Shown one piece after another: positions 1 to 64,000 of a stretch of DNA of 64,000 bases. The notes under the pieces were generated by a model. It worked only from the letters and a program-made list of their open reading frames with translations. It searched no databases and was not told the origin of the DNA. Location: the NCBI RefSeq assembly GCF_014334325.1, contig NZ_JACSET010000001.1:93777-157776 (forward strand), written 5' to 3'. Source of the DNA: Treponema sp. Marseille-Q4130 (lineage in GTDB: Bacteria > Spirochaetota > Spirochaetia > Treponematales > Treponemataceae). How positions within the stretch are numbered: the stretch's first letter is position 1; every line of letters starts with the position of its first letter. Position numbers and translations under genes: made by a program.

Positions 1-1
1 G

Positions 2-1057
2 AAAAAGATTCCGTATATCGAAGCCGAATTTGCCGACGGTTCGAAAGAAAAACTGTGGACGACGTTCAGCGATCATCAAATCGATATAAATCAATATTCG
101 GAAGAAGCGAAAAATTTTTTAAAAGACAATCTCACCTTTCTCTCCGAACACGGCGCTTCGATCGTGAGGCTCGATGCCGTAGCCTATGCGTCAAAGCGCG
201 AAGGTACGAATTGCTTTTTCGTCGAACCCGAGATTTGGCAGCTGCTCGACGGATGTAATGAGATCCTTTTTCCGCGAGGCGTCGCCGTTCTTCCGGAAAT
301 TCACGAACAGTATTTTATGCAAAAAAAAGTTGAAGCGCACGGCTATTATACTTACGACTTTCAGCTTCCCATGCTCACGCTCAATGCGTTGTATTTCGGA
401 AGCTCGCTGTATTTGAAAAATTGGCTCCTCGTCTGCCCGCGAAAACAGTTTACGACGCTCGATACGCACGACGGTATCGGAGTCGTCGATGCGCGTTATT
501 TGATGAGCGACGAAGATCTCCTTGCGACGCGGCGGAAATGTTTCGAAACGAATCCGGGAACGTATGAGCTCTATGAAAAATTCGGCGTGCACATGGATCT
601 CGATCGTTTCGATACGTATCAAATCAACTGCACGTATTATTCGGCGTGCGGCAATGACGATAAAAAATATTTTATCGCGCGCGCGTTGCAGTTTTTCGCA
701 CCCGGCATTCCGCAAGTGTATTACGTCGGTCTGTGGGGCGGCAAAAACGATTTCGAGCTTTGCAATAAAACCGGCGTGCATCGCGATATAAACCGTCATT
801 ATTATCCGCTCAGTGAAATCGATTCCGTTTCAGCTTCTCCGCTTGTGAAAAAAATTCTTGCGCTCATGAGATTCCGCAATACGCATCCCGCGTTCGACGG
901 CGAATTTCATCTTTTGCCGTCGGATGAACACAGTTTGCGCATCTTGAGAAAAAACGGCGCCGAGTATGCATACCTTTTTGTCGATTTCACATCCTTTTCG
1001 TGCGATATCGCATATTCGGAGGACGGCGGCGAACGGCATTTTCCGTGTTCATTCTGA
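2..1057 (+). CDS. Sucrose-phosphorylase-type GH13 enzyme (5' partial)
   Basis: C-terminal about 351 residues of a GH13 subfamily 18 glycoside phosphorylase; the reading frame is open from base 2, so the start lies outside the window. Family hallmarks are in order: RLDAVAYASK holds the Asp nucleophile (codon near 173), PEIHEQY holds the Glu acid/base (codon 296), and LDTHDGIGV holds the stabilising Asp near 470. QVYYVGLWGGKND and RDINRHYY follow, also typical of sucrose phosphorylase. These enzymes are cytoplasmic and cleave sucrose, or relatives such as sucrose-6-phosphate or glucosylglycerate, with phosphate to give glucose-1-phosphate. Substrate cannot be fixed from what is visible. The next gene is another carbohydrate-active enzyme. 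Confidence 0.88.
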   Translation, partial: KKIPYIEAEFADGSKEKLWTTFSDHQIDINQYSEEAKNFLKDNLTFLSEHGASIVRLDAVAYASKREGTNCFFVEPEIWQLLDGCNEILFPRGVAVLPEIHEQYFMQKKVEAHGYYTYDFQLPMLTLNALYFGSSLYLKNWLLVCPRKQFTTLDTHDGIGVVDARYLMSDEDLLATRRKCFETNPGTYELYEKFGVHMDLDRFDTYQINCTYYSACGNDDKKYFIARALQFFAPGIPQVYYVGLWGGKNDFELCNKTGVHRDINRHYYPLSEIDSVSASPLVKKILALMRFRNTHPAFDGEFHLLPSDEHSLRILRKNGAEYAYLFVDFTSFSCDIAYSEDGGERHFPCSF

Positions 1058-1199
1058 AAGATCTCATACAGGCTCGACATACTGCGCATTTGGTCGACAA
1101 GAATCGCGTGCAGTTTTGATTTCCTCTTGCGGTTCCGCCTTGTAAAATCGCGGAACGATGCCGTGCGGTAAAAAAATCTCTATTTTTCTAAAAAATATT

Positions 1200-1227
1200 T
1201 TGCGTTTTTATAAAAATGTGGTATACT
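1200..1227 (+). promoter_or_regulatory. Putative promoter of the GH gene
   Basis: TATACT (1222-1227) is a good -10; TTGCGT at 1200-1205 is a poor -35 with a 16-nt spacer. It sits 40 nt before the GTG start at 1267, so an upstream in-frame ATG at 1216 lies inside the promoter and is not a credible start. Confidence 0.5.
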
Positions 1228-1266
1228 GATAAGGACTACTTTCGTACAGCAATTGCAGGAGCACAA

Positions 1267-2697
1267 GTGAATAAGCACGATTTTCCGAAAATTCATTTTT
1301 ACGATCAGGATTTTGTAGACATCTATAATAAAACGTGGTCGATGCTTGCAGCTTTTTGGATCGATCCTGAGACGTCAAAGGAATCGCCTTCCGGCTGTTT
1401 TTTATATCCCGAAAGCGGAAAATGCGTCATCGATCAATTCGAATCGATTTTTTCTTCTTTCTTTCTTGTGTATTCGAACCGCAATTTCAATGCGAGTCAG
1501 AACATCGATTACTTTTACAACAAGCAGGAAAAAAACGGTGCGATCCGCTGGCGCTACGACGCGAAGACCGGAAAGCCCCTTCTGCCGAAAACGAATCCCG
1601 AAGGCGCGGGTATGCCGCTCTTTGCGTGGGCGGAATTCAATCTCTATCACAAATCCGCGAACAAGCGGCGTATAAAAGAGATCATGCCCAAGCTGCAAAA
1701 GTACATGACGTGGCTCGATGAAACATTTAAACAGGAAAACGGTTTGTATGCCGTTCCGTTTACCGCGACGACTATGTTCAATGCTCCTCGCGAAAAAAGC
1801 GTCTATCCCGTCGATTTCAATGCGGCTATGGCGATCAACGCGTCTCACATGTCGGCTCTCGGCGACATCCTCAACGATAAAGATTTGAGTTTTCAATACC
1901 GCCGCATGTACTTTTCGATCAAAACACGCATCAATTCGCTCATGTGGGACGACGCGACGCATTTTTACCACGACCTCGACAAAGACGGAAACCGATTGAA
2001 CGAAAAAACGATCGCGGGATTTTGGCCGCTGCTCGCCGAAATTCCGAACGCCGATAAAGCGGAGCTGCTCATCTCACATTTGAACGATCCCGAAACCTTC
2101 GGTACCGATCATCCGTTTCCGACGCTTTCGGCGGACAGTAAATCCTTTAAAAAAACGGGTGAAGGTTTTTGCGGCAGCGTGTTTCCCGCATTCAATTTTA
2201 TGGTCGTCAAAGGACTCGAAAAATACCGTCACTACGAACTCGCGCGCGAGTGCTCCATACGTCATCTCTACTACATACTCGAAGGACTCATGCCGAACGA
2301 TCCCAAAGAAAAGGGCGATGTGTACGAAGCGTATCTGCCGACAAAAGAAGGCAAAGCGTCCATGTCGAAAGACGTAAGTTTTCCGCGTCCGCATTATCTC
2401 ATCACCGTCGGTCTTTCGACGATCGCGCTGATGATAGAAAACGTCATCGGTCTTTCGATCAGCCTGCCGCGCAAAACGGTCGACTGGATCATCCCGAACC
2501 TCGAAATCATGGGTATCGAAAACCTGTCGCTCAAGCGCAACCTCATAACGATATTGAGCAATAAAAGCAGCCGCGGCTGGGAAATCCAAATGGAAAGCGA
2601 AAAGCTCTACTACTTTACGATCAATATCCTCGATCAAAAGAAAAAGACGCTGCCGATCCCGTCCGGCAAGTGCTCCATGCTTATAGATAAATTGTAA
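1267..2697 (+). CDS. (Alpha/alpha)6-barrel glycoside hydrolase, trehalase/GH63/MGH1-like
   Basis: 476 residues. I chose GTG 1267 because AGGAG (1257-1261) sits 5 nt upstream, whereas the longer frame would begin within the -10 box. The fold is suggested by motifs recalling trehalase and GH63 families: an early VIDQFES segment, EGAGMPLFAWAEF, VDFNAAMAINASHM, the AGFWPLLAEIP signature in the middle, then CGSVFPAFNFMVVKGL and GDVYEAYLP near the C-terminus, a plausible site for the catalytic Glu. There is no signal peptide, so it is probably cytoplasmic. It follows a sucrose-phosphorylase-type gene, which suggests shared oligosaccharide or compatible-solute breakdown. The substrate is unknown. 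Confidence 0.72.
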   Translation: MNKHDFPKIHFYDQDFVDIYNKTWSMLAAFWIDPETSKESPSGCFLYPESGKCVIDQFESIFSSFFLVYSNRNFNASQNIDYFYNKQEKNGAIRWRYDAKTGKPLLPKTNPEGAGMPLFAWAEFNLYHKSANKRRIKEIMPKLQKYMTWLDETFKQENGLYAVPFTATTMFNAPREKSVYPVDFNAAMAINASHMSALGDILNDKDLSFQYRRMYFSIKTRINSLMWDDATHFYHDLDKDGNRLNEKTIAGFWPLLAEIPNADKAELLISHLNDPETFGTDHPFPTLSADSKSFKKTGEGFCGSVFPAFNFMVVKGLEKYRHYELARECSIRHLYYILEGLMPNDPKEKGDVYEAYLPTKEGKASMSKDVSFPRPHYLITVGLSTIALMIENVIGLSISLPRKTVDWIIPNLEIMGIENLSLKRNLITILSNKSSRGWEIQMESEKLYYFTINILDQKKKTLPIPSGKCSMLIDKL

Positions 2698-2730
2698 ATC
2701 GGCAGAATCGGCAAAGGGAATGATCTCACA

Positions 2731-3171
2731 ATGAAAGCACTGATTCAACGCGTAAGTTCCGCATCGGTATCGGTTGACGGTGAATGCTGCGCTTCGATTT
2801 CACGCGGTTTTCTCGTCTTTTTAGGTGTGACGCACGGAGACACGGAAGCGGTTGCCGAAAAGTTGGCGGAAAAAATCCGTAAGCTGCGTATCTTTGAAGA
2901 CGAAAACGGAAAGACGAATTTATCGATCGAAGACGTTGCGGGCGAACTTTTGGTCGTATCGCAGTTTACGCTGTATGCGGACTGCAGGGGCGGCAATCGT
3001 CCCGGTTTTGAAAACGCCGCGAAGGGCGATCATGCGGAGCGCATGTACGAGTATTTTTTGTCGTGCTGCAAAAGCCGCTTCCGCTCTGTCGGTCACGGCA
3101 TTTTCGGTGCCGATATGAAAGTTTCGCTCGTAAACGACGGCCCCTTTACGATCATGCTTGAAACCGACTAG
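2731..3171 (+). CDS. dtd: D-aminoacyl-tRNA deacylase
   Basis: 146 residues, the normal length for Dtd. It removes D-amino acids (and glycine mischarged on tRNA-Ala) from tRNA in the cytoplasm. The family motif SQFTLYADCRGGNRPGF is present around residues 79-95, and the C-terminal NDGPFT carries the Gly-Pro dipeptide that enforces chirality. The N-terminus MKALIQRVSSASVSVDGE is canonical. It begins 33 nt after the glycosidase stop with no promoter evident, so it is probably co-transcribed; no strong ribosome-binding site is visible (AAAGGG lies about 12 nt upstream). Confidence 0.95.
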   Translation: MKALIQRVSSASVSVDGECCASISRGFLVFLGVTHGDTEAVAEKLAEKIRKLRIFEDENGKTNLSIEDVAGELLVVSQFTLYADCRGGNRPGFENAAKGDHAERMYEYFLSCCKSRFRSVGHGIFGADMKVSLVNDGPFTIMLETD

Positions 3172-3222
3172 GCGAAGGCGCACCGGATGAATACACGGAG
3201 TGCAATGGACGCGTGCGAACCC

Positions 3223-3252
3223 TTGAAGTTACGCGCTAAATTCTATTATACT
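3223..3252 (+). promoter_or_regulatory. Putative promoter of the sAC-like cyclase
   Basis: TTGAAG (3223-3228), an 18-nt spacer and TATACT (3247-3252), 57 nt before the ATG at 3310. Confidence 0.5.
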
Positions 3253-3309
3253 TATATATACTCGCAAAAAATACCGAAAGTTCACTTTTATTTTTGAGGT
3301 TTTTTGTTA

Positions 3310-6036
3310 ATGAAAGAAAATTGCATCGACTGCATTTTACGCACGGATACCGACATAACGCCCGAACAGCTCTTTTTTATGACGCGTTATGTTCCCTATC
3401 GCGTCGTAAAAATGATGGGTGAATCCGCCTGTTGCTTTTTTGAAAGGACGATAGAAAAGTTTCAAGGCGTCATGGTGTACCTCGATATCATCGGTTTTAC
3501 GAAAATCGTCGACGGCTATATGAAAACCGGACGTGACGTCGCAGACCTTACGAATACGTTGTCCGATTACTATTCGGTCGTCATAGAAACCGTCCGCGGG
3601 TTCGGCGGTTCCGTGTTTCAATTTGCGGGTGATTCTATCCTTATCTGTTTCGAAAGATTGAAAGACGAAAGCGATGAAAACAATTTGCGTCGTGCGCTTG
3701 CGGCGATGATCCTCATCATCGATCTGAGCAACAACTACAATACGGTTTCCGAAGAATTTGTTAATTTTACACTGAAGCCTAAAATCGGCATGGGGCAGGG
3801 GGAAATCTTTCAGATATTTCTCGGCGATACGGAATATTCGATGACGCCGGTGCTTACCGGAGCGGCAGTCATCCAAGCGATCAAAATGGAAGAAGCGTGC
3901 ACGACGCAGGAGATCGTCGTGAGTATTCCTGTGTGGAATCTCGCATGTAAAATAGGACTCGAACGCTACTTTGCAGAACAGGAAGGTTTTTATCACCTGA
4001 CCGATATCCCCGAAGATTTTGCCGCTTCGGTCGAACGCCCCGAATACATCGACGTGGAAACGTGGTTCACAAATCCGCGTTTTTACAACCGTCTGTATTC
4101 GTTTATAAATCCGATCATCTTCAACCGGATAAAAAACAACGTACAGGGCTTCGACGGCGAATACCGTAATGTAACGTGCTGCATGGTTCGTTTCGACGGC
4201 GTTTTTCAACAGGCTGTCAGCGAAGCGTCGATCGCGGAAGGTTATGCGAGTCTTAATAAAATTTATAAAGATCTGCAGGACATCGCAAGCCGTTTCAGCG
4301 GCTATTGCGGTAAGCCCGATTTAAGCGACAAGGGCATCGTGTTTCCCGTCTTTTTCGGTATGCCCGTTGCGATCGAATACAAAGAACGCATGGCGATGCT
4401 GTTCGCCAATAAACTGATCGAAGAAGAACAAAAAGAGGGCGGTAAGATCATCGTCAACGTCGGCATTGCGACCGGCGTCGTCTACGCCGGAGAATTCGGC
4501 GCGAACATGCGTAAAGATTTTACGATCGTCGGCAACGCGATCAACTTTGCCGCGCGCCTCATGATGAACGCGACGAACCACGGCGCTTTTACCGTCTTTA
4601 TCGATGAAGCGACGAAGGTGAAAACCGAAACGATAAGCGAAACGGAAACGATGCCCGGCATCATGCTCAAAGGTTTTTCCGAAATGCAAACCGTGTATCA
4701 TCTTTTGATGATCAAAAAGGATACGGGAAAAGTAAACCATAAGACAGAGCTTCTCGGACGGAGCGGAGAACTTGCGGCGCTCGCATCGCTGTATGAAAAG
4801 AGCAGAAGGGGAGAGTTGTGTTTCGCTCCGATCATCGGCGATATCGGTATCGGAAAATCCTATCTCGTCGAACAATGTACATCGGACATTATGGCGAAAT
4901 ATGCCGACACCGTCGTCATGTACGGCAGGGCGTATTCGTATGAATCGGGCACTCCGTTTTTTTTGTGGCGCGATATCATAAAGCGCGTCGTCGGCATAAC
5001 CGATTCGATGCAGGGCGAAATGCTTTTGCTGCACGTTCTGAACAAATTTGCGCGTGATCTTCCGTCCGATAAAAATTGGGTATCGTATTTTTTGACGACG
5101 CTCGGTTACAGCTTTGCGGAAAATCCCGTGACGGCGCATCTCGATGCGGCGTCAAAGCAGCAGCACTTTTTTGCCCTCGTGTATACGCTGCTTGTAAACT
5201 ACGCGGAAAATCATCCGCTCGTCATCGTGCTTGAAAATCTGCAGTGGAGCGATAATCTTTCGCTGCACTTGCTTTCGTATTTGTTCCGCAAGCCGAAGAC
5301 CGCGCCGATCCTCATCATACCCGTTTCTCGCGAATCGAAAACGGTCAAACGTCTCTATTCTTTAAATAATATGAAAGTGCTGCGCCTTGCGCATTTGCGC
5401 GATGCGACTGCTGCTCAGCTTGCGGCAAAATTGCTCGATTTCGAAACACCCGATAAATTGCTTATTGCGAAGATAGTCGCGGCGGCCGGCGGCAACCCGA
5501 TGTACATCGAAGTTATCGTCGAAAGCCTCATATCCGGCAAAAAAATCGATAAAACCGAAGACGGGCATTATCACCTTGTCGGTCCCGTGAACGATATAAA
5601 GATCCCCTATACGATCGAAAATGTGATCCTCGTGCAGCTGAACGCGCTGCCCTACGAAGCGCAGGTCATCTGCAAAAACGCTTCCGTTATCGGCAGGACG
5701 TTTTCACTCGATGTGCTGGAAGCCCTTGTCGGCGAAACGATTTCTCACAGCGTCGTCGAACATTCGCTTGCCGAACTCGAAGCGCACGGCTTTATACTCT
5801 GCAACAACGCGAAGCGCACGCTCTTTACATTTAAGGACGCGACGATGCGCGACGTCATCTATAAGACGATTATCGAATCGACGCGGAAGAGTTTGAACAC
5901 CGCGATCATGAATTATCTCGAAGAAAAATACAAAGACAATATTCGGCCGGCTGTCGGTAAGCTGCTCTACTATGCGAAGGAAGCGAAAGACGACGATGCG
6001 ATCGCAAAATATACGAAACTTGCTGCGGAGAACTGA
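3310..6036 (+). CDS. Soluble-adenylyl-cyclase-like protein: two cyclase domains plus STAND/AAA ATPase
   Basis: 908 residues from ATG 3310 (GAGG 10 nt upstream; a TTG at 3304 is the alternative). No signal peptide or membrane segment. Domain C1 (about 50-230) has YLDIIGFTKIV and FQFAGDSIL, supplying the two metal-binding Asp residues. Domain C2 (about 280-460) lacks those but ends with FTIVGNAINFAARLMM, supplying the transition-state Asn and Arg. One complete active site therefore forms between C1 and C2, as in mammalian soluble adenylyl cyclase. A P-loop follows (GDIGIGKS, about 510) with a Walker B-like LVIVLENLQWSD. The mammalian enzyme is bicarbonate-stimulated; whether this one is cannot be told. 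The long TPR tail of sAC is absent. manA starts 4 nt after its stop. Confidence 0.88.
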   Translation: MKENCIDCILRTDTDITPEQLFFMTRYVPYRVVKMMGESACCFFERTIEKFQGVMVYLDIIGFTKIVDGYMKTGRDVADLTNTLSDYYSVVIETVRGFGGSVFQFAGDSILICFERLKDESDENNLRRALAAMILIIDLSNNYNTVSEEFVNFTLKPKIGMGQGEIFQIFLGDTEYSMTPVLTGAAVIQAIKMEEACTTQEIVVSIPVWNLACKIGLERYFAEQEGFYHLTDIPEDFAASVERPEYIDVETWFTNPRFYNRLYSFINPIIFNRIKNNVQGFDGEYRNVTCCMVRFDGVFQQAVSEASIAEGYASLNKIYKDLQDIASRFSGYCGKPDLSDKGIVFPVFFGMPVAIEYKERMAMLFANKLIEEEQKEGGKIIVNVGIATGVVYAGEFGANMRKDFTIVGNAINFAARLMMNATNHGAFTVFIDEATKVKTETISETETMPGIMLKGFSEMQTVYHLLMIKKDTGKVNHKTELLGRSGELAALASLYEKSRRGELCFAPIIGDIGIGKSYLVEQCTSDIMAKYADTVVMYGRAYSYESGTPFFLWRDIIKRVVGITDSMQGEMLLLHVLNKFARDLPSDKNWVSYFLTTLGYSFAENPVTAHLDAASKQQHFFALVYTLLVNYAENHPLVIVLENLQWSDNLSLHLLSYLFRKPKTAPILIIPVSRESKTVKRLYSLNNMKVLRLAHLRDATAAQLAAKLLDFETPDKLLIAKIVAAAGGNPMYIEVIVESLISGKKIDKTEDGHYHLVGPVNDIKIPYTIENVILVQLNALPYEAQVICKNASVIGRTFSLDVLEALVGETISHSVVEHSLAELEAHGFILCNNAKRTLFTFKDATMRDVIYKTIIESTRKSLNTAIMNYLEEKYKDNIRPAVGKLLYYAKEAKDDDAIAKYTKLAAEN

Positions 6037-6040
6037 CGCG

Positions 6041-6973
6041 ATGCGTGAAATTATTTTATTAAATCCCGTTCTAAAAGAGACGGTGTGGGGCGGAAAGCGC
6101 CTTTCAGAATACGGTTATGAGCTTCCGAGCGATCGTGTCGGAGAAGCGTGGGCGATCAGCGCGCACCCGAACGGTGACTGTACGATTTCAGGCGGCGCTT
6201 TCGGCGGTATGCATCTTTCCGAGCTTTGGAAAAATCATCGCGAGCTTTTCGGCGGAGATGCGGGGGAGCGTTTTCCGCTTTTGACGAAGATCATCGATGC
6301 GGAGCGCGACTTGTCCATCCAAGTGCATCCCGACGATGCGTACGCAAAGCTGCACGAAAACGGCTCTTTCGGCAAAACCGAATGCTGGTACATCCTCGAT
6401 GCCGTACCCGGTGCGAAGATCGTCATCGGGCACAATGCGAAAAACCGCGATGAAGTGCGGGAGATGATCGAACAAAAGCGCTGGAACGAATTTATCCGCG
6501 AAGTGCCGGTGCGTAAAGGCGATTTTTTCTTTATTGCGCCGGGAACGGTTCACGCGATAAAGGGCGGCACCCTTTTGCTCGAAACTCAGCAAAGCAGCGA
6601 CGTTACCTACCGAGTCTACGATTACGATAGGCCGGGAAGCGACGGAAAGCCCCGCGCCCTTCACATCGCCGAGAGCATCGATGTCATAACGGCGCCCTTT
6701 GAAGAGCGCGAAGTGCAAAAAGATCCGAATAAAACGATCAATAAAAATCTCGACGAACTCGTAAGCTGTCCGTATTTTTCCGTGTGGACGCTCGACGTGC
6801 ACGGGAGGGCGGAGATCGCACAGGATCAAAAGTTTATGCTCGTCTCCGTCGTCGAAGGCGCAGGGACTGTTGACGGAAAAGCGATCCGGAAGGGGAGCCA
6901 CTTTATCCTTCCGTACGAGTACGGGCGGGCGATCTTCGAAGGTGATATGCAGCTCGTCATATCCGCAGTGTAA
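6041..6973 (+). CDS. manA: Mannose-6-phosphate isomerase, class I (short Bacillus-type)
   Basis: 310 residues from ATG 6041. This zinc cupin enzyme interconverts mannose-6-phosphate and fructose-6-phosphate. FPLLTKIIDAERDLSIQVHPDD (residues about 80-101) contains the QVHPDD metal/catalytic motif; GKTECWYILDA supplies the next ligand Glu, and IAPGTVHAIKGG the later His. WGGKRLSEYG at the N-terminus is characteristic of the short class. Only 4 nt separates it from the cyclase gene, whose last codons contain the ribosome-binding site GCGGAG, so the two are probably co-transcribed. Confidence 0.93.
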   Translation: MREIILLNPVLKETVWGGKRLSEYGYELPSDRVGEAWAISAHPNGDCTISGGAFGGMHLSELWKNHRELFGGDAGERFPLLTKIIDAERDLSIQVHPDDAYAKLHENGSFGKTECWYILDAVPGAKIVIGHNAKNRDEVREMIEQKRWNEFIREVPVRKGDFFFIAPGTVHAIKGGTLLLETQQSSDVTYRVYDYDRPGSDGKPRALHIAESIDVITAPFEEREVQKDPNKTINKNLDELVSCPYFSVWTLDVHGRAEIAQDQKFMLVSVVEGAGTVDGKAIRKGSHFILPYEYGRAIFEGDMQLVISAV

Positions 6974-6989
6974 ACGCGGGGCGCATGGA

Positions 6990-7835
6990 TTGACGGCGCA
7001 CGATACGAAAAGTGCTGTAGGGGAGGCGGTGTCCGCGGCGGATGCCGCCGTCGGAACAGGGAGCACAAAAGGCGCTACGGGAGAAGCGGCGGTCGGCACG
7101 GATGCTGCGCTTAACGTCGGGAAAATCGGAAATGCCGAATGCGCTCGATGCGAAGAGGATCGCTTTTCGCGCACGAGGATGCTCGTCGGGGAAGACGGCA
7201 TCGAAACGCTGAAAAAAAGCCGCGTCGCCGTGTTCGGTATCGGAGGAGTCGGAGGCTTTGTCGTCGAAGCGCTCGCCCGTGCGGGTATCGGTTCTCTCGA
7301 TATCGTCGATAACGATACCGTTTCCCTTTCAAACATAAACCGGCAGATATTCGCGCTTTGCAGTACGGTCGGCGCGTATAAAGTCGATGTCGCCGCTTCG
7401 CGTATCCGCGACATCAATCCCGAATGCGAAGTAACGGCGCATTGCTGTTTTTTTCTTCCCGACACGACCGGCGTCTTTGACTTTTCCCGCTGGGATTACG
7501 TCGTCGATGCCGTCGATACCGTTGCGGCAAAGATCGAAATAATTAAAAGAGCCGAAGATGCGGGTACGCGCGTCATAAGCGCCATGGGTACCGGAAATAA
7601 ATTCGACGCGTCGCGTTTTCGCATTGGGGACATAGCGGAGACGAGCGTGTGTCCGCTTGCGCGCGTCGTGCGGCGGGAATTGAAAAAGAGAGGCATAGAA
7701 AAAGTCGCGGTACTGTATTCGACGGAGGTGCCTGCCGTCCGGGAAAAACCGCCTGCAAGCATTTCGTTCGTGCCCGCCGCCGCGGGGCTTTTGATCGCGC
7801 AAAAGGTCGTGTGCGATTTGCTTGAAAAAGCGTAA
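6990..7835 (+). CDS. tcdA: tRNA threonylcarbamoyladenosine dehydratase (ThiF/E1-like)
   Basis: About 281 residues from TTG 6990; the start is uncertain because the first 50 residues are a low-complexity Ala/Gly/Thr tract not found in the family, which really begins near EDRFSRTRMLVG. The adenylating core is clear: AVFGIGGVGGFVVEALARAGIG is the glycine-rich nucleotide loop, NDTVSLSNINRQIFA is the DxxxxxNxNRQ motif, and WDYVVDAVDTVAAK and SAMGTGNKFD are typical of TcdA. The enzyme uses ATP to cyclise t6A37 to ct6A in tRNA. GTG 7029 is an alternative start but lies only 2 nt after a GGAGG. It follows manA by 16 nt. Confidence 0.85.
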   Translation: MTAHDTKSAVGEAVSAADAAVGTGSTKGATGEAAVGTDAALNVGKIGNAECARCEEDRFSRTRMLVGEDGIETLKKSRVAVFGIGGVGGFVVEALARAGIGSLDIVDNDTVSLSNINRQIFALCSTVGAYKVDVAASRIRDINPECEVTAHCCFFLPDTTGVFDFSRWDYVVDAVDTVAAKIEIIKRAEDAGTRVISAMGTGNKFDASRFRIGDIAETSVCPLARVVRRELKKRGIEKVAVLYSTEVPAVREKPPASISFVPAAAGLLIAQKVVCDLLEKA

Positions 7836-8243
7836 GTTCGCTGATGATATTAATAATCGGTTTGGGTGCGGAGCTTGGCGGGACTCGAAATTGAATTTAA
7901 TAATTAATAAATTGTGAAAGAAATCCCAAGCCGACGAAAAAGGGCTGTCCAAAAACTTCAGTTTTTGAACAGCTTCCTTGATTTTATATGCGATGTTTAA
8001 AATTAAGTCCTTGCAATATAAAGACTTAATTTTAAACTCGACGGGCTGTCGAAAAAGTAACCAACTTTTGAGACAGCCCCCTGTTTTTGAACGGTCTGCT
8101 TTCGACGATGCTTTTACACCGTCAACCTACGCCCGCGCGGAGCGGTGCCGAAGGCAGACGCCGGAGCGAACGCAAGCGAGGGAAGCGGCCGAGCGTGAGC
8201 GAGCCGCGGAGGGCGGGTTCTTCCGGCCGTTTCGTCCCGATTT
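7836..8243. other. Convergent intergenic region with hairpins and a GC-rich repeat-like tract
   Basis: No gene seen. Three consecutive hairpins occupy 7944-8079 (annotated separately). From about 8130 to 8230 the sequence is GC-rich and purine-biased with recurring GAGCGNNNGCGAG-like phrases; similar-looking tracts lie at about 17041-17165 and 23290-23375. The region probably terminates transcription from both sides. Confidence 0.6.
7944..8079. repeat. Triple hairpin, member of a dispersed palindrome family
   Basis: Hairpin 1 (7944-7973): GCTGTCCAAAAAC and GTTTTTGAACAGC around TTCA. Hairpin 2 (7995-8037): GTTTAAAATTAAGTC and its exact 15-nt complement with a 13-nt loop. Hairpin 3 (8043-8079): GGGCTGTC and GACAGCCC enclosing AAAAGT/ACTTTT, followed by CCTGTTTTT. 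The outermost arms of hairpins 1 and 3 are also complementary, giving an element of about 137 bp with terminal inverted repeats. Confidence 0.75.
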
Positions 8244-9326
8244 TTATTTTATTAATCCTGCAGGATTATCCGCAACGATAACTTTTCCCGATTTGATAGC
8301 TTCGAATGCTTCGGTTGCGCGTTTTTGGGCTTCCGCCGAGAGGTTCGGGTTTTTCAAGGGGATGCCGACGCCGTTGTTGCTCGCCGTGAACTCGAGTTCT
8401 TTGCCGCCGGGGAATTGGCCCGCGAGTTCGGCTTTGATCATGTCGTACGAAGCGCGGTCGAGGAATTTCATAGCTGATGTGAGTACGGCGCTCTTTTTGT
8501 TCGGCATCATGCCTTCGTTGTATTGATCGACGTCGACACCGACGACCCATACGTCTTTGCCGGTAGAGCGCCTCGTTTTCGCTTCGTTGATAACGCCGAC
8601 GCCGACTCCGCCTGCGGCAGCGTGGATGACTTTGACTCCTTTGTCGAACATGGAAGCTGCGAGCTGCTGACCTGCTGCGACGTCGCTGAAAGTTCCCTGA
8701 TAGATGACGTTTTCGGATTTGATCGTTATCTTCGTGCCGAAGTTCGCGTTTGCGTATTTGATGCCCTGCTGCCATCCCCAGTTGAATTTTTGAACGGCGG
8801 GGATTTCCATGCCGCCGATAAAGCCGAAGCTGCCTTCTTTGACCTGTACCGCCGCCGCGACGCCTGCGATAAAGGCCGACTGCTGTTCAAGCCACGAAAT
8901 GGCCGCGACGTTCGACGCCGTTTTGAATACCGAATAATCGGCGTTGTGCGGTTTTCCGTCGAGGATGACGAATTTGACTTTCGGGTATTTGTCTTGCGCT
9001 GCGAAAACGGCGGTTTCGAATTTGAAGCCCGGGCAGACGATCATCTGATAGCCCGCATCCGCGAGGTTTCCGATTTCTTTGAGATAGTCGGCTTCCGTCG
9101 TTCCTGCAGGTTTCAGGTATTTGCATTCGATGCCCATATCTTTTTTCGCGCGGAGGATGCCTTCCCACGTGCCTTGGTTGAATGATTTGTCGTCGATGGT
9201 TCCGGCATCGGTTACCATGCCGACGCGGAGCGATTTTTTTCCGGATGCCGAAGAATCGGCGCCTCCTGTTGCGAAGATCGCACCCGCTGCGAGCAGCGCG
9301 CACAGAATGGCGATCGTTTTTTTCAT
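8244..9326 (-). CDS. BMP/PnrA-family nucleoside-binding ABC transporter substrate protein
   Basis: 360 residues from the ATG at 9326 (MKKTIAILC), chosen because AGGAGA lies 6 nt upstream; a start 18 nt further up would include the ribosome-binding site. The N-terminal signal is clear, and VTDAGTIDDKSFNQGTWEG is the signature of the Bmp/Med/PnrA (TmpC) purine-nucleoside-binding family. Unlike most relatives there is no lipobox Cys: the signal runs AAGAIFATGGADSS, with the only Cys at residue 9 in the hydrophobic core. It is therefore probably free periplasmic, cleaved near AIFA. No ATPase or permease genes are adjacent. Its promoter has an embedded palindrome (9384-9400). Confidence 0.9.
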   Translation of the reverse strand: MKKTIAILCALLAAGAIFATGGADSSASGKKSLRVGMVTDAGTIDDKSFNQGTWEGILRAKKDMGIECKYLKPAGTTEADYLKEIGNLADAGYQMIVCPGFKFETAVFAAQDKYPKVKFVILDGKPHNADYSVFKTASNVAAISWLEQQSAFIAGVAAAVQVKEGSFGFIGGMEIPAVQKFNWGWQQGIKYANANFGTKITIKSENVIYQGTFSDVAAGQQLAASMFDKGVKVIHAAAGGVGVGVINEAKTRRSTGKDVWVVGVDVDQYNEGMMPNKKSAVLTSAMKFLDRASYDMIKAELAGQFPGGKELEFTASNNGVGIPLKNPNLSAEAQKRATEAFEAIKSGKVIVADNPAGLIK

Positions 9327-9378
9327 AGTGTTCTCCTTGATCATGTGATTTTATTGAGGATAAGCAAGCATCGTGAAA

Positions 9379-9407
9379 ATAGTATACCGACGATCGGTAT
9401 TAGTCAA
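9379..9407 (-). promoter_or_regulatory. Promoter with operator palindrome in the spacer (bmp/pnrA-like gene)
   Basis: On the minus strand: TTGACT (9407-9402), a 17-nt spacer, TACTAT (9384-9379); TATACT at 9386-9381 is an overlapping alternative -10. The spacer contains a perfect inverted repeat, ATACCGA (9384-9390) and TCGGTAT (9394-9400) with a 3-nt centre, the size and placement expected of a TetR-like repressor operator. No TetR gene lies nearby. Confidence 0.75.
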
Positions 9408-9475
9408 GCATTCGTTTGTTGTTCGGTTGCTGTATGCTTTCACTTTGCTTCCTTATTTACGCTTTTTCCCCTTCG

Positions 9476-9504
9476 TTGACAAAGCCTCGCTTCGGTGCTA
9501 GGGT
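9476..9504 (+). promoter_or_regulatory. Putative promoter of the flavin reductase gene
   Basis: Perfect TTGACA (9476-9481), a 17-nt spacer and TAGGGT (9499-9504), 95 nt before the ATG at 9600. Confidence 0.6.
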
Positions 9505-9599
9505 TTTTATGCGGTGAGATAGGGGAATCGGCGGAGTCGGAGAGGTTGCCGTCGTTTTATCAAAGCTTGCGATTTTTCGCAAAAATTACAGAGGTTGTT

Positions 9600-10187
9600 A
9601 TGAAAAAAGATTTAGGCGTTCATCCCTATGTGTTTCCCATGCCGGTGCTGATGATTGCGACGTACAACGAAGACGACAGTGTCGACGTTATGAATATGGC
9701 ATGGGGCGGAATCTGTGCGGAAAATATGATCGCGCTCAATCTCGACGAAACGCACAAGACGTCCGAAAATATTAAAAAGCGCAGCGCCTTTACGCTGAGC
9801 GTGGCGGATATAGACAATATCGAAGCGGCGGATTTTTTCGGCATTGCATCGAGCAATACGATGCCCGATAAATTCGAACGCACGGGGCTTCACGCGTATA
9901 AAAGCAGAAAAGTCGACGCTCCCGTTGTCGAAGAATTTCCGCTCACGCTCGAATGCAAAGTCGCGGCGATCGAACACGGCGCGTGCGGGTTCCGTGTCGT
10001 CGGAGAAATCGTCAATGTCATCGCGGATGAAAAAATCCTCGACGCAAAAGGCAAAATCGATCCCGAAAAAATTAACGCCTTCGTGTTCGACCAATTTCAA
10101 AACGGCTATTACCGCATCGGAGAAAAAGTCGGACAGGCGTGGAAGAGCGGCGCCGCGCTGATGGGTACCTCGAAAAACTTGCTTTGA
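9600..10187 (+). CDS. Flavin reductase family protein (flavoredoxin-like)
   Basis: 195 residues from ATG 9600; AGAGG at 9590-9594 with 5-nt spacing fixes the start, and longer in-frame starts would run into the promoter. The sequence fits the FMN-binding split-barrel flavoredoxin group: PMPVLMIATYNEDDSVDVMNMAWGG at the N-terminus binds FMN, and the middle carries HKTSENIKKRSAFTLSVAD and TLECKVAAIEHG. It is cytoplasmic and probably an NAD(P)H- or ferredoxin-linked flavin reductase or electron-transfer protein. It is monocistronic, facing the MBL-fold gene, with a 12-bp stem-loop between them. Confidence 0.85.
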   Translation: MKKDLGVHPYVFPMPVLMIATYNEDDSVDVMNMAWGGICAENMIALNLDETHKTSENIKKRSAFTLSVADIDNIEAADFFGIASSNTMPDKFERTGLHAYKSRKVDAPVVEEFPLTLECKVAAIEHGACGFRVVGEIVNVIADEKILDAKGKIDPEKINAFVFDQFQNGYYRIGEKVGQAWKSGAALMGTSKNLL

Positions 10188-10213
10188 ACGATTTTTTTTC
10201 GAGATTTCGACGA

Positions 10214-10246
10214 GTTGTAATTCGCTGTATTATTGCGAATTACAAC
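10214..10246. terminator. Stem-loop between convergent genes
   Basis: GTTGTAATTCGC and GCGAATTACAAC form a perfect 12-bp stem with a 9-nt loop. There is no U-tract right after it, so bidirectional termination or end protection is inferred from its position. Confidence 0.55.
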
Positions 10247-10276
10247 ATCGCATTTTCAAATTCGATATTCGACCTA

Positions 10277-10963
10277 TTAATAATTTTCCCGAAGAGGAAA
10301 ACCGCAGTAGTCGTGACCGGGATATACGAGGGTTTCAGGGGGAATTGCTTTTTTAATCGACGCGAGACTTGCAAGCATTGCGCCCTCATCTCCTCCGGGT
10401 AAATCGGTGCGCCCCGAGCTTCGGTAAAATATCGTGTCGCCCGAAATGAGTTCGTTGCGCGCGGCGCTGTAAAGGCAAACCGAACCCTGCGTATGACCCG
10501 GCGTGTGTATTATCTTCCACTGTGAAAGAGCAGTGCGTATGTCGTCTCCGCACGGAATGACATCTCCGAGCGTCTCTCCGCCTGAAAACGTTATGTCGGG
10601 AGGCGGCATATCGCGAAGGGCGGAGGCGACGGCTTCAAGTCCCATGAGACGGAGCGATTCGATCTGCGACGAAGGCGAGGAGCCGCCGAGACAGGATGCG
10701 TCGGCTTTGTGAATAGCGATAGGGCAGGCGGGATACGCGCGTTTTAGAACCCGAAGCCCCAAAATGTGATCGAAGTGTCCGTGCGTTAAGATAATTGCGC
10801 GCGGCTCTTTTTTGTGCTCTTTAAGCCATGCGGTGATTTCCGTTTCGTCACCGGTAAGGGCGCAGGCGGCGGGGTCGACAACGTATACCGCGTCGCCTGC
10901 GAGCGGTACGATATACGTGTTTACACCGAGCGGTCCCGTCCGTAAAATCGTTAATTTTTCCAT
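10277..10963 (-). CDS. MBL-fold metallohydrolase (glyoxalase II-like)
   Basis: 228 residues. LTHGHFDHILGL is the HxHxDH zinc motif (about residues 60-71); HTPGHTQGSVCLY supplies the next His, SGDTIFYRSSGRTDLPGG the bridging Asp, and YPGHDY the last His. This matches the short hydroxyacylglutathione hydrolase-like group; the exact thioester or other substrate is unknown. It is cytoplasmic. It starts 30 nt after the DbpA-domain gene with no clear ribosome-binding site and is probably the last gene of the minus-strand group that begins at clpP. Confidence 0.87.
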   Translation of the reverse strand: MEKLTILRTGPLGVNTYIVPLAGDAVYVVDPAACALTGDETEITAWLKEHKKEPRAIILTHGHFDHILGLRVLKRAYPACPIAIHKADASCLGGSSPSSQIESLRLMGLEAVASALRDMPPPDITFSGGETLGDVIPCGDDIRTALSQWKIIHTPGHTQGSVCLYSAARNELISGDTIFYRSSGRTDLPGGDEGAMLASLASIKKAIPPETLVYPGHDYCGFPLRENY

Positions 10964-10993
10964 ACGGAAACGGTTTTTACGAAAGCGGCGAAC

Positions 10994-11797
10994 TCAGACG
11001 AGGTAGCCGCCGCTTCCTTCCGAACCTTCGTTTTCGCTCTTGTACGAAGGAGACGTAAAAGGCTCTTTGTCGTAAGCCGCCTTTTCAGCCGCGGCATAGG
11101 CTTTTTCATCTTCAGCCGTTTGCGCCGTATCGTGCGTATCGGAAGCATAGGCGCTTGTGCCTTCGTCCATATCGTCTTTTTGGCGGGAAAAGCTCACTGC
11201 AAGTTTTCGTCCGCGGTAATCGTAGCCGTTGAGCGCGGCGATCGCTTTTTCCGTGTCGTCTTTGAACAGCTGCACGAAAGAATAATTTGCGAGTACGCGG
11301 ATATCGCCGATTCTGTCTCTGTCGAGACCGGCAACGCTTACGAGCAGACCTACGAGGTCACGCGGATACACGCGCCTGTTCCGCCCGATGCTGATGAATA
11401 TCGTTGCGGCAAGCGCTTCGTCGATCTGCACGCGCGGATGCGGCGTATGCGTTTCGTCGCGGAGTTCATCGAAGGATTCGGCGCTTCCTCTGCGTTCGTC
11501 ATACGAGGATCTGCCGTAGGGGGCGTCTTTGAAATTTCTTCCGGAACGTCCCCCCGCACCGTGGAGGGACGTACCGTTCCGACGGGGGTTCGGGTTTCCG
11601 TGAAATCTCCCCTGCATTTCTTTTGTCAGATATGCGGCGACGTACATGCGTTTCGAAAACGGAATCGTCCTTTTGAATATTTTTTTCAAGTCGTTGAGCA
11701 GATCCGGATTTTCTTCGGTCATCACTTTGTTCAGAGCGTTTTTCAAAAAAGACGCTACGCGCTCTTTGTCGATTTCAATCTCTCGTTGGAATGCCAT
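10994..11797 (-). CDS. DbpA RNA-binding-domain protein without helicase core
   Basis: 267 residues, start supported by GAGG 7 nt upstream. The C-terminal half (about 125-205) reads as a DbpA-type RRM: TIFISIGRNRRVYPRDLVGLLVSVAGLDRDRIGDIRVLANYSFVQ, then KAIAALNGYDYRGRKLAVSFSR. In DbpA/CsdA helicases this fold binds structured RNA such as 23S rRNA hairpin 92, but here no DEAD motifs precede it. The N-terminal 70 residues are a charged helical region, followed by an Arg/Gly/Ser/Asn-rich linker and an acidic tail. Likely an RNA-binding ribosome-assembly or RNA-chaperone protein; that role is inference. Confidence 0.75.
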   Translation of the reverse strand: MAFQREIEIDKERVASFLKNALNKVMTEENPDLLNDLKKIFKRTIPFSKRMYVAAYLTKEMQGRFHGNPNPRRNGTSLHGAGGRSGRNFKDAPYGRSSYDERRGSAESFDELRDETHTPHPRVQIDEALAATIFISIGRNRRVYPRDLVGLLVSVAGLDRDRIGDIRVLANYSFVQLFKDDTEKAIAALNGYDYRGRKLAVSFSRQKDDMDEGTSAYASDTHDTAQTAEDEKAYAAAEKAAYDKEPFTSPSYKSENEGSEGSGGYLV

Positions 11798-11826
11798 ATC
11801 ATTACCTCTTCAAATCAAAATAAAAA

Positions 11827-12732
11827 TTACTGAATCTTCGCTGCAAAACCCGAGCCTGTTTTTTGAAAACCGTTGCGCTCGAACAGAGCGACGAGGCTGT
11901 CGGGTATAATCGTGTTTGCAGTCACTACATAACGCTTGCCCCGCTTTTGAAGGTCGGCGAGGCAAAGTGAAAAAAGTTCGCTTCCGATGCCCAAGCCGCG
12001 ATAGCTTTCGGGCACGAAAAAACTTGTTAAGACGGCAGTCGTTTCCGTTCGGGACGAAAGGTCCGCCGCCGTAATGCATCCGGCAAAATCGCCGTCCGGC
12101 GTGCGGCATATAAAACCCGTCTGCCGCACGGACTCCCCGAATGCAAAAAGATGCCGCCATAATTCGTCTGCGGCGTTTTCGATTTCATCGAAATCCGTAT
12201 CGTCCGGCAAGGCGGAACAAAAACCGCGCACGCATACCGAATGAAGGATGCAATCCGCGTCCCTTGCGGAATCGTATGCCTGAAATGTGAAGTCGTTTCG
12301 AAGCAAATCGTCGTATTCTTCAACGATATGATCGAGCTTTTCCAAACCCCATATTTCACGCAAATCGTTGTACCATCCGCCGATATATTCACGGAGCTTT
12401 TTATTTTTGAATCGATGCCACCGTTTTTCGACTTCAGGAAATTGTTTTAAAACAGTCTTGAAATTTCTGAATACCCCCCTTCCCGAATGCAAAACTTCGA
12501 TCAGTTCGCTTCTGACAAGCGGTGCATACACGGAAGCGACAAACGCTTCGCGCAATGTAAAACCCGCCGCGGAATCCCATTCGGGCAATGCATAGTAGCG
12601 GACTTCATCCGCTTCGACCGAAGCCGCATCCGAAAGCGCTTCTTTTTCAGCGTCAACGACAAAACGCCGTTCCTGATTTTCGAGCGCGGATGCGATCGCG
12701 TCCGTAAGCTCTTCGGTCAAACGGAACGTCAT
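11827..12732 (-). CDS. UPF0158-GNAT fusion protein
   Basis: 301 residues. The N-terminal half (about 1-135) resembles UPF0158: two acidic segments, then SGRGVFRNFKTVLKQFPEVEKRWHRFKNKKLREYIGGWYNDL. The C-terminal part (about 165-301) is a GNAT acetyltransferase fold: GDFAGCITAADLSS, TAVLTSFFVPESYRGLGIGSELF with the acetyl-CoA loop RGLGIG, and a final ALFERNGFQKTGSGF. The acceptor is unknown. It begins 6 nt after the clpP stop without a ribosome-binding site, suggesting translational coupling to clpP. Confidence 0.78.
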   Translation of the reverse strand: MTFRLTEELTDAIASALENQERRFVVDAEKEALSDAASVEADEVRYYALPEWDSAAGFTLREAFVASVYAPLVRSELIEVLHSGRGVFRNFKTVLKQFPEVEKRWHRFKNKKLREYIGGWYNDLREIWGLEKLDHIVEEYDDLLRNDFTFQAYDSARDADCILHSVCVRGFCSALPDDTDFDEIENAADELWRHLFAFGESVRQTGFICRTPDGDFAGCITAADLSSRTETTAVLTSFFVPESYRGLGIGSELFSLCLADLQKRGKRYVVTANTIIPDSLVALFERNGFQKTGSGFAAKIQ

Positions 12733-12738
12733 ATCGAT

Positions 12739-13380
12739 TTATTTTGCGTCCGAATCGCCTTTAACAATTTCCGCCCGCGTTTTAACGACGCGGCTGATAA
12801 GGCCGTATTGCTTCGCTTCGTCGGCGTCCAGCCAGTGATCGCGGTCGGTATCCTTTGCGACCTGTTCTTCGCTCGTACCCGTTTCTTCGGCGATGATGCG
12901 GTTGAGTTTCGCATGCGTTTTTGCAAGCTCTTTCGCGTGGATTTCGATATCCGTCGCGACGCCTTTCATGCCGCTCATCGGCTGGTGGATGAGATAGTGG
13001 CTGTTCGGAAGTCCCACGCGTCTGTCTTTCGGAACGGCAAGCAGCACGAGAGCGGCCGCGCTTGCGACCAGCCCCATACCGATGAGAACGACCGGTGCTT
13101 TGATAAAGCGGATCATATCGAAGATCGCAAAACCCGCATCGACATCACCTCCGGGCGAATCGATATACATATAAATCGTTTTTTCATCGTCTGCCGCTTC
13201 AAGTACGAGCAGCTGCCGCACGACTTTATCAGCCAAATCTTTATTGATTTCGCCCGACAGGATAATCTGCCGCGTCTTTAAAAATTTTTCCGTAAGCGGA
13301 TCGGGCATTTCCGGCATTTTTTTCTTTTCATCGTCTTCATCATCGTCGCATCGAGGCGACATCGTCACATACTTATACAC
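12739..13380 (-). CDS. clpP: ATP-dependent Clp protease proteolytic subunit (divergent)
   Basis: 213 residues from GTG 13380, with AGGAG 5 nt upstream (13386-13390). The Ser-His-Asp triad is preserved: Ser in GLVASAAALVLLA, where typical ClpP has GQAASMGA; His in HYLIHQP; Asp in KDTDRDHWLDADEAKQYGLI. The N-terminus carries an unusual acidic DDDEDDEKKK stretch. ClpP forms a cytoplasmic barrel fed by ClpA/X/C. Treponemes are known to carry two ClpP paralogues and the altered Ser neighbourhood suggests this is the divergent one. It leads a minus-strand group with the GNAT gene and probably the two after it. Confidence 0.9.
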   Translation of the reverse strand: MYKYVTMSPRCDDDEDDEKKKMPEMPDPLTEKFLKTRQIILSGEINKDLADKVVRQLLVLEAADDEKTIYMYIDSPGGDVDAGFAIFDMIRFIKAPVVLIGMGLVASAAALVLLAVPKDRRVGLPNSHYLIHQPMSGMKGVATDIEIHAKELAKTHAKLNRIIAEETGTSEEQVAKDTDRDHWLDADEAKQYGLISRVVKTRAEIVKGDSDAK

Positions 13381-13429
13381 AATTGCTCCTGATAAAATAC
13401 CACCAAACGGTTGGAAAATAGCTTATAAT

Positions 13430-13458
13430 AATATACTGAAATAATGCGTTGTGAGCAA
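13430..13458 (-). promoter_or_regulatory. Putative clpP promoter
   Basis: On the minus strand: TTGCTC (13458-13453), a 17-nt spacer and TATATT (13435-13430), 49 nt before the GTG start. Confidence 0.45.
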
Positions 13459-13514
13459 GGCGGGATTTTAGCGGCAGAGCAAGGGCTGCATCTGGAGCGT
13501 CTGCAACCGGCCTT

Positions 13515-13543
13515 TTGAAAAAAAACGGTTTATAGTGTATAAT
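13515..13543 (+). promoter_or_regulatory. troR promoter
   Basis: TTGAAA (13515-13520), a 17-nt spacer and a perfect TATAAT (13538-13543). No copy of the tro palindrome overlaps it, so direct autorepression of troR is not evident. Confidence 0.7.
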
Positions 13544-13609
13544 GGAAAATCCTTTTTACGATGCAGTATGCCGTAAAATATTCGAACGATACCGGAGACG
13601 GAGCGTACA

Positions 13610-14026
13610 ATGCCGGAAGAAAAAACGGAAGCATCACTTGCTTTTTTACGTACCCGCGCCGATCACGCGGCGGAAACACTCGAAGACTATACCGAAGTTA
13701 TCGCAAAAATAATAAAAGAGGCCGGCGAGTGCCGCGTTATGGATCTCGCACGGTATTTCGGCGTTAGCCACGTATCCGTCATCCAAGTGTTGCAGCGTTT
13801 AAAAGCCAACGGTTTTATAGAAAACGAAGCCCGTAAACCGATACTTCTCACAGCTGACGGCTATGCGCTCGCACGAAAATGTACCAAGCGACACGGTATT
13901 GTCCGAAATTTTTTACTGAAAATCGGTGTGAGCGAAAAAACCGCCGTCATCGATTCCGAGGGTTTGGAACATCACATCAGCGCCGAGACGCTCGAGTGTA
14001 TGAAAAACTTTATAGCCGAGCGGTAA
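13610..14026 (+). CDS. troR: DtxR/MntR-family metal-dependent repressor
   Basis: 138 residues; GGAG with 6-nt spacing supports ATG 13610. The N-terminal winged helix (about 20-85) shows RVMDLARYFGVSHVSVIQVLQRLKANGFIENE, then a dimerisation/metal domain with AXXXXKRHGIVRNFLLKIGV and DSEGLEHHIS, placing Glu and His ligands as in MntR. It ends near residue 138 with no SH3-like third domain, as in MntR and T. pallidum TroR. With Mn2+ or Zn2+ bound it should repress the adjacent transporter. In T. pallidum troR lies downstream of the transporter genes; here it precedes them. Confidence 0.92.
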   Translation: MPEEKTEASLAFLRTRADHAAETLEDYTEVIAKIIKEAGECRVMDLARYFGVSHVSVIQVLQRLKANGFIENEARKPILLTADGYALARKCTKRHGIVRNFLLKIGVSEKTAVIDSEGLEHHISAETLECMKNFIAER

Positions 14027-14068
14027 ATTCCATATCAATTTTTTTCTATAATTTTTAAGGTTTACCTC

Positions 14069-14202
14069 TTGACAAAGTGAAGTAGTATGTACTACATTTA
14101 TGGCGGGCAGTATGTAGTAAATACTACATTATCGGAATACCCCGGCTGCTACGAGTGTCGACAGAGGGGAAGTCCGGCGTCATTATGTAGTATGTACTAT
14201 GT
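14069..14202 (+). promoter_or_regulatory. tro operon promoter with three palindromic operators
   Basis: TTGACA at 14069-14074 is a consensus -35; TACATT at 18-nt spacing is a weak -10. Three related palindromes follow: GTAGTA-TG-TACTAC (14082-14095), ATGTAGTA-AA-TACTACAT (14112-14129, perfect) and ATGTAGTA-TG-TACTATGT (14185-14202, imperfect). The first lies between -35 and -10. Given troR immediately upstream, these are the probable TroR boxes. Confidence 0.85.
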
Positions 14203-14263
14203 ATATTGCCGGGAGTTATGATAAAAAACGGCGTTTGAAATAGCGCTTGTTATAGGAGTTGAT

Positions 14264-15214
14264 ATGAAAAAAAACATAGGGTTTACCGCCGCTTCGATTG
14301 CCGCGGCGGCAGTGTTGTGCGCCGTCTGTATTACCGGATGCACGAAAAAAAGCGCGGATGCGGCGAGCGCTCAGGATTCGGCGCGGCCGAAGCGCGTCGT
14401 AACGACCTTTACGATCTTGCAGGACATGGCGCAAAATATTGCGGGCGATAAGATTCTCGTCGAATCGATTACAAAGCCCGGTGCGGAAATTCACGAATAC
14501 GAACCGACGCCGCTCGACGTCGTAAAGGCGCAGTCTGCGGATTTGGTTTTGCGTAACGGTTTCGGCCTTGAGCGCTGGTTCGAAAAATTTATGGGAAGCG
14601 TTAAAAACGTGCCGAGCGCAACGCTGAGCGAGGGCATAGAGCCGCTGGGTATCGGCGAAGGCCCGTACAACGGCATGCCCAATCCTCACTCGTGGATGTC
14701 ACCGAAAAACGCCCTCGTCTATGTCGAAAATATCCGAAAAGCCTTTGTCGCTTTGGATCCTGCCAATGCCGAAACGTTTAACGCAAATGCGGCAGCCTAC
14801 AGCGAAAGCATTAAAAAAATCGACGGTTTTTTGACCGACAAGCTTTCGGAAATCCCCGAAGAGCAGCGCTGGCTCGTAACCTGCGAAGGCGCCTTTTCAT
14901 ACCTTATCCGCGACTGCAATATGAAGGAATTGTACTTGTGGCCGGTAAACGCCGATGAAGAAGGCACACCGCAGCAAATTCAAAAGGTTGTGGACACGAT
15001 ACGGAAAAATCACATTCCCGTCGCGTTTTCCGAAAGTACGATCAGCAATAAGCCGCAGCTGCAAGTGTGCAAAGAAACCGGCGCGCGCTACGGCGGCGTT
15101 TTGTACGTCGATTCTTTAACCTACGAAGACGGGGACGCGCCGACGTATTTGAAAATGCTCGAATACAATGCGGATACGATTGTAAAGGGATTTCAAGACA
15201 GTTTGTCAAAATAA
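14264..15214 (+). CDS. troA: Mn/Fe/Zn ABC transporter substrate-binding lipoprotein
   Basis: 316 residues. The signal ends with the lipobox ITGC (Cys at about 26), so it is a membrane-anchored lipoprotein of cluster A-I. Metal ligands can be read off: His in EIHEYEPTP, His in NPHSWMSP, Glu in [10 protein letters not shown] and Asp in [10 protein letters not shown]. The His-His-Glu-Asp set is that of the manganese/iron proteins (PsaA, SitA, YfeA), rather than the set with a third His used by zinc proteins and T. pallidum TroA. The stretch [19 protein letters not shown] is very SitA/YfeA-like. Transport of Mn (or Fe) is therefore more likely than Zn; this is inferred from ligands only. Confidence 0.92.
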
Positions 15215-15227
15215 TGCGAGGCACACT

Positions 15228-16118
15228 ATGAATACCGATGCGGAGGTTCCCGTTGAACTTGCGGTACAAAACGTAAGCGTCGCGTACAATAACGGCCACG
15301 TTGCGCTCTACGATGCGTCGTTCCGTTTGCAAAAAGGAACGATTACGGCGCTCGTCGGCGTAAACGGCAGCGGCAAGTCCACGCTTTTTAAAACGATAAT
15401 GGGTTTTATTAAACCGATGAGCGGTTCCGTTACAATCTGCGGCGAACCGGTGAGGCAGGCGCAAAAGCACCGGCTGCTTGCCTACGTACCGCAGTCTGAA
15501 GAAGTTGACTGGTCGTTTCCGGTAAGCGTATGGGACGTCGTTATGATGGGGCGCTACGGCTACATGAATTTTTTGCGCATACCGAATAGGGAAGATAAAG
15601 AGATTGCCGAACGCAGTCTTGAGCGCGTGCAAATGCTCGAGTTTAAAGACCGCCAAATCGGTGAGCTTTCCGGCGGGCAAAAAAAAAGGGTCTTTCTTGC
15701 GCGCGCTTTGGCGCAGCGGGGAAAAATCATCCTGCTCGACGAGCCTTTTACGGGAGTCGACGTTAAAACGGAAACGGCGATAATCGATCTTTTGCGCGAG
15801 CTTAAAAACGACGGACACTTGATTTTCGTGTCGACGCACGATTTGGGTTCTGTTCCCGAATTCTGCGATCACGTCGTGATTATCAACAAAACGGTGCTTG
15901 CCTCAGGTCCGACGGAAACGACTTTTACGGCCGACAATCTTATAAAAGCGTTCGGCGGCGCACTGCGCAGCATTAAACTCGATCACACCGACAATCCCGA
16001 AGAAAGCGCACACGAGTTCAAGATTTTTACCGACGACGAAGGCGCTTTGGTTACGAAGCGGGAAGGCAAGCCCTATCGGCGCGGCATTAGAAATACCGAA
16101 GTCGTTTTGCCGAAATAA
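15228..16118 (+). CDS. troB: Metal ABC transporter ATP-binding protein
   Basis: 296 residues, 13 nt after troA. Walker [10 protein letters not shown] (about 45), signature LSGGQKKRV (about 148), Walker [13 protein letters not shown], and the switch His in FVSTHDLGS are all present. It energises import through the TroC/TroD permeases. At 296 residues it is about 50 longer than typical; the extra is an acidic C-terminal tail after [14 protein letters not shown], also seen in some Sit/Mnt ATPases. Confidence 0.95.
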
Positions 16119-16148
16119 TCGGCATAAAGGAATTGCGGAGGAATACGA

Positions 16149-17030
16149 ATGCTTTCGAATTTATTGATTCCGTTTCACTATGAATACATGGTAAAGGCGA
16201 TCCTCGTCAGCGGCTTTATCGGAGGCGTGTGCGCGCTGCTTTCGTGCTTTGTCGTACTCAAAGGCTGGTCGCTGCTCGGCGATGCCTTATCGCATGCGGT
16301 GGTTCCGGGAGTTGCCGTTGCGTACATAATCGGCATACCGTTTTCGGTCGGCGCGTTTATAAGCGGTATGCTCGCCGCCGGAGCGATGGGCTTTATACAA
16401 AAGCACACTCGGATCCGCGAAGACGCCGTTATCGGCATCGTGTATACGACTTTTTTTGCGCTGGGCGTTTTGCTTATTTCGCTGTTTCCGAGCAATATAA
16501 CGCTTTCGACGATCGTTATGGGAAACATTCTCGGCATTGCCGACCGCGACATCGTTCAAACACTGATTATTGCCGGAAGCAGCCTTGCGATTATTTTGCT
16601 CAAGTGGAAGGACTTGCGCCTTTTTTCGTTCGATCCGGCGCAGGCGCGCGCGATAGGCCTCAACACGAATGTCTTGTACCTCTTGCTGCTTACGCTGCTC
16701 GCCGTTACGGCGATCGCTGCGCTGCAAACGGTCGGCAGTATTTTGGTCGTCGCAATGCTTGTAACGCCGGGAGCAGCCGCCTATTTGCTTACGGATAATT
16801 TTTCTTCGATGATGCGCCTTGCGTCGATTATCGGCTTGGTTACCTCCGCAGCAGGCGCGTATATCAGTTATTTTTTGAACGGATCGGCAGGAGGCTGCAT
16901 CGTTGCGCTGCAGTTTTTGCTTTTTTTAGCCGTCCTCTTTTTTGCGCCGCGTCACGGCATAGTCGCCTCTAAGCTGAACGCGGCAAAGGCTGTAAAGGAT
17001 TTTTTTGCGAAAAAGGCGACCGAAGGCTGA
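16149..17030 (+). CDS. troC: Metal ABC transporter permease
   Basis: 293 residues, ABC-3 family inner-membrane protein with about eight predicted hydrophobic segments. Family motifs include LKGWSLLGDALSHAVVPGVAVAY near residue 40, DPAQARAIGLNT in the middle and the late TVGSILVVAMLVTPGAAAYLLTD. Ribosome-binding site GCGGAGG lies just before the ATG. It pairs with TroD as a heterodimer. Confidence 0.94.
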   Translation: MLSNLLIPFHYEYMVKAILVSGFIGGVCALLSCFVVLKGWSLLGDALSHAVVPGVAVAYIIGIPFSVGAFISGMLAAGAMGFIQKHTRIREDAVIGIVYTTFFALGVLLISLFPSNITLSTIVMGNILGIADRDIVQTLIIAGSSLAIILLKWKDLRLFSFDPAQARAIGLNTNVLYLLLLTLLAVTAIAALQTVGSILVVAMLVTPGAAAYLLTDNFSSMMRLASIIGLVTSAAGAYISYFLNGSAGGCIVALQFLLFLAVLFFAPRHGIVASKLNAAKAVKDFFAKKATEG

Positions 17031-17215
17031 AGGTACTTTTTGCGGCAGGGATTGGAGCACCGCCGGAGGCGTTCGCCGGATTGCAAAGCTGTGAACCGGC
17101 GAATGAAGCGAAAGCGGAAGTGCGGAAAGCCCGGCGGTTTTCGCAGGCGCGAAAACCGAGCCGCCCGAAAAAAATTAATAAAAAATATTAAGATGAGGGC
17201 AGTTGGGAGAAAGGT
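17031..17215 (+). promoter_or_regulatory. Intercistronic segment with hairpin between troC and troD
   Basis: The only sizeable gap within the operon (185 nt). It is GC-rich and contains CGGTTTTCGC (17135-17144) and GCGAAAACCG (17149-17158), a perfect 10-bp stem with an AGGC loop, followed by an A-rich stretch and then GGGAGAAAGGT before troD. There is no U-tract on the sense side; mRNA processing or partial attenuation is possible. Confidence 0.5.
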
Positions 17216-18070
17216 ATGTTGTGGACAAAACTTATCGAACCGTTTATGTACGGCTTTATGGTAAAGGCGCTCGTGATTGCGGCTTTGGTCGGCTGCGTGT
17301 GCGCAGTCGTTTCGTGCTACCTTATTTTAAAGGGATGGTCGCTCATGGGGGACGCGATCTCGCACGCCGTACTGCCGGGCATCGTCGTCGCTTACCTCGT
17401 TCATATTCCGCTGGGAGTCGGCGCCTTTGCGGCGGGCTTGCTCAACGCGGCCGCTACCGGTTGGATAAAAGAGCGGAGCCGTATCCGCGAAGATTCGGTT
17501 ATGGGCGCGGTTTTTACCGGCATGATGGCGCTGGGGTTGATCCTCGTTACGAAGGTGAGTTCGAACATCCATTTTATGCACATTCTGTTCGGGAGCCTTT
17601 TGGGAATCGAAAAGCGCGATATGATACAGGCCCTCGTCTGTTCGCTCATAACGCTTGTGCTGGTCGTCGCCAAGCGCAAGGATATTCTTTTGTATTTGTT
17701 TGATCAAAATCATGCGAGAGCGATCGGGCTCAACATAAGGTTTATACATTATCTTTTTCTTGCGCTTACGGCGCTGACGATCGTCGCTTCGCTGCAAGCG
17801 GTGGGGATTTTGCTTACGGTTGCAATGCTGATTATACCGGGCTGCATCGCCTATCTTTTAACGGACATACTTGACCGTATGCTTTGTATTTCCGCGCTGT
17901 CGGCCGCATCGAGCGCGCTCGTCGGAACATATGTAAGCTATTTTTTGAACGGAGCGACCGGCGCATGCATTATTTTAACCGAAGCGCTGTTTTTCGTTTT
18001 GACGATGATGTTTGCGCCGAAGTACGGCATGATCGTGCGCTTTGTGCGGCAAGGGCAGAAGGTGCGGTGA
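17216..18070 (+). CDS. troD: Metal ABC transporter permease
   Basis: 284 residues, second ABC-3 family permease, clearly paralogous to TroC (LILKGWSLMGDAISHAVLPGIVVAYL, DQNHARAIGLNIRF, AVGILLTVAMLIIPGCIAYLLTD). Strongly hydrophobic with about eight membrane segments. GGGAGAAAGG precedes the ATG. It is the last gene of the operon; the phosphoglycerate mutase gene that follows tro in T. pallidum is not here. Confidence 0.94.
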   Translation: MLWTKLIEPFMYGFMVKALVIAALVGCVCAVVSCYLILKGWSLMGDAISHAVLPGIVVAYLVHIPLGVGAFAAGLLNAAATGWIKERSRIREDSVMGAVFTGMMALGLILVTKVSSNIHFMHILFGSLLGIEKRDMIQALVCSLITLVLVVAKRKDILLYLFDQNHARAIGLNIRFIHYLFLALTALTIVASLQAVGILLTVAMLIIPGCIAYLLTDILDRMLCISALSAASSALVGTYVSYFLNGATGACIILTEALFFVLTMMFAPKYGMIVRFVRQGQKVR

Positions 18071-18165
18071 AACCTTACAGGAAAAACGGAGGAGAATTGC
18101 GGAACGCGAAGCAGCGGAACTGAAGCCGGTCTTTTAATGTACATTCTCTTTTTTTGTATTATTTT

Positions 18166-18195
18166 CTGGCTATGCGGCGGATTTCGTGGTATAAT
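18166..18195 (+). promoter_or_regulatory. glpK promoter
   Basis: Perfect TATAAT at 18190-18195 with a weak CTGGCT (18166-18171) 18 nt upstream. GGAGG (18210-18214) and GTG 18221 follow. Confidence 0.6.
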
Positions 18196-18220
18196 GACTG
18201 TTATATCGCGGAGGTGCGCT

Positions 18221-19720
18221 GTGTCCGAAAAAAAGTATATCGTTGCGCTCGATCAGGGAACGACGTCGTCGCGGGCTGTCGTATTCGATCACGAAGCGAA
18301 TAAGGTTGCAAGCGCGCAGCAGGAATTCAATCAATACTATCCGAAGCCCGGCTGGGTCGAGCACGACGCCGAAGAGCTGTTTTTGTGTCAGCTTTCGGTG
18401 CTCCAAGAAGTCGTGCGAAGTGTCCGCATCGAAGCGGCGGAAATCGCGGCGATCGGTATAACGAATCAGCGGGAAACGGTCGTGCTGTGGGATAAGGCGA
18501 CGGGAAAGCCCGTGTACCGCGCGATCGTGTGGCAGTGCAGGCGGACGGCGGAACTCGCCGACGAATTGGTGCTGTCGGGTCAGGGGGATGTGATCCGCGA
18601 AAAGACGGGGCTGATTCCCGATGCGTATTTTTCCGGTACGAAAATCAAATGGATTTTGGATAACGTCGAAGGCGTGCGTGAACGTGCGCAAAACGGTGAG
18701 CTTCTCGCCGGTACGATCGACACGTGGCTCGTGTGGAAGCTGAGCGGCGGAAAATGCCATGTGACGGATTATACGAATGCTTCCCGCACGATGCTTTTCA
18801 ATATTCACACACTGCAGTGGGACGACGATCTCTTAGAGCTGCTCGGCATACCGCGCTGTATCCTTCCCGACGTAAAAGATTCATCGTATGTGTATACGAC
18901 GACCGACAAAAACGTATGCGGTTTTGAAGTTCCGATCGCGTCCGTCATTGGCGATCAGCAGGCGGCACTTTTCGGACAGGGCTGTTTCAATGCGGGCGAA
19001 ACGAAATCGACCTACGGTACCGGCTGTTTTTTGCTCATGCACACGGGGACAAAACCGGTCGCATCTTCTCACAAACTGCTGACCACGATCGCGCTCGGTA
19101 TAAACGGCTCCGTGACATACGCGCTCGAAGGCAGCGTGTTTATCGGCGGGGCGCTCATCAAATGGCTGCGCGACGAACTCGGTCTTATTAAAACCGCACA
19201 CGAATGCGATACGCTTGCCGAAACCGTTCCCGATTCGAACGATGTCATCATTGTGCCGGCTTTTACGGGACTCGGTGCGCCGTATTGGGATCCCTATGCG
19301 CGCGGTACGATCGCGGGGCTTACGCGCGGTGCGAATAAAGCGCATATCTGCCGCGCGGCGCTCGAAGCGATCGCGTTTCAGGTAAAGGACGAACTTGAGT
19401 GCATGAAGGAAGACGCCGGCTGCGCGATTCCGACGCTGAAAGCGGACGGAGGAGCCTGCGTGAGCAATCCGATGATGCAGTTCCAATCCGATATCCTCGA
19501 CACGCCGGTGTACCGGCCGAAAAACGTCGAAACGACGGTGACCGGTGCCGCCTTTCTTGCGGGGCTTGCCGTCGGCTTTTGGCATGACAAAGACGAGTTG
19601 CTCGGATTTTGGAAAATGGATAAAATCTTTACGCCTGAGATGGAGAGTAAAAAACGTGATGTGCTGTACGCGTTGTGGAAGCGTGCGGTCGAACGTGCAA
19701 AAGGCTGGGCCATACATTAA
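18221..19720 (+). CDS. glpK: Glycerol kinase
   Basis: 499 residues, full FGGY-family length. GTG 18221 is chosen because GGAGG sits 6 nt upstream and [21 protein letters not shown] is the normal N-terminus; upstream in-frame codons lie inside the promoter. Phosphate-binding [26 protein letters not shown], the active-site region [14 protein letters not shown], and [19 protein letters not shown] are diagnostic. It phosphorylates glycerol to sn-glycerol-3-phosphate in the cytoplasm. The two downstream oxidoreductases probably oxidise the product to dihydroxyacetone phosphate. Confidence 0.97.
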
Positions 19721-19753
19721 CAATTTTTAACCTCATTGATAATTTTCCCGGCT

Positions 19754-19779
19754 GCCTGAAAACTTCGGTTTTTAGAGGC
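19754..19779. repeat. Short hairpin of the dispersed palindrome family
   Basis: GCCT-G-AAAAC, TTCG tetraloop, GTTTT-TAG-AGGC between glpK and the GlpA-like gene. The UUCG loop closed by a C-G pair should be very stable; no U-tract follows. Confidence 0.55.
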
Positions 19780-19819
19780 GACCGATAATCGATATGTAAC
19801 TATGTTTGTTGGAGGCATC

Positions 19820-21343
19820 ATGAATAGCAGGATTACGTATGACGTTGCGATAATCGGCGCGGGGATTACCGGCGCCTGCATCGCGCGGGAGCTCGCAAAA
19901 ACTTCCGCAAAGATCGCGCTCATCGAAAAAGAAAACGATGTCGCGTGCGGCAGTTCGAAGGCGAACTCCGCGATCGTTCACGGAGGATTCGATCCCGTGC
20001 CGGGTACGCTTATGGCGCGCCTCAACGTGCGCGGAAGCGAACTGTATCCGGAACTTGCAAAAAAATTGAATTTCGATTACGAAAACAACGGATCGCTCGT
20101 CATCGCCTTCGACGAACAGGGTAGGGCGCTTCTAAATACGCTGCTCGAGCGCGGCAGGAAAAACGGCGTTAAAGATCTGCGCATCGTCGAAAGCGAAGAA
20201 CTGCACGATATGGAACCGAATCTCGGCGACAATTCGCTTGCGGCGCTGTACTCTCCGACTGCGGGGATCATGTGTCCGTACAAAGCGACGTGGGCGTTTG
20301 CCGAAAGCGCGGTCATAAACGGCGCGGAATTTTTCAGAAATACAGCGGTTCACGCGATCGAAAAAACGGACGGCGTCTTCGTGCTACGTACGGGGCACGG
20401 AGAGATCCGCGCGAAGTACGTCGTAAACGCCGCGGGCATCTTTGCAGATAAAGTGAGCGCGATGGCGGGCGCTCGAAAATTCGTCATCAAGCAGCGGCGC
20501 GGCGAATACTGTCTTCTCGACAACAACTGTAAATCCCTCGTCAATCATACGCTCTTTCAAACGCCGACCGCGCTCGGAAAAGGCGTGCTCGTAACGCAGA
20601 CAGTCGACGGCAATATTTTGATCGGGCCGAGCGCCGACGACCAAAGCGGCGACATGGACGGCTATACGGGGACGACCGCCGCATCGCAGGCGGACGTGCT
20701 TGCAAAAGCGTCGCTTACGATCCCCGATATCCCCCGCGGCAATATTATCAATTCCTTTGCCGGTATCCGCGCGATTGCCTGTGAAACGGATGAAAACGGA
20801 AATGCGGGCGAAAGCATCGAAGATTTTATCATCGAAGAAGATGCGAACGTAAAAGGTTTTATCAACGCAAGCGGTATCTGTTCGCCCGGTCTTTCCGCCG
20901 CTCCGGCAACCGCCGAATACGTCGCGGAACTGCTTAAAAGCGCGGGTCTCGATGTAAAAAAGCGGGACGATTTTATCGAAGAGCGCAAGGGGATCACCGC
21001 CTTTCACACGGCGAATATTGCGACGCGTTTAAAACTTATTAAAGAAGATCCTCTGTACGGGCAGATCATCTGCCGCTGCGAAACGGTAACGGAAGCGGAA
21101 ATCGTACAGGCGATCCGTTCTCCGCTCGGCGCACTCGATGTGGACGGCATCAAGCGGAGGACGCGGGCGGGCATGGGCAGGTGCCAAAGCGGTTTTTGCT
21201 CGCCGCGCGTTACGGAAATCCTTTCGCGCGAAGCGCATATTCCGATGACGTCGGTGACGAAAAAAGGCGGCTCGTCGTTCATGCTTGCAGGCAAAACGCG
21301 CGACTTTTCCGACGATGAATCGATGCAGGGGGCGAAACGATGA
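19820..21343 (+). CDS. FAD-dependent glycerol-3-phosphate dehydrogenase-like protein with BFD-type iron-sulfur domain
   Basis: 507 residues from ATG 19820 (GGAGG 4 nt upstream). N-terminal Rossmann motif DVAIIGAGITGACIARELA binds FAD; GGFDPVPGTLMARLNVRGSE recalls the GlpA/GlpD/LhgO DAO family. The C-terminal 90 residues hold a BFD-like [2Fe-2S] site, CRC (in IICRCETVTE) and then C-x4-C (GRCQSGFC). Context with glpK makes it the catalytic subunit of an anaerobic glycerol-3-phosphate dehydrogenase-type complex. Its stop overlaps the start of the next gene (ATGA). Confidence 0.88.
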   Translation: MNSRITYDVAIIGAGITGACIARELAKTSAKIALIEKENDVACGSSKANSAIVHGGFDPVPGTLMARLNVRGSELYPELAKKLNFDYENNGSLVIAFDEQGRALLNTLLERGRKNGVKDLRIVESEELHDMEPNLGDNSLAALYSPTAGIMCPYKATWAFAESAVINGAEFFRNTAVHAIEKTDGVFVLRTGHGEIRAKYVVNAAGIFADKVSAMAGARKFVIKQRRGEYCLLDNNCKSLVNHTLFQTPTALGKGVLVTQTVDGNILIGPSADDQSGDMDGYTGTTAASQADVLAKASLTIPDIPRGNIINSFAGIRAIACETDENGNAGESIEDFIIEEDANVKGFINASGICSPGLSAAPATAEYVAELLKSAGLDVKKRDDFIEERKGITAFHTANIATRLKLIKEDPLYGQIICRCETVTEAEIVQAIRSPLGALDVDGIKRRTRAGMGRCQSGFCSPRVTEILSREAHIPMTSVTKKGGSSFMLAGKTRDFSDDESMQGAKR

Positions 21344-22737
21344 GCAATACGATATACGATGCGATCATTGTCGGCGGCGGGCCGGCAGGTCTTGCCGCAG
21401 CCGTTTCGGCACACGATAACGGTGCTGAAAAATTATTGATTTTGGAACGCGATTCGAAGCTCGGCGGAATTCTTTTGCAGTGCATTCACAACGGATTCGG
21501 TCTTCACTATTTCGGAGAGGAGCTGACGGGTCCCGAATACGCAGGCCGCTTTGTCGCGCAGGTTCGCGAACGGGGCATCGAATACAAAACGGATACGATG
21601 GTCATTTCGATAGACAGGGCTGAAGATTTTGAAGGTGCGGGATTGACCGGAAAATCGTTCGATAAAACGAGCGGAGAGCACGTCGTCACAGCGATGAACG
21701 CAAAAGACGGACTCATGTTTTTGCACACGAAGACGGTTATACTCGCGATGGGCTGCAGAGAGCGGACGCGGGGCGCTCTCGTCATTCCGGGGACGCGTCC
21801 GGCAGGCATCTTTACGGCCGGAAGCGCGCAGCGTTTCGTCAATATCGACGGATACTTGCCCGGTAAAAAAATCGTTATTTTGGGAAGCGGCGACATCGGG
21901 CTTATCATGGCGAGGCGGCTCACGCTCGAAGGGTGCGACGTAAAAGTCGTATGCGAAGTGATGCCGTATTCGGCGGGCTTGAGCCGCAATATGACTCAGT
22001 GTCTCGAAAACTTCAACATACCGCTGAAATTGAGTACGACGGTTATCGAAATCCACGGGAGAGAGCGCGTGACGGGCGTTACGATCGCTGCAGTCGACGC
22101 GAACCGCCGTCCGGTAAAAGGTTCGGAAGAATACGTCGCGTGCGATACGCTTCTCCTTTCGGTCGGACTCATTCCCGAAAACGAAGTGAGTACGGGCGCG
22201 GGCGTTCACATGGATCCGGTGACGAAGGGGCCGTCGGTCAATCAGCTTATGGAAACGAGCGTACCCGGCATCTTTGCGTGCGGCAATACCGTACACGTTC
22301 ACGACTTGGTCGATTTCGTGACGACCGAAAGCGTGCTCGCCGGAAAATGCGCGGCCGAATACGCGCTTCATGCGGAAAGCGCGAGACAAAATGCAGCGAA
22401 CGCCGCTTTACATGCGCTTCCGATACGGCCGGGAAACCGCGTGCGTTACACCGTGCCGCAGCATATCGATCGGGACGACGCTTTTAAAGAAAGTGCGTCG
22501 AAGAAGTATGCGGATAAAAAAGACGAGCCAAAAGTGCAGATCATGTTCCGCAGCACCGACGTGTACCGCGGAGTTACCGTCGCCGTCTACAGCGGCAACG
22601 AGCGGCTCTATTCGAAAAAAGCGCGGATCGTGCGGCCGGGCGAAATGCAGATCGCGGACGTGCCGGCTTCTTCGCTTGCAAAGGTTGAAGCGCCGCTCAC
22701 CGTTTCGATCGAAACGCCGGAAGATACGATAGACTGA
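21340..22737 (+). CDS. NAD(P)/FAD-dependent oxidoreductase of the glycerol cluster
   Basis: 465 residues, overlapping the previous gene by 4 nt. Two nucleotide-binding motifs: DAIIVGGGPAGLAAAV near the N-terminus for FAD and KIVILGSGDIGLIMARRL in the middle for a second dinucleotide. LGGILLQCIHNGFGL and MGCRERTRGA are shared with the pyridine-nucleotide-disulfide group found next to GlpA-like proteins and DUF1667. It probably passes electrons from the GlpA-like subunit to NAD or another carrier; the direction is inference. The C-terminal 100 residues resemble a small beta domain. Confidence 0.85.
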   Translation: MSNTIYDAIIVGGGPAGLAAAVSAHDNGAEKLLILERDSKLGGILLQCIHNGFGLHYFGEELTGPEYAGRFVAQVRERGIEYKTDTMVISIDRAEDFEGAGLTGKSFDKTSGEHVVTAMNAKDGLMFLHTKTVILAMGCRERTRGALVIPGTRPAGIFTAGSAQRFVNIDGYLPGKKIVILGSGDIGLIMARRLTLEGCDVKVVCEVMPYSAGLSRNMTQCLENFNIPLKLSTTVIEIHGRERVTGVTIAAVDANRRPVKGSEEYVACDTLLLSVGLIPENEVSTGAGVHMDPVTKGPSVNQLMETSVPGIFACGNTVHVHDLVDFVTTESVLAGKCAAEYALHAESARQNAANAALHALPIRPGNRVRYTVPQHIDRDDAFKESASKKYADKKDEPKVQIMFRSTDVYRGVTVAVYSGNERLYSKKARIVRPGEMQIADVPASSLAKVEAPLTVSIETPEDTID

Positions 22738-22803
22738 TCGGCGCCCGCGGCATTGTGCAGACGCGATTTTAAAATTTTGCAAATTCGGAATACGAGGTTT
22801 CTT

Positions 22804-23190
22804 ATGGAGATAAACGAAAAAAAGACGATGACATGTATCATCTGTCCGATGGGCTGTCAGCTTGAAGTGACGAAACTGTCGGGAGCAGGGGAGGCGCCTT
22901 CATATTCGGTTACGGGCAACGCGTGCAAGAGAGGCGAAGCGTATGCGTATAAAGAACTTACGAATCCCGAGCGGACGCTCACCTGTACGGTGCAGGTTGC
23001 AGGCGGCGCTTCGCGGCTCGTGCCTGCAAAGTCGAAAGCGGAAGTGCCGCGCGATATGCAGCTCGAATGTATGGAAGTGATAAAGCGCCTGTGCGTTCCG
23101 GCTCCCGTCCGTGCGGGAGACGTACTCTGTGAAGACATCCTCAATACGGGTGCCGATATCGTCGCGTGCGACGATGTCGCAGCTGTGTGA
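22804..23190 (+). CDS. DUF1667 domain protein
   Basis: 128 residues from ATG 22804; GAGG with 6-nt spacing decides this start. TCIICPMGCQLEV (CxxCxxxC) and a later GNACKRGEAYA put four Cys residues in positions consistent with an iron-sulfur or metal site, although no role is proven for the family. DUF1667 genes are habitually last in glycerol-3-phosphate dehydrogenase clusters of anaerobes, and that is the order seen here. Likely a small electron-transfer partner. Confidence 0.85.
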   Translation: MEINEKKTMTCIICPMGCQLEVTKLSGAGEAPSYSVTGNACKRGEAYAYKELTNPERTLTCTVQVAGGASRLVPAKSKAEVPRDMQLECMEVIKRLCVPAPVRAGDVLCEDILNTGADIVACDDVAAV

Positions 23191-23368
23191 TTTTATAACC
23201 GCTGCGATTTGCCGTGCGGTCGATCGCAGTTTTCAGCGGCTCGTTTGAATCTGCGGTTTACAGATGCGACGTTAGAGTATTCGATACGGTTCGTAGCCTT
23301 GAGGGGGTGTAAGCGCAGAGGGGGTAGTGGAAAAGACCGGAGCGCCTGAGCGCGAGGACTTTGGAACG

Positions 23369-23391
23369 AGGGGGAGACTTCCCCCTTTTTT
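23369..23391 (+). terminator. Rho-independent terminator of the glycerol operon
   Basis: AGGGGGA (23369-23375), loop GACT, TCCCCCT (23380-23386), then TTTTTT to 23391. Classic intrinsic terminator. Confidence 0.9.
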
Positions 23392-23432
23392 ATATTAATA
23401 ATTATAGAACTCGAACGATGATTTATTAATTG

Positions 23433-24992
23433 TTAAAACTTCGCTTTTCGGAGGCGCACCTGTTCGATGTCGTCGCTGAAAAGTTCGCGCAAATCGTTGA
23501 GTCCGAGCGCCATAAGCGCCATACGGTCTATACCGATGCCCCATGCCAAAACGGGTACGTCGACACCCATCGCTTTCGTCACTTCGGGGCGGAATATGCC
23601 CGAGCCGCCGAGTTCGAACCAGCCGAGCACCGGATGTTTTATGTGCACTTCGATCGACGGTTCGGTAAACGGAAAATAACCGGGCACGTATTTGACGTCG
23701 GTTGCACCTGCGATTTCCGTCGCGAACATTTTTAAAAAGCCCAGCAGCGTTTTTAAGTTGACGTCGTTTCCGAGTACGATGCCTTCGGTTTGATAAAAAT
23801 CGCTCAAGTGTGTCGCGTCGACTTTATCGTAGCGGAAGCAGCGCACGATGCCGAAATATTTTCCGGGCACTTCGGCTTTGTGGAGCCGGTGCGCGGAGAG
23901 GACGGTACCCTGACTTCGCAAAATGAGGCGCCGCGTAAACTCCGTGTCGAAGCGGTAGTTCCATCCGCGGCTTCCCGAATCTCCTCCGTTTTCGTGGATA
24001 CGCTTGACGTTCGACAGGTAGGGCTCTTCGATCGATTTTGCGTGCGTCGGATTTTTGATGCGGTACACGTCGTGGATGTCGCGCGCCGCGTGAAACTGCG
24101 GCATAAAGAGCGCGTCTCCGTTCCAGAATTCGGTTTCGACGAGCGGGCCGTCGAACTCCTGAAAACCGAGCGACGAAAGTTTGTCTTTTACCGATTCGAG
24201 AAACTGCACGTAGGGATTCGTTCTGCCGGGGATGATGCGCGCGGGCGGAATCGCGATGTTGTACGCGCGGAAAGTTCCGCGTTTCCAGTCGCCCGAAGAG
24301 AGCAGCTGCGGCGTCACTTCTCCGATTTCGTTTCCGGTGATGCCGGCTTTTTTGAGCGCTTCGACGACTTTTTCGTATGCGTCGGTGAGTTTATACGTAA
24401 CCGTTTCGCGTTCGATGATTTTGAACGGGCTGTCCGCAGCGCCTCGCTTTTTTGCGAGGCTCGCGATGACATCCTTTTCTTCGGCGGAAAGAGATTCTCT
24501 GTCGAGCTGTCCGTTTTCGGCAGCTGCGGCTTTTTTTAATAATTCTTTGACGATCGAAATGCGTTTCGGAAGGGGCTTATCGGTTATGACGACCTGCTTT
24601 TCGTCGTTCATTTTCAAAACGCCGTCTTTTGCAAGCTGACCGAATGCGCTTCCGATATCTTTGCTTTCGATGTTCAGCGCCGCGGCGATCTTCGGAAGTA
24701 CTTGGGCGCCGTGTTCTTTTATAAAATTTATAAAGCGCTCTTCGATCGTGCTGCCGACTTTTACGATGGAACGGCCGAGCTCGGTGATTTCGTAATACGT
24801 GTGCGGCGTTCTGCCGGCTTCTTTGACAAGCTCTTTGCCGGAAAGCCACGAAAACGCCTGGTTCGCGTGACCTTCTTTATAGTCCAAATCTTTTTGCAGT
24901 TTTTCGGACGTTAAATCGTCTTTTTGCGAATAGCGCAAAAGCACTTTCGTTTCGAGGGGATGCAGATTTTTAATAATATTTGAAACGTCCAT
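23433..24992 (-). CDS. pheS: Phenylalanyl-tRNA synthetase alpha subunit, archaeal/eukaryotic type
   Basis: 519 residues, far longer than the about 330 of ordinary bacterial PheS. The N-terminal 200 residues carry winged-helix-like modules (KDDLTSEKLQKDLDYKEG, SWLSGKELVKEAG) as in archaeal/cytosolic enzymes. The class II catalytic core follows: motif 2 region YRFDTEFTRRLILRSQGTVLSAH and FGIVRCFRYDKVDATHLSDFYQTEG, and motif 3 VLAWGIGIDRMALMALGLNDLR. Spirochaetes are known to possess archaeal-type PheRS. No pheT lies beside it in this window. A weak CAGG precedes the ATG, 12 nt after the stop of the preceding gene, so read-through from there is likely. Confidence 0.95.
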   Translation of the reverse strand: MDVSNIIKNLHPLETKVLLRYSQKDDLTSEKLQKDLDYKEGHANQAFSWLSGKELVKEAGRTPHTYYEITELGRSIVKVGSTIEERFINFIKEHGAQVLPKIAAALNIESKDIGSAFGQLAKDGVLKMNDEKQVVITDKPLPKRISIVKELLKKAAAAENGQLDRESLSAEEKDVIASLAKKRGAADSPFKIIERETVTYKLTDAYEKVVEALKKAGITGNEIGEVTPQLLSSGDWKRGTFRAYNIAIPPARIIPGRTNPYVQFLESVKDKLSSLGFQEFDGPLVETEFWNGDALFMPQFHAARDIHDVYRIKNPTHAKSIEEPYLSNVKRIHENGGDSGSRGWNYRFDTEFTRRLILRSQGTVLSAHRLHKAEVPGKYFGIVRCFRYDKVDATHLSDFYQTEGIVLGNDVNLKTLLGFLKMFATEIAGATDVKYVPGYFPFTEPSIEVHIKHPVLGWFELGGSGIFRPEVTKAMGVDVPVLAWGIGIDRMALMALGLNDLRELFSDDIEQVRLRKAKF

Positions 24993-25004
24993 TTCGTGCC
25001 TGAT

Positions 25005-25412
25005 TTACCGAGTGAATTTTACGTACGACATATACTGTGCGCAGCTGTAGCCGCGTTCGTTTTTAAAATATTTTTCTTTGTCGCGCGTGAGATATTTATA
25101 GTGATAATATTGATTAGCTTTCATAAAATCTTCGAGGCACGCGAGTACGGTGTTCATCGCCTGCGCTTTGTCGTAGGTGACGTACATGCACGTGTAGTAG
25201 ATGCGCACTTCGTCATAGCGCGGCGTATATTCGATGCGAACTTCGGCCGTGTCGTCGGTCGTGTGCTGATTTTCCGGTATGATGATGCGCGTCGTCTTTT
25301 CGTCGTAGCCTCTGTTGTCGGCGGATGTTTCGGGCGTAAACGACCCCGATTTCTGCGCAAACATCATCGCTCCTGCAAAGAGCATGCAGCATGCGAGCAA
25401 AATTTTTTTCAT
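25005..25412 (-). CDS. Small exported protein of unknown function
   Basis: 135 residues from MKKILLACC at 25412; GGAGG lies 9 nt upstream. A signal peptide (LLACCMLFAGAMMFAQ) should be cleaved after MFA. The mature part is about 115 residues, rich in Tyr and charged residues: a RIEYTPRYDEVRIYYTCMYV segment, then a helical KAQAMNTVLACLEDFMKANQYYHYKYLTRDKEKYF. No known domain recognised. It sits between a larger exported-protein gene and pheS on the minus strand. Confidence 0.7.
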   Translation of the reverse strand: MKKILLACCMLFAGAMMFAQKSGSFTPETSADNRGYDEKTTRIIIPENQHTTDDTAEVRIEYTPRYDEVRIYYTCMYVTYDKAQAMNTVLACLEDFMKANQYYHYKYLTRDKEKYFKNERGYSCAQYMSYVKFTR

Positions 25413-25450
25413 AACGCGGTACCTCCATAGTGCCCTTCGTGTTTCGATTG

Positions 25451-26218
25451 TCAAAATTGAGTATACGGTAGTATTTTATCAGTTTCAAGAAAAAAATCAA
25501 GCTGGACTTTATAGCGCCCGGCATCGATGCCGATGAGCGGTTCCCGTCTGAGAAGAACTCTGCCGCGTATCTCTTTCGGTTTATTTTTGATTTTTGTCCG
25601 AAAGTAGGCGCGCACTGCGTCTTTGATCGCGTCGCGCACGGCGTCCCTTATGCCGTCGAAGCCGTCGGAAATTTTTCCGTAGCCTATACCGTGTACCGTA
25701 TCGTTTGTGATCGACGCCCAAAGATAATAATTTCCGATCATCGAGGCAGTCCGCGTAAATTCCGCCCAGCAGTATACTTTGCCGTTTTCAATCCACGGCT
25801 TTGCGTACGTGATGTTTTGCTCCGCTTCACCCAATTCCCGTATCGGAGAAAAATCGATGTACTCTTCGACGCTGCGCAATTTGTCGGACGGCGTATAGCT
25901 GAAATTCCAGCCGTGTACCATCCCTCCGATGATAAACGGTGCGAGCGTTTTCAGCCGCGCACTTGAATAATCGAATATGCCTGCGGAAGTATCCTGCGCT
26001 TCGGCGAGTCCCGGATATGCGTCGAGCTCCGCCCACAGCGGTATGCGGATATGTTCGATAACGTCGGGCGTTTGCGAAAACACGGCTCCCGCTTTTGCAT
26101 GCGGACATATGCACGCGGCGAAGAGAAAAAAAACCGTCAATACGAAACGCTCCGCGAATACAAGCGCATGCTTATAGGAGGGGATCATGTCGTGCATTAT
26201 TATTAATATTTTTTTCAT
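25451..26218 (-). CDS. Exported protein of unknown function
   Basis: 255 residues. The N-terminus has an extended signal (about 1-43, hydrophobic core RFVLTVFFLFAACICP, likely cleavage after AKA). The mature part shows FIIGGMVHGWNFSYTPSDK, then NGKVYCWAEFTRTASMIGNYYLWASI and a helical DAVRDAIKDAVRAYFRTKIK. No domain recognised. Its ATG overlaps the stop of the upstream DUF5312-like gene (ATGA), indicating translational coupling, and another exported protein follows. Confidence 0.7.
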   Translation of the reverse strand: MKKILIIMHDMIPSYKHALVFAERFVLTVFFLFAACICPHAKAGAVFSQTPDVIEHIRIPLWAELDAYPGLAEAQDTSAGIFDYSSARLKTLAPFIIGGMVHGWNFSYTPSDKLRSVEEYIDFSPIRELGEAEQNITYAKPWIENGKVYCWAEFTRTASMIGNYYLWASITNDTVHGIGYGKISDGFDGIRDAVRDAIKDAVRAYFRTKIKNKPKEIRGRVLLRREPLIGIDAGRYKVQLDFFLETDKILPYTQF

Positions 26219-27825
26219 CTGTCGATCTTAATTTGCCTTCCGGTCTCGTTTGCCTTTACATTTATTATCGTATAATTTTTCATAATCTCAAAGAAAATCG
26301 CCCAGTTCGGAAGCTGACGTTCGAGCAGGTCGACGTTGTCTCTGTTGCGCGACGACATTATCAATACTTTAAGATTCGAAATGATTTCGCTGTTCGCTTT
26401 TTTCGCATCGGCGAGCAATTCGTTTATTTGGATGTATACATTTTGCAGATGATATATTTCTTCCTGCAGCAGTTTTTGCGCATTTGTATTGGCGGTGGAG
26501 ACCATCGTTTCAAGCTTCGTATAAAAATCGCTGTCTTTGTGGCTGTCCACGATATAACCTTCGAGAACGGCAGTGTCGAACATTTTGCCGCGCGAAAAAA
26601 GATTTTCGAACGCTTTGATCCTGCCTTCGCATTCGCAGGATGCATACACATTGCTTGAAAATTCGGATTTGTATGTTTGATTATTAAAAAAACCTTCGAT
26701 GATGATATTGTTCAAAAGCGCTTGTATCGGTTCGGTAAGATATTGCTGCAAAAAGGTTTTGAGTATCTGCATCGGTGTAATCCATGCAAAGGCGAACGAC
26801 GTATTCGCTTGGAGCTTTGCATTCGTGCTCGTATCGTAGCCGATAAGCGTCGCAAGGGGAGAATCGCCGAAGAGTTTTGAAAGTTCGCTCGAAAGCAGTT
26901 CGTCTTTGAGTTCCGTTTTGATCCGCTGTTCATCTGCGAGATACTGCTGTTGAAATCGCTCTGCAAAATTCTTTCGCGCCGATTCTCGGTATTCGACTGC
27001 GGCGGGTTTGTATTCCGCATTTTCTTTGTGTATGCGGATCAGCGCTTGTAAGTGCTGAGGCGTGAGTACGTGTGTTACGATGTATGCAATTTTTTTTACG
27101 TTTTCCTTATACGCTTCCGTTCGAGATGCGGAAAGCGCGCCGTTATTTTTCAACTGTGCGAGCGCAATGACGGCCTGAACGACGGCATTCGTAATCTGCA
27201 ATCCTTCGATTTGAAAATAAAGATCTTCGACCGCGTTTCCGAGCCGTTCGAGCGGCACATCCTGATAGACCGGCTTGTACGACAGATCAACCGTTGTAAA
27301 ATTCGCATCGAAGGGATGGATGATTGCGGCGAAATTGAAGCGGCACAAATCGACAAGCTGATGCAGCGAGATCAATTCTCTGTCGATGTTTTTAAATGAA
27401 TCGCCGTTGAGCGCTTTTATTATTTTCTCAAGCGTGTGCCGCTGGCGTTCGAATTCCCGATCCTGCTCGTTGCCCGCTGCAGCCGCCGCTTTTTTTCGGT
27501 TGGCGTACGAAAGTGATTTTATCGCTTCCTGATCTTCCGGCGTAAATCCCGTCAGCACGAGCTGAGCTTCAAAGCGCCGCTGCTTCGGGATGTCGGAACC
27601 GCCGATCGTTCCGGCAAACAATTCGTTGAGCGGGTGCGTGTTCACGTACAGGATGCGTACGGCTTCCGCAAAGTTCGGCAAAATGCGCCCGTTCCGGTAC
27701 AGAGCGGGTTGTGCGGAAAGGATTTCGCTTTCGAGCTTTTTTTTCTGCAGCCGCTGCTGCACTTCGGGAGAAGCTTTGTTGAATATCGATTCGAAAAAAA
27801 CGACGATCGCGCGGAACAAACTCAT
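26215..27825 (-). CDS. Spirochaete-specific hypothetical protein (DUF5312-like)
   Basis: 536 residues, mostly helical and polar with no signal peptide or membrane span. The N-terminus MSLFRAIVVFFESIFNKAS and regions such as QPALYRNGRILPNFAEAVRILY recall a Treponema-restricted family I remember as DUF5312; that assignment is from memory. No catalytic motif is visible. It starts at an ATG lying 7 nt after a -10 box with no ribosome-binding site (see promoter entry). It leads a minus-strand run of three uncharacterised genes before pheS. Confidence 0.7.
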   Translation of the reverse strand: MSLFRAIVVFFESIFNKASPEVQQRLQKKKLESEILSAQPALYRNGRILPNFAEAVRILYVNTHPLNELFAGTIGGSDIPKQRRFEAQLVLTGFTPEDQEAIKSLSYANRKKAAAAAGNEQDREFERQRHTLEKIIKALNGDSFKNIDRELISLHQLVDLCRFNFAAIIHPFDANFTTVDLSYKPVYQDVPLERLGNAVEDLYFQIEGLQITNAVVQAVIALAQLKNNGALSASRTEAYKENVKKIAYIVTHVLTPQHLQALIRIHKENAEYKPAAVEYRESARKNFAERFQQQYLADEQRIKTELKDELLSSELSKLFGDSPLATLIGYDTSTNAKLQANTSFAFAWITPMQILKTFLQQYLTEPIQALLNNIIIEGFFNNQTYKSEFSSNVYASCECEGRIKAFENLFSRGKMFDTAVLEGYIVDSHKDSDFYTKLETMVSTANTNAQKLLQEEIYHLQNVYIQINELLADAKKANSEIISNLKVLIMSSRNRDNVDLLERQLPNWAIFFEIMKNYTIINVKANETGRQIKIDR

Positions 27826-27832
27826 GTATACT

Positions 27833-27860
27833 ATTGTAATTCATTTTACCGTTTTTGCAA
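27833..27860 (-). promoter_or_regulatory. Promoter producing a probable leaderless mRNA
   Basis: On the minus strand: TTGCAA (27860-27855), a 16-nt spacer and TACAAT (27838-27833). Only 7 nt separate the -10 from the ATG at 27825, so transcription should begin at or next to the start codon. Confidence 0.7.
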
Positions 27861-27863
27861 GAG

Positions 27864-27935
27864 CTCGGCAATTGCGAGCAGTGCGGAGCAATCGCCGAGC
27901 GTCTCCGATAAAAGAAAAACGGCTTGGCCGTTTTT
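27864..27935. repeat. Two-hairpin dispersed element, copy A
   Basis: Hairpin 1: CTCGGC-A-ATTGC / GCAAT-C-GCCGAG around a 12-nt loop (27876-27887). Hairpin 2: AAAAACGGC / GCCGTTTTT around TTG (27915-27935). Copy B at 31519-31584 has the same plan with different stem sequences. Confidence 0.75.
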
Positions 27936-28231
27936 CGACTCACGACTTCCTATAAGATTGCGAGCAGTGGTCGTTCGCGGTGCATCCGTGAACCGCTCAC
28001 TACCGTATTTTTACTTCGTAAAAATACGCAGCCGTTTTGCCAAGATACGACACGGCCTCCGTGCCGCGTATTGCATGAAATGAAAATTCCCGCGCAGGAT
28101 TTATGTGCGTCTATCACAAAGCGCACCGTAAACGCCGCGCTTTGTGTCCTCATAAGGAATCGCAGTCGGCTTTTGCGGTACATCCATTTATTTTTACAAA
28201 AAAGCGCGTAATTTATCACTTTGTAAACGAT

Positions 28232-28479
28232 ATATAGGTCGAAAGTCGAGTTTCGAAAGTATTTCTAAATAAAGCTATGCTTTCGGCGAGAACCCGTCCG
28301 CTTAGCCGCGGTCGAGCTTTTAGGGTAGGCTTCCGCAAGCCTAACGCTCGAAACGGCACGCAGCCGGAACCTCGCCTCCGCATCATTTTATTCACTTTCG
28401 AAACTCGCCGTTCAGTTGGTGAACGAAACAGTTGGAAAATTTCGAGTTTTAGAAAACTCGAAATTGAACCATATAGGTC
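28232..28479. mobile_element. Candidate non-autonomous insertion (MITE-like)
   Basis: The 9-mer ATATAGGTC occurs at 28232-28240 and 28471-28479, flanking a 230-bp segment. Inside, CGAGTTTCGAAAGT (28247-28260) has an exact inverted copy at 28394-28407, and the right end is a 13-bp palindromic stem also containing TTTCGAG. The layout fits a small element with a target duplication; no transposase is inside. A partial relative of the left end lies at about 40979-40998. Confidence 0.45.
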
Positions 28480-28523
28480 AGCGGCTTCCTTGCCGCACTA
28501 TCTCAATAACCGAAGGTGCAGCT

Positions 28524-29354
28524 ATGGAATATACCCATAAACCCGTCGAAGAACTTTCCTTTACCGATGACTTTATGTTCGGCACGGTCATGAAAAATAG
28601 AATGATCTGCAAAGGCGTCATCGAGCGTCTTTTGCAGATCAAAGTCGGTAAAATCGAATATCCCTCGCTGCAAAAAAAGATAGCACCCTTTTACGAAAGC
28701 AAGGGTATACGTCTCGACGTCTATGTCTCAGATCCCGAACGCATCTTCGACATAGAAATACAAACGTCGATTCCGCCCTCTCTTCCCAAACGCACACGTT
28801 ATTACCAAAGCCTTATGGATGTCGATAACCTCTTACGCGGACAAAGCTACGCCGAACTGAAAGAGAGCTACGTCATTTTTATCTGTACGCAGGATCCCTT
28901 CGGAGTGGACTTACCTGTTTATACATTCCGCAGCGTGTGCAGTGAGGACGGCAGTATTTTTCTTGATGACAAATCGTATAAAGTATTTTATAATGTGGGT
29001 GCCTACGGTAAAGAAGATGAACCTGAATTGAGCGCTTTGTTGGAGTATCTTTGCGAGAGGCGGGCGACGAGCGGTTTTACACAGCACATCGATGAGCTTG
29101 TCGAAAAAGCGAAACGGAACGAAAAGTTCAGGAGCTGGTATATGTCGTTAAATATACGGGAAGATGACTTACGCATGGCAGGTGAAAAGATCGGTTTTGA
29201 GCGGGGAATACGCAAAGGCCGCCGCGACGGTATTGCCGCGGGAGCTTATCAGGCAAAGCGGGAAACGGCAAAGCTGATGGCCGAACGCAAGTATCCGCTT
29301 ACTGAGATCCACCATATGACCGGTCTCTCGGAAGCGGAAATCAAAAAACTGTAA
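28524..29354 (+). CDS. Rpn-family recombination-promoting nuclease/putative transposase
   Basis: 276 residues from ATG 28524 (AAGG about 7 nt upstream). [25 protein letters not shown] is the family N-terminus; [22 protein letters not shown] carries the PD-(D/E)xK nuclease core (Asp, then E-x-Q), and [17 protein letters not shown] and [12 protein letters not shown] follow. The C-terminus has a basic helical [19 protein letters not shown] segment and a short helix-turn-helix-like [19 protein letters not shown]. coli RpnA-E relatives cut DNA and promote RecA-independent recombination; some act in phage defence. It is monocistronic and flanked by repeats. Confidence 0.88.
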
Positions 29355-29494
29355 TAATTATTTGCTTTTCAAAAAGCTCGACATTCAGATTTTTTAGGCA
29401 AAAATTGATTTCCGTGGGGTTTGCCGACGGTTTTGTTTCGTTTTGCTTACGGCTTTAATCCGTCCGTAAAAAATCGGCTGTACTCCCGGTCGCC

Positions 29495-30487
29495 TTATCC
29501 TCGCAGTCCCGAAACTATCGCGCGGTAGTCGGCTTCGCTCGACGCGTGAACGAGTTTCGCTCTGAGTTCCGCGCCGCCGGGGATACCTTTCGTATACGCG
29601 CAAAAACGCTTTCGCATTTCTTTGCATGCACACGCTTCTCCTGCATCTTCGATGAGGAGTTTAAGTTCGCGGAAGCCCGCATCGATGCGCGCTTCGATGC
29701 CGACGTCTTCATAGCTTCCGGTCGTGAGGAACGCCTTTGTCTTTGTAAAGATAAACGGATTTCCCATCGCACCGCGCGCAAACATGACCGCATCGCAGCC
29801 GGTCGTTTCGAGCATCGCCCGTGCGTCTTCCGGCGAAAAGAGGTCTCCCGAACCGAAGACGGGAACGCGGCCGGACACGAATGAAACGAGTTCGTTGAGC
29901 GCATTCCAATCGGCTTTGCCTTCGTAGCCCTGCGCCCTCGTCCGCGGGTGCATCGTAATCGCGGCGACGCCTGCCGAAAGAGCCGCGTCCGCCGCTTCTT
30001 TCCACGTGATCGTTTTATCGTCCCAGCCTGAGCGGATCTTTACGGTGACGGGGATGCGCCTTTTTGCATGTTCGAGTGCACGGACGGCCGCTTGTACGAC
30101 GGCGTATAATTTTTCGGGATTTTTCGTGAGTACGGCTCCGGCTCCGGTCTTTACGATTTTCGGAACGGGGCAGCCGCAGTTTATGTCGATGCATGCGCAA
30201 TCGGTTTTTTCGGCGACGAGTGCGGCCGCCTTTGCGATGACGTCCGGATTGCCGCCGAAGATTTGTACAGCATACGCCGTTTCGTTTTCCGCCTTTCGCA
30301 AAAGGCGTTCGGTTTTATCGTTATCGCGGACGAGCGCTTCGGCGGATACCATTTCGGTATACGTGAACGAAGCGCCGCAGTCGACGCAGATCGAACGGAA
30401 CGAACGGTCGCTGTATCCCGCGACAGGTGCGAGGAATATGTTTCCGCCGAGCGTCAGAGAACCGATCGCAACGGGATGATACGGCAT
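29495..30487 (-). CDS. dusB: tRNA-dihydrouridine synthase (DusB-type)
   Basis: 330 residues. FMN TIM-barrel enzyme reducing uridine to dihydrouridine in tRNA. NIFLAPVAGYSDRSFRSICVDCGASFTYTEMVSAE at the N-terminus, DINCGCPVPKIVKTGAGAVL holding the catalytic Cys, MHPRTRAQGYEGKADW and VFGSGDLFSPEDARAMLETTGCDAVMFARGAMGNPF are all canonical. Its ATG overlaps the tatD stop by one base (TAATG), so it is translationally coupled to tatD. Confidence 0.94.
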   Translation of the reverse strand: MPYHPVAIGSLTLGGNIFLAPVAGYSDRSFRSICVDCGASFTYTEMVSAEALVRDNDKTERLLRKAENETAYAVQIFGGNPDVIAKAAALVAEKTDCACIDINCGCPVPKIVKTGAGAVLTKNPEKLYAVVQAAVRALEHAKRRIPVTVKIRSGWDDKTITWKEAADAALSAGVAAITMHPRTRAQGYEGKADWNALNELVSFVSGRVPVFGSGDLFSPEDARAMLETTGCDAVMFARGAMGNPFIFTKTKAFLTTGSYEDVGIEARIDAGFRELKLLIEDAGEACACKEMRKRFCAYTKGIPGGAELRAKLVHASSEADYRAIVSGLRG

Positions 30488-31269
30488 TATTCGGGAAGGT
30501 TAAACGCTTTGCAGCTGTTTTTCCAAAGTTGATCGGCAAGCTGTTCGATATCCGTTTCAAGCAGGTCGGAAAGGAAATGCGCCGTCGACGTGATATATGC
30601 CGGCATCGTGCGCTTTTTTTCGCGGAATTCCGCCGGGATCATAAAAGGACTTTCCGTTTCGATGAGAATTCTGTCGACGGGTACGTTGAGCGCCGTTTCG
30701 TGCAGATTTCGCGCATTGCGGTATGTTAAATTTCCCGCGAACGAAAACCACACGTTCATGCCCGCATCGAGGCAACGCTTTGCGTAATCGGCGTCTTCCG
30801 AATAGCAGTGAAAGATCGCCCCTGCCTGCGGAATGCGTTCGGCAAGCACGTCGAATATGTCTTTGCCCGCGTCGCGGTTATGGATGATGACCGGCAGGTT
30901 GTGCTTTTGTGCGATTTCGAGCTGCGTGATAAACAATTCGATTTGCGACCTCTTGTCGCCGAACTGCTTGTAGTAATCGAGCCCCGTTTCGCCGACGGCG
31001 ACGACATTCGGCAATTTGAGATTTTCTTCGATCGTATTTGCGTAGTCTTTGCCCGGATTCGTCACTTCGGACGGAGCAACTCCGACCGCATGGTAGATGC
31101 CGTTTACCGCTTTCAGCGTATTGTACACGCGCTTAAAATCGAGAAGACTGTTATTGATGGATATAATTCGGGCAACGCCGGCCTGTTTTGCCTGCTGAAT
31201 GACGCGGAGCTGCTCAATAGGGTCATCATAGATCAGCCCGATGTGGGCGTGAGTATCAAAAAATTGCAT
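30487..31269 (-). CDS. tatD: TatD-family metal-dependent hydrolase (DNase)
   Basis: 260 residues. The metal motif DTHAHIG opens the protein; GETGLDYYKQFGDKRSQIELF, PVIIHNRDAGKDIF, IFHCYSEDADYAKRCLDAG and ILIETESPFMIP provide the remaining His, Glu and Asp ligands of the TatD amidohydrolase barrel. Family members are 3'-5' exonucleases or deoxyribonucleases; some act on D-aminoacyl-tRNA. AGGAGA precedes the ATG, immediately downstream of a hairpin element shared with two other genes (31276-31348). Confidence 0.93.
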   Translation of the reverse strand: MQFFDTHAHIGLIYDDPIEQLRVIQQAKQAGVARIISINNSLLDFKRVYNTLKAVNGIYHAVGVAPSEVTNPGKDYANTIEENLKLPNVVAVGETGLDYYKQFGDKRSQIELFITQLEIAQKHNLPVIIHNRDAGKDIFDVLAERIPQAGAIFHCYSEDADYAKRCLDAGMNVWFSFAGNLTYRNARNLHETALNVPVDRILIETESPFMIPAEFREKKRTMPAYITSTAHFLSDLLETDIEQLADQLWKNSCKAFNLPE

Positions 31270-31275
31270 GGCATT

Positions 31276-31348
31276 TCTCCTATAAAAACTTTTGCAGGTA
31301 CTTGCAGCGAAGCTTCAAGCAAGGTGCAACTTCCGAAAAAGTTTTTAG
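31276..31348 (-). promoter_or_regulatory. Shared 5'UTR hairpin element (tatD copy)
   Basis: Sense strand, 5' to 3': CTAAAAACTTTTTCGGAAG, a complex loop, then GCAAAAGTTTTTA directly followed by the ribosome-binding site. The outer arms pair (AAAAACTTTTT with AAAAGTTTTT). Same 13-nt block as before the Fe-ADH-like gene and fabV. Confidence 0.7.
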
Positions 31349-31518
31349 TCATGCGCGCGCCTCGCAACGAGGAGCTTTGCTCCGACGTTTCCAGCGGCGC
31401 ATACGTTCAATAATCGAGTTTGCGAAAACACACTGTATCGTATTCATTTGATTTTCATGAAAATGATATGTGTATATATCTTCCGCAAACATCCGCGCAA
31501 ACTCGAGATAAGAACGCT

Positions 31519-31584
31519 GCGATTTCGAGCAATGCACAGAAATCGCGAGTGTCTCCCATAAAAGAAAAACGCTTTGGCGTTTTT
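31519..31584. repeat. Two-hairpin dispersed element, copy B
   Basis: Hairpin 1: GCGATTTC / GAAATCGC, a perfect 8-bp stem with a 12-nt loop (31527-31538) closely matching copy A's loop. Hairpin 2: AAAAACGC / GCGTTTTT around TTTG (31565-31584). Linker GTCTCC-ATAAAAG is shared with copy A. Confidence 0.75.
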
Positions 31585-31827
31585 CGGCTTTAGACTCCAG
31601 CGACGGCGATATTTCAGACGGCGCTTTTTATCATTTCTCCCATAAATAAAAACTTTCGAAGAACGTATGTTTTCGAAAGTATATGCAGCGAATCGGAAAT
31701 ATACCGATGTTATTGTTTCTATAAAGATACCACAGCTTTTGTGTGAAGTCAAACTATTTTTACGAACGTGTTGAGCGTGCATTTGACCCGGATACGGCGC
31801 ATTTTCCTTTCTGTGTATATCTGCACT

Positions 31828-32145
31828 TCACTTTTCCAAGAGCGATGCGAGCTGCTGGGCATATTTTTTTACCGCTCTTCGTCCGAGCGGGGTTGCGCTG
31901 TACAGTGTCACGGGCTTTCGATTTACGAACCGTTTTTCGACCGTCAGATAACCGGCGTTTTCCAATTTTTTGCAGTGAACGGTCAGATTGCCGTCGGTCG
32001 CATGTACCGTATCGCGCAGCACGGTAAATTCGATTTTTTGGCAGCCGAGGAGAACGGACATAACCGCAAGGCGCAGGCGGGAAGACAGCTGCTCGTCGAG
32101 CAGGCGGTGATCGAAAAAATCGACTTGCCGATCAGCAGCGGTCAT
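31828..32145 (-). CDS. Winged-helix DNA-binding protein (HTH_34/ArsR-MarR-like)
   Basis: 105 residues from MTAADRQVDFF at 32145, which overlaps the stop of the upstream membrane-protein gene by 14 nt. The HTH region VMSVLLGCQKIEFTVLRDTVHATDGNLTVHCKKLENAGYLTVEKRF (about 28-73) matches the small DNA-binding domain often written as PF13601, followed by a wing (KPVTLYSATPLGRRAVKKY). Small regulators of this type are typically encoded next to the membrane protein they control, as here. The ribosome-binding site is weak (GAAG), consistent with coupling. Confidence 0.82.
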   Translation of the reverse strand: MTAADRQVDFFDHRLLDEQLSSRLRLAVMSVLLGCQKIEFTVLRDTVHATDGNLTVHCKKLENAGYLTVEKRFVNRKPVTLYSATPLGRRAVKKYAQQLASLLEK

Positions 32146-32740
32146 CGGACGACTTCTTTTTTCGCATGATGATGAGAGCGGCGAGGGCGGGGATTGCAAG
32201 CAAAACGAAAGTTGCCGCGCTTATGATGAGCGGAGCTGTGTGTGGCCCTACAAAGAGGCAGGGCAGTGCGGACAAGAGCCAGAGGACGCCTTCCGCGTAC
32301 ATGATAATCCTTGCGCGCCTTTGTATCAGCGTTCCGCTCGTAACACATCCGACCGCTATCAATATGCCGATGATGAAAAAAACGGCGGAAAAATCGAGCT
32401 TACCGAAAAACGACAGTACAAAATTCAATACGATGACAAAACCGATACTGCCCCATAGAGCGGCAAAGATGCGGTCACTTGCCCTTTGTATTTTTTCCTG
32501 CCGTTGCCGGCGGAAATACAGCGGTAAAAAAAGCTGGCAAAATCCGATGACGAAGAGCCAAATGAGCCACACGTATTTTGCCGAACCGAAAAACAGACAA
32601 CCGTACGTTGCACCCGTTCCGACGGGAATGGCAATGCCGTATACCGAAAACGGCACGAGCATCGATTCGAAACCCGCTTCGGCGTCTTCCGCCAATGCAC
32701 CGATTAAAGACAGCTGTTCTTCTATCTCTTCGTCGTTCAT
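32132..32740 (-). CDS. Polytopic membrane protein next to a winged-helix regulator
   Basis: 202 residues with about six membrane spans (segments starting near VPFSVYGIAIPVG, YVWLIWLFVIGFCQ, FAALWGSIGFVIVLNFVL, AVFFIIGILIAVGCV, MYAEGVLWLLSALPCL and LIISAATFVLLAIPALAALIIM) and a basic RRQRQEKIQRASDR loop. The short acidic N-terminus MNDEEIEEQLSLIGALAED looks cytoplasmic. No transport signature. The pairing with the winged-helix gene recalls paired sensor/regulator cassettes of Firmicutes; function unknown. Confidence 0.72.
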   Translation of the reverse strand: MNDEEIEEQLSLIGALAEDAEAGFESMLVPFSVYGIAIPVGTGATYGCLFFGSAKYVWLIWLFVIGFCQLFLPLYFRRQRQEKIQRASDRIFAALWGSIGFVIVLNFVLSFFGKLDFSAVFFIIGILIAVGCVTSGTLIQRRARIIMYAEGVLWLLSALPCLFVGPHTAPLIISAATFVLLAIPALAALIIMRKKKSSDDRC

Positions 32741-32831
32741 ACTGCAGTACCTTTTTGCAACATCCTCAGAATATAGAAAACGCCGATTAAAGTCGAGTGC
32801 ACATCGGCGCTTTTATATTCGATTGTGTGTT

Positions 32832-33329
32832 TTATCGGCACATCGGGAGCGTGTAGCGCATACCGGCTTTTGCGTGAAAGCCGAATCCGCCGCCTCCGAT
32901 TTCGGTAAAAAAGCTGAAGTTGACCGGCTTTTGGGTCATAAAGAATTCAAAGCCGAAAAATCCTTGCCCCGTTATGGCAACCGTATACTCTTCGTCGAGG
33001 GGAAAACGTGCCATGGGCCCGCCGCCGCCGTACAAGCGGATATTTGCCGTTTGCATCAGATGTCCGCCCATTATCGAAAAATCGACGACAGGGTATCCGT
33101 ATGTGTACTCGCTGTCGGGGAAATAGTATTCCGCATTTAGTCGGAACGCGAACGAGTTGTCGAAAAACCACGGAGACGTGACGGCGGTCGATAGAGCGAA
33201 ATCGCTTTTGAGACCGGCCAGTGCGAAATCGAATCCCATGCCGGTTTCCGATTTTTCCCTTCCTTCTTTTGCAAACGTGCACGCGCATGCCGCACATAGA
33301 AGGCATATACCGCATAAAATCTTTTTCAT
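32832..33329 (-). CDS. Small exported protein, probable outer-membrane beta-barrel
   Basis: 165 residues, AAGGAAG 6 nt before the ATG. The signal peptide KKILCGICLLCAACACTFAKEG could be cleaved after TFA; Cys at 14-16 might be lipidated, but no good lipobox is present. The mature part alternates hydrophobic and polar residues and is rich in Gly and aromatics (FRLNAEYYFPDSEYTYGYPVV, IRLYGGGGPMARF, FSFFTEIGGGGFGFHAKAGMRYTL), as expected of an 8-strand barrel. Function unknown. Its promoter has an inverted repeat overlapping the -35. Confidence 0.7.
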   Translation of the reverse strand: MKKILCGICLLCAACACTFAKEGREKSETGMGFDFALAGLKSDFALSTAVTSPWFFDNSFAFRLNAEYYFPDSEYTYGYPVVDFSIMGGHLMQTANIRLYGGGGPMARFPLDEEYTVAITGQGFFGFEFFMTQKPVNFSFFTEIGGGGFGFHAKAGMRYTLPMCR

Positions 33330-33417
33330 AAAATACTTCCTTGTGTGTCTGAAAATCTTGCCGTCGAAGCCGGATAAAAAGCTGCAGTCTTTTATACTCG
33401 GTTTCGATTTCCGGAAC

Positions 33418-33446
33418 AGTATAACTTATTTACTTTATTTTGTAAA
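33418..33446 (-). promoter_or_regulatory. Promoter of the small beta-barrel gene with operator-like repeat
   Basis: On the minus strand: TTTACA (33446-33441), 17-nt spacer, TATACT (33423-33418). ACTTTA (33432-33437) and TAAAGT (33443-33448) form a 6-bp inverted repeat across the -35. Confidence 0.6.
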
Positions 33447-33624
33447 GTGCTTTATAATTTTTTATGTCGAATTTCGAAGACGTCGATTGTCGGTCGGTGC
33501 ATACAATTCCTTGCAGGTATTCTCGCGTGTCGGTCATTTCGGAAAAAGATATTGATTGACGTATTTGTAATGACGTACTACAATTACTTTGGGTCGGAAA
33601 AAGCAGCTGACTTTATTCTTTATG

Positions 33625-33653
33625 TTGATATTTTATACAATGAAGCATATTAT
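33625..33653 (+). promoter_or_regulatory. Promoter of the membrane cyclase (short leader)
   Basis: TTGATA (33625-33630), 17-nt spacer, TATTAT (33648-33653). The ATG at 33670 is 16 nt downstream and has no ribosome-binding site, so the leader would be about 10 nt. Confidence 0.55.
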
Positions 33654-33669
33654 ATAACCATAAATAACT

Positions 33670-36045
33670 ATGATGAAAAACGTATTTGAAAAAATCAAAA
33701 TGAACGGGAGAAAAATTGCAGCTTCTCCCGTAACGTTGAGGGCGTTGTACCTCGTCGTGTTGCTCGAACTTATGCTGTTCCCTTTCAGTATGACCGGCAT
33801 GGATTTGTTCAATCCGGAACAAACTTCCCGCCTGCTGTTTCCGTTTACCGTATTGTTTTCGGGTGCGGTAACGAAAGGTTTTAATTTTTTTTATATTTGC
33901 TGCCTTTCGTTTTTTCTTTTGCCGATAACGTTTATAGTCATCGCGCTGTCATTTTTCCGAAAAGAAATAACCGAGCTCATCATATATCTGTGTTTGCTTG
34001 TTTCGCTGACGTTTTACTTGGCGGCGTCCGTTTGCGGAATCATTTTATTTGCGAATACCGCCCGCTGGTTTTCTTCGCTGAGTCCCCTCGCGTATGCGGC
34101 GTTTTTTTCGGCTTTGATCTTCCATGCGTGTCTCATCGCCGTCGGGATCGTTTCCATAAAAGCGCAAAACGAATCTTATGTCGAATATAAAAAATTATTA
34201 AAAGAAGAAGAAAAAAAAGAAGCCGTCATTCGGAAAAAGGCGGCGGAAAAATTGAAAAAACGGAAAAAGACCGAAGCCGATGCAGATGAAAATTTTACCG
34301 CCGTAAAAACCGCTTTGAGCGAATGGGTACATAGCGTGCGGACTGTTAAAATCAAAACGCACATAAAAATCAAGATAACCGTCGTTATTCTTTTGACGAT
34401 CCTTATCATTCTTTCGACGTTTATCTACACCGATTTGAAAAATTATAAAGCGCTTGTTTCGCAGACCGCCGACAATACGGGTAAAAATCTTGCGGAGCAG
34501 GTTGCCGCGATTTACGATTTTTCCGACGGACTCCATACGAAGATAAGCGCTTTTCTCGAAGGCATCAACAAAACCAATGCGTCTTCGCCTTTTCCCTGTC
34601 AAAGAGCGGATATCATTACGACGAGCGCCAAATCGAATGTTTTTCTCGAAGCGATCGATTATGCTACCGAGTTGCCGGAATTCGACGTTTTTTCGTATAC
34701 GACGGCTGCAGGGGAGATCCATAAAATCCATCAGGAAGAAAAAAGGATTTTACCGTCGGAAGCCATTCAGTACATAGTCCACTTCCAAGACATAAACACG
34801 AGAAGCAAGCCCATTTACAAAGAGGGAAAAGACACGTGCATCTATGTATATCCCGTAACATTTTCGAGAAAAGACGGCCAAAAGCTCGTGGGATTTTCGG
34901 TCGTTACGTATTTGAAAGAAATTTTAAACCGACCGTATTTTCAGGCAAAAGTTTTTATCCTTTCGATCTCGGTGATTTTTTTCTATGCTTCCATAATCAT
35001 CACGCTGTTCCTCGCTGACTTTATAGTAAATCCCGTTCTCTTCCTTTGCGGCAATATCAGACGAACGGCGAACAGTCTCAGCGATATGCTTGCCGGAAAT
35101 GCAAAGATCGAATCGGGTAAATTGATTTTTGAAGAAACCGTCAATACCAACGACGAAATAAAAAATCTCTCCGTCGAAATAAACAATATCGTATCGCTTG
35201 TGCGCGGTATGCTTCCCTATGTGTCGTTTCACACGGTGCAGAACGCGGAAAAAAAAGCGGGCCGTTTGAGCACGACGCGCGAGTTGTGTTTTTTGTTTAC
35301 GGATATCCGCGGTTTTACGAGCCTTTGTGAAAAGGTACAGCCGAAAGAAGTTATACGGCTTTTAAATCATTACCTCGATATCGAAACGAAAATTATTTTC
35401 GATAACGGAGGCGATGTCGATAAATATGTCGGCGATGAAATAATGGCGTTTTTTTCCGGAGCGAAAAAGGAAATCAACGCGTGCAAAGCCGCAATGGAAA
35501 TTCGCAAAGCGATGTACCGCGAAAAACAGCTCGCGCTCGAAAAGGGGGCGGATGCTATCGCCGTCGGTATCGGGATCAATTCGGGTTCCGTCGTATTCGG
35601 TTCCGTCGGTTCGGAAACGCGCAAAGATTTTACGTCGATCGGCGATACCGTAAACCTTGCGGCGCGCCTTGAAAGCGCGAATAAGGAATACGGCTCGAAA
35701 TCGATTATTTCAAGGGCGGTGTATGAAAAGCTCGGAAAAGATTTCGTGTGCCGCGAACTCGACTACATAACGGTAAAAGGAAAAACGAAACCCGTGCGTA
35801 TCTATGAAGTGCTGCAGGCGAAAGAAGCTGTGACCGATAAAATTCTCGATTTAAAACGGAAATTTGAAACCGGTTTGTCGTATTACCGAAAAATGGAATG
35901 GGATTCTGCAGAAAAATACTTTTCCGAAAACGCGGAAAAATACAACGATGCGCCGTCAAAAGTATTTTTGAAAAGGATTGCCCGCTATCGGTTATCGCCG
36001 CCGAGCAAGGAATGGAAGGGCGTTTTTGTAATGACGGGAAAATAG
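33670..36045 (+). CDS. Membrane-bound class III adenylate/guanylate cyclase
   Basis: 791 residues. N-terminal membrane module with about five spans (25-160), a lysine/glutamate-rich coiled coil (about 168-205), another span (about 232-252), an extracytoplasmic sensor region (about 253-425), a span (about 428-450), a HAMP-like segment and the cyclase domain (about 535-700). Both metal Asp residues are present (FLFTDIRGFTS and YVGDEIMAFFSG), and SIGDTVNLAARLESA supplies Asn and Arg, so one polypeptide can form an active homodimer. A TPR-like tail closes it. The double membrane region is unusual. Monocistronic. Confidence 0.9.
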   Translation: MMKNVFEKIKMNGRKIAASPVTLRALYLVVLLELMLFPFSMTGMDLFNPEQTSRLLFPFTVLFSGAVTKGFNFFYICCLSFFLLPITFIVIALSFFRKEITELIIYLCLLVSLTFYLAASVCGIILFANTARWFSSLSPLAYAAFFSALIFHACLIAVGIVSIKAQNESYVEYKKLLKEEEKKEAVIRKKAAEKLKKRKKTEADADENFTAVKTALSEWVHSVRTVKIKTHIKIKITVVILLTILIILSTFIYTDLKNYKALVSQTADNTGKNLAEQVAAIYDFSDGLHTKISAFLEGINKTNASSPFPCQRADIITTSAKSNVFLEAIDYATELPEFDVFSYTTAAGEIHKIHQEEKRILPSEAIQYIVHFQDINTRSKPIYKEGKDTCIYVYPVTFSRKDGQKLVGFSVVTYLKEILNRPYFQAKVFILSISVIFFYASIIITLFLADFIVNPVLFLCGNIRRTANSLSDMLAGNAKIESGKLIFEETVNTNDEIKNLSVEINNIVSLVRGMLPYVSFHTVQNAEKKAGRLSTTRELCFLFTDIRGFTSLCEKVQPKEVIRLLNHYLDIETKIIFDNGGDVDKYVGDEIMAFFSGAKKEINACKAAMEIRKAMYREKQLALEKGADAIAVGIGINSGSVVFGSVGSETRKDFTSIGDTVNLAARLESANKEYGSKSIISRAVYEKLGKDFVCRELDYITVKGKTKPVRIYEVLQAKEAVTDKILDLKRKFETGLSYYRKMEWDSAEKYFSENAEKYNDAPSKVFLKRIARYRLSPPSKEWKGVFVMTGK

Positions 36046-36142
36046 CAGTCGCGCGACGGCGATCGGATTTTCGGGACGATCGCGTTTTAACGGCTGCAGA
36101 CATTGTCTTTTACAAGAGCTTGCGTTTTTGCTTGTGTTTTGC

Positions 36143-36172
36143 TTGCAATCGCATCGCTCTTTACGTTACAAT
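36143..36172 (+). promoter_or_regulatory. proS promoter producing a probable leaderless mRNA
   Basis: TTGCAA (36143-36148), 18-nt spacer, TACAAT (36167-36172); only 8 nt before ATG 36181 and no ribosome-binding site. Confidence 0.65.
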
Positions 36173-36180
36173 AGAACGCT

Positions 36181-38028
36181 ATGAAAGCTTCTCAAACGAT
36201 TATTTCAACGCTGCGCGATTCTCCCGCCGATGCCGTCATCGAAAGCCACAAGCTTATGATGCGCGCGGGTCTTATCAGAAAATTGGCAAACGGATTATAC
36301 GCGTATATGCCCCTCGGTTTGCGTGCGCTTCGAAAAGCGGAAGCGATCATCCGCGAAGAACTCGATGCCGCCGGCATGCTTGAAATAAAACCGCCGGTCA
36401 TTCAACCTGGCGATTTGTGGAAAGAAAGCGGGCGCTGGCAGACGATGGGGCCGGAAATGCTGCGCGCAAAAACGCGGGGCGGACAGGATATGATCGTGAG
36501 TCCTACTGCGGAAGAAGCGTTTACGGCTCTCGTGCGCGACGGTCTTACGTCGTACAAACAGCTGCCGATTTTTATCTATCAAATCAATACGAAGTACCGC
36601 GACGAAATCAGACCGCGCTACGGCGTCATGCGCGGCCGCGAATTCATCATGATGGATGCGTATTCGTTCGATGCGGACGAACGTTCGCTCGATGAAAGCT
36701 ACGAAACATGTTCGCGCGCATACCGCCGTATTTTTAAGCGTATGGGTATCAACGTGATTCGCGTACGAGCCGACGCCGGCGCTATAGGCGGAGACGTCTC
36801 GGAAGAGTTCATGGTCGAAAGCTCCGTCGGCGACAATACGCTCGTGCTCTGTCCTTCATGCGGTTATGCGGCAAACGTCGAAAAAGCTTCGTGCAAAGCC
36901 GATACCGCCCTCGACACCGCAGGTAAGGTGCAGGTTGCGGCCGAAAAACCGATCGAAAAAGTTTCGTGCCCCGGCGTCGAAACCATTGCCAAGATGGAAA
37001 CGTTCTTTAAAATGAGCGCTTCGCAGTTTATCAAAGTGCTCATCTACAAAGCGTATAATTCCTCCCTCGATTTGACGGATGCGCGCGGAGGTGCCGCATT
37101 TAAGCGTGAAAAGGATGAGGGCGGAAACGAATATTATCCGGAAAGTTTTTTTGCAGTTGCAATCCGCGGCGACCTCGATGTGAACGAAACGAAACTCGCT
37201 GCTGCCCTTAAAGCGAGCGGTGCGGAACTCGCGGAAGAAGAAGACGTTATAAAGTATTCCGGTGCGCCGCACGGATTTGTCGGACCTGTCGGATTGACGA
37301 AAGTGCCGCTCGTTGCGGACGAAAGCGTTATGGTAAAAAAGGACGACGGCTCGTACGACGTTCGCGTCCACGATACGGTAACAGGCGGCGGCGAAAAAGA
37401 CGTCGACAATATGCACGTCGAACCGCTGCGTGACTTTACACCTTTTATGACGGTCGACGTTCGCACCGTAAAAGAAGGCGATGCGTGCGCCGTCTGCGGC
37501 AAAGCGCTCTATACGAAAAAAGGCAACGAGCTCGGTCACATCTTCAAACTCGGTACAAAATACACGAAGTCGATGAACGTTTCGTATCTCGACGTAAACG
37601 GTAAAGCGTGTATGCCGCTCATGGGCTGCTACGGCATCGGCGTCGATCGTACGCTTGCGTCGATCATCGAAGAGCACCACGACGATAAGGGTATCGTTTG
37701 GACGATGAGTACCGCGCCTTACCAGGTCGCGATCGTGCCGATAAAATACGAAGGGCGCATGAAAGAAGTGTCCGACGACATTTACGATGCGCTTACGAAG
37801 GCGGGCATCGAAGTGCTGCTCGACGACAGAAACGAGCGGCCGGGCGTCAAATTCGCCGATATGGATTTGATCGGCATTCCGGTGCGAATCGTCGTCGGTG
37901 AAAAAAATCTTCCGAACGTGGAGATAAAAGAGCGCTCCGCAAGCGAAGCGTCCCTTGTTCCGGTCGGCGACGCGGCAAAGCATGCGGAAAAGATCGTGCG
38001 GGATGCGCTCGCGGCTCTCAATGCGTAA
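36181..38028 (+). CDS. proS: Prolyl-tRNA synthetase, bacterial type with insertion domain
   Basis: 615 residues. Class II synthetase: LIRKLANGLYAYMPLGLRALRKAEAIIREE (motif 1 area), PIFIYQINTKYRDEIRPRYGVMRGREFIMMDAYSFD (motif 2) and LMGCYGIGVDRTLASIIEEHHDDKGIVW (motif 3). The editing (INS) domain occupies about 225-400, with FIKVLIYKAYN and GFVGPVGL. The C-terminal anticodon-binding domain begins near YQVAIVPIKYEG. It charges tRNA-Pro in the cytoplasm and deacylates Ala-tRNA-Pro. No ribosome-binding site precedes the ATG; see promoter. Confidence 0.97.
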   Translation: MKASQTIISTLRDSPADAVIESHKLMMRAGLIRKLANGLYAYMPLGLRALRKAEAIIREELDAAGMLEIKPPVIQPGDLWKESGRWQTMGPEMLRAKTRGGQDMIVSPTAEEAFTALVRDGLTSYKQLPIFIYQINTKYRDEIRPRYGVMRGREFIMMDAYSFDADERSLDESYETCSRAYRRIFKRMGINVIRVRADAGAIGGDVSEEFMVESSVGDNTLVLCPSCGYAANVEKASCKADTALDTAGKVQVAAEKPIEKVSCPGVETIAKMETFFKMSASQFIKVLIYKAYNSSLDLTDARGGAAFKREKDEGGNEYYPESFFAVAIRGDLDVNETKLAAALKASGAELAEEEDVIKYSGAPHGFVGPVGLTKVPLVADESVMVKKDDGSYDVRVHDTVTGGGEKDVDNMHVEPLRDFTPFMTVDVRTVKEGDACAVCGKALYTKKGNELGHIFKLGTKYTKSMNVSYLDVNGKACMPLMGCYGIGVDRTLASIIEEHHDDKGIVWTMSTAPYQVAIVPIKYEGRMKEVSDDIYDALTKAGIEVLLDDRNERPGVKFADMDLIGIPVRIVVGEKNLPNVEIKERSASEASLVPVGDAAKHAEKIVRDALAALNA

Positions 38029-38155
38029 GCGTGATGTAAAATCCGCAATGTGTACAAGGGCGGAACGGCGCGACGTGCAATTCGAAGCGGTATAAAACGG
38101 GTAGAAAACGGCGCGATGTAAATTCGCGGTGCGCAAAAGGGAGGGAATGACCGTT

Positions 38156-39244
38156 ATGCAACCGATAAAAAAAATCAATAATTATTATAAGGCGATCGCC
38201 TGTGCGGCGTTTTTTTTGTGCATGAGGGCGGCGAGTGCGCTTCCGGGATTTACGCCGTACGTCGAAGATGCATCGGGCGAATACGTGTATTACGAAGATA
38301 AGACCTTTACGCGGAAGTCTTACGTCGGCTTTCTGTGCTACGATGAAGCGACGTACGCCGCGCGCTATTATGCGCCGAAAACGGATAAAGACGCGCCGCT
38401 TTCCGTAACGATTTTTATAACGCTCGATCCCGCATCCGATCACATGGAAATCACCGGCGAAAAGCAGGTCGCGTCCGGCTCTCCGCGCGACGGAGAAATC
38501 GTCAATTATCTTGAAGACATGATGTACACGCTGAATGCGCACCGTACCAAAGCCGGCAGCATCGTCCGTGAAAACGAGCGGATCGTGCCCGACGACATCA
38601 TGCAGTTCGGCGGCAAAGTCGTCGTCGAATACGATTACCTCATTCCGCTCTTCAACGTCGCGCGCATCGCAAAGGAAAGCGATATGTCGATGCTCTTCGA
38701 CGTCGTAAGCGTCGGAAAGCTTGCGTCTTCGAGCGACGGAGCCTTTTCGAATTTTACGGGTTTTCCCGAATCCTACGCGGACAAAAAAAAGCCCACACAG
38801 CGAAAAAAAACCGCGGCAAAAAAAACGACGCTTTCGTTTGACGGACAAAAACTTGACGCCGACGAAGATTGGGTGCAAAAGATGGACAATATGTGGATGC
38901 TCGGAAACGATGCGGTCATTTCCATGGCCTCTCTTCCGAAGCCCGCGGAAACTTCGCATCGTGCGGAAGCTCTCATGATCCGGCGCCTGCTCGAAGGAAA
39001 CGGTACGTCTTATGCGGATTGGCGTTACGCGTCGGTGAAGGGCGTTGCGGGAACTTATACGCTCGGTGCAGTCTTTTACGATACCGAAAAAAAACGGGCG
39101 ACGCGAATCGTCAGAAGATTGACAAAGAGAAATGACGGTTCGTACGCGTTTTTTACGCTCAGCGTGTTCGAAAGCGCGTACGCTGCGGGCAGATCGTATT
39201 TCGACCGTATCGCCGATTCTTACCAGGTACAGTCAGATTTTTGA
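38156..39244 (+). CDS. Exported protein of unknown function
   Basis: 362 residues from ATG 38156, the start best spaced from GGGAGGG (38140-38145); earlier in-frame GTG 38129 and ATG 38147 fall before or against that site. Signal peptide KAIACAAFFLCMRAASALP, cleavage near SALP. The mature part is beta-rich at first (GEYVYYEDKTFTRKSYVGFLCYDEATYAARYY), then ITGEKQVASGSPRDGEIVNYLEDMMYTLNAHR. A Lys-rich disordered linker, DKKKPTQRKKTAAKKTT, separates it from a C-terminal domain ending in RSYFDRIADSYQ. No domain recognised. Confidence 0.72.
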   Translation: MQPIKKINNYYKAIACAAFFLCMRAASALPGFTPYVEDASGEYVYYEDKTFTRKSYVGFLCYDEATYAARYYAPKTDKDAPLSVTIFITLDPASDHMEITGEKQVASGSPRDGEIVNYLEDMMYTLNAHRTKAGSIVRENERIVPDDIMQFGGKVVVEYDYLIPLFNVARIAKESDMSMLFDVVSVGKLASSSDGAFSNFTGFPESYADKKKPTQRKKTAAKKTTLSFDGQKLDADEDWVQKMDNMWMLGNDAVISMASLPKPAETSHRAEALMIRRLLEGNGTSYADWRYASVKGVAGTYTLGAVFYDTEKKRATRIVRRLTKRNDGSYAFFTLSVFESAYAAGRSYFDRIADSYQVQSDF

Positions 39245-39399
39245 AAAGCATTTCCTAACCCTTTGAGCGCACGGATTGCAGCCGCGGAAACGCAATGTAC
39301 GGCGGGGCTGTCGCTGTGGAGGCGATTTTGCGTTACTCCTTCCTTTTTAGGGAATAGCGTTTTCCGTGCGTTTGTCCATACATGTATGCGCGTATGTAT

Positions 39400-39427
39400 T
39401 TTACTTTTTTAAAATATGTGCTATAAT
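39400..39427 (+). promoter_or_regulatory. Putative promoter of the GHKL-HDOD gene
   Basis: TTTACT (39400-39405), 16-nt spacer, perfect TATAAT (39422-39427), 48 nt before ATG 39476, which has GGAG 5-6 nt upstream. Confidence 0.55.
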
Positions 39428-39475
39428 TTATTAATTCATTTTAAACCGATTTTCTGTCGGTAATTCGGAGATATC

Positions 39476-40972
39476 ATGGCATCACAAAAAATGGCAGTCG
39501 ATCTTGAAAAAATCAAGATGGCGATACATTCGGGTATACCGCTTTCCATTACGACATACACGCTGCCGCGCGAGATGGAAACCTATATGGGCGATATACT
39601 CAGTGCATTTTTGACCGAGTTGGATCAGCAGCAGATGATTCAGTATTTGAGTTATTGCCTAAGCGAGCTTATGACGAATGCGAAAAAGGCGAACACAAAG
39701 CGCGTGTATTTCGCGGAAAAAAAACTCAATATCATGGATGCAGGCGATTATAAAGCCGGTATGACGACGTTTAAAGCGGATACGCTCGGCAATATCGAAC
39801 ATTATCTGCAGCTGCAAAAAGAAGCACGCCTTTATGTAAAGCTTTTTCTGCAAGTTCGTGCGAATAAAATCAAAATCGAAGTACACAACAATTGTCCGCT
39901 CACCGTTTTCGAATACAAACGCATTCACGATAAACTTGCGCGCGCTCAGCAGTACGCTTCTATGGAGGAAGCGCTTTCACAGATACTCGACGACTCCGAA
40001 GGTGCGGGACTCGGGCTCATCATCATGATTTTGATGCTCGAAAAGATCGGGTTGACGGAAGAGAATTTTCAAACGGTTTCGGAAAACGGCGAAACGATCA
40101 CGCGCATCATATTGCCGGTGAGCGAAAAGACGAAAAAGGAATTGTCGATCGTCGCGCTGGAATTTATTAAAACGATCAACGATTTGCCGCAATTCCCCGA
40201 CAATATCGTGCGGCTCAACAGACTTTTAAACGATCCCGACTCGAAGATGTCGGACATAGCGATGCAGATAAGCAACGATGCGACGCTTACGGGAGAATTA
40301 TTAAAGCTCGTCAATTCTGCAGCTTTCGCTCTTGCAAATCCCTGTTCGAATATCGCGGACGCGGTAAAGCTCGTCGGCATACGCGGTATCAGAAACCTTT
40401 TGTACAGTATCGGCTCAATTAAAACGTTTGAAAGGGTTCCGGGCAGCAAAAAAGAGTTGTGGGCGCACGCATACCAAGTCGCATTCTATTCGTACAATAT
40501 GGCGCGCAATTTCTGTGCGAACGAACGCGCCGTCATCGATGATGCGTACATCTGCGGACTTCTCCACGATATGGGAAAGATTATCTTTGAAACGGCGCAT
40601 CCCGATTTGCTCGAGCGCGTTATGACGGTCTGCAGCAACAAAGGTATTTCAAAAGAAACGTTCGAAAAATTGATATCGGGTGTCAATCACGGGGAGATCG
40701 GCGCGCGCGTTGCGGAAAAATGGAATTTCCCGGAAACGATTTCGAACGTCATCCGCTATCACCACGAACCGGAAGAAGCGCCCGAGAATATCAGAAAGCT
40801 CGTGTCTCTCGTATACCTTGCGGATGCGACCGTGCACTATCAAAAAGGCGATATCGATTTTTATCAAATGGATCCCGCAGTGCTCTCGCTTTTCAAAATC
40901 ACGTCGGAAGCGCAGCTGAAATCCATCGCCGACAGATTGTACATCGCATTTAAGCGCGACCGGACAAATTAA
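39476..40972 (+). CDS. GHKL ATPase-like plus HDOD domain signalling protein
   Basis: 498 residues, no signal or membrane span. The N-terminal half (about 40-220) resembles a histidine-kinase-type ATPase: LSYCLSELMTNAKKANTKRVYF is an N box with Asn, LNIMDAGDY could be a reduced G1, and GAGLGLIIMILMLEKIG is the G2 lid; no phospho-accepting His box is seen. The C-terminal half (about 235-430) is an HDOD domain (NDLPQFPDNIVRLNRLLNDPDSKMSDIAMQISNDATLTGELLKLVNS) that also contains a true HD pair, GLLHDMGKIIFE, and VIRYHHEP. Probably a cytoplasmic cyclic-nucleotide or chemotaxis-linked signalling protein; which is unknown. Confidence 0.8.
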   Translation: MASQKMAVDLEKIKMAIHSGIPLSITTYTLPREMETYMGDILSAFLTELDQQQMIQYLSYCLSELMTNAKKANTKRVYFAEKKLNIMDAGDYKAGMTTFKADTLGNIEHYLQLQKEARLYVKLFLQVRANKIKIEVHNNCPLTVFEYKRIHDKLARAQQYASMEEALSQILDDSEGAGLGLIIMILMLEKIGLTEENFQTVSENGETITRIILPVSEKTKKELSIVALEFIKTINDLPQFPDNIVRLNRLLNDPDSKMSDIAMQISNDATLTGELLKLVNSAAFALANPCSNIADAVKLVGIRGIRNLLYSIGSIKTFERVPGSKKELWAHAYQVAFYSYNMARNFCANERAVIDDAYICGLLHDMGKIIFETAHPDLLERVMTVCSNKGISKETFEKLISGVNHGEIGARVAEKWNFPETISNVIRYHHEPEEAPENIRKLVSLVYLADATVHYQKGDIDFYQMDPAVLSLFKITSEAQLKSIADRLYIAFKRDRTN

Positions 40973-41043
40973 TTAATAGATCGAAAGTCGGGTTTCGAAA
41001 ATATCGACTGATAGCGCCGTGTTTACGGCGATGCTCCGTCCGT

Positions 41044-41868
41044 TCAGCCTTTTTTGACGGATTGCGTCCATGAGGCGAGGAGGACGCCGAAGGCGACGCC
41101 GACATTGAGCGACGCTTTGAGTCCTTTCATCGGGATCGATACGCGCCCGTATTCGGCGTGATCAAGTGCTTGGGGACTGAGGCCGAGTTCTTCCGAGCCG
41201 ATGAGGCAGATGCCTTGCGGCGGAAAGGAGAATTCGGAAATCGGCGTGCCGCCCGTTTCGAGGGCGAAGATCGGCAGTCCGTGCGGCAAGTCGTCGAGCG
41301 ATCTTCGTTCCCAGCCGAGCGCTTCGATACAGCCCATGCCGCTTCGCAGCGCTCGCGTTTGACGGGGATCGGCGCAAAACGGCGACAGGTATACTTTATC
41401 GACACCGAAAGCTTCCGCGCTTCTGAAAATCGATCCGAGATTGAAGGGCGAGCGTATGTCTTCCGCATACACGCACATGCCGGGGTAAAAATCGCGCCGC
41501 CTCACGGTGCCGTTTTTATCGAACGGGAAAGCGTGCGGTGCTATGACCAAATCCCATTCGGCAGGAAAAGTTCCGATGATCGCAAGGAGATGATTGCGCG
41601 CGCAGTTGCATACGCGCCTCTCGTCGAAGACTTCGGCATCGATGAGAGAGCGGAGTTCCGCCGCCGCAGGAGAGGGGAGGGCGGGATCGTGCAGCACGAT
41701 TTCCGCAAGACGCTTCGTGTATGCCGCTCTTGTCATGGACGGAAAATCGTAGGACGAACCTTTTTCCGCGATGCCTGCGATGTCGCGTTCGAGTGCTCCG
41801 AACGTAAGCGCGAGCTTCCGCCTGCGCTGTCCGCCTTCAAGCTGAAACAGTTTTCCCGGTTCGATCAT
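41044..41868 (-). CDS. SpoU/TrmH-family RNA 2'-O-methyltransferase
   Basis: 274 residues. The SPOUT catalytic domain is C-terminal: motif 1 RSPFNLGSIFRSAEAFG (Asn and catalytic Arg), motif 2 ICLIGSEELGLSPQ and motif 3 VSIPMKGLKASLNVGVAFGVLL, forming the AdoMet-binding knot. The N-terminal 110 residues are a helical substrate-recognition part that does not match TrmH or RlmB in my memory, so the target nucleotide is unknown. It is convergent with the GHKL-HDOD gene. Confidence 0.9.
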   Translation of the reverse strand: MIEPGKLFQLEGGQRRRKLALTFGALERDIAGIAEKGSSYDFPSMTRAAYTKRLAEIVLHDPALPSPAAAELRSLIDAEVFDERRVCNCARNHLLAIIGTFPAEWDLVIAPHAFPFDKNGTVRRRDFYPGMCVYAEDIRSPFNLGSIFRSAEAFGVDKVYLSPFCADPRQTRALRSGMGCIEALGWERRSLDDLPHGLPIFALETGGTPISEFSFPPQGICLIGSEELGLSPQALDHAEYGRVSIPMKGLKASLNVGVAFGVLLASWTQSVKKG

Positions 41869-41894
41869 AGCGATGCTGTAGATGCATGATGCGT

Positions 41895-43043
41895 TCAGTA
41901 CGCGAGTTTGATAAAGTCGAACAAATCGTCCGATGTCATGCTGCGCGGCAGCGTGTTTACGAATTCAAGCTGACCCGCGTCTTCGGCGGCGAGCGCAAGC
42001 TGTTCGATCGAAATGGACAATTCTTTCAGGCGCGACGGAAGATTCGCTTTGGCGAGCAGTTCGCGGATGTACTCTGCAAAACGGACGGCCGCTTCTTCTC
42101 CGTGCATGTCGGAAGGAACGATGCGGGAAATGTGCGCGAGCTTTTCGACGCGCTCTATTTTGAATTTGCCGGCGTCCTCGATGATGCTCGGAAGCAAAAT
42201 CGATGCGATGAGCGAACGCGAAACGGTAAAACGGGAATTGATGCACAGGGAAAGGAGCGTGCCGAGACCCGGTGCGCTTGAAGCGGCGGCGAGAGATGCC
42301 ATGCAGCCCGCCTGAGATTTTAGTATTTCTTCCGGCGTCGTGATTTCGAGCGTCGGAGAGCCGCCCATCGCGTAGCCCATGAGTTCGACCGATTTTTCGA
42401 CGAGCATATCGCTGAAAAACGTCGCTTTTTGTGAAAGGTAGGCTTCGAGGGCGAGGCACAGCGTTTCAAGCGCCATCGCCGTATTTTGATTGTCGGTAAG
42501 CGTCAGCGTTAAATTCGGATCGATGACCGCAAGCTTGCACAACCCGTTCTGCGTTTTGAGCAGTTTTATTTGACGTGAACGCGAATCGACGATCGGAGTG
42601 ACGGATGCGTAGATAAAGGGTTCACGGATCGTCGTCGGCACGCACACGAGGGGCAGCGCGCCCGTCGTCGGCACGGCACCGTCGACATAATCGTAGAGGT
42701 CGTGGTTTTCGTTGTAGAGCGAAGCGACCGCGCAGCCGGCATTGAGCACTTTAGAACCGCCTGTGGCGATGATGCCGTGGATGTGTCCGTCGCGCGCGAG
42801 AGCGAGTACTCGTTCGACGGTTTTCGTGTCCGCATTTTCGCCGAATTCATTGAAAACGAAGTAATCGATTTTGCGTTCGGAAAGCGGCTCAAGCAGTTTG
42901 TCCGCGAGATTCACTTCTTTTAAAATCGGATCCATGACGATGAGAAAACGCGAACCGTATTCGCGCACAAACTGTCCTATGCGGCTCAGCGTATACGGCC
43001 CCAATACGATATTCGGTGAAATACGGAAAATAAAATCAGCCAT
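41895..43043 (-). CDS. Iron-containing alcohol dehydrogenase homologue lacking the metal ligands
   Basis: 382 residues from ATG 43043 (GGGAG upstream). The fold is recognisable: PNIVLGPYTLSRIG, ATGGSKVLNAG where active enzymes have GGGSxxDxAK, VPTTIREPFIYASVTPIVD for PTTAGTGSE, and SIASILLPSIIE. The four metal ligands are altered: the D-xxx-H pair of the MDALTHAIEAY-type motif reads ALETLCLALEAY (Asp to Glu, His to Leu), and the region equivalent to AMAHPLG and PHG reads LLSLCIN and SRS. It is probably not a metal dehydrogenase; a glycerol-1-phosphate-dehydrogenase-like or structural role is possible. The start follows the shared 5'UTR element. Confidence 0.75.
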   Translation of the reverse strand: MADFIFRISPNIVLGPYTLSRIGQFVREYGSRFLIVMDPILKEVNLADKLLEPLSERKIDYFVFNEFGENADTKTVERVLALARDGHIHGIIATGGSKVLNAGCAVASLYNENHDLYDYVDGAVPTTGALPLVCVPTTIREPFIYASVTPIVDSRSRQIKLLKTQNGLCKLAVIDPNLTLTLTDNQNTAMALETLCLALEAYLSQKATFFSDMLVEKSVELMGYAMGGSPTLEITTPEEILKSQAGCMASLAAASSAPGLGTLLSLCINSRFTVSRSLIASILLPSIIEDAGKFKIERVEKLAHISRIVPSDMHGEEAAVRFAEYIRELLAKANLPSRLKELSISIEQLALAAEDAGQLEFVNTLPRSMTSDDLFDFIKLAY

Positions 43044-43047
43044 AATA

Positions 43048-43096
43048 CTCCCGTAAAAACTTTTGCGGAAAATAATAATTTCCGAAAAGTTTTCAG
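43048..43096 (-). promoter_or_regulatory. Shared 5'UTR hairpin element (Fe-ADH-like gene copy)
   Basis: Sense strand: CTGAAAACTTTTCGGAAA, a 7-nt loop, TTTCC, then GCAAAAGTTTTTA and the ribosome-binding site CGGGAG. Both inner (GGAAA/TTTCC) and outer (AAAACTTTT/AAAAGTTTT) arms pair. Confidence 0.7.
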
Positions 43097-43154
43097 CTGC
43101 GCGCGAGAACGCACACGTATATGACCGCACGCTCCGTGAGAGCGGCCGGTACAA

Positions 43155-43182
43155 ACAAAAAAAGACGGAACGATATTTCCGC
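43155..43182 (-). terminator. Terminator downstream of flgM
   Basis: On the minus strand GGCGGAA (43182-43176), loop TATCG, TTCCGTC (43170-43164), then a 7-T run. The plus strand also gives a stem followed by six Ts, so it may work in both directions. Confidence 0.8.
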
Positions 43183-43227
43183 CTTTTTTACATCGATTAT
43201 TATTTTATCGCAATACGCGTCGGATGA

Positions 43228-43515
43228 TCAGAGTCCGAAGCTCGTCATAATGCGATCCGCAGCGGAATCGATTACGGCATTATTCAGATAAGACGGATCT
43301 TTAATCTTTTCTTTTACCGCAGCGACGCGATCGGCGCGAACATCCGGCGTTTCGGCCGAAACTTTGTCCATATAATACAAAGCCGCCATGCGCTTGGCTT
43401 CGTCGGAAACGCTGATCGAATCGTTGCCGACTTTGGGTGCTCCCTGTTCGTTTATCCGGTGAGCGTTCTGCACATTGTTAAGAGGATTTACTCCCCCGAT
43501 TTTGTCTATCATCAT
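43228..43515 (-). CDS. flgM: Anti-sigma factor FlgM
   Basis: 95 residues. The C-terminal half, ARMAALYYMDKVSAETPDVRADRVAAVKEKIKDPSYLNNAVIDSAADRIM, matches the FlgM sigma28-binding region (V-x-A-I-K-x-x-I-x-x-G/P-x-Y-pattern). The N-terminal MMIDKIGGVNPLNNVQNA is typical of short FlgM proteins. It holds sigma28 (FliA) inactive until the flagellar hook is complete. It starts 21 nt after rsmI, across a perfect 8-bp hairpin that includes the rsmI stop codon, and is followed by a terminator. Confidence 0.87.
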   Translation of the reverse strand: MMIDKIGGVNPLNNVQNAHRINEQGAPKVGNDSISVSDEAKRMAALYYMDKVSAETPDVRADRVAAVKEKIKDPSYLNNAVIDSAADRIMTSFGL

Positions 43516-43529
43516 TCCGTCCTGCCCCT

Positions 43530-43550
43530 CTGCCGATTAATTATCGGCAG
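43530..43550 (-). promoter_or_regulatory. Hairpin spanning the rsmI stop codon before flgM
   Basis: CTGCCGAT (43530-43537) and ATCGGCAG (43543-43550) around a 5-nt loop. It contains the rsmI stop and ends about 14 nt before the flgM start, so it may limit read-through or shape flgM translation. Confidence 0.6.
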
Positions 43551-44244
43551 ATTTATCAGAAAGTTTAATTTTTTTTACACCCGAAACGAAAACCGCACAT
43601 TCGCCTTTTATCGACTCTCGGGACGCGAACTCGTCGCGCAGCTCTGCCGCCGTTCCATCGATGATCTCTTCGTGCAGTTTTGTCAGTTCCCGCCCGATCA
43701 CGATACGGCGCTCACTATCAATATCGGCTAAATCGCCGAGCAACTTGAGGAGCCTGAACGGCGATTCGTATAAAATAACGGCGTCCCCCGAAGCGAGGAG
43801 CTCTTTCAGGCGCCGGCGGCGTTTTCCCGGAGAAGGCGATAAAAACCCTTCGAAAACGAGGGTTTTCCCGCCCGCTCCCGCAACGCTTACGAGAGCGGTG
43901 AGCGCCGAAGGGCCGGGAACGGGTACGACGGCAAAACCCGCATCGCGCACGATACCCGCCAAAAGGGCGCCCGGATCGCTGATGCCGGGCGTGCCCGCAT
44001 CGCTCGCGTAGGCGACGTTTTTGCCGCTTTTCAGCAGATCGACGATTTTTTCGGCCGACTTTTCTTCGTTTTGCGCCCTGCACGATACGAGCGGCTTGCG
44101 TATACCGAAATGCGTGAGCAGCTCAAGCGTGTGCCGCGTATCTTCGCACGCGATGACATCCGCCGTTTTAAATGTTTCCAGTGCGCGGAACGTAATATCG
44201 CCGAGATTGCCGATCGGTGTTCCTACGATATATAACGAGGCCAC
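43537..44244 (-). CDS. rsmI: 16S rRNA (cytidine1402-2'-O)-methyltransferase
   Basis: 235 residues from GTG 44244. SLYIVGTPIGNLGDITFRALETFKTADVIACEDTRHTLELL is the diagnostic N-terminus; YASDAGTPGISDPGALL and VVPVPGPSALTALVSVAG bind AdoMet in this tetrapyrrole-methylase fold, and RELTKLHEEIIDGTAAEL follows. It methylates the ribose of C1402 in the ribosomal P site. The start codon lies 9 nt after a -10 box and has no ribosome-binding site; a longer frame upstream would precede transcription. It is co-directional with flgM. Confidence 0.93.
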   Translation of the reverse strand: MASLYIVGTPIGNLGDITFRALETFKTADVIACEDTRHTLELLTHFGIRKPLVSCRAQNEEKSAEKIVDLLKSGKNVAYASDAGTPGISDPGALLAGIVRDAGFAVVPVPGPSALTALVSVAGAGGKTLVFEGFLSPSPGKRRRRLKELLASGDAVILYESPFRLLKLLGDLADIDSERRIVIGRELTKLHEEIIDGTAAELRDEFASRESIKGECAVFVSGVKKIKLSDKSADN

Positions 44245-44253
44245 GATGAAATC

Positions 44254-44282
44254 AGTATAAACCTTCAACCGCAATTTTGCAA
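44254..44282 (-). promoter_or_regulatory. rsmI promoter producing a probable leaderless mRNA
   Basis: On the minus strand: TTGCAA (44282-44277), 17-nt spacer, TATACT (44259-44254), then 9 nt to GTG 44244. Confidence 0.65.
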
Positions 44283-44358
44283 GGCGACGGTTGGCGTTTG
44301 GCGTATAATTTCGCAAAAGGCAGACTGTGCAGCAAGCAACCGAATTGTTAAATATAGA

Positions 44359-44387
44359 TTGAAAATAATACGATTACATATTATAAT
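44359..44387 (+). promoter_or_regulatory. Chemoreceptor gene promoter
   Basis: TTGAAA (44359-44364), 17-nt spacer, perfect TATAAT (44382-44387), 65 nt before the ATG at 44453. Confidence 0.75.
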
Positions 44388-44452
44388 CTATTACATTACA
44401 TTAATGGTATCAATGATATACCAATGAAACCGTATGATTTGAGAGGTCTTGC

Positions 44453-46327
44453 ATGAGCAATACGAATTCCATCAGGCTGATCGAAAAATTCACGCCGATC
44501 ATGAGAGCGCTTTTTTTAGCGGCGTTTTTTTTGCCGCTTTTGACTTTCGGTCCCTTTCTCATTTTTATCCGTGCATTTTCCGCGGCGGATATGATGAAAA
44601 TGGCGCTCGCTCCGATGTGCTTTGTAGGCGTCGTCATCTTCAATGTTATCATTCCTTTTTGTCTTTATACCTATTATCAAAATGCGATCTGCAAATACGA
44701 CGGCTCCCAAGCGTCGGTGGTGACGACGAACCGCAAATTGAAGAATTTTGAAACGATCAGTATCTTGGCGATAAACCTGAACGGACCGGCTATGTTTGTA
44801 TTTTCGACGATCAGCTGCCGCATACACGGTATCGAATACGAACCGCTCGTGTGGTTTTTGGTTGCGGAAGGTACGACGTTTTTGTTCGGTCTGCTTATGT
44901 ATATTCCGTTTTCCGAAATATTGGAAGAGCACATCCACAATCTCCCCATAAAGCGGGAATATATAACGCTTTCGGTTATGGCGAGGAATTCGTTTATCAC
45001 GGGCTTCAGTTTTTTAGGTGTTATATTTTTGGTGCTGTCGCCGATGTTTTCGAAAGGAAACGCCGATTTGGATACGATGCCGCTTTTTCTGACTCGCGTT
45101 TTGCCCGTCCTCATCATAACGAGCGTCATCGCTATTTTGGATTCCTTCCTTTTTGTAAACAGCATGAATAAGCGTATCAGGATCATAACGAAATTTTCAT
45201 CGTATCTTTCCAAAAACGATTATACGCAAAAGAGTCTTGTCGTAACGAGCCGCGACGATTTCGGCGTGCTGACGGCGGACTTAAATCAATTTTACAACGT
45301 CATGCGCCGCCTGCTCCGCGCCATTATGAGCACGGTCGCCGTTTCCACCGATTCGGCGGGAAATCTTGCCGACGGCGTGAGCGAAACGTCTTCGAGTATT
45401 ATGCAGATCGTCGCAAATATCGAATCGGTCAAGAGCAGGATCGTCAATCAGGCGGCGGGGGTCGAAGAAGCGCAGGCAACCGTCAAAAGTATGGTCGAAT
45501 ACATCAACGATCTCGACAAAAATATTGACCGGGAAAAGGTGAGCATCGATTCGTCTTCGACTGCGGTCGAACAGATGGTTGCAAATATCCGCTCGGTGAC
45601 GAATACGCTGAAAGCGAGCGGATCCGCCGCGCAAAAACTCAGTGATGCATCGAATAACGGGCGGGCTGCAATAGAGCAGGCGGTCGATCGTGCGCGCGAT
45701 ATCCTCGAGCGATCCGAAGGTTTGCTTGAAGCGAGCAATATCATCCAGAGCATCGCCGATCAGACGAACCTGCTCGCGATGAACGCCGCGATCGAAGCGG
45801 CACATGCGGGGGAAGCGGGCAAAGGCTTTTCCGTCGTTTCGGACGAAATCCGAAAGCTCGCCGAACAGTCGAACGAACAAGGTAAAACGATCAGCGAACA
45901 GTTGCAGGAACTGCAGGAATCGATTCAGCAAGTGTCGAACGGTACGACGCAGGTAAAAAATCAATTCGATACGATTTTCTCGCTTGCCGACGACGTTACG
46001 GAACAAAACCGCACTGTTATGTCCGCGATGCAGGAACAGTCGGCCGGCAGCTCTCAAGTGCTTGAAGCGATGACCGAAATCAAATCGACGATCGAGCTTG
46101 TCGCAAAGGGGTCGGCAGAGCTGACGAACGGCGGCAAGCAGATTGCAGCGGAGATGACCGCCCTTGCCAATTTGACGGAAGAGATCAACGGCGCAATGAG
46201 CGAAATGTCGAGCGGGGCGCAGTCGATCATCCACTCCGTGCAGAGTGTCGATTCCGCAACGACGGCGAATCGCGACAACGTACAAAAGCTTTCCGACGAA
46301 ATAAATACCTTTACGGTCAACCGCTGA
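44453..46327 (+). CDS. Methyl-accepting chemotaxis protein with polytopic membrane domain
   Basis: 624 residues; GAGAGG precedes the ATG. The N-terminal 245 residues contain about six membrane spans and no sizeable periplasmic loop, so ligand sensing would be within the membrane or indirect. A HAMP-like stretch (about 245-300: [24 protein letters not shown]...[21 protein letters not shown]) leads to the coiled-coil signalling domain, whose hairpin tip is [44 protein letters not shown]. It signals to CheA/CheW. Monocistronic and ended by a hairpin with a T-run. Confidence 0.95.
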
Positions 46328-46412
46328 TCGAACGCCGCGTGCGCGCGGCCGTGAGATTTTGTAAACTCGTCCGTGTGCATCGAGTCTGTCCTCTCGGCGT
46401 ATCTGCAAGGGG

Positions 46413-46445
46413 CTGTTCAAAAACTTCAGTTTTCGGACAGTTTTT
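46413..46445 (+). terminator. Terminator of the chemoreceptor gene (dispersed hairpin family)
   Basis: CTGT-TCA-AAAC, TTCA loop, GTTTT-CGG-ACAG (46413-46440) and then five Ts. Same AAAAACTTCAGTTTT core as hairpin 1 at 7944. Confidence 0.75.
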
Positions 46446-46523
46446 CTTGATGTACGCGCGCCCTGCATCTTCAAGCGTGCCGTCACGTAAAATTTAATAA
46501 TTTAACAAATTCGTATTTAATAA

Positions 46524-46552
46524 TTGCGCTTTCCGGAAATTTACTGTATCAT
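46524..46552 (+). promoter_or_regulatory. Promoter of the cyclase/surface operon, probable leaderless mRNA
   Basis: TTGCGC (46524-46529), 17-nt spacer, TATCAT (46547-46552), then only 7 nt to ATG 46560 and no ribosome-binding site. Confidence 0.6.
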
Positions 46553-46559
46553 TCTTATT

Positions 46560-48464
46560 ATGAAAGAAGCGGAGAAAGACGATAGTCGACAATACGTCAA
46601 ATTTTCAATCGGAGCGAAGCTCGTCGTCATCATTTCGGTGCTGACGATTTTATCGCTCGGTGTCATTACCCTCCTGGTTACATGGTTCGGCGGGCAGGAT
46701 GTCAGGATCAGTGCGGAAGAAAATAACCGTACCGTAAACGCACAAGCTGCGAGTTTGGCGGAAAAGGATCTGTCGTCGCTGCGCGCGAATGCGTTTTTGC
46801 TGTTGGATATTTTAAACCGAACGGCGAGCACAAGTTCCTTTGCGAAGGAAGCGTCGGATTTTTATTTCGAGCGCAATCCGTCGGTTGCCGCCGTTTTGGT
46901 CACCGATTCGAGACGCGCAGGCGGTCTGGAGCGAAAGCTTTTAAGCACGCCGTTTTTTCTATCGAACGAATTGGATCCTTCGCTTGTCGATACGTTTTTG
47001 GAGCAGTCTCGCGATGCGATGGTGCAGGCTGAGCGCGGCATCACCTGCGTTATAAACGCATCTCCCGTATTCGATATCCCCATGCTCGTGCTGTGCTGGC
47101 CGTACACGGAAAAAGGTTTGCAGCAGGGTTTGGCTGTTTTCTTTTCCGCAGAAAAACTTTCCGACAGCTTCGGCGCGGGCACACTGCAGACGACGTATTT
47201 GGTAAACGGAGAGGGCGATATCCTGATCCATCCCGATTTCAATTTGGTAAAGAACGGCGCGAATGTCGGTAACTTTCCGCTTTTTATGCAGATGCTCGAA
47301 AACGGCGATACGAACCGCCAGCTTCTCGTTACAGACAACGAAGGCAAAAAATATTTCGGATCGTACCGCCGTCTTTCTTTCGGAGAGCTTGCCGTTTTGA
47401 CGACCGCTGATGCCGCCGTGCTTTTGCAGCCGGTCGCGGAAACGACAAAGCGCAACATCTATTTGAGCATCATCGTTCTGTTTCTCTCGGTCATGTTCAT
47501 TTGGTTTTTTTCCAAGTCGATCAGCCGTCCGGTAAAAACGCTCGCACGCGCCGCAGAGAGGATCGAGCAGGGAGAGTTCGAACTCGATTTGAAACCGAAG
47601 ACGCGGGACGAACTCGGGCTTTTGACGTCGAGCTTCGTAAAGATGGGCAAGGGGCTTGCGGAACGCGAGCGGCTCAAAGATTCGTTCGGATGCTTTATCA
47701 ATAAAGAAATCGCCGAACTTGCCATGCGCGGTGAGCTTGCACTCGGAGGGGAAACGAAAGAAACCACGATTTTCTTTTCCGACATCCGTTCGTTTACCGC
47801 CATCTCCGAAAAACTTACGCCGGCGGAAGTCGTCGAATTCTTGAACGAATATATGACATCGATGGTCGAATGCGTCAACATGACGCACGGCGTCGTCGAT
47901 AAATTTATCGGAGACGCGATCATGTGCGTGTGGGGCGCTCCGACATCCACCGGAAGTCCGAAAGAAGACGCGCTCAACTGTATCCGTGCGGCGCTTCGCA
48001 TGAGGGCTGCGCTCATAATCTTTAACCGTGGACGGGGCGGCGACAAAAAGCCGGTCATCCGTATCGGCTGCGGTATCAATTCCGGTCCCGTCGTTGCAGG
48101 TCAAATCGGTTCGACGCAGCGCATGGAATACACGGTCATCGGAGACGCAGTCAACCTCGCTTCCCGCACGGAAGCGCTCAATAAACCGATGGGAACGGAC
48201 ATCCTCATCACCGAATACACGTACGCGCTTGTACGCGACAGCGTGCTCGTCGAAGAGATGCCGTCGGTTACCGTCAAAGGCAAAGAAAAGCCGCTTCGCA
48301 TGTTCGCCGTCGTCAATATGCCCGCCGAAGACGGCATCCCCGGCGCAGGCGCGAAAGGTCCGAAGTCTCTTGCGCAGATCAGGCAGGTGCTCGGAATTCC
48401 GACTCCCGATTTTGCAAAGGTAAATCTCAATGAAGACGAAAAGAAATACAAAATACAGTCGTGA
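46560..48464 (+). CDS. Membrane-bound adenylate/guanylate cyclase, first gene of the surface operon
   Basis: 634 residues from ATG 46560; a longer frame would start before the promoter. Span 1 (about 21-42), an extracytoplasmic sensor of about 255 residues with a Cache-like look (NGEGDILIHPDFNLVKNGANVG is typical), span 2 (about 299-317), HAMP (to about 370) and the cyclase domain (about 400-590). Metal Asp residues lie in FFSDIRSFTAI and KFIGDAIMCVWGAP; VIGDAVNLASRTEALN supplies Asn and Arg. Its last 35 nt overlap the FecR gene. Confidence 0.92.
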   Translation: MKEAEKDDSRQYVKFSIGAKLVVIISVLTILSLGVITLLVTWFGGQDVRISAEENNRTVNAQAASLAEKDLSSLRANAFLLLDILNRTASTSSFAKEASDFYFERNPSVAAVLVTDSRRAGGLERKLLSTPFFLSNELDPSLVDTFLEQSRDAMVQAERGITCVINASPVFDIPMLVLCWPYTEKGLQQGLAVFFSAEKLSDSFGAGTLQTTYLVNGEGDILIHPDFNLVKNGANVGNFPLFMQMLENGDTNRQLLVTDNEGKKYFGSYRRLSFGELAVLTTADAAVLLQPVAETTKRNIYLSIIVLFLSVMFIWFFSKSISRPVKTLARAAERIEQGEFELDLKPKTRDELGLLTSSFVKMGKGLAERERLKDSFGCFINKEIAELAMRGELALGGETKETTIFFSDIRSFTAISEKLTPAEVVEFLNEYMTSMVECVNMTHGVVDKFIGDAIMCVWGAPTSTGSPKEDALNCIRAALRMRAALIIFNRGRGGDKKPVIRIGCGINSGPVVAGQIGSTQRMEYTVIGDAVNLASRTEALNKPMGTDILITEYTYALVRDSVLVEEMPSVTVKGKEKPLRMFAVVNMPAEDGIPGAGAKGPKSLAQIRQVLGIPTPDFAKVNLNEDEKKYKIQS

Positions 48465-51372
48465 GTCCGTATCGGCCGTATTGCAGGACATCTTCGTTGT
48501 GCTCTTTTCCTTGTCCGTTATCGGCTATACCGCGTTTTTATTTTTTAATAATTTAAATAAGACGATCGAGCGTACCGACAAAGTGCCGGTTGCGTCCATT
48601 TCGTACAAATACAAAAGCGTGCAGCGCAAATTCCTCGACCGCTCGGTGTGGGACAGGCCGGTGCAGTATTCTCCCGTGTATAACGGCGACATCATTCGAA
48701 CCGCGCCCGCCTCCGAAGCGACGATTTATTTTCCAGATCAAAACGTCATAAACGTCGGCGCGAACACGATGATCCAGATTTTCAAACCGACGCAAAAAGA
48801 CGAAACGGACGTGCAGATCGCTGAAGGCAACGTTTCCGTACAGACCGTCGGTTCGAAAGTTGCGGTCAAAGCGGACAATGTCTCCGTCGCTGTCGAAAAG
48901 GATTCCGTGCTGCACGTGCAGAAATTCGAAAGCGCGGAAAAAGAGGCGGGAAGCGTTTTATCTTCGCCGGATGCAAGCGCAGCTGCGGCAGGGATTGCAG
49001 GAGACACTGCGCGCAAAAGTACCGCTCAGGGAGAAAATGCCGCTCCGGGCGGAGCGCTTCGTTTGACCGTCGAAAAGGGAGCGGCCGCTATGACGACGCT
49101 GGAGGGCGGAAGTACCGATGTACGTGCGGGGCGGAACGTTGCCGCGATCGCCGCAGAACCGACCGTACTTTCCGAGGGAGCTGTCGTACAGACGGGAAAC
49201 AATGCCGCAGTGTCCATGATACGCCCCGCGTCCGGAGCAAGGCTTATCAATCAATATAAACGCCTGCTTCCGGTATCGTTTGCGTGGAGCAGTTCTTTTT
49301 CCGACGATACCGAACTCGTTTTGGAAACGTCGCGGAGCCGCGATTTTGCAAAAGCGAGCAGGCTTTCGGTCAAGGGATTGCAGGAAGTGACGCTCGATGA
49401 AGAAGCGGGAACAGTGTATTGGCGGATCTATGCGGCCGAGCGGGGAGCGCGCGACGAATCTGCGGATTCGGGAAAGTTTACCGTTGTGGACGCTCCTCCT
49501 CCCGTTCCGCTAGAGCCTGTGCCCGATCGCCGCTTCGTGTACAAAGAGACGATGCCTACGGTGCGCTTTTTGTGGAAGGGCAACGACGTCTCTTCGTCGT
49601 ACATGCTCGAAACCGCCGACAATCCCGATATGCGAAACCCCGCAGTGGTCAAACAAGTGAGCGGGGAGACGGTAACGCTGCCGAATCTGCGCGAAGGGGT
49701 GTGGTATTGGCGGGTGACGCCGAATTATATCATCGATGAAAGCATCCGTCCGAAGCCTTCTGTTGTGTCCGCATTTTCGATCGAAAAGCAAAAAGAGTTG
49801 CCTCCTATCAAACTGATCGCACCGGGTGCGATCGCCGATACGGCCGAAGGAAAAAGTGTCGCCTTTTCGTGGAAGCGCGTAAACGAAGCGTCAAAATATC
49901 GGCTCGTCGTCGCAAAAAGCGAATCGATGAGCGATACGGTCGTCGAGCGGACAAGCGATATCAATTATTATGAATTGAAAAACGCGGCGAAGGCGCTTCC
50001 GAACGGGATCTATTATTGGACGGTGGAAGGGCTCGATAAAAACGGCGAGCACTTGACGGCGAGCGCACCTTCGGCATTTCGAAGCCGCGACAGCGAAGTC
50101 GTTTTGCGCTCGCTCTTTCCTCCTGACAATTACGTGTTGGCCGATACGCTGTGCCTCGACACGCGCTTTACGTGGAAGACGAATTTGGAAGGGGAGCAGC
50201 GCTTTCAAGTGTCCGCGTCCCCCGATTTTTCAAATCCCGTACTCGACGTAAAAGCGCTGGGTTCCGGCATCGACGGCACGGTTTTGCCGCAGGGCGATTA
50301 TTTTTGGCGCGTGTCGGTTAAAAGCGAATTCGAAGCGCTTGAAACGCCGCCGAAACGATTGACCGTAGCGCCTGCGCTTCCTTCGCCCAAACTCGTCGGC
50401 ATCGGGGAGGTCGTCGTCATTCACCCGCAAAAAAAGAATACTTTTGCGTGGACTGCCGTTCCGGGCGCCGATTATTATCAAGTGAAGATCACCAAGCCCG
50501 GTTTGGATTCGGAGCCGCTGTATGAAAATCTGTACATCACCGATACGGGCGTAGAGATAGCGCTGCAGTCGATACAGGACGGCGATTACATAATGAGCGT
50601 ACAGGGCTTTGCGTCTTCGACGCTGACGTCGAGCAGGCGCTACAGTTACGCGGCCGATAAAGCCTTTATGCTCAAGCATTTGCGTCCGGTAGAACTCGTG
50701 TCGCCCGCGAACAATGCGAGGATCGGCGGTGTGGATGCGGCGCTGAACCCCGTCCGACTGCAGTGGTCTTCCGTCGAAAAGCCTGTAAAGAGCCGACTCG
50801 TGCTCGAAAAGGCGGGACAGCGGGGGAGCGTGCTTTCCGTTTCCGATCCTTCTTTTTCCGTAAAGCTTCCATCCCTCACTGCGGGAAACTATCGGTGGAG
50901 GGTCATCGCATCTACCGCAGACGGATTTGACATATCGTCCATGAAAGACAGCAGCTTTACCGTTTTGCCCATACCGCCGCTTGAAAGAGTTGCATTGGTA
51001 TTTCCTTCAGACGGCGAAACGTTCGGTGTAAGCTTTTTCAAAGCGAACCGGAGCATCGTGTTCCGCTGGAAAAAGAACGGAGAAGCGACGCATTACGTGA
51101 TTCGGCTCTACAACGAAAAAAAGCAAAAGATTTTCGAGCGCGAGCTGAGCGCCGAGACATCCTCTCGTGCGGACGGCGACTGTGCGTTCGAATTCGGCGA
51201 TCTTGAGAGATTGTCGCGCGGAATTTTTTATGCGGAAGTTGAGCCTGAACGGCGGCTGAAAGACGGCATGCTGTTCCAAAGCGGCATCGTTTCGAGCCGC
51301 CGCTTCGTCATCGATTTGCCGAAAGCGGCATCGGTGGAAACGGATGCACCGGGGGTACTCTATGGCAAATAA
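48430..51372 (+). CDS. FecR-domain protein with Fn3-like repeats
   Basis: 980 residues, starting inside the end of the cyclase gene. A single N-terminal span (about 20-42) anchors it with the bulk outside the cytoplasm. A FecR-like domain follows (about 75-165: YNGDIIRTAPASEATIYFPDQNVINVGANTMIQIF, IAEGNVSVQTVGSKVAVKA). The rest holds about five repeats of an Fn3-like unit with the pattern FxWK...YxLxxA...GxYYWxV (FAWSSSFSDDTELVLETSRS, VRFLWKGNDVSSSYMLETAD, VAFSWKRVNEASKYRLVVAKS, FAWTAVPGADYYQVKITK). It looks like a periplasmic peptidoglycan- or partner-binding scaffold. It has no cytoplasmic sigma-binding tail. Confidence 0.82.
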   Translation: MKTKRNTKYSRESVSAVLQDIFVVLFSLSVIGYTAFLFFNNLNKTIERTDKVPVASISYKYKSVQRKFLDRSVWDRPVQYSPVYNGDIIRTAPASEATIYFPDQNVINVGANTMIQIFKPTQKDETDVQIAEGNVSVQTVGSKVAVKADNVSVAVEKDSVLHVQKFESAEKEAGSVLSSPDASAAAAGIAGDTARKSTAQGENAAPGGALRLTVEKGAAAMTTLEGGSTDVRAGRNVAAIAAEPTVLSEGAVVQTGNNAAVSMIRPASGARLINQYKRLLPVSFAWSSSFSDDTELVLETSRSRDFAKASRLSVKGLQEVTLDEEAGTVYWRIYAAERGARDESADSGKFTVVDAPPPVPLEPVPDRRFVYKETMPTVRFLWKGNDVSSSYMLETADNPDMRNPAVVKQVSGETVTLPNLREGVWYWRVTPNYIIDESIRPKPSVVSAFSIEKQKELPPIKLIAPGAIADTAEGKSVAFSWKRVNEASKYRLVVAKSESMSDTVVERTSDINYYELKNAAKALPNGIYYWTVEGLDKNGEHLTASAPSAFRSRDSEVVLRSLFPPDNYVLADTLCLDTRFTWKTNLEGEQRFQVSASPDFSNPVLDVKALGSGIDGTVLPQGDYFWRVSVKSEFEALETPPKRLTVAPALPSPKLVGIGEVVVIHPQKKNTFAWTAVPGADYYQVKITKPGLDSEPLYENLYITDTGVEIALQSIQDGDYIMSVQGFASSTLTSSRRYSYAADKAFMLKHLRPVELVSPANNARIGGVDAALNPVRLQWSSVEKPVKSRLVLEKAGQRGSVLSVSDPSFSVKLPSLTAGNYRWRVIASTADGFDISSMKDSSFTVLPIPPLERVALVFPSDGETFGVSFFKANRSIVFRWKKNGEATHYVIRLYNEKKQKIFERELSAETSSRADGDCAFEFGDLERLSRGIFYAEVEPERRLKDGMLFQSGIVSSRRFVIDLPKAASVETDAPGVLYGK

Positions 51373-52537
51373 ACGAAGTACTGCGGTGCTTTTGTGCCTG
51401 CTTTCGCTTTTGCCCCTTGCCGCGCAAAACAGAGGTGGTCGCCCCGATCCGGACAAGCACTATTTTATCCAAGAAGGCGAGGACGGCGCGGTGCTCTATC
51501 AGCGTCTTTCATGGGAAGCGATCAACGACATATTCGGCTTTGAATTCCTGCTCGAGGAAAGGGATGCGTCGGGCGCCTGGCACGAGATCGATAAAAAAAT
51601 CGTGCAGGATAATTTTATCGATGTGTCGCTGCCTCCGGGAAACTACCGCTATAAAGTAACCGTCATCAACCTGCTTGAACAAAAGGAAGCGTCGAGCGCG
51701 TATCGGAACTTCGACATATTGATCGCCTATCAGCCGGATGTCGAATCCGTGACGCCGCGCCTCATCTATCTCGACGAATTTTTCGACGGAAAATTTACCG
51801 TTACGGGCGGCAATTTTTTCGACGATACCGTTTTCGTTTTTGAAAAGGCGGGCGGAGGAACGATAAAGCTTGAGCCTTCCGAAGTGTCGAAGGACGGCAA
51901 ACGTGCGCGATTCGAATTGAATACGAACAGATTCCAGCCGGGTACTTACGTCTTTGTTGCACGCGATAAAAGCGGTCTTACCGCCAAAAGCGAAGACGTA
52001 ACGTTCCGCTTCCAAAAGCCGGTGGATACTTACGTTTCGCTCGGCTACGCGTTTACGGGCTTTACGGGAGAGAGCGTATTCAAAACGTATTATGACCGCA
52101 CCGTCGCTCCTTTGGGCGGCGTCTTTCGCCTTACCGTGTTGCCGTTTAAAAGAACCTACGGTCACTTCGGGTTTAACCTGAATTACAGTGCGGCAATGCT
52201 GCGGAAACAGCTGGACGATTATACGCTCGACGGCGCTCTCATGCTGACCCACCTTAACGCGGCATACGTATATCCGATCATCAAGCACCGCTTGAATCTC
52301 GACATACACGCCGGAGTGGGGGCAGCATTTTTAATGCAGAGCAAATTTTCGTTCAGCGGCGTAGAGAGCCCCGCGTATTGGTACTGGGGGTTGGATGCGG
52401 ACGCGGGAACGGCGCTGCAGGTTTTCGTGTATAAAAAGATGTATCTTGAGTTTAACGTCGATCACTTTTTCGTGTTTCGTGACGGTTTGCCGAAGTATAT
52501 GTTTCAACCGCAGTTTTCCGTCGGCTGGATGTTCTAA
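51362..52537 (+). CDS. Exported TIG-like plus beta-barrel outer-membrane protein
   Basis: 391 residues from ATG 51362, overlapping the FecR gene stop by 11 nt. The signal peptide TAVLLCLLSLLPLAAQN is cleaved near AAQ. An Fn3-like segment (GNYRYKVTVINLLEQKE) and an IPT/TIG-like domain (about 130-205: VESVTPRLIYLDEFFDGKFTVTGGNFFDDTVFVFEK) precede a C-terminal 190-residue aromatic- and Gly-rich barrel (TYVSLGYAFTGFTGESVF ... FQPQFSVGWMF, ending in Phe). I infer an outer-membrane anchor for the operon. Relatives in T. pallidum may be near TP0483; that is recollection, not a search. Confidence 0.78.
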   Translation: MANKRSTAVLLCLLSLLPLAAQNRGGRPDPDKHYFIQEGEDGAVLYQRLSWEAINDIFGFEFLLEERDASGAWHEIDKKIVQDNFIDVSLPPGNYRYKVTVINLLEQKEASSAYRNFDILIAYQPDVESVTPRLIYLDEFFDGKFTVTGGNFFDDTVFVFEKAGGGTIKLEPSEVSKDGKRARFELNTNRFQPGTYVFVARDKSGLTAKSEDVTFRFQKPVDTYVSLGYAFTGFTGESVFKTYYDRTVAPLGGVFRLTVLPFKRTYGHFGFNLNYSAAMLRKQLDDYTLDGALMLTHLNAAYVYPIIKHRLNLDIHAGVGAAFLMQSKFSFSGVESPAYWYWGLDADAGTALQVFVYKKMYLEFNVDHFFVFRDGLPKYMFQPQFSVGWMF

Positions 52538-52562
52538 GGACTTTTTAATGAGGGAGTCCGGT

Positions 52563-55500
52563 ATGAAGCGATTCGGAAAAAACCTTATACGCGCCGCCCT
52601 GTGTGCGACCGGCATCACGCTGCTTTTTTGCGTGACCTCTTGTAAAGAGCTTTTTGCGGACATAGAAGAGAATTTTTCATATTGGACGTCCGGAGTTGCT
52701 GCGACGGATTCCGTCGTCGATGTGTCATACCAAAAGAGTGAGGACGGGACTCTGTGCATACCGTCCTCGGTCGACGTGCCGGTTACGATCAAACTGCTTA
52801 ATCCCAAAAAATTTAGGCTCGTTATGCCCGCATCGTCTTCGGATGAAAAGGTTATACGGTTCTCGCATCTTTCGCCGCAGCCTATGTACGGCACCGACTA
52901 CACACTGCAGCAAACGGCAGACGATGTGCTGACGCTCACGTACAAAAGCGCTTTTTTGAAGCGGCACGAATGGGGCAACGGCAATATCGGAGCTGACATC
53001 AGCTTCATCTCAACCGACGGCAGAGTATTCGGCAAAGGTTTCAGCATAAACATAAGGGTGAATACCGCTCCGGTTTTGGAAGCTGCGGGAATCGCAAAAA
53101 CGCGAACGGCGGATCCGGACGGCAACTATTACTATGTGCTTTTATTCCGCGTAAAAGACATGGACTCCCCGATAACCGACAGCAGCGTACACAAAGACAT
53201 TACGGCGCTGAACGTTACGGCAGGCGGTGTTCCGTCTGAGATTCCGTTGAGCTTTAACTCAGCCAAAAGGGATTTTGAGAGGGGCGAAAACCTTTTAGAG
53301 GCAGGCGACGTACAAAAGCTTGACCCGTCCGATCCTGAGCTCCCAAGCGGCAGTTGGATTCTCCGTTTAAAAACCGATGTCAAAGTAGGGGGCGCGGCAA
53401 AAGAATACGCCGTCAGCGTAAAAGACGCGCAGGGTTTAAGTTCAGCGGTCATACAGACAAGCACTCAAAAAACCAAACTTGCCGTTGCGGAATTGCTTGA
53501 CGGCTTAAGCCCGATAACGGGAACAGCGGAAACTAATCCGAAAAACTTTCCGGGCATAAGCGGAAAAACGATTAGCGCAAAAGCGCTCGGCGGTGCCCTC
53601 ATAACGGGAACAGTCGAAAAGTACAACGGTGCCGACTGGAATCAGGCATTTACCGTAAGCGGCATAACGCCCGTTTCGATACACTTACCGGCGCTCGACA
53701 CGGGCGAAACCGAAGCGTTCTACAAAATTATACTGAAGGCGCAATTAACCGGCTATGACGACAGCGATGAACAAACATTCTTTGTAAAACTGTTACGGCA
53801 GGAAGTTCCCGTTCTTAAAATAAAACAGGATTTTGCCGGTGCCAATGATTTGCACAGTATTTCCGCAGCGGCTAAAGGCTATGTTAGCGAAGACATCATA
53901 AGCGATGCAGGGTACTATCACAGTACCGCAACTGCGCTTGGTATTTACAACAAAGGCGGTACGGCAAAGCTTTCGATTACCGTGAACGCAGGTGCAACGG
54001 TAAAGTATAAACTGAACAGCGGAAGCGAAATGACAACTGGCGGAGAAATAGCTATAGCCGCAGGCCCAAACGAACTCGAAGTATGGGCAGTAAGGGGCGG
54101 GGTGGAAGGCCCTCACACTACCGTGCATATTAAGCTGATAAATGCCGTTACCGCTTACGGCGAACTTAAAAATACCGTACAAAATGCACCCGAACAGGGT
54201 ACGGGACCCGGTCAGCATGATTATAGCACTTTCTTTATAGACATTAACATCGGTACCGACCTGACCGCCGATACCGAAACAGCCGTAATCGGCGGCAAAA
54301 AACTGATTCTGTCGAGTTCGTCAAGCGGTACCGTCCGCACCGTCAACGCAGGCGGCAACAGGCGCATCTTTAAAATAAGCGATACCGGCTCGCGGCTTGA
54401 GCTTCAGGACATAAAGCTTGAAGGAGGCTATGCTGCCGACGGTAAAGGCGGGGCGGTTTGTGTCGAAGCCGGAGGCGCTCTTGGGCTGACAGATAAAACC
54501 GTCATTACTCCGTCAACGGGAAGCGATGTAAACACGAGAGGCAAAAACGATGTGTATCTTGCAAACGGCACCCAAATCATTCTGGACGGTCCTTTGCTGG
54601 GCACCACTCCAACCAATCCTATTGTTGCCCGCATTACGCCCGAAACTTACTCCGAAACCGTACAAGTGCTTGGCGGCGGTAATTTAGGAGGGGGCACACC
54701 GCCTGCCTACACCAAGTTCACCGTAACGCAGCCGACAGATTCGGACTCTATATGGAAAATAAAGAGCGACGGAAAGCTGCAGAAAATCTCAAGCACCATA
54801 AACGGCTCGGATAGCCTTGCATGGAAAAAGCTGTTGGATGCCGTGAGGGAATTCCCCGAAGGCAGTACCATCGTCATAGACGGTCTCATACAGGCGACAA
54901 ACGAAGCCGGTAACTTCGGCGAAATCGTCATCAACAAAAACCTGAAGATAAAGGGCAAAACCGGAGCAGGCACAGACATACTCGATGCAAACGCAAGTAC
55001 GCTCGGCACGAATGCGCACCGCATCTTCAAAGTGGAAAACGGCAAAACGCTCACCCTTGAAAAACTGACGCTGAAAAACGGCAAAGACCAAAAAGGCGGC
55101 GGTATTTATGCAGGTACAGGAACAACGGTCAATCTGGATATTCTGACTACTATCCAAGAGTGCAAAGCGACAGACGGTGGGGCAATTTATAACGATGGTG
55201 GAACCCTTACAATAAAAGGCGCAAGTGTCATAAAAGGCAACGAAGTGACAAACAACGGCGGCGCATTTCTCATAAAAAGCGGTTCGCTTCATATGGAAAA
55301 CAATTGTATTGTCGAGCAGAATAAGGCAAAGAAAGGCGGCGGTATTTATATAACGAACAGCGGTACCGCTACGATACTTTACTGCCGAGCAAGTGAAAAC
55401 GAAGCGCAAGATGATGGCGGCGGAGTGTATATTGACGGCGGTTCTCTGACGCTTGAGGGGTCAACTATCGGCGGACAGCAATTCTATGACGGTACTGCCC

Positions 55501-58500
55501 CCGATAAAACAAAAGGCAACAAAGCGAAAAAAGGCGGCGGCATCTATCTTACCGGAAGCGGCGTAGTTTGTACGATGACCGGCGGGAAAGTTTCCTACAA
55601 TAAGGCGAGCGAAGACGGCGGCGGTGTGTATGCAGATACTGCAACACTTAAGATGAGCGGAAGCGCAACCGTTAACCCGAATTCTCAAAATCAAACCGTC
55701 TATTTAAAGAACGGCGCGAAGATACACATTGAAGGCGCGCTGACGGGGGCGGCTCCCGTTGCGTGCATTACGCCTGAATCCTACGCAGTGTCCGTGAAAG
55801 TGCTCGACGGAGCTATAACAGCGGGCACGGCGCCGAATCAAAACTATACCAAGTTCACCGTAACGCCGAACGGCACCGAGGAGTGGGAAATAAAGAGTGA
55901 CGGATATTTGATAAAAGTGCCGGTAATCATAGACGGCACAAAGCCGCTTGCATGGAAAAAGCTGCTCGATGCCGTTGCCGACGCACAAGACGGCGACGTT
56001 ATCACCATAACAGGGGCCGTACAGGCGAAAAACGAAGGCACGGGTTCCAATGCCAACAGGGGCGAAATCGTCATCAACAAAAGCTTGACGATAAAGGGCA
56101 AAACCGGAGCGACATCAGACATACTCGACGCAAACGCAAACAATCTCGGCTCGGACGCGCACCGCATCTTTAAAGTCGCAAGCGGCAAAACGCTCACGCT
56201 TGAAAACCTGACGCTCAAAAACGGTCAGGGATCCGAAAGCGGAAATACGGACAACGGAGGTGCCGTGTACGTAAAAGGCGGAACCGTCGAAATGACGCTC
56301 TGCACCCTTACGGGCAACAAGGCAGACAAAGGCGGCGCCGTGTATGCGGAAAAGGACGGCAGTACGAGAGCTGCCGTAACGCTTAAAGGCTGCACTATCG
56401 GCGGCACAGGTACGAACGACGCAAACAAGGCGATCTTCGGCTCGGATCAAGAAGGCGGCGGCCTTTATATCGGAGAGCTCTGCACATTGAAGCTTGACGA
56501 TGCCGGCTCTACCGGCTGCACGGTTCAGGGTAATACGGCAATGAAAGGTGGCGGTATCTATGCAGCAGGCATTGCCCAAATAAAAGGCACAAGCAAAATA
56601 GTGAACAATACGGCAGACCATTTGGGCGGCGGCATATATTCGGAAGGAAGCCTGACCTTATCGGGTGATGTACTGATAAAGGGCAATAGCGCATCCGACC
56701 AGTCGGCCTTAGGCGGCGGCGTGTATGTAGGCGGCGGCACCTTTGCGATGAGCGAACGTGCAACCGTTACTCCGTCTACCGGCGAAAATACGGATAAACC
56801 GCGCGAAAACGACGTGTATTTGGCTACGGGAAAAAAGATAACCCTTTCAGGCGCTCTTTACCCGCAAGGCGGCGGAAAAGCCGCACGCATTACGCCGCAA
56901 AATTACACTTCAGATACGCAAGTGCTTGACGGAGCGATAACAGAGGGCACAGTGTCGGATCAAAACTACACCAGGTTCACCATAACGCCGCAAGAAGACA
57001 GCGGTAATACATATCATTGGGAAACAGATAAGGACGGCAAGATAGTGCGTCTTGTAGAGGGGGGGGGCACAAAGCCGCTTGCATGGAAGGCGCTTAAAGA
57101 TACTGTCGCCGCCGCTCAGCCGGGCGACACCATCGTCATAAAGTTCACAATCACAGCGACAAAGGATCCCGGTAACTTCGGTGAAATCGTCATCGACAAA
57201 AACCTAACGATAAAGAACACATTAGGAGGCATACTCGACGCAAACGCAAGCGCTCTCGGCTCGGACGCACATCGCATCTTTAAGGTGGAAAGCGGCGCAA
57301 AGCTCACCCTTGAAAGAGTGGGACTCAAAGGCGGCAAGGCAACAGGATCGGGCGATCAAGGCTTCGGCGGGGCACTATACATAGAGGGTACCGTCGAGAT
57401 GACAGGCGCCGTCATTTATGGCGGCAACACGGCAATAAAAGGCGGCGGCGTGTATGTAACCGGTTCCGGCGCAGTGTTAACAATGGATAGTTGCCAAATA
57501 CACGGTAATATAGCACGATCACCGTCAACGCATCTTGAAGTGATGGGCGGCGGCGTGTGCGTTGCAAACGGCGCAACGTTCAATATGAATAACGGAAGCA
57601 TATATGAAAATCAGGCGATTGCCTCATCCGTTGCAGGTTCAAAAGCGATGGGCGGCGGCGTGTGCGTTGCGGGCAGCGGCAGCACGTTTGTTATGAAAGA
57701 CAGCAGCGAAACCAGGATCTACGGCAATGAAGTTAAAAAATCCGGTGGCACAAATATTACGACGATAGGCGGCGGCGTATGCGTGGTAGATGGCGCTTCG
57801 TTCACAATGGAAAAAGGTTATATAACCGAAAACAAAGCTGTCGAAGGAACTGTGCCGTACTTCGGAAAAGTCGGCGGCGGCGTGTGCGTGGGCGGGCACG
57901 GAAGTGCCGACGACACCGGTTATACCGACGATAACGCAACGTTTACGATGAAAGGCGGCATGATCCGCAAAAACGAAGCCGGGGCAGGCGGCGGCGTTGC
58001 CGTTATGAGTAAGGCATCCTTTATCATGAAAGGCGGTACTATCGGCGGTGAGGAAGCGTACGCAAACAAAGCGACCGGAACCGGAAACGACGGCTTCGGC
58101 GGCGGCGTTGCCGTCATGCACGGTACCTTCACTATGGAAGGTGAAAGCAGCATCGTAGGCAATACGGCAGACGGCTCAGGCGGCGGCATATACGGCATGA
58201 AGATGAACGGCAATGAAGGAGAAATCATCATCAAAGGCTCAAGCATAATAAAACGCAATACAGCGAATGTATCGAATAGCCCTGCAGGCGGCGGAATATA
58301 TGCATCTCATAAACTGACCGTAGAGGGTTCGGCACGGATAGAAAATAACAAAGCGCCGAACGGCGATGGCGGCGGTATTGTCTGTACCAATAATGCACAA
58401 GTTGACTTTGCCGGCGGTACGATTACCGGCAACACTGCAACACGCTATGGAAAGGGCGTGTATATCAGCCCCTTGTCTTCGGGTGCATTTAATATGTCAG

Positions 58501-58775
58501 GCGGTGCAAAAGCAGATACAAACAACGACGTGTATTTGGACGCAAGCGGCTCCGATAGTGCAAAGATCACCGTTAACAGTTCGCTCACCCCTGCAGGCGG
58601 CACGGCGGCGCGTATTACGGTACCGGATGCAAATTATCAGACGACTACGCAAGTGCTTACGGGCAGCGCAGTAGGCTCGGAATACGGCAAGTTTACGGTA
58701 ACGCCGCAAGACTCAGGCGGCGGCAATGTGCAGAACTGGAAAGTAGACAGTAGCGGCAACTTGCAAACGCAGTAA
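52563..58775 (+). CDS. Giant modular surface lipoprotein with beta-helix repeats
   Basis: 2070 residues from ATG 52563 (GGGAG with 6-nt spacing). The signal ends in the lipobox CVTSC (Cys 27). Residues about 30-600 look like Ig/cadherin-type beta domains. From about 640 on there are roughly 25 GG(G/A)(I/V/L)(Y/C) turns typical of a right-handed parallel beta-helix, as in chlamydial Pmp-like or Bacteroidetes adhesins. These are organised in blocks opened by LAWKKLLDAV...GEIVINKxLxIK...ILDANA..LGxxAHRIFKVxxGxxLTLExLxLKxG and closed by ITPxxY...VL...Y.KFTVTP. Openers lie at residues about 752, 1129 and 1506. No C-terminal autotransporter is seen. A G9 tract lies at 57059-57067. Confidence 0.85.
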   Translation: MKRFGKNLIRAALCATGITLLFCVTSCKELFADIEENFSYWTSGVAATDSVVDVSYQKSEDGTLCIPSSVDVPVTIKLLNPKKFRLVMPASSSDEKVIRFSHLSPQPMYGTDYTLQQTADDVLTLTYKSAFLKRHEWGNGNIGADISFISTDGRVFGKGFSINIRVNTAPVLEAAGIAKTRTADPDGNYYYVLLFRVKDMDSPITDSSVHKDITALNVTAGGVPSEIPLSFNSAKRDFERGENLLEAGDVQKLDPSDPELPSGSWILRLKTDVKVGGAAKEYAVSVKDAQGLSSAVIQTSTQKTKLAVAELLDGLSPITGTAETNPKNFPGISGKTISAKALGGALITGTVEKYNGADWNQAFTVSGITPVSIHLPALDTGETEAFYKIILKAQLTGYDDSDEQTFFVKLLRQEVPVLKIKQDFAGANDLHSISAAAKGYVSEDIISDAGYYHSTATALGIYNKGGTAKLSITVNAGATVKYKLNSGSEMTTGGEIAIAAGPNELEVWAVRGGVEGPHTTVHIKLINAVTAYGELKNTVQNAPEQGTGPGQHDYSTFFIDINIGTDLTADTETAVIGGKKLILSSSSSGTVRTVNAGGNRRIFKISDTGSRLELQDIKLEGGYAADGKGGAVCVEAGGALGLTDKTVITPSTGSDVNTRGKNDVYLANGTQIILDGPLLGTTPTNPIVARITPETYSETVQVLGGGNLGGGTPPAYTKFTVTQPTDSDSIWKIKSDGKLQKISSTINGSDSLAWKKLLDAVREFPEGSTIVIDGLIQATNEAGNFGEIVINKNLKIKGKTGAGTDILDANASTLGTNAHRIFKVENGKTLTLEKLTLKNGKDQKGGGIYAGTGTTVNLDILTTIQECKATDGGAIYNDGGTLTIKGASVIKGNEVTNNGGAFLIKSGSLHMENNCIVEQNKAKKGGGIYITNSGTATILYCRASENEAQDDGGGVYIDGGSLTLEGSTIGGQQFYDGTAPDKTKGNKAKKGGGIYLTGSGVVCTMTGGKVSYNKASEDGGGVYADTATLKMSGSATVNPNSQNQTVYLKNGAKIHIEGALTGAAPVACITPESYAVSVKVLDGAITAGTAPNQNYTKFTVTPNGTEEWEIKSDGYLIKVPVIIDGTKPLAWKKLLDAVADAQDGDVITITGAVQAKNEGTGSNANRGEIVINKSLTIKGKTGATSDILDANANNLGSDAHRIFKVASGKTLTLENLTLKNGQGSESGNTDNGGAVYVKGGTVEMTLCTLTGNKADKGGAVYAEKDGSTRAAVTLKGCTIGGTGTNDANKAIFGSDQEGGGLYIGELCTLKLDDAGSTGCTVQGNTAMKGGGIYAAGIAQIKGTSKIVNNTADHLGGGIYSEGSLTLSGDVLIKGNSASDQSALGGGVYVGGGTFAMSERATVTPSTGENTDKPRENDVYLATGKKITLSGALYPQGGGKAARITPQNYTSDTQVLDGAITEGTVSDQNYTRFTITPQEDSGNTYHWETDKDGKIVRLVEGGGTKPLAWKALKDTVAAAQPGDTIVIKFTITATKDPGNFGEIVIDKNLTIKNTLGGILDANASALGSDAHRIFKVESGAKLTLERVGLKGGKATGSGDQGFGGALYIEGTVEMTGAVIYGGNTAIKGGGVYVTGSGAVLTMDSCQIHGNIARSPSTHLEVMGGGVCVANGATFNMNNGSIYENQAIASSVAGSKAMGGGVCVAGSGSTFVMKDSSETRIYGNEVKKSGGTNITTIGGGVCVVDGASFTMEKGYITENKAVEGTVPYFGKVGGGVCVGGHGSADDTGYTDDNATFTMKGGMIRKNEAGAGGGVAVMSKASFIMKGGTIGGEEAYANKATGTGNDGFGGGVAVMHGTFTMEGESSIVGNTADGSGGGIYGMKMNGNEGEIIIKGSSIIKRNTANVSNSPAGGGIYASHKLTVEGSARIENNKAPNGDGGGIVCTNNAQVDFAGGTITGNTATRYGKGVYISPLSSGAFNMSGGAKADTNNDVYLDASGSDSAKITVNSSLTPAGGTAARITVPDANYQTTTQVLTGSAVGSEYGKFTVTPQDSGGGNVQNWKVDSSGNLQTQ
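54816..57116 (+). repeat. Three opener modules spaced exactly 1131 bp
   Basis: The Leu codon of LAWK begins at 54816, 55947 and 57078, so both intervals are 1131 bp (377 codons). Nucleotide identity is high across each opener but falls in between. Closing ITP...KFTVTP modules lie near 54628-54770, 55765-55915, 56885-57050 and 58610-58770. Confidence 0.8.
57059..57067 (+). repeat. G9 homopolymer inside the giant lipoprotein gene
   Basis: Nine consecutive G in frame (Glu-Gly-Gly-Gly), at residue about 1500, between the second and third repeat blocks. A one-base slip would remove the last 570 residues. Confidence 0.8.
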
Positions 58776-58779
58776 AGTT

Positions 58780-58807
58780 ACCTCTAAAAACTGCAATTTT
58801 TAGAGGT
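58780..58807. repeat. Hairpin after the giant lipoprotein gene
   Basis: ACCTCTAAAAA and TTTTTAGAGGT, a perfect 11-bp stem with a 6-nt loop, starting 5 nt after the stop. The loop-side Ts are part of the stem and no T-run follows, so it may be a processing or weak termination site; it ends 6 nt before the fabF -35. Confidence 0.65.
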
Positions 58808-58812
58808 TCCCA

Positions 58813-58841
58813 TTGAATAAAAACGTCATACCTTGTACACT
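58813..58841 (+). promoter_or_regulatory. fabF promoter producing a probable leaderless mRNA
   Basis: TTGAAT (58813-58818), 17-nt spacer, TACACT (58836-58841), then 6 nt to ATG 58848; no ribosome-binding site. Confidence 0.65.
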
Positions 58842-58847
58842 GAATCA

Positions 58848-60116
58848 ATGGATATTCAATCACGGCGGCGTGTTGTCATTACGGGTTTGGGTGCCGTCAC
58901 TCCGCTCGGAAACGATGTCGCATCGACATGGGCGGGCATTAAAGCCGGCAAAAGCGGCATCGGAAAAATTACTCTTTTCGATGCTTCCGATTATCCCGTA
59001 AAGATCGCGGCCGAAGTAAAAGATTTTTCACTCGACGCGTACGGTTTGGATCACAAAGTCGTGCGAAAAATGGCGCGATTTACGCGCTTTCTTACGGCCG
59101 CTTCTCTGCAGGCCGTTCGCGATGCGGGCTACGACGAATCGTCTTTCGGGGCGGATGCATCGGGTATCGTAAACGGCGTCGGTATCGGCGGCTACGATGC
59201 GATCGAAGACGGTTTTAAAAAATATTGCGATCCCCGCTTCGGCGTGAGCCGTCTGCCTCCGCTCACCGCTCCGATGATGCTGCAAAACGAAGCTGCCGCA
59301 AACGTCAGTATGCTTCTCGGCGTGCACGGTCCTGTATGGACGATTTCGACGGCATGCGCTTCAGGTACCGATGCGATCGGTCTTGCCTCCGATTTGATTC
59401 GAAGCGGCAGGGTGGATGTATGCATCGGAAGCGGCACGGAAGCGTGCATTACGGGATTTAGCATCGGCTGCTTTCAAGTGTTGCAGGCGCTCGCATCTTC
59501 GTTCAACGATTGTCCGGAAAAAGCGAGCCGCCCCTTCGACAAAGCGAGAGACGGCTTTGTCATGGCCGAAGGAAGCGCCGCCCTCGTGCTCGAAGAACTC
59601 GAACACGCGAAAAAGCGCGGTGCACGCATCTACGCGGAAATCGCAGGTTACGGATCGTCGAGCGACGCTTATCATATAACCGCGCCTACTCCCGACGGTT
59701 CGGGGGGGGCGCTTTGCATCGAGCGCGCTTTTGCCGACGCGGGTATGCAGCCTTCTTCGGTTCAGTATTACAACGCGCACGGCACGTCCACTCAGGCGAA
59801 CGACGAAACGGAAACGAAAATGATAAAGCGCGCTTTCGGCGATCACGCGTATACATTGGCGGTATCTTCGACGAAGAGTATGACCGGTCACATGATCGGA
59901 GCGGCAGGTATTATCGAAGCGCTCTTTTGCATCAAAGCGATCGGAGACGGTTTTGCACCTCCGACGATGAACCTCGACGACCCCGATGTCGAGCACGGCT
60001 GCGATTTGGATTACGTTCCGAACAAAGGCAGAAAAATGAGCATCGACGCGGCGGCGAGCGTATCGCTCGGTTTCGGCGGACATAACGGGTGCGTCATCGT
60101 TAAGCGGTACGAATAA
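58848..60116 (+). CDS. fabF: Beta-ketoacyl-ACP synthase II
   Basis: 422 residues from ATG 58848. RRRVVITGLGAVTPLGNDVASTW is the typical N-terminus. The catalytic Cys is in VWTISTACASGTDAIGLASDLIRSG; the two His residues are in YYNAHGTSTQANDETE and STKSMTGHMIGAAG. The motif before the C-terminus, SLGFGGHNGCVIVKRY, is standard. It elongates acyl-ACP in fatty-acid synthesis. A run of eight Gs (59702-59709) occurs in the coding sequence. The following gene, fabV, supplies an enoyl reduction activity, so the two may cooperate although each has its own upstream signals. Confidence 0.96.
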   Translation: MDIQSRRRVVITGLGAVTPLGNDVASTWAGIKAGKSGIGKITLFDASDYPVKIAAEVKDFSLDAYGLDHKVVRKMARFTRFLTAASLQAVRDAGYDESSFGADASGIVNGVGIGGYDAIEDGFKKYCDPRFGVSRLPPLTAPMMLQNEAAANVSMLLGVHGPVWTISTACASGTDAIGLASDLIRSGRVDVCIGSGTEACITGFSIGCFQVLQALASSFNDCPEKASRPFDKARDGFVMAEGSAALVLEELEHAKKRGARIYAEIAGYGSSSDAYHITAPTPDGSGGALCIERAFADAGMQPSSVQYYNAHGTSTQANDETETKMIKRAFGDHAYTLAVSSTKSMTGHMIGAAGIIEALFCIKAIGDGFAPPTMNLDDPDVEHGCDLDYVPNKGRKMSIDAAASVSLGFGGHNGCVIVKRYE

Positions 60117-60124
60117 AGAGAGGC

Positions 60125-60161
60125 GGAAGTTGATACTTCCTGCAAAAGTTTTTATGAGAGG
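60125..60161 (+). promoter_or_regulatory. Shared 5'UTR hairpin element (fabV copy)
   Basis: GGAAGT (60125-60130), loop TGAT, ACTTCC (60135-60140), then TGCAAAAGTTTTTAT (60141-60155) and the ribosome-binding site GAGAGG. The outer left arm seen in the other two copies is missing. Confidence 0.7.
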
Positions 60162-60166
60162 TAGTT

Positions 60167-61384
60167 ATGATTATTAAACCGATGGTTCGAAGCAGCATCT
60201 GTATCAACGCGCATCCTGTTGGCTGTGCAAAAGAAACGGAAAACGAAATTGCGTATATCAAGACGCAAAAAGAAAAGCGCGGCATCAAGGGTGCAAAAGA
60301 AGGCGGGGCGGGACCGAAAACCGTGCTCGTGCTCGGCTGTTCGACGGGATACGGACTCGCAAGCCGCATCGTGGCCGCATTCGAATACGGAGCCGACACG
60401 ATCGGCGTTTCGTTCGAAAAAGCGGGAACTGAAACGAAGGGCGGCACACCCGGCTGGTACAATAATGCGGCTTTCGACCGCGCGGCGAAAAAAGAAGGAC
60501 TTGCATCCGTCACGCTGAATGCAGACGCCTTTGCCGACGAAACGAGAGCGCTCGTCATCGACGAAGTGAAAAAGCTCGGAGCTAAATTCGATTTAATAAT
60601 TTACAGTCTTGCAAGTCCCGTGCGTACCGATCCCGATACGAAAGTGCTCTACAAATCGGTAATCAAGCCGCGCGGAAAACCCTACAGCGGAAAGTGTATC
60701 GACATTATGACCGAAACGCTGAAAGAGTCGAGCGCGGAGCCGGCGACGGAAAAAGAGATCGCAAGTACGATCAAAGTGATGGGCGGAGACGACTGGAGAC
60801 GCTGGATCAAACAGTTGTCCGATGCGGGAGTCCTTGCGCAAGGCTGCCGTACGATCGCGTATTCGTATATCGGACCGGAACTCAGCCATGCGATTTACCG
60901 CGACGGCACGATCGGTACTGCAAAGCTCGATTTGGAAAAAGCGGCGCTTGACTTGGACAAAGATCTGAAATCGTCGGTCGGTGGAGGCGCGTACATTTCC
61001 GTCAACAAGGGACTCGTCACGCGTTCGAGCGCCGTCATCCCGATCATATCGCTGTACCTGTCGATTTTATTTAAAGTGATGAAAGAAAAGGGAACACACG
61101 AAGGATGCATCGAACAGATGGAGCGTCTCTTTGCCGAACGGCTTTATACGGTCGACGGTACGGTTCCGACCGACAGCGAGCACCGCATCAGAATCGACGA
61201 TCTCGAACTTGCGGACGACGTGCAGAAAAAATGTCTCGAAAATATGAAGTCGGTAACGCAGGAAAATCTTCGCGAGCTCTGCGACCTCGAAGGTTACAAG
61301 CACGACTTTCTCGCTGCAAACGGGTTCGATATCGCGGGCGTCGATTACGATAAGGACGTCGCTCGCATGGATACGATCGATTGA
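60167..61384 (+). CDS. fabV: Trans-2-enoyl-CoA/enoyl-ACP reductase (NADH), FabV/TER type
   Basis: 405 residues, essentially the length of T. denticola TER, which it matches closely from memory: MIIKPMVRSSICINAHPVGC, KTVLVLGCSTGYGLASRIVAAFEYGADTIGVSFEKAG, GTPGWYNNAAFD and FDLIIYSLASPVRTDP. The active-site Tyr and Lys are in AYSYIGPELSHAIYRDGTIGTAK. The enzyme irreversibly reduces crotonyl-CoA and longer enoyl thioesters with NADH; it serves fatty-acid synthesis or a butyrate-type electron sink. Adjacency to fabF favours the fatty-acid role, while the treponemal enzyme is known to prefer CoA substrates. Confidence 0.96.
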   Translation: MIIKPMVRSSICINAHPVGCAKETENEIAYIKTQKEKRGIKGAKEGGAGPKTVLVLGCSTGYGLASRIVAAFEYGADTIGVSFEKAGTETKGGTPGWYNNAAFDRAAKKEGLASVTLNADAFADETRALVIDEVKKLGAKFDLIIYSLASPVRTDPDTKVLYKSVIKPRGKPYSGKCIDIMTETLKESSAEPATEKEIASTIKVMGGDDWRRWIKQLSDAGVLAQGCRTIAYSYIGPELSHAIYRDGTIGTAKLDLEKAALDLDKDLKSSVGGGAYISVNKGLVTRSSAVIPIISLYLSILFKVMKEKGTHEGCIEQMERLFAERLYTVDGTVPTDSEHRIRIDDLELADDVQKKCLENMKSVTQENLRELCDLEGYKHDFLAANGFDIAGVDYDKDVARMDTID

Positions 61385-61485
61385 ACGGCGCTTGATGCCG
61401 ATAAAAATTATTAATTAATAATTTTGCTCCGTCTTTTGTGCCGAGCGCAAGAGTCGGGGCGGAGCCTAAGCCGCGGGAGGTTCGT

Positions 61486-62409
61486 ATGTTGGAAGGACGC
61501 CACCTTATTGAGCCGGATGATCTTTCCGTCGAAGAGATCGATGAAATCTGCTCTCTTTCCGAACAGATGATCGTCGATCCCGCAGCGTTTCAAGATGTGT
61601 GCCGCGGGAAAATCCTCGCGGCGCTTTTTTTTGAACCGAGCACGCGCACGCGTCTTTCCTTTGAAGCGGCGATGCTCCGTCTCGGAGGCGCGGTCGAGGG
61701 TTTTTCGGATGCGCAGTCAAGCTCCGCGGCAAAAGGGGAATCTCTTTCCGATACGATTCGGGTCGTTTCATCCTATGTAGACGTCATCGCGATGCGCAGT
61801 CCGAAAGAAGGTGCGGCGCTCCTCGCATCCCGTTTTTCGTCGTGTCCGATCATAAATGCGGGCGACGGAGGCCACTTCCACCCGACGCAGACGCTCACCG
61901 ATTTGGTGACGATACGAGAGCTTCGCGGCGGTTTTGAAAATCTTACCGTAGGTTTTTGCGGGGATTTGAAATTCGGGCGCACCGTACACAGTCTCGTGCA
62001 GGCTATGTGCCGCTATAAAAATAATAAATTCGTCTTTATCAGTCCGAGCGAACTGGCGATTCCCGAATACATTCAGGAAAGCGTGCTCGATGCCTCGGGC
62101 GCCGAATATGAAAGCGCGTACCGTCTCGAAGACGTTATCGATAAAATCGATATCCTCTATATGACGCGCGTGCAAAAAGAACGCTTTTTCAACGAGCAGG
62201 ATTACATCCGCTTAAAGGACAGCTACATCCTGGACAAAGCGAAGATGAAGCTTGCGAGACCGGATATGATCGTGCTTCATCCGCTGCCGCGCGTAAACGA
62301 AATAGCGCCGGAAGTCGACGACGATCCGCGCTCTGCGTATTTTAGGCAGGTGAAGTACGGCATGTATGCGCGCATGGCGCTCATTGCAAAATTGACGGGC
62401 TGTCTGTAG
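61486..62409 (+). CDS. pyrB: Aspartate carbamoyltransferase catalytic subunit
   Basis: 307 residues from ATG 61486, with GGGAGG 5 nt upstream. Carbamoyl-phosphate motif [21 protein letters not shown], the [23 protein letters not shown] loop, [18 protein letters not shown] and the aspartate-binding [24 protein letters not shown] are all present. It makes N-carbamoyl-aspartate in de novo pyrimidine synthesis. With pyrI and pyrC downstream this is a pyrBIC operon. Confidence 0.96.
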
Positions 62410-62490
62410 GACGGTTTTAAAAATTCGGTCGGTTTTTTAAGCGGCCTTACATTGCAGTTTTTTTGGTTCCCGATACAAGCGGAGGCGTTG

Positions 62491-62943
62491 ATGAACGTAA
62501 CGGCAATTAAAAACGGTTTGGTAATAGATCACATCAGAGCGGGTACGGGCTGGCGTATTTTCCGCCGGCTCGGTCTCGACGCTTCTTCTTTTACGTCGGC
62601 GCTCATCATGAACGTGCCGTCGCAAAAGAGCGGCAAAAAAGATATGATCAAAATCGATAATATCATCGACATCGATTTTTCGGTACTCGGTTTTATCGAT
62701 CCCGACATCTGCGTCAATATTATTAAAGACGAAAAAGTCGTTCGGAAAATCAATATGGCCTTGCCGCCGCGCGTGCAAAACGTATTCCGCTGTAAAAATC
62801 CGCGCTGTATCACGGCGAGCGAAAACTTCGTTCCGTCGACCTTTTTGCTTGTCGACCGCACGAAGAGATTGTACCGCTGCGAATTCTGCGATGCGCTGTA
62901 TACGGCGGGTGAAGGCGGAAATCCCGTGGAGGCGAAGTCGTGA
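62491..62943 (+). CDS. pyrI: Aspartate carbamoyltransferase regulatory subunit
   Basis: 150 residues from ATG 62491 (GGAGG with 5-nt spacing; an upstream in-frame ATG precedes that site). It has the allosteric domain (MNVTAIKNGLVIDHIRAGTGWRIFRRLGLD) and the C-terminal zinc domain with two C-x4-C/C-x2-C pairs, RCKNPRCIT and YRCEFCDALY. It should assemble with PyrB as a CTP/ATP-regulated holoenzyme. Its stop overlaps the pyrC GTG start (GTGA). Confidence 0.94.
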   Translation: MNVTAIKNGLVIDHIRAGTGWRIFRRLGLDASSFTSALIMNVPSQKSGKKDMIKIDNIIDIDFSVLGFIDPDICVNIIKDEKVVRKINMALPPRVQNVFRCKNPRCITASENFVPSTFLLVDRTKRLYRCEFCDALYTAGEGGNPVEAKS

Positions 62944-64000
62944 CTCGCGCTCTTCTTTTTTACAATGCGCGCCTCCTCGACGAAGCGATCGACACGCCCG
63001 GTGCCCTGCTTGTCGTGGACGATAAAATCCGCGCGGTCTATACCGGCTATTTTACGAATAAAAAAACGACGGAAGCTCTCGCACTTTCGGTGCTTGCAGA
63101 AGACGGCTATGAGCATCCCTTCGTCGAATATGTCGACGCGCAGGGGCTCACGCTCATGCCCGCTTTTATCGATATGCATGTGCACTTGCGCTATCCCGGG
63201 CAGACCCAAAAAGAAGATTTGACAAGCGGATTGCGCGCGGCTTGTGCCGGAGGCTTCGGTACCGTCGTCGCGATGCCGAACACAAAGCCCGTCGTTTCAT
63301 CGCAGATGAGTGCGCTCGAAATCGATCGGGAAGCCGCTTCTCTCGGACTTGCCGGTGTGATACAGTCGGTGAGCATCACGAAGGATTTCGGAGGCTCGGA
63401 TACCCGACACATCGAAGACCTCGACGCATCCCGCGTGCCGCTTATCACCGAAGACGGAAACGATGTCGCATCCGCTTCCGTCATGCTCGACGCGATGACG
63501 AGAGCTGCCCGGCGCGGCATCATCGTAAGCTGTCACAGTGAAGACGCATCGCTTGCGGCCGCGGCAAAGACAGATCGACGTGAAGCGCTCAAACTGATGG
63601 AAGCTTATCACCTTGTCGCGTGGGGAGCGGACGACGACGATGACGTTCCCGACGAAGTGCTCGACAAAATCGCGAGCCTTTTGACAAAAGCGAACGATCT
63701 GCTCGCGCTTGCGGAAAACAGCGCGACGATCCGCAATATCATGATCGCGCGCGAAGCGGGATGCCGCGTACACATCGCACACGTGAGTACGGCCGCCGCC
63801 CTCGATGCGGTGCGCAGCGCAAAAGAATCGCTTTCGGACGATGAAGAAGACTACCTTGCCGATGAAGCGGACGCCGCCTACGAAGCCGTCCTTGACGGTA
63901 CGCGCTATGTACCCGAAGCGAGGGAAGAAAAACGTTTCCGCGTTACCTGCGAAGTAACTCCGCATCACTTGGCTCTCTGCGGTACCGACGAACCCTTTAT
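62940..64000 (+). CDS. pyrC: Dihydroorotase (3' partial)
   Basis: First 353 residues of a class I dihydroorotase; it runs off the window. GTG 62940 overlaps the pyrI stop, with GGAGG 7 nt upstream. MPAFIDMHVHLRYPGQTQKEDL has the HxHxR metal and substrate motif, VVAMPNTKPV the substrate Asn, and HSED, HIAHVSTAAAL and CEVTPHHLAL the later His ligands. Two acidic insertions stand out: WGADDDDDVPDEV and a longer one between the last two motifs (LSDDEEDYLADEADAAYEAV). The N-terminus also carries an inserted stretch before the HxH motif. Confidence 0.93.
   Translation, partial: MTRALLFYNARLLDEAIDTPGALLVVDDKIRAVYTGYFTNKKTTEALALSVLAEDGYEHPFVEYVDAQGLTLMPAFIDMHVHLRYPGQTQKEDLTSGLRAACAGGFGTVVAMPNTKPVVSSQMSALEIDREAASLGLAGVIQSVSITKDFGGSDTRHIEDLDASRVPLITEDGNDVASASVMLDAMTRAARRGIIVSCHSEDASLAAAAKTDRREALKLMEAYHLVAWGADDDDDVPDEVLDKIASLLTKANDLLALAENSATIRNIMIAREAGCRVHIAHVSTAAALDAVRSAKESLSDDEEDYLADEADAAYEAVLDGTRYVPEAREEKRFRVTCEVTPHHLALCGTDEPF

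Follow-up and report, generated by a model that had tools for sequence, protein, structure and literature searches.

Does a nucleotide cyclase encoded in one tight block with three predicted envelope proteins answer to them, or do the four genes only share a place on the chromosome? This question is raised by a locus in a 64,000-nucleotide stretch of DNA from Treponema sp. Marseille-Q4130 (the window), and it bears on how spirochaetes sense surfaces.

Layout of the locus

The ORF list and the sequence place four genes on one strand, in an operon-like block spanning 46560-58775:

46406..46449, forward strand: terminator-like hairpin with a T run (-15.4 kcal/mol, z -3.3), between the MCP gene and the cyclase gene
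46560..48464, forward strand (ATG 46560; alternative start TTG 46524): gene for a predicted adenylate cyclase with a Cache-like sensor, HAMP and a class III catalytic domain
48430..51372, forward strand: gene for a FecR-domain protein, with a FecR match and, in the model, an N-terminal membrane helix and Fn3-like repeats
51362..52537, forward strand (alternative start 51344): gene for a predicted outer-membrane barrel protein of the TP0483 family (Fn3-like, TIG, 8-strand barrel)
52563..58775, forward strand (ATG 52563): gene for a lipoprotein of 2070 aa with a lipobox, a conserved N-terminal domain and PMP-like beta-helix repeats
58780..58807, forward strand: hairpin between the lipoprotein gene and fabF (11-bp stem, z -2.5, without a long T run)

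This arrangement matches the original prediction exactly: the cyclase and FecR genes overlap by 35 nt, the FecR and barrel genes by 11 nt (counted from ATG 51362), and 25 nt separate the barrel and lipoprotein genes. GGGGG precedes the barrel-gene ATG at 51362, and AGGGAG the lipoprotein ATG at 52563. The ORF upstream of the cyclase gene (44453-46327) encodes an MCP, and the hairpin at 46406..46449 is likely the 5' boundary of the block, with the hairpin at 58780..58807 as a possible 3' boundary. The junctions between the genes had also been said to lack promoters and terminators, and our scan listed no promoter-like or terminator-like sites there; however, that absence proves little, since the scan totals were close to or below the level of shuffled sequence (27 terminators found against 25.3 expected, and 5 promoters against 11.0).

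The four proteins

The first protein reads as an adenylate cyclase. Its Guanylate_cyc (PF00211) and HAMP matches exceed the Pfam cut-offs, and its closest relative in the PDB is CyaB (3r5g, E 1.6e-34). D420, K460, D464, T537, N544 and R548 are present, which we take to be the two metal-binding aspartates (D), the adenine-selecting K and T, and the transition-state N and R. All seven residues checked are kept in 62 of the 63 operon cyclases; the remaining one (L065) has lost six of them. Such residues fit cAMP rather than cGMP as the product, which would narrow the earlier proposal of either nucleotide: a cyclase output stands, with cGMP the less likely product. Two short cyclases (L061 and L062) were considered as sensor-less enzymes and rejected, as each is overlapped by an ORF immediately 5' of it and has the appearance of a split frame.

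The sensor of the cyclase is predicted to be periplasmic and Cache-like. Its dCache match in Pfam is weak (E 0.0045, below the cut-off), and Cache matches in relatives reach E 1.7e-9, yet stay under the curated cut-off; no CHASE2 domain was found in the window protein up to E 1, or in 10 relatives from other families up to E 0.01. Possessing its own sensor, the cyclase might need no other protein of the operon. It could sense a small molecule through Cache, with the FecR protein, barrel and lipoprotein serving as an adhesive or structural output, or simply as neighbours, instead of as the receptor, and with cAMP controlling these envelope proteins or others. The Cache match is a point for this explanation, which we nevertheless find rather doubtful on the evidence of linkage and of the E. 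coli Fec system given below.

In the second protein, the FecR domain (PF04773) is over the Pfam cut-off at E 1.3e-7. The structural model is weak (mean pLDDT 64.3, pTM 0.33) and consists of a helix at residues 14-42 and strand repeats; its top structural matches are Fn3 chains, and these are long with high rmsd, so that they indicate Fn3-like repeats only. We predict a periplasmic protein anchored in the inner membrane. Across 62 FecR ORFs the median start of the hydrophobic segment is residue 17 (range 3-38), and Pfam gave no anti-sigma domain at E 1 in the window protein, where the membrane helix begins already at residue 14. One locus (L062) carries FecR and barrel in a single ORF. A cyclase-FecR single ORF (L045) was not counted as proof of contact, since a difference of a single A, inside a run of seven, separates it from a relative.

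The third protein is a predicted outer-membrane protein, modelled (pLDDT 74.0) with an N-terminal hydrophobic helix, Fn3-like and TIG domains, and an 8-strand barrel ending in GWMF. Structure comparison of the model places the TIG domain at about residues 128-224 and an OmpA/OmpW-like barrel at 227-397. The 8-strand fold is common to OmpA-type barrels; unlike OmpA proper, however, the protein stops at the last strand, with no Pfam match to a C-terminal peptidoglycan-binding domain. It scored 39.8 bits against the NCBIfam LIC11435 family (NF047756), whose curated cut-off is 380, and none of 392 genomes of the phylum exceeded that cut-off, which leaves no ground here for extending the unit to Leptospira itself.

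The fourth protein bears a lipobox, VTSC, whose C is residue 27, and internal repeats that are seen by DNA repeat comparison. Matches to PMP-type repeats are below the cut-off in Pfam and score 18.0 against a cut-off of 15 in NCBIfam. The N-terminal domain of its family had no Pfam match in six members and no NCBIfam match in the one member scanned.

As originally claimed, the predicted parts of the four products, judged from domains and models, run from the cytoplasm to the outer membrane. That envelope-spanning anatomy may also suit a mechanical sensor, and sensing of surface contact or load had indeed been proposed; this proposal found no direct support, nothing noticed in the sequence favours force over a ligand, and we regard it as very improbable.

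Conservation in Spirochaetota

Outside this strain, cyclase and FecR genes stand upstream in the same order at 62 of the 68 barrel genes examined, in many families of the phylum. The two genes overlap in 59 of these 62 pairs, by exactly 35 nt in 29, and the contig scan of genomes gave seven named loci. An upstream neighbour could be located for 60 of 63 operons, and these genes belong to 37 families, of which the largest has seven members; since the gene order is kept while these neighbours vary, it is the unit that is conserved and not its 5' flank. Cyclase, FecR protein and barrel are thus supported as a conserved unit, beyond chance, and with linked order in so many families and beside changing neighbours, mere co-location of the core genes without a functional link is barely credible. 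Tight linkage across the phylum and overlapping reading frames also argue against a cyclase that works through Cache alone. For such a cyclase, on the other hand, speak the barrel-lipoprotein pairs that lack one: at three loci (L039, L056 and L099) barrel and lipoprotein occur without adjoining cyclase and FecR genes. Several further spirochaetes have, 5' of the cyclase gene, a gene for an unrelated lipoprotein, as judged by a loose lipobox pattern (the match in L081 comes too early in the protein and is doubtful).

As fourth member of the unit the lipoprotein varies, so the predicted gene order holds elsewhere for the first three genes and only in part for the fourth. Whole-protein similarity found it beside the barrel at 18 of the 68 barrel genes, too few, and a profile of the N-terminal domain was therefore counted instead (20 seed rows, of which five, L039, L048, L091, L092 and L100, were without sequence; all five were still recovered). 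By this profile the family adjoins 27 of the 68 barrel genes; L095, with its lipoprotein at 131 nt from the barrel and missed by the lipobox rule, is outside the 27. At E 1e-5, 75 of the 93 genomes that have a barrel match also hold the family, and none of the 52 that have no such match do, counts that ignore kinship; G003, a genome without a barrel, yields a marginal match (E 4.6e-4). Some genomes carry a family gene elsewhere than the barrel locus, and 27 of the 39 genomes having a match hold multiple copies.

This tie to the barrel and the several copies would also suit a different function, in which FecR protein and barrel form a tether between the inner and outer membranes, or an assembly device for the lipoproteins, and cAMP monitors lipoprotein state; the modelled Fn3-like rod and the periplasmic domains of the barrel may be read the same way. 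However, 18 of the 93 barrel-bearing genomes, and T. pallidum, have no lipoprotein match, and we judge a tether distinctly unlikely.

The T. pallidum counterpart

T. pallidum has few signalling parts. The region around TP0483-TP0485, suggested for comparison, proved to hold the same core operon as the window: its barrel (L063) shows profile similarity at E 4e-17 and is the third gene after cyclase and FecR, and the TP0483 peptides are found in this member of the barrel family. TP0484 and TP0485 were assigned by gene order and by the published Fn3 reading of TPANIC_0484. The T. pallidum version differs in a shorter FecR protein (671-aa ORF), a divergent barrel and the lack of a lipoprotein-family match. 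TP0483 is a published fibronectin binder, and when aligned, both of its binding peptides fall on barrel hairpins predicted to face outward. TP0484 (TPANIC_0484) is an Fn3 protein for which mimicry of host matrix proteins has been suggested in print, and the CRP homologue TP0262 has been reported to bind tpr promoters. The cyclase is the only PF00211 match of the genome.

A proposed relay from the outer membrane to cAMP

The reading we favour, with a probability of roughly 0.55, is that the operon is a relay from the outer to the inner membrane that turns a surface signal into cAMP. The surface lipoprotein and the outer loops of the barrel would meet something outside the cell; the periplasmic Fn3-TIG domains of the barrel would make contact with the FecR protein's Fn3-like rod; the one helix of the FecR protein would lie in the inner membrane next to the Cache-HAMP cyclase; binding outside would then change cyclase activity, and cAMP would act via CRP-type and other cNMP-binding proteins (cNMP-binding domains are present in both genomes checked). 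What the computation itself shows is how the genes are ordered and conserved, which domains and catalytic residues the proteins have, their predicted topology, and the co-occurrence of the lipoprotein family and the barrel; the contacts between the proteins, where each lies in the cell, which way the signal runs, what sets it off and what it acts on are our inference. In its favour stand the kept gene order and overlaps beside changing neighbours, the retained catalytic residues, predicted parts from cytoplasm to outer membrane, the tie of lipoprotein family to barrel, the unrelated lipoprotein genes 5' of the cyclase gene elsewhere, the binding peptides of TP0483, the cNMP-binding domains and the precedent of NsrA. 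The cyclase's own Cache sensor, an S. meliloti FecR protein not needed for signal perception (see below), the three barrel-lipoprotein loci without a cyclase, the residue losses in L065, the barrel-bearing genomes (and T. pallidum) that have no lipoprotein match, the marginal match in G003 and the weak FecR model count against the relay.

If the relay is real, the only recognisable class III cyclase of T. pallidum may be under the control of the fibronectin-binding TP0483, with TP0484 as the periplasmic relay, a chain that would join an adhesin, an Fn3 protein and the sole PF00211 cyclase to cAMP. In this reading, which we hold to be less likely than not, spirochaete surface adhesins would serve as receptors that signal through cAMP: TP0483-type barrels would report binding to host or neighbour surfaces through the FecR-Fn3 rod to the cyclase, aided in other treponemes by a dedicated lipoprotein family. 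A family whose N-terminal domain is unmatched in our Pfam and NCBIfam scans would thereby gain a possible use. That such a gene block, with a predicted cAMP-making enzyme beside envelope proteins, recurs in many spirochaetes, the syphilis bacterium among them, raises the possibility that external contact is relayed to the inside as a cAMP signal.

Comparison with known systems

In the FecI-FecR-FecA system a periplasmic FecR domain is combined with an outer-membrane barrel. The window operon shares these two elements and differs in its output and receptor, with a cyclase and an 8-strand barrel where the Fec system has a sigma factor and a TonB-dependent receptor; Pfam matched neither an ECF sigma factor nor a TonB-dependent receptor among the four proteins. 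Nor does the window's FecR protein show the cytoplasmic anti-sigma N-terminus of that system. According to the portion of the literature retrieved, the E. coli FecR domain contacts the outer-membrane receptor, which argues against a cyclase that needs only its own sensor.

The relay would work, in our reading, like Pseudomonas YfiBNR or S. meliloti NsrA-Cya. YfiB is a lipoprotein. One operon encodes an outer-membrane sensor, a periplasmic protein and an inner-membrane cyclase in YfiBNR, which differs in its product (c-di-GMP) and in the PAL domain of YfiB, and for which the retrieved passages describe no FecR, Fn3 or barrel (PMC3375315). Pfam and NCBIfam gave no YfiR-type protein, GGDEF cyclase or PAL-domain lipoprotein among the window operon proteins. 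In S. meliloti, the beta-barrel outer-membrane receptor NsrA feeds the inner-membrane cyclases CyaK, CyaD1 and CyaD2, and smc02177, numbered next to cyaD1 (smc02176), bears a FecR domain; the likeness to NsrA is by description, CHASE2 is named for CyaD1, and the passages seen describe no Fn3 rod (PMC7529298, PMC5498481). There smc02177 is targeted by the cAMP regulator, and signal perception does not need it (PMC7529298, PMC5498481), a point in favour of small-molecule sensing by the cyclase itself.

In the mtxA cluster of magnetotactic bacteria, the gene for an Ig-like-domain protein precedes that for an adenylate cyclase with CHASE2; FecR occurs nowhere in the paper's text, and the part seen describes no TIG-barrel (PMC4439547). 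A weak MtxA_IG-like match, at E 0.012 and under the Pfam cut-off, is seen in the window barrel protein.

The original prediction knew of no described system with this gene order. No paper with the four-gene order was among the matches listed by our literature search, but related clusters are in print, the FecR-cyclase linkage having been published for Campylobacterota (PMC9239204) as well as for S. meliloti. As far as the retrieved text goes, an adenylate cyclase gene lies in the Campylobacterota cluster beside that of a FecR-domain outer-membrane protein, for which the authors suggest a single pathway, and the partners there are a CHASE2 sensor, a phosphodiesterase and TPR proteins (PMC9239204), whereas the window has a Cache-HAMP cyclase, a barrel and a lipoprotein, and no Pfam match to a TPR protein or phosphodiesterase among its four operon proteins. 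FecR-cyclase clusters are therefore already known, and the window operon is a variant with a barrel and a lipoprotein.

Organization of the operon

The + strand of the window carries four consecutive genes in tandem, as read from open reading frames and sequence.

Genes of the operon (window coordinates, strand, product)
46560-48464, +, cyclase; possible alternative start TTG at 46524
48430-51372, +, FecR protein
51362-52537, +, barrel protein; possible alternative start ATG at 51344
52563-58775, +, lipoprotein

The original prediction gave their spacing correctly: successive overlaps of 35 nt and 11 nt, then a gap of 25 nt. It also held that no promoter or terminator intervenes, and indeed none is listed at any junction, but the scan totals were near the shuffled level or lower, so this absence proves little. 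Folding of two of the junctions, cyclase-FecR and barrel-lipoprotein, gave structures no more stable than those of shuffled sequences; a T-run hairpin stands 5' of the cyclase gene (z -3.3 against shuffles) and a second hairpin 3' of the lipoprotein gene (z -2.5). An MCP gene lies upstream of the operon and fabF downstream.

Conservation of the three-gene core

Searched with one protein as query, 93 of 145 genomes from the family have the barrel protein, a scoring that missed T. pallidum (G020); a barrel profile matches 140 of 392 genomes of the phylum. FecR and barrel occur together in 91 of the 145, FecR only in 16, barrel only in 2 and neither in 36. For gene order, 60 stretches were fetched, most of them selected for their strong matches, so that the sample is not random; seven named loci were added (T. 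socranskii subsp. paredis and subsp. socranskii, T. lecithinolyticum, T. parvum, two of T. putidum, and T. vincentii). Dropping L035, which coincides with L043, and L042, which is contained in L063, left 68 barrel genes with an E value of at most 1e-10, the window's own included.

Cyclase and FecR genes precede the barrel gene, in order and on the same strand, in 62 of these 68. The exceptions are L039, L056, L069 and L099; L080, where the barrel gene diverges from cyclase-FecR; and L062, where one ORF is common to FecR and barrel. Cyclase and FecR overlap in 59 of 62 pairs, by an identical 35 nt in 29, and the upstream neighbours, identified in 60 of 63 operons, belong to 37 families, none with more than seven members; the core is therefore conserved and its 5' flank is not. 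Two loci have unusual gene structures: L079:6928-9761 carries a tandem pair of barrel genes after FecR, and near 6115 in L045 a single ORF covers cyclase and FecR, with an A run that is shorter by one base than in a relative, which could be a sequencing error or slippage.

The suggested comparison with T. pallidum (TP0483-TP0485) found the core in the same order in G020. The third ORF there contains both published TP0483 fibronectin-binding peptides, at residues 274 and 316 when numbering starts at M48, in agreement with the positions printed in the available portion of PMC5421087. When 35 barrel proteins are aligned, the peptides match residues 282-305 and 339-360 of the window's barrel protein, approximately, as TP0483 is divergent; by this approximate mapping the structure model places them at the hairpins of strands 3-4 and 5-6, which are predicted to face outward. 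The core cyclase is the single PF00211 match in G020, which has five cNMP-binding domain matches (eight in the window's genome), and the CRP homologue TP0262 is said to act on tpr promoters (PMC7864442, excerpts). TPANIC_0484 has been modelled as resembling Anosmin-1, an Fn3 matrix protein, with possible mimicry discussed (PMC5956850, available text). A simpler reading is a FecR-Fn3 relay at the inner membrane, which spirochaetes of many families retain.

The lipoprotein family

A whole-protein search ties the lipoprotein to only 18 of the 68 barrel genes. Many post-barrel genes share a short N-terminal domain with a lipid cysteine, a YW or YT motif and an LRNPxxYxL-like motif. Of the 34 ORFs that its profile matched in the fetched loci, one is a duplicate and 27 were flagged as adjoining a barrel gene; the L095 match lies 131 nt from such a gene. 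The sequence that follows varies: PMP-type repeats in the window, BspA-type leucine-rich repeats in L053 and a pectate-lyase-like domain in L054, all above cut-off, the PMP-type match in NCBIfam. The profile matches 39 of 46 genomes searched, with more than one copy in 27 of the 39 and at most nine, some being fragments. The window's genome encodes a second member at G000:C10:65199-66203 (open frame 2416 aa), apart from the operon and some 28 kb ahead of the window. Within the lipoprotein gene, direct repeats as long as 164 nt (54753-57334, the main ones about 1.1 kb apart) suggest that length may vary by recombination.

At E 1e-5 the lipoprotein occurs in 75 of the 145 genomes, all with a barrel match, and in none of the 52 barrel-less ones (Fisher p 2.7e-24, relatedness ignored); within the window's genus the figures are 42/51 with barrel vs 0/20 without (p 4.4e-11, relatedness likewise ignored). 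At E 1e-3 a marginal match (4.6e-4) appears in G003, one of seven barrel-less genomes tried.

The T. vincentii locus and its five close relatives (L041, L050, L052, L057, L058, L059) have no family gene after the barrel, though their genomes carry copies elsewhere. Outside the closer treponemes, 6 of 18 loci examined (L064, L066, L068, L070, L071, L072) have a profile-negative lipobox gene directly upstream of the cyclase, within about 110 nt; L081 is a doubtful seventh, and in L065 such a gene follows the barrel. Lipoprotein partners may therefore be widespread but of varying kind.

A possible signalling route

The predicted locations are the inner membrane for the cyclase and the FecR helix, the periplasm for the Fn3 rod of the FecR protein, the outer membrane for the barrel protein and, probably, the cell exterior for the lipoprotein. 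We think that the signal would run inward, to cAMP. As precedents, the available text describes NsrA as an outer-membrane receptor for which inner-membrane cyclases are required (PMC7529298) and, for c-di-GMP, YfiBNR (PMC3375315). Against an inward relay, barrel-lipoprotein pairs occur without adjoining cyclase and FecR (L039, L056, L099), and an S. meliloti FecR gene beside cyaD1 is dispensable for perception, according to the accessible part of PMC5498481.

The window's genome has four PF00211 cyclase matches in all, three of which fall in the window (3304-6033, 33670-36042 and 46560-48464), the first with an additional AAA_16 ATPase domain. The operon cyclase at L065:3350-5230 lacks metal, base and transition-state residues, and its operon may therefore signal without cAMP synthesis; that at L078:2509-6045 (1179 aa) has an additional GGDEF domain, possibly giving two cyclic-nucleotide outputs in one protein.

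Comparison with known systems

The original prediction knew of no described system with this gene order. In literature drawn mostly from outside subscription journals, no paper among the matches listed treats TP0483-TP0485 as one unit, and neither TP0485 nor TPANIC0485 is mentioned in the text searched. However, related clusters are in print, as far as the available portions of the sources go: cyclase, FecR, TPR and phosphodiesterase genes in Campylobacterota (PMC9239204), a CHASE2 cyclase gene adjoining an Ig-domain gene in magnetotactic bacteria (PMC4439547), and CHASE2 histidine kinases with FecR genes in Burkholderia (PMC5192318).
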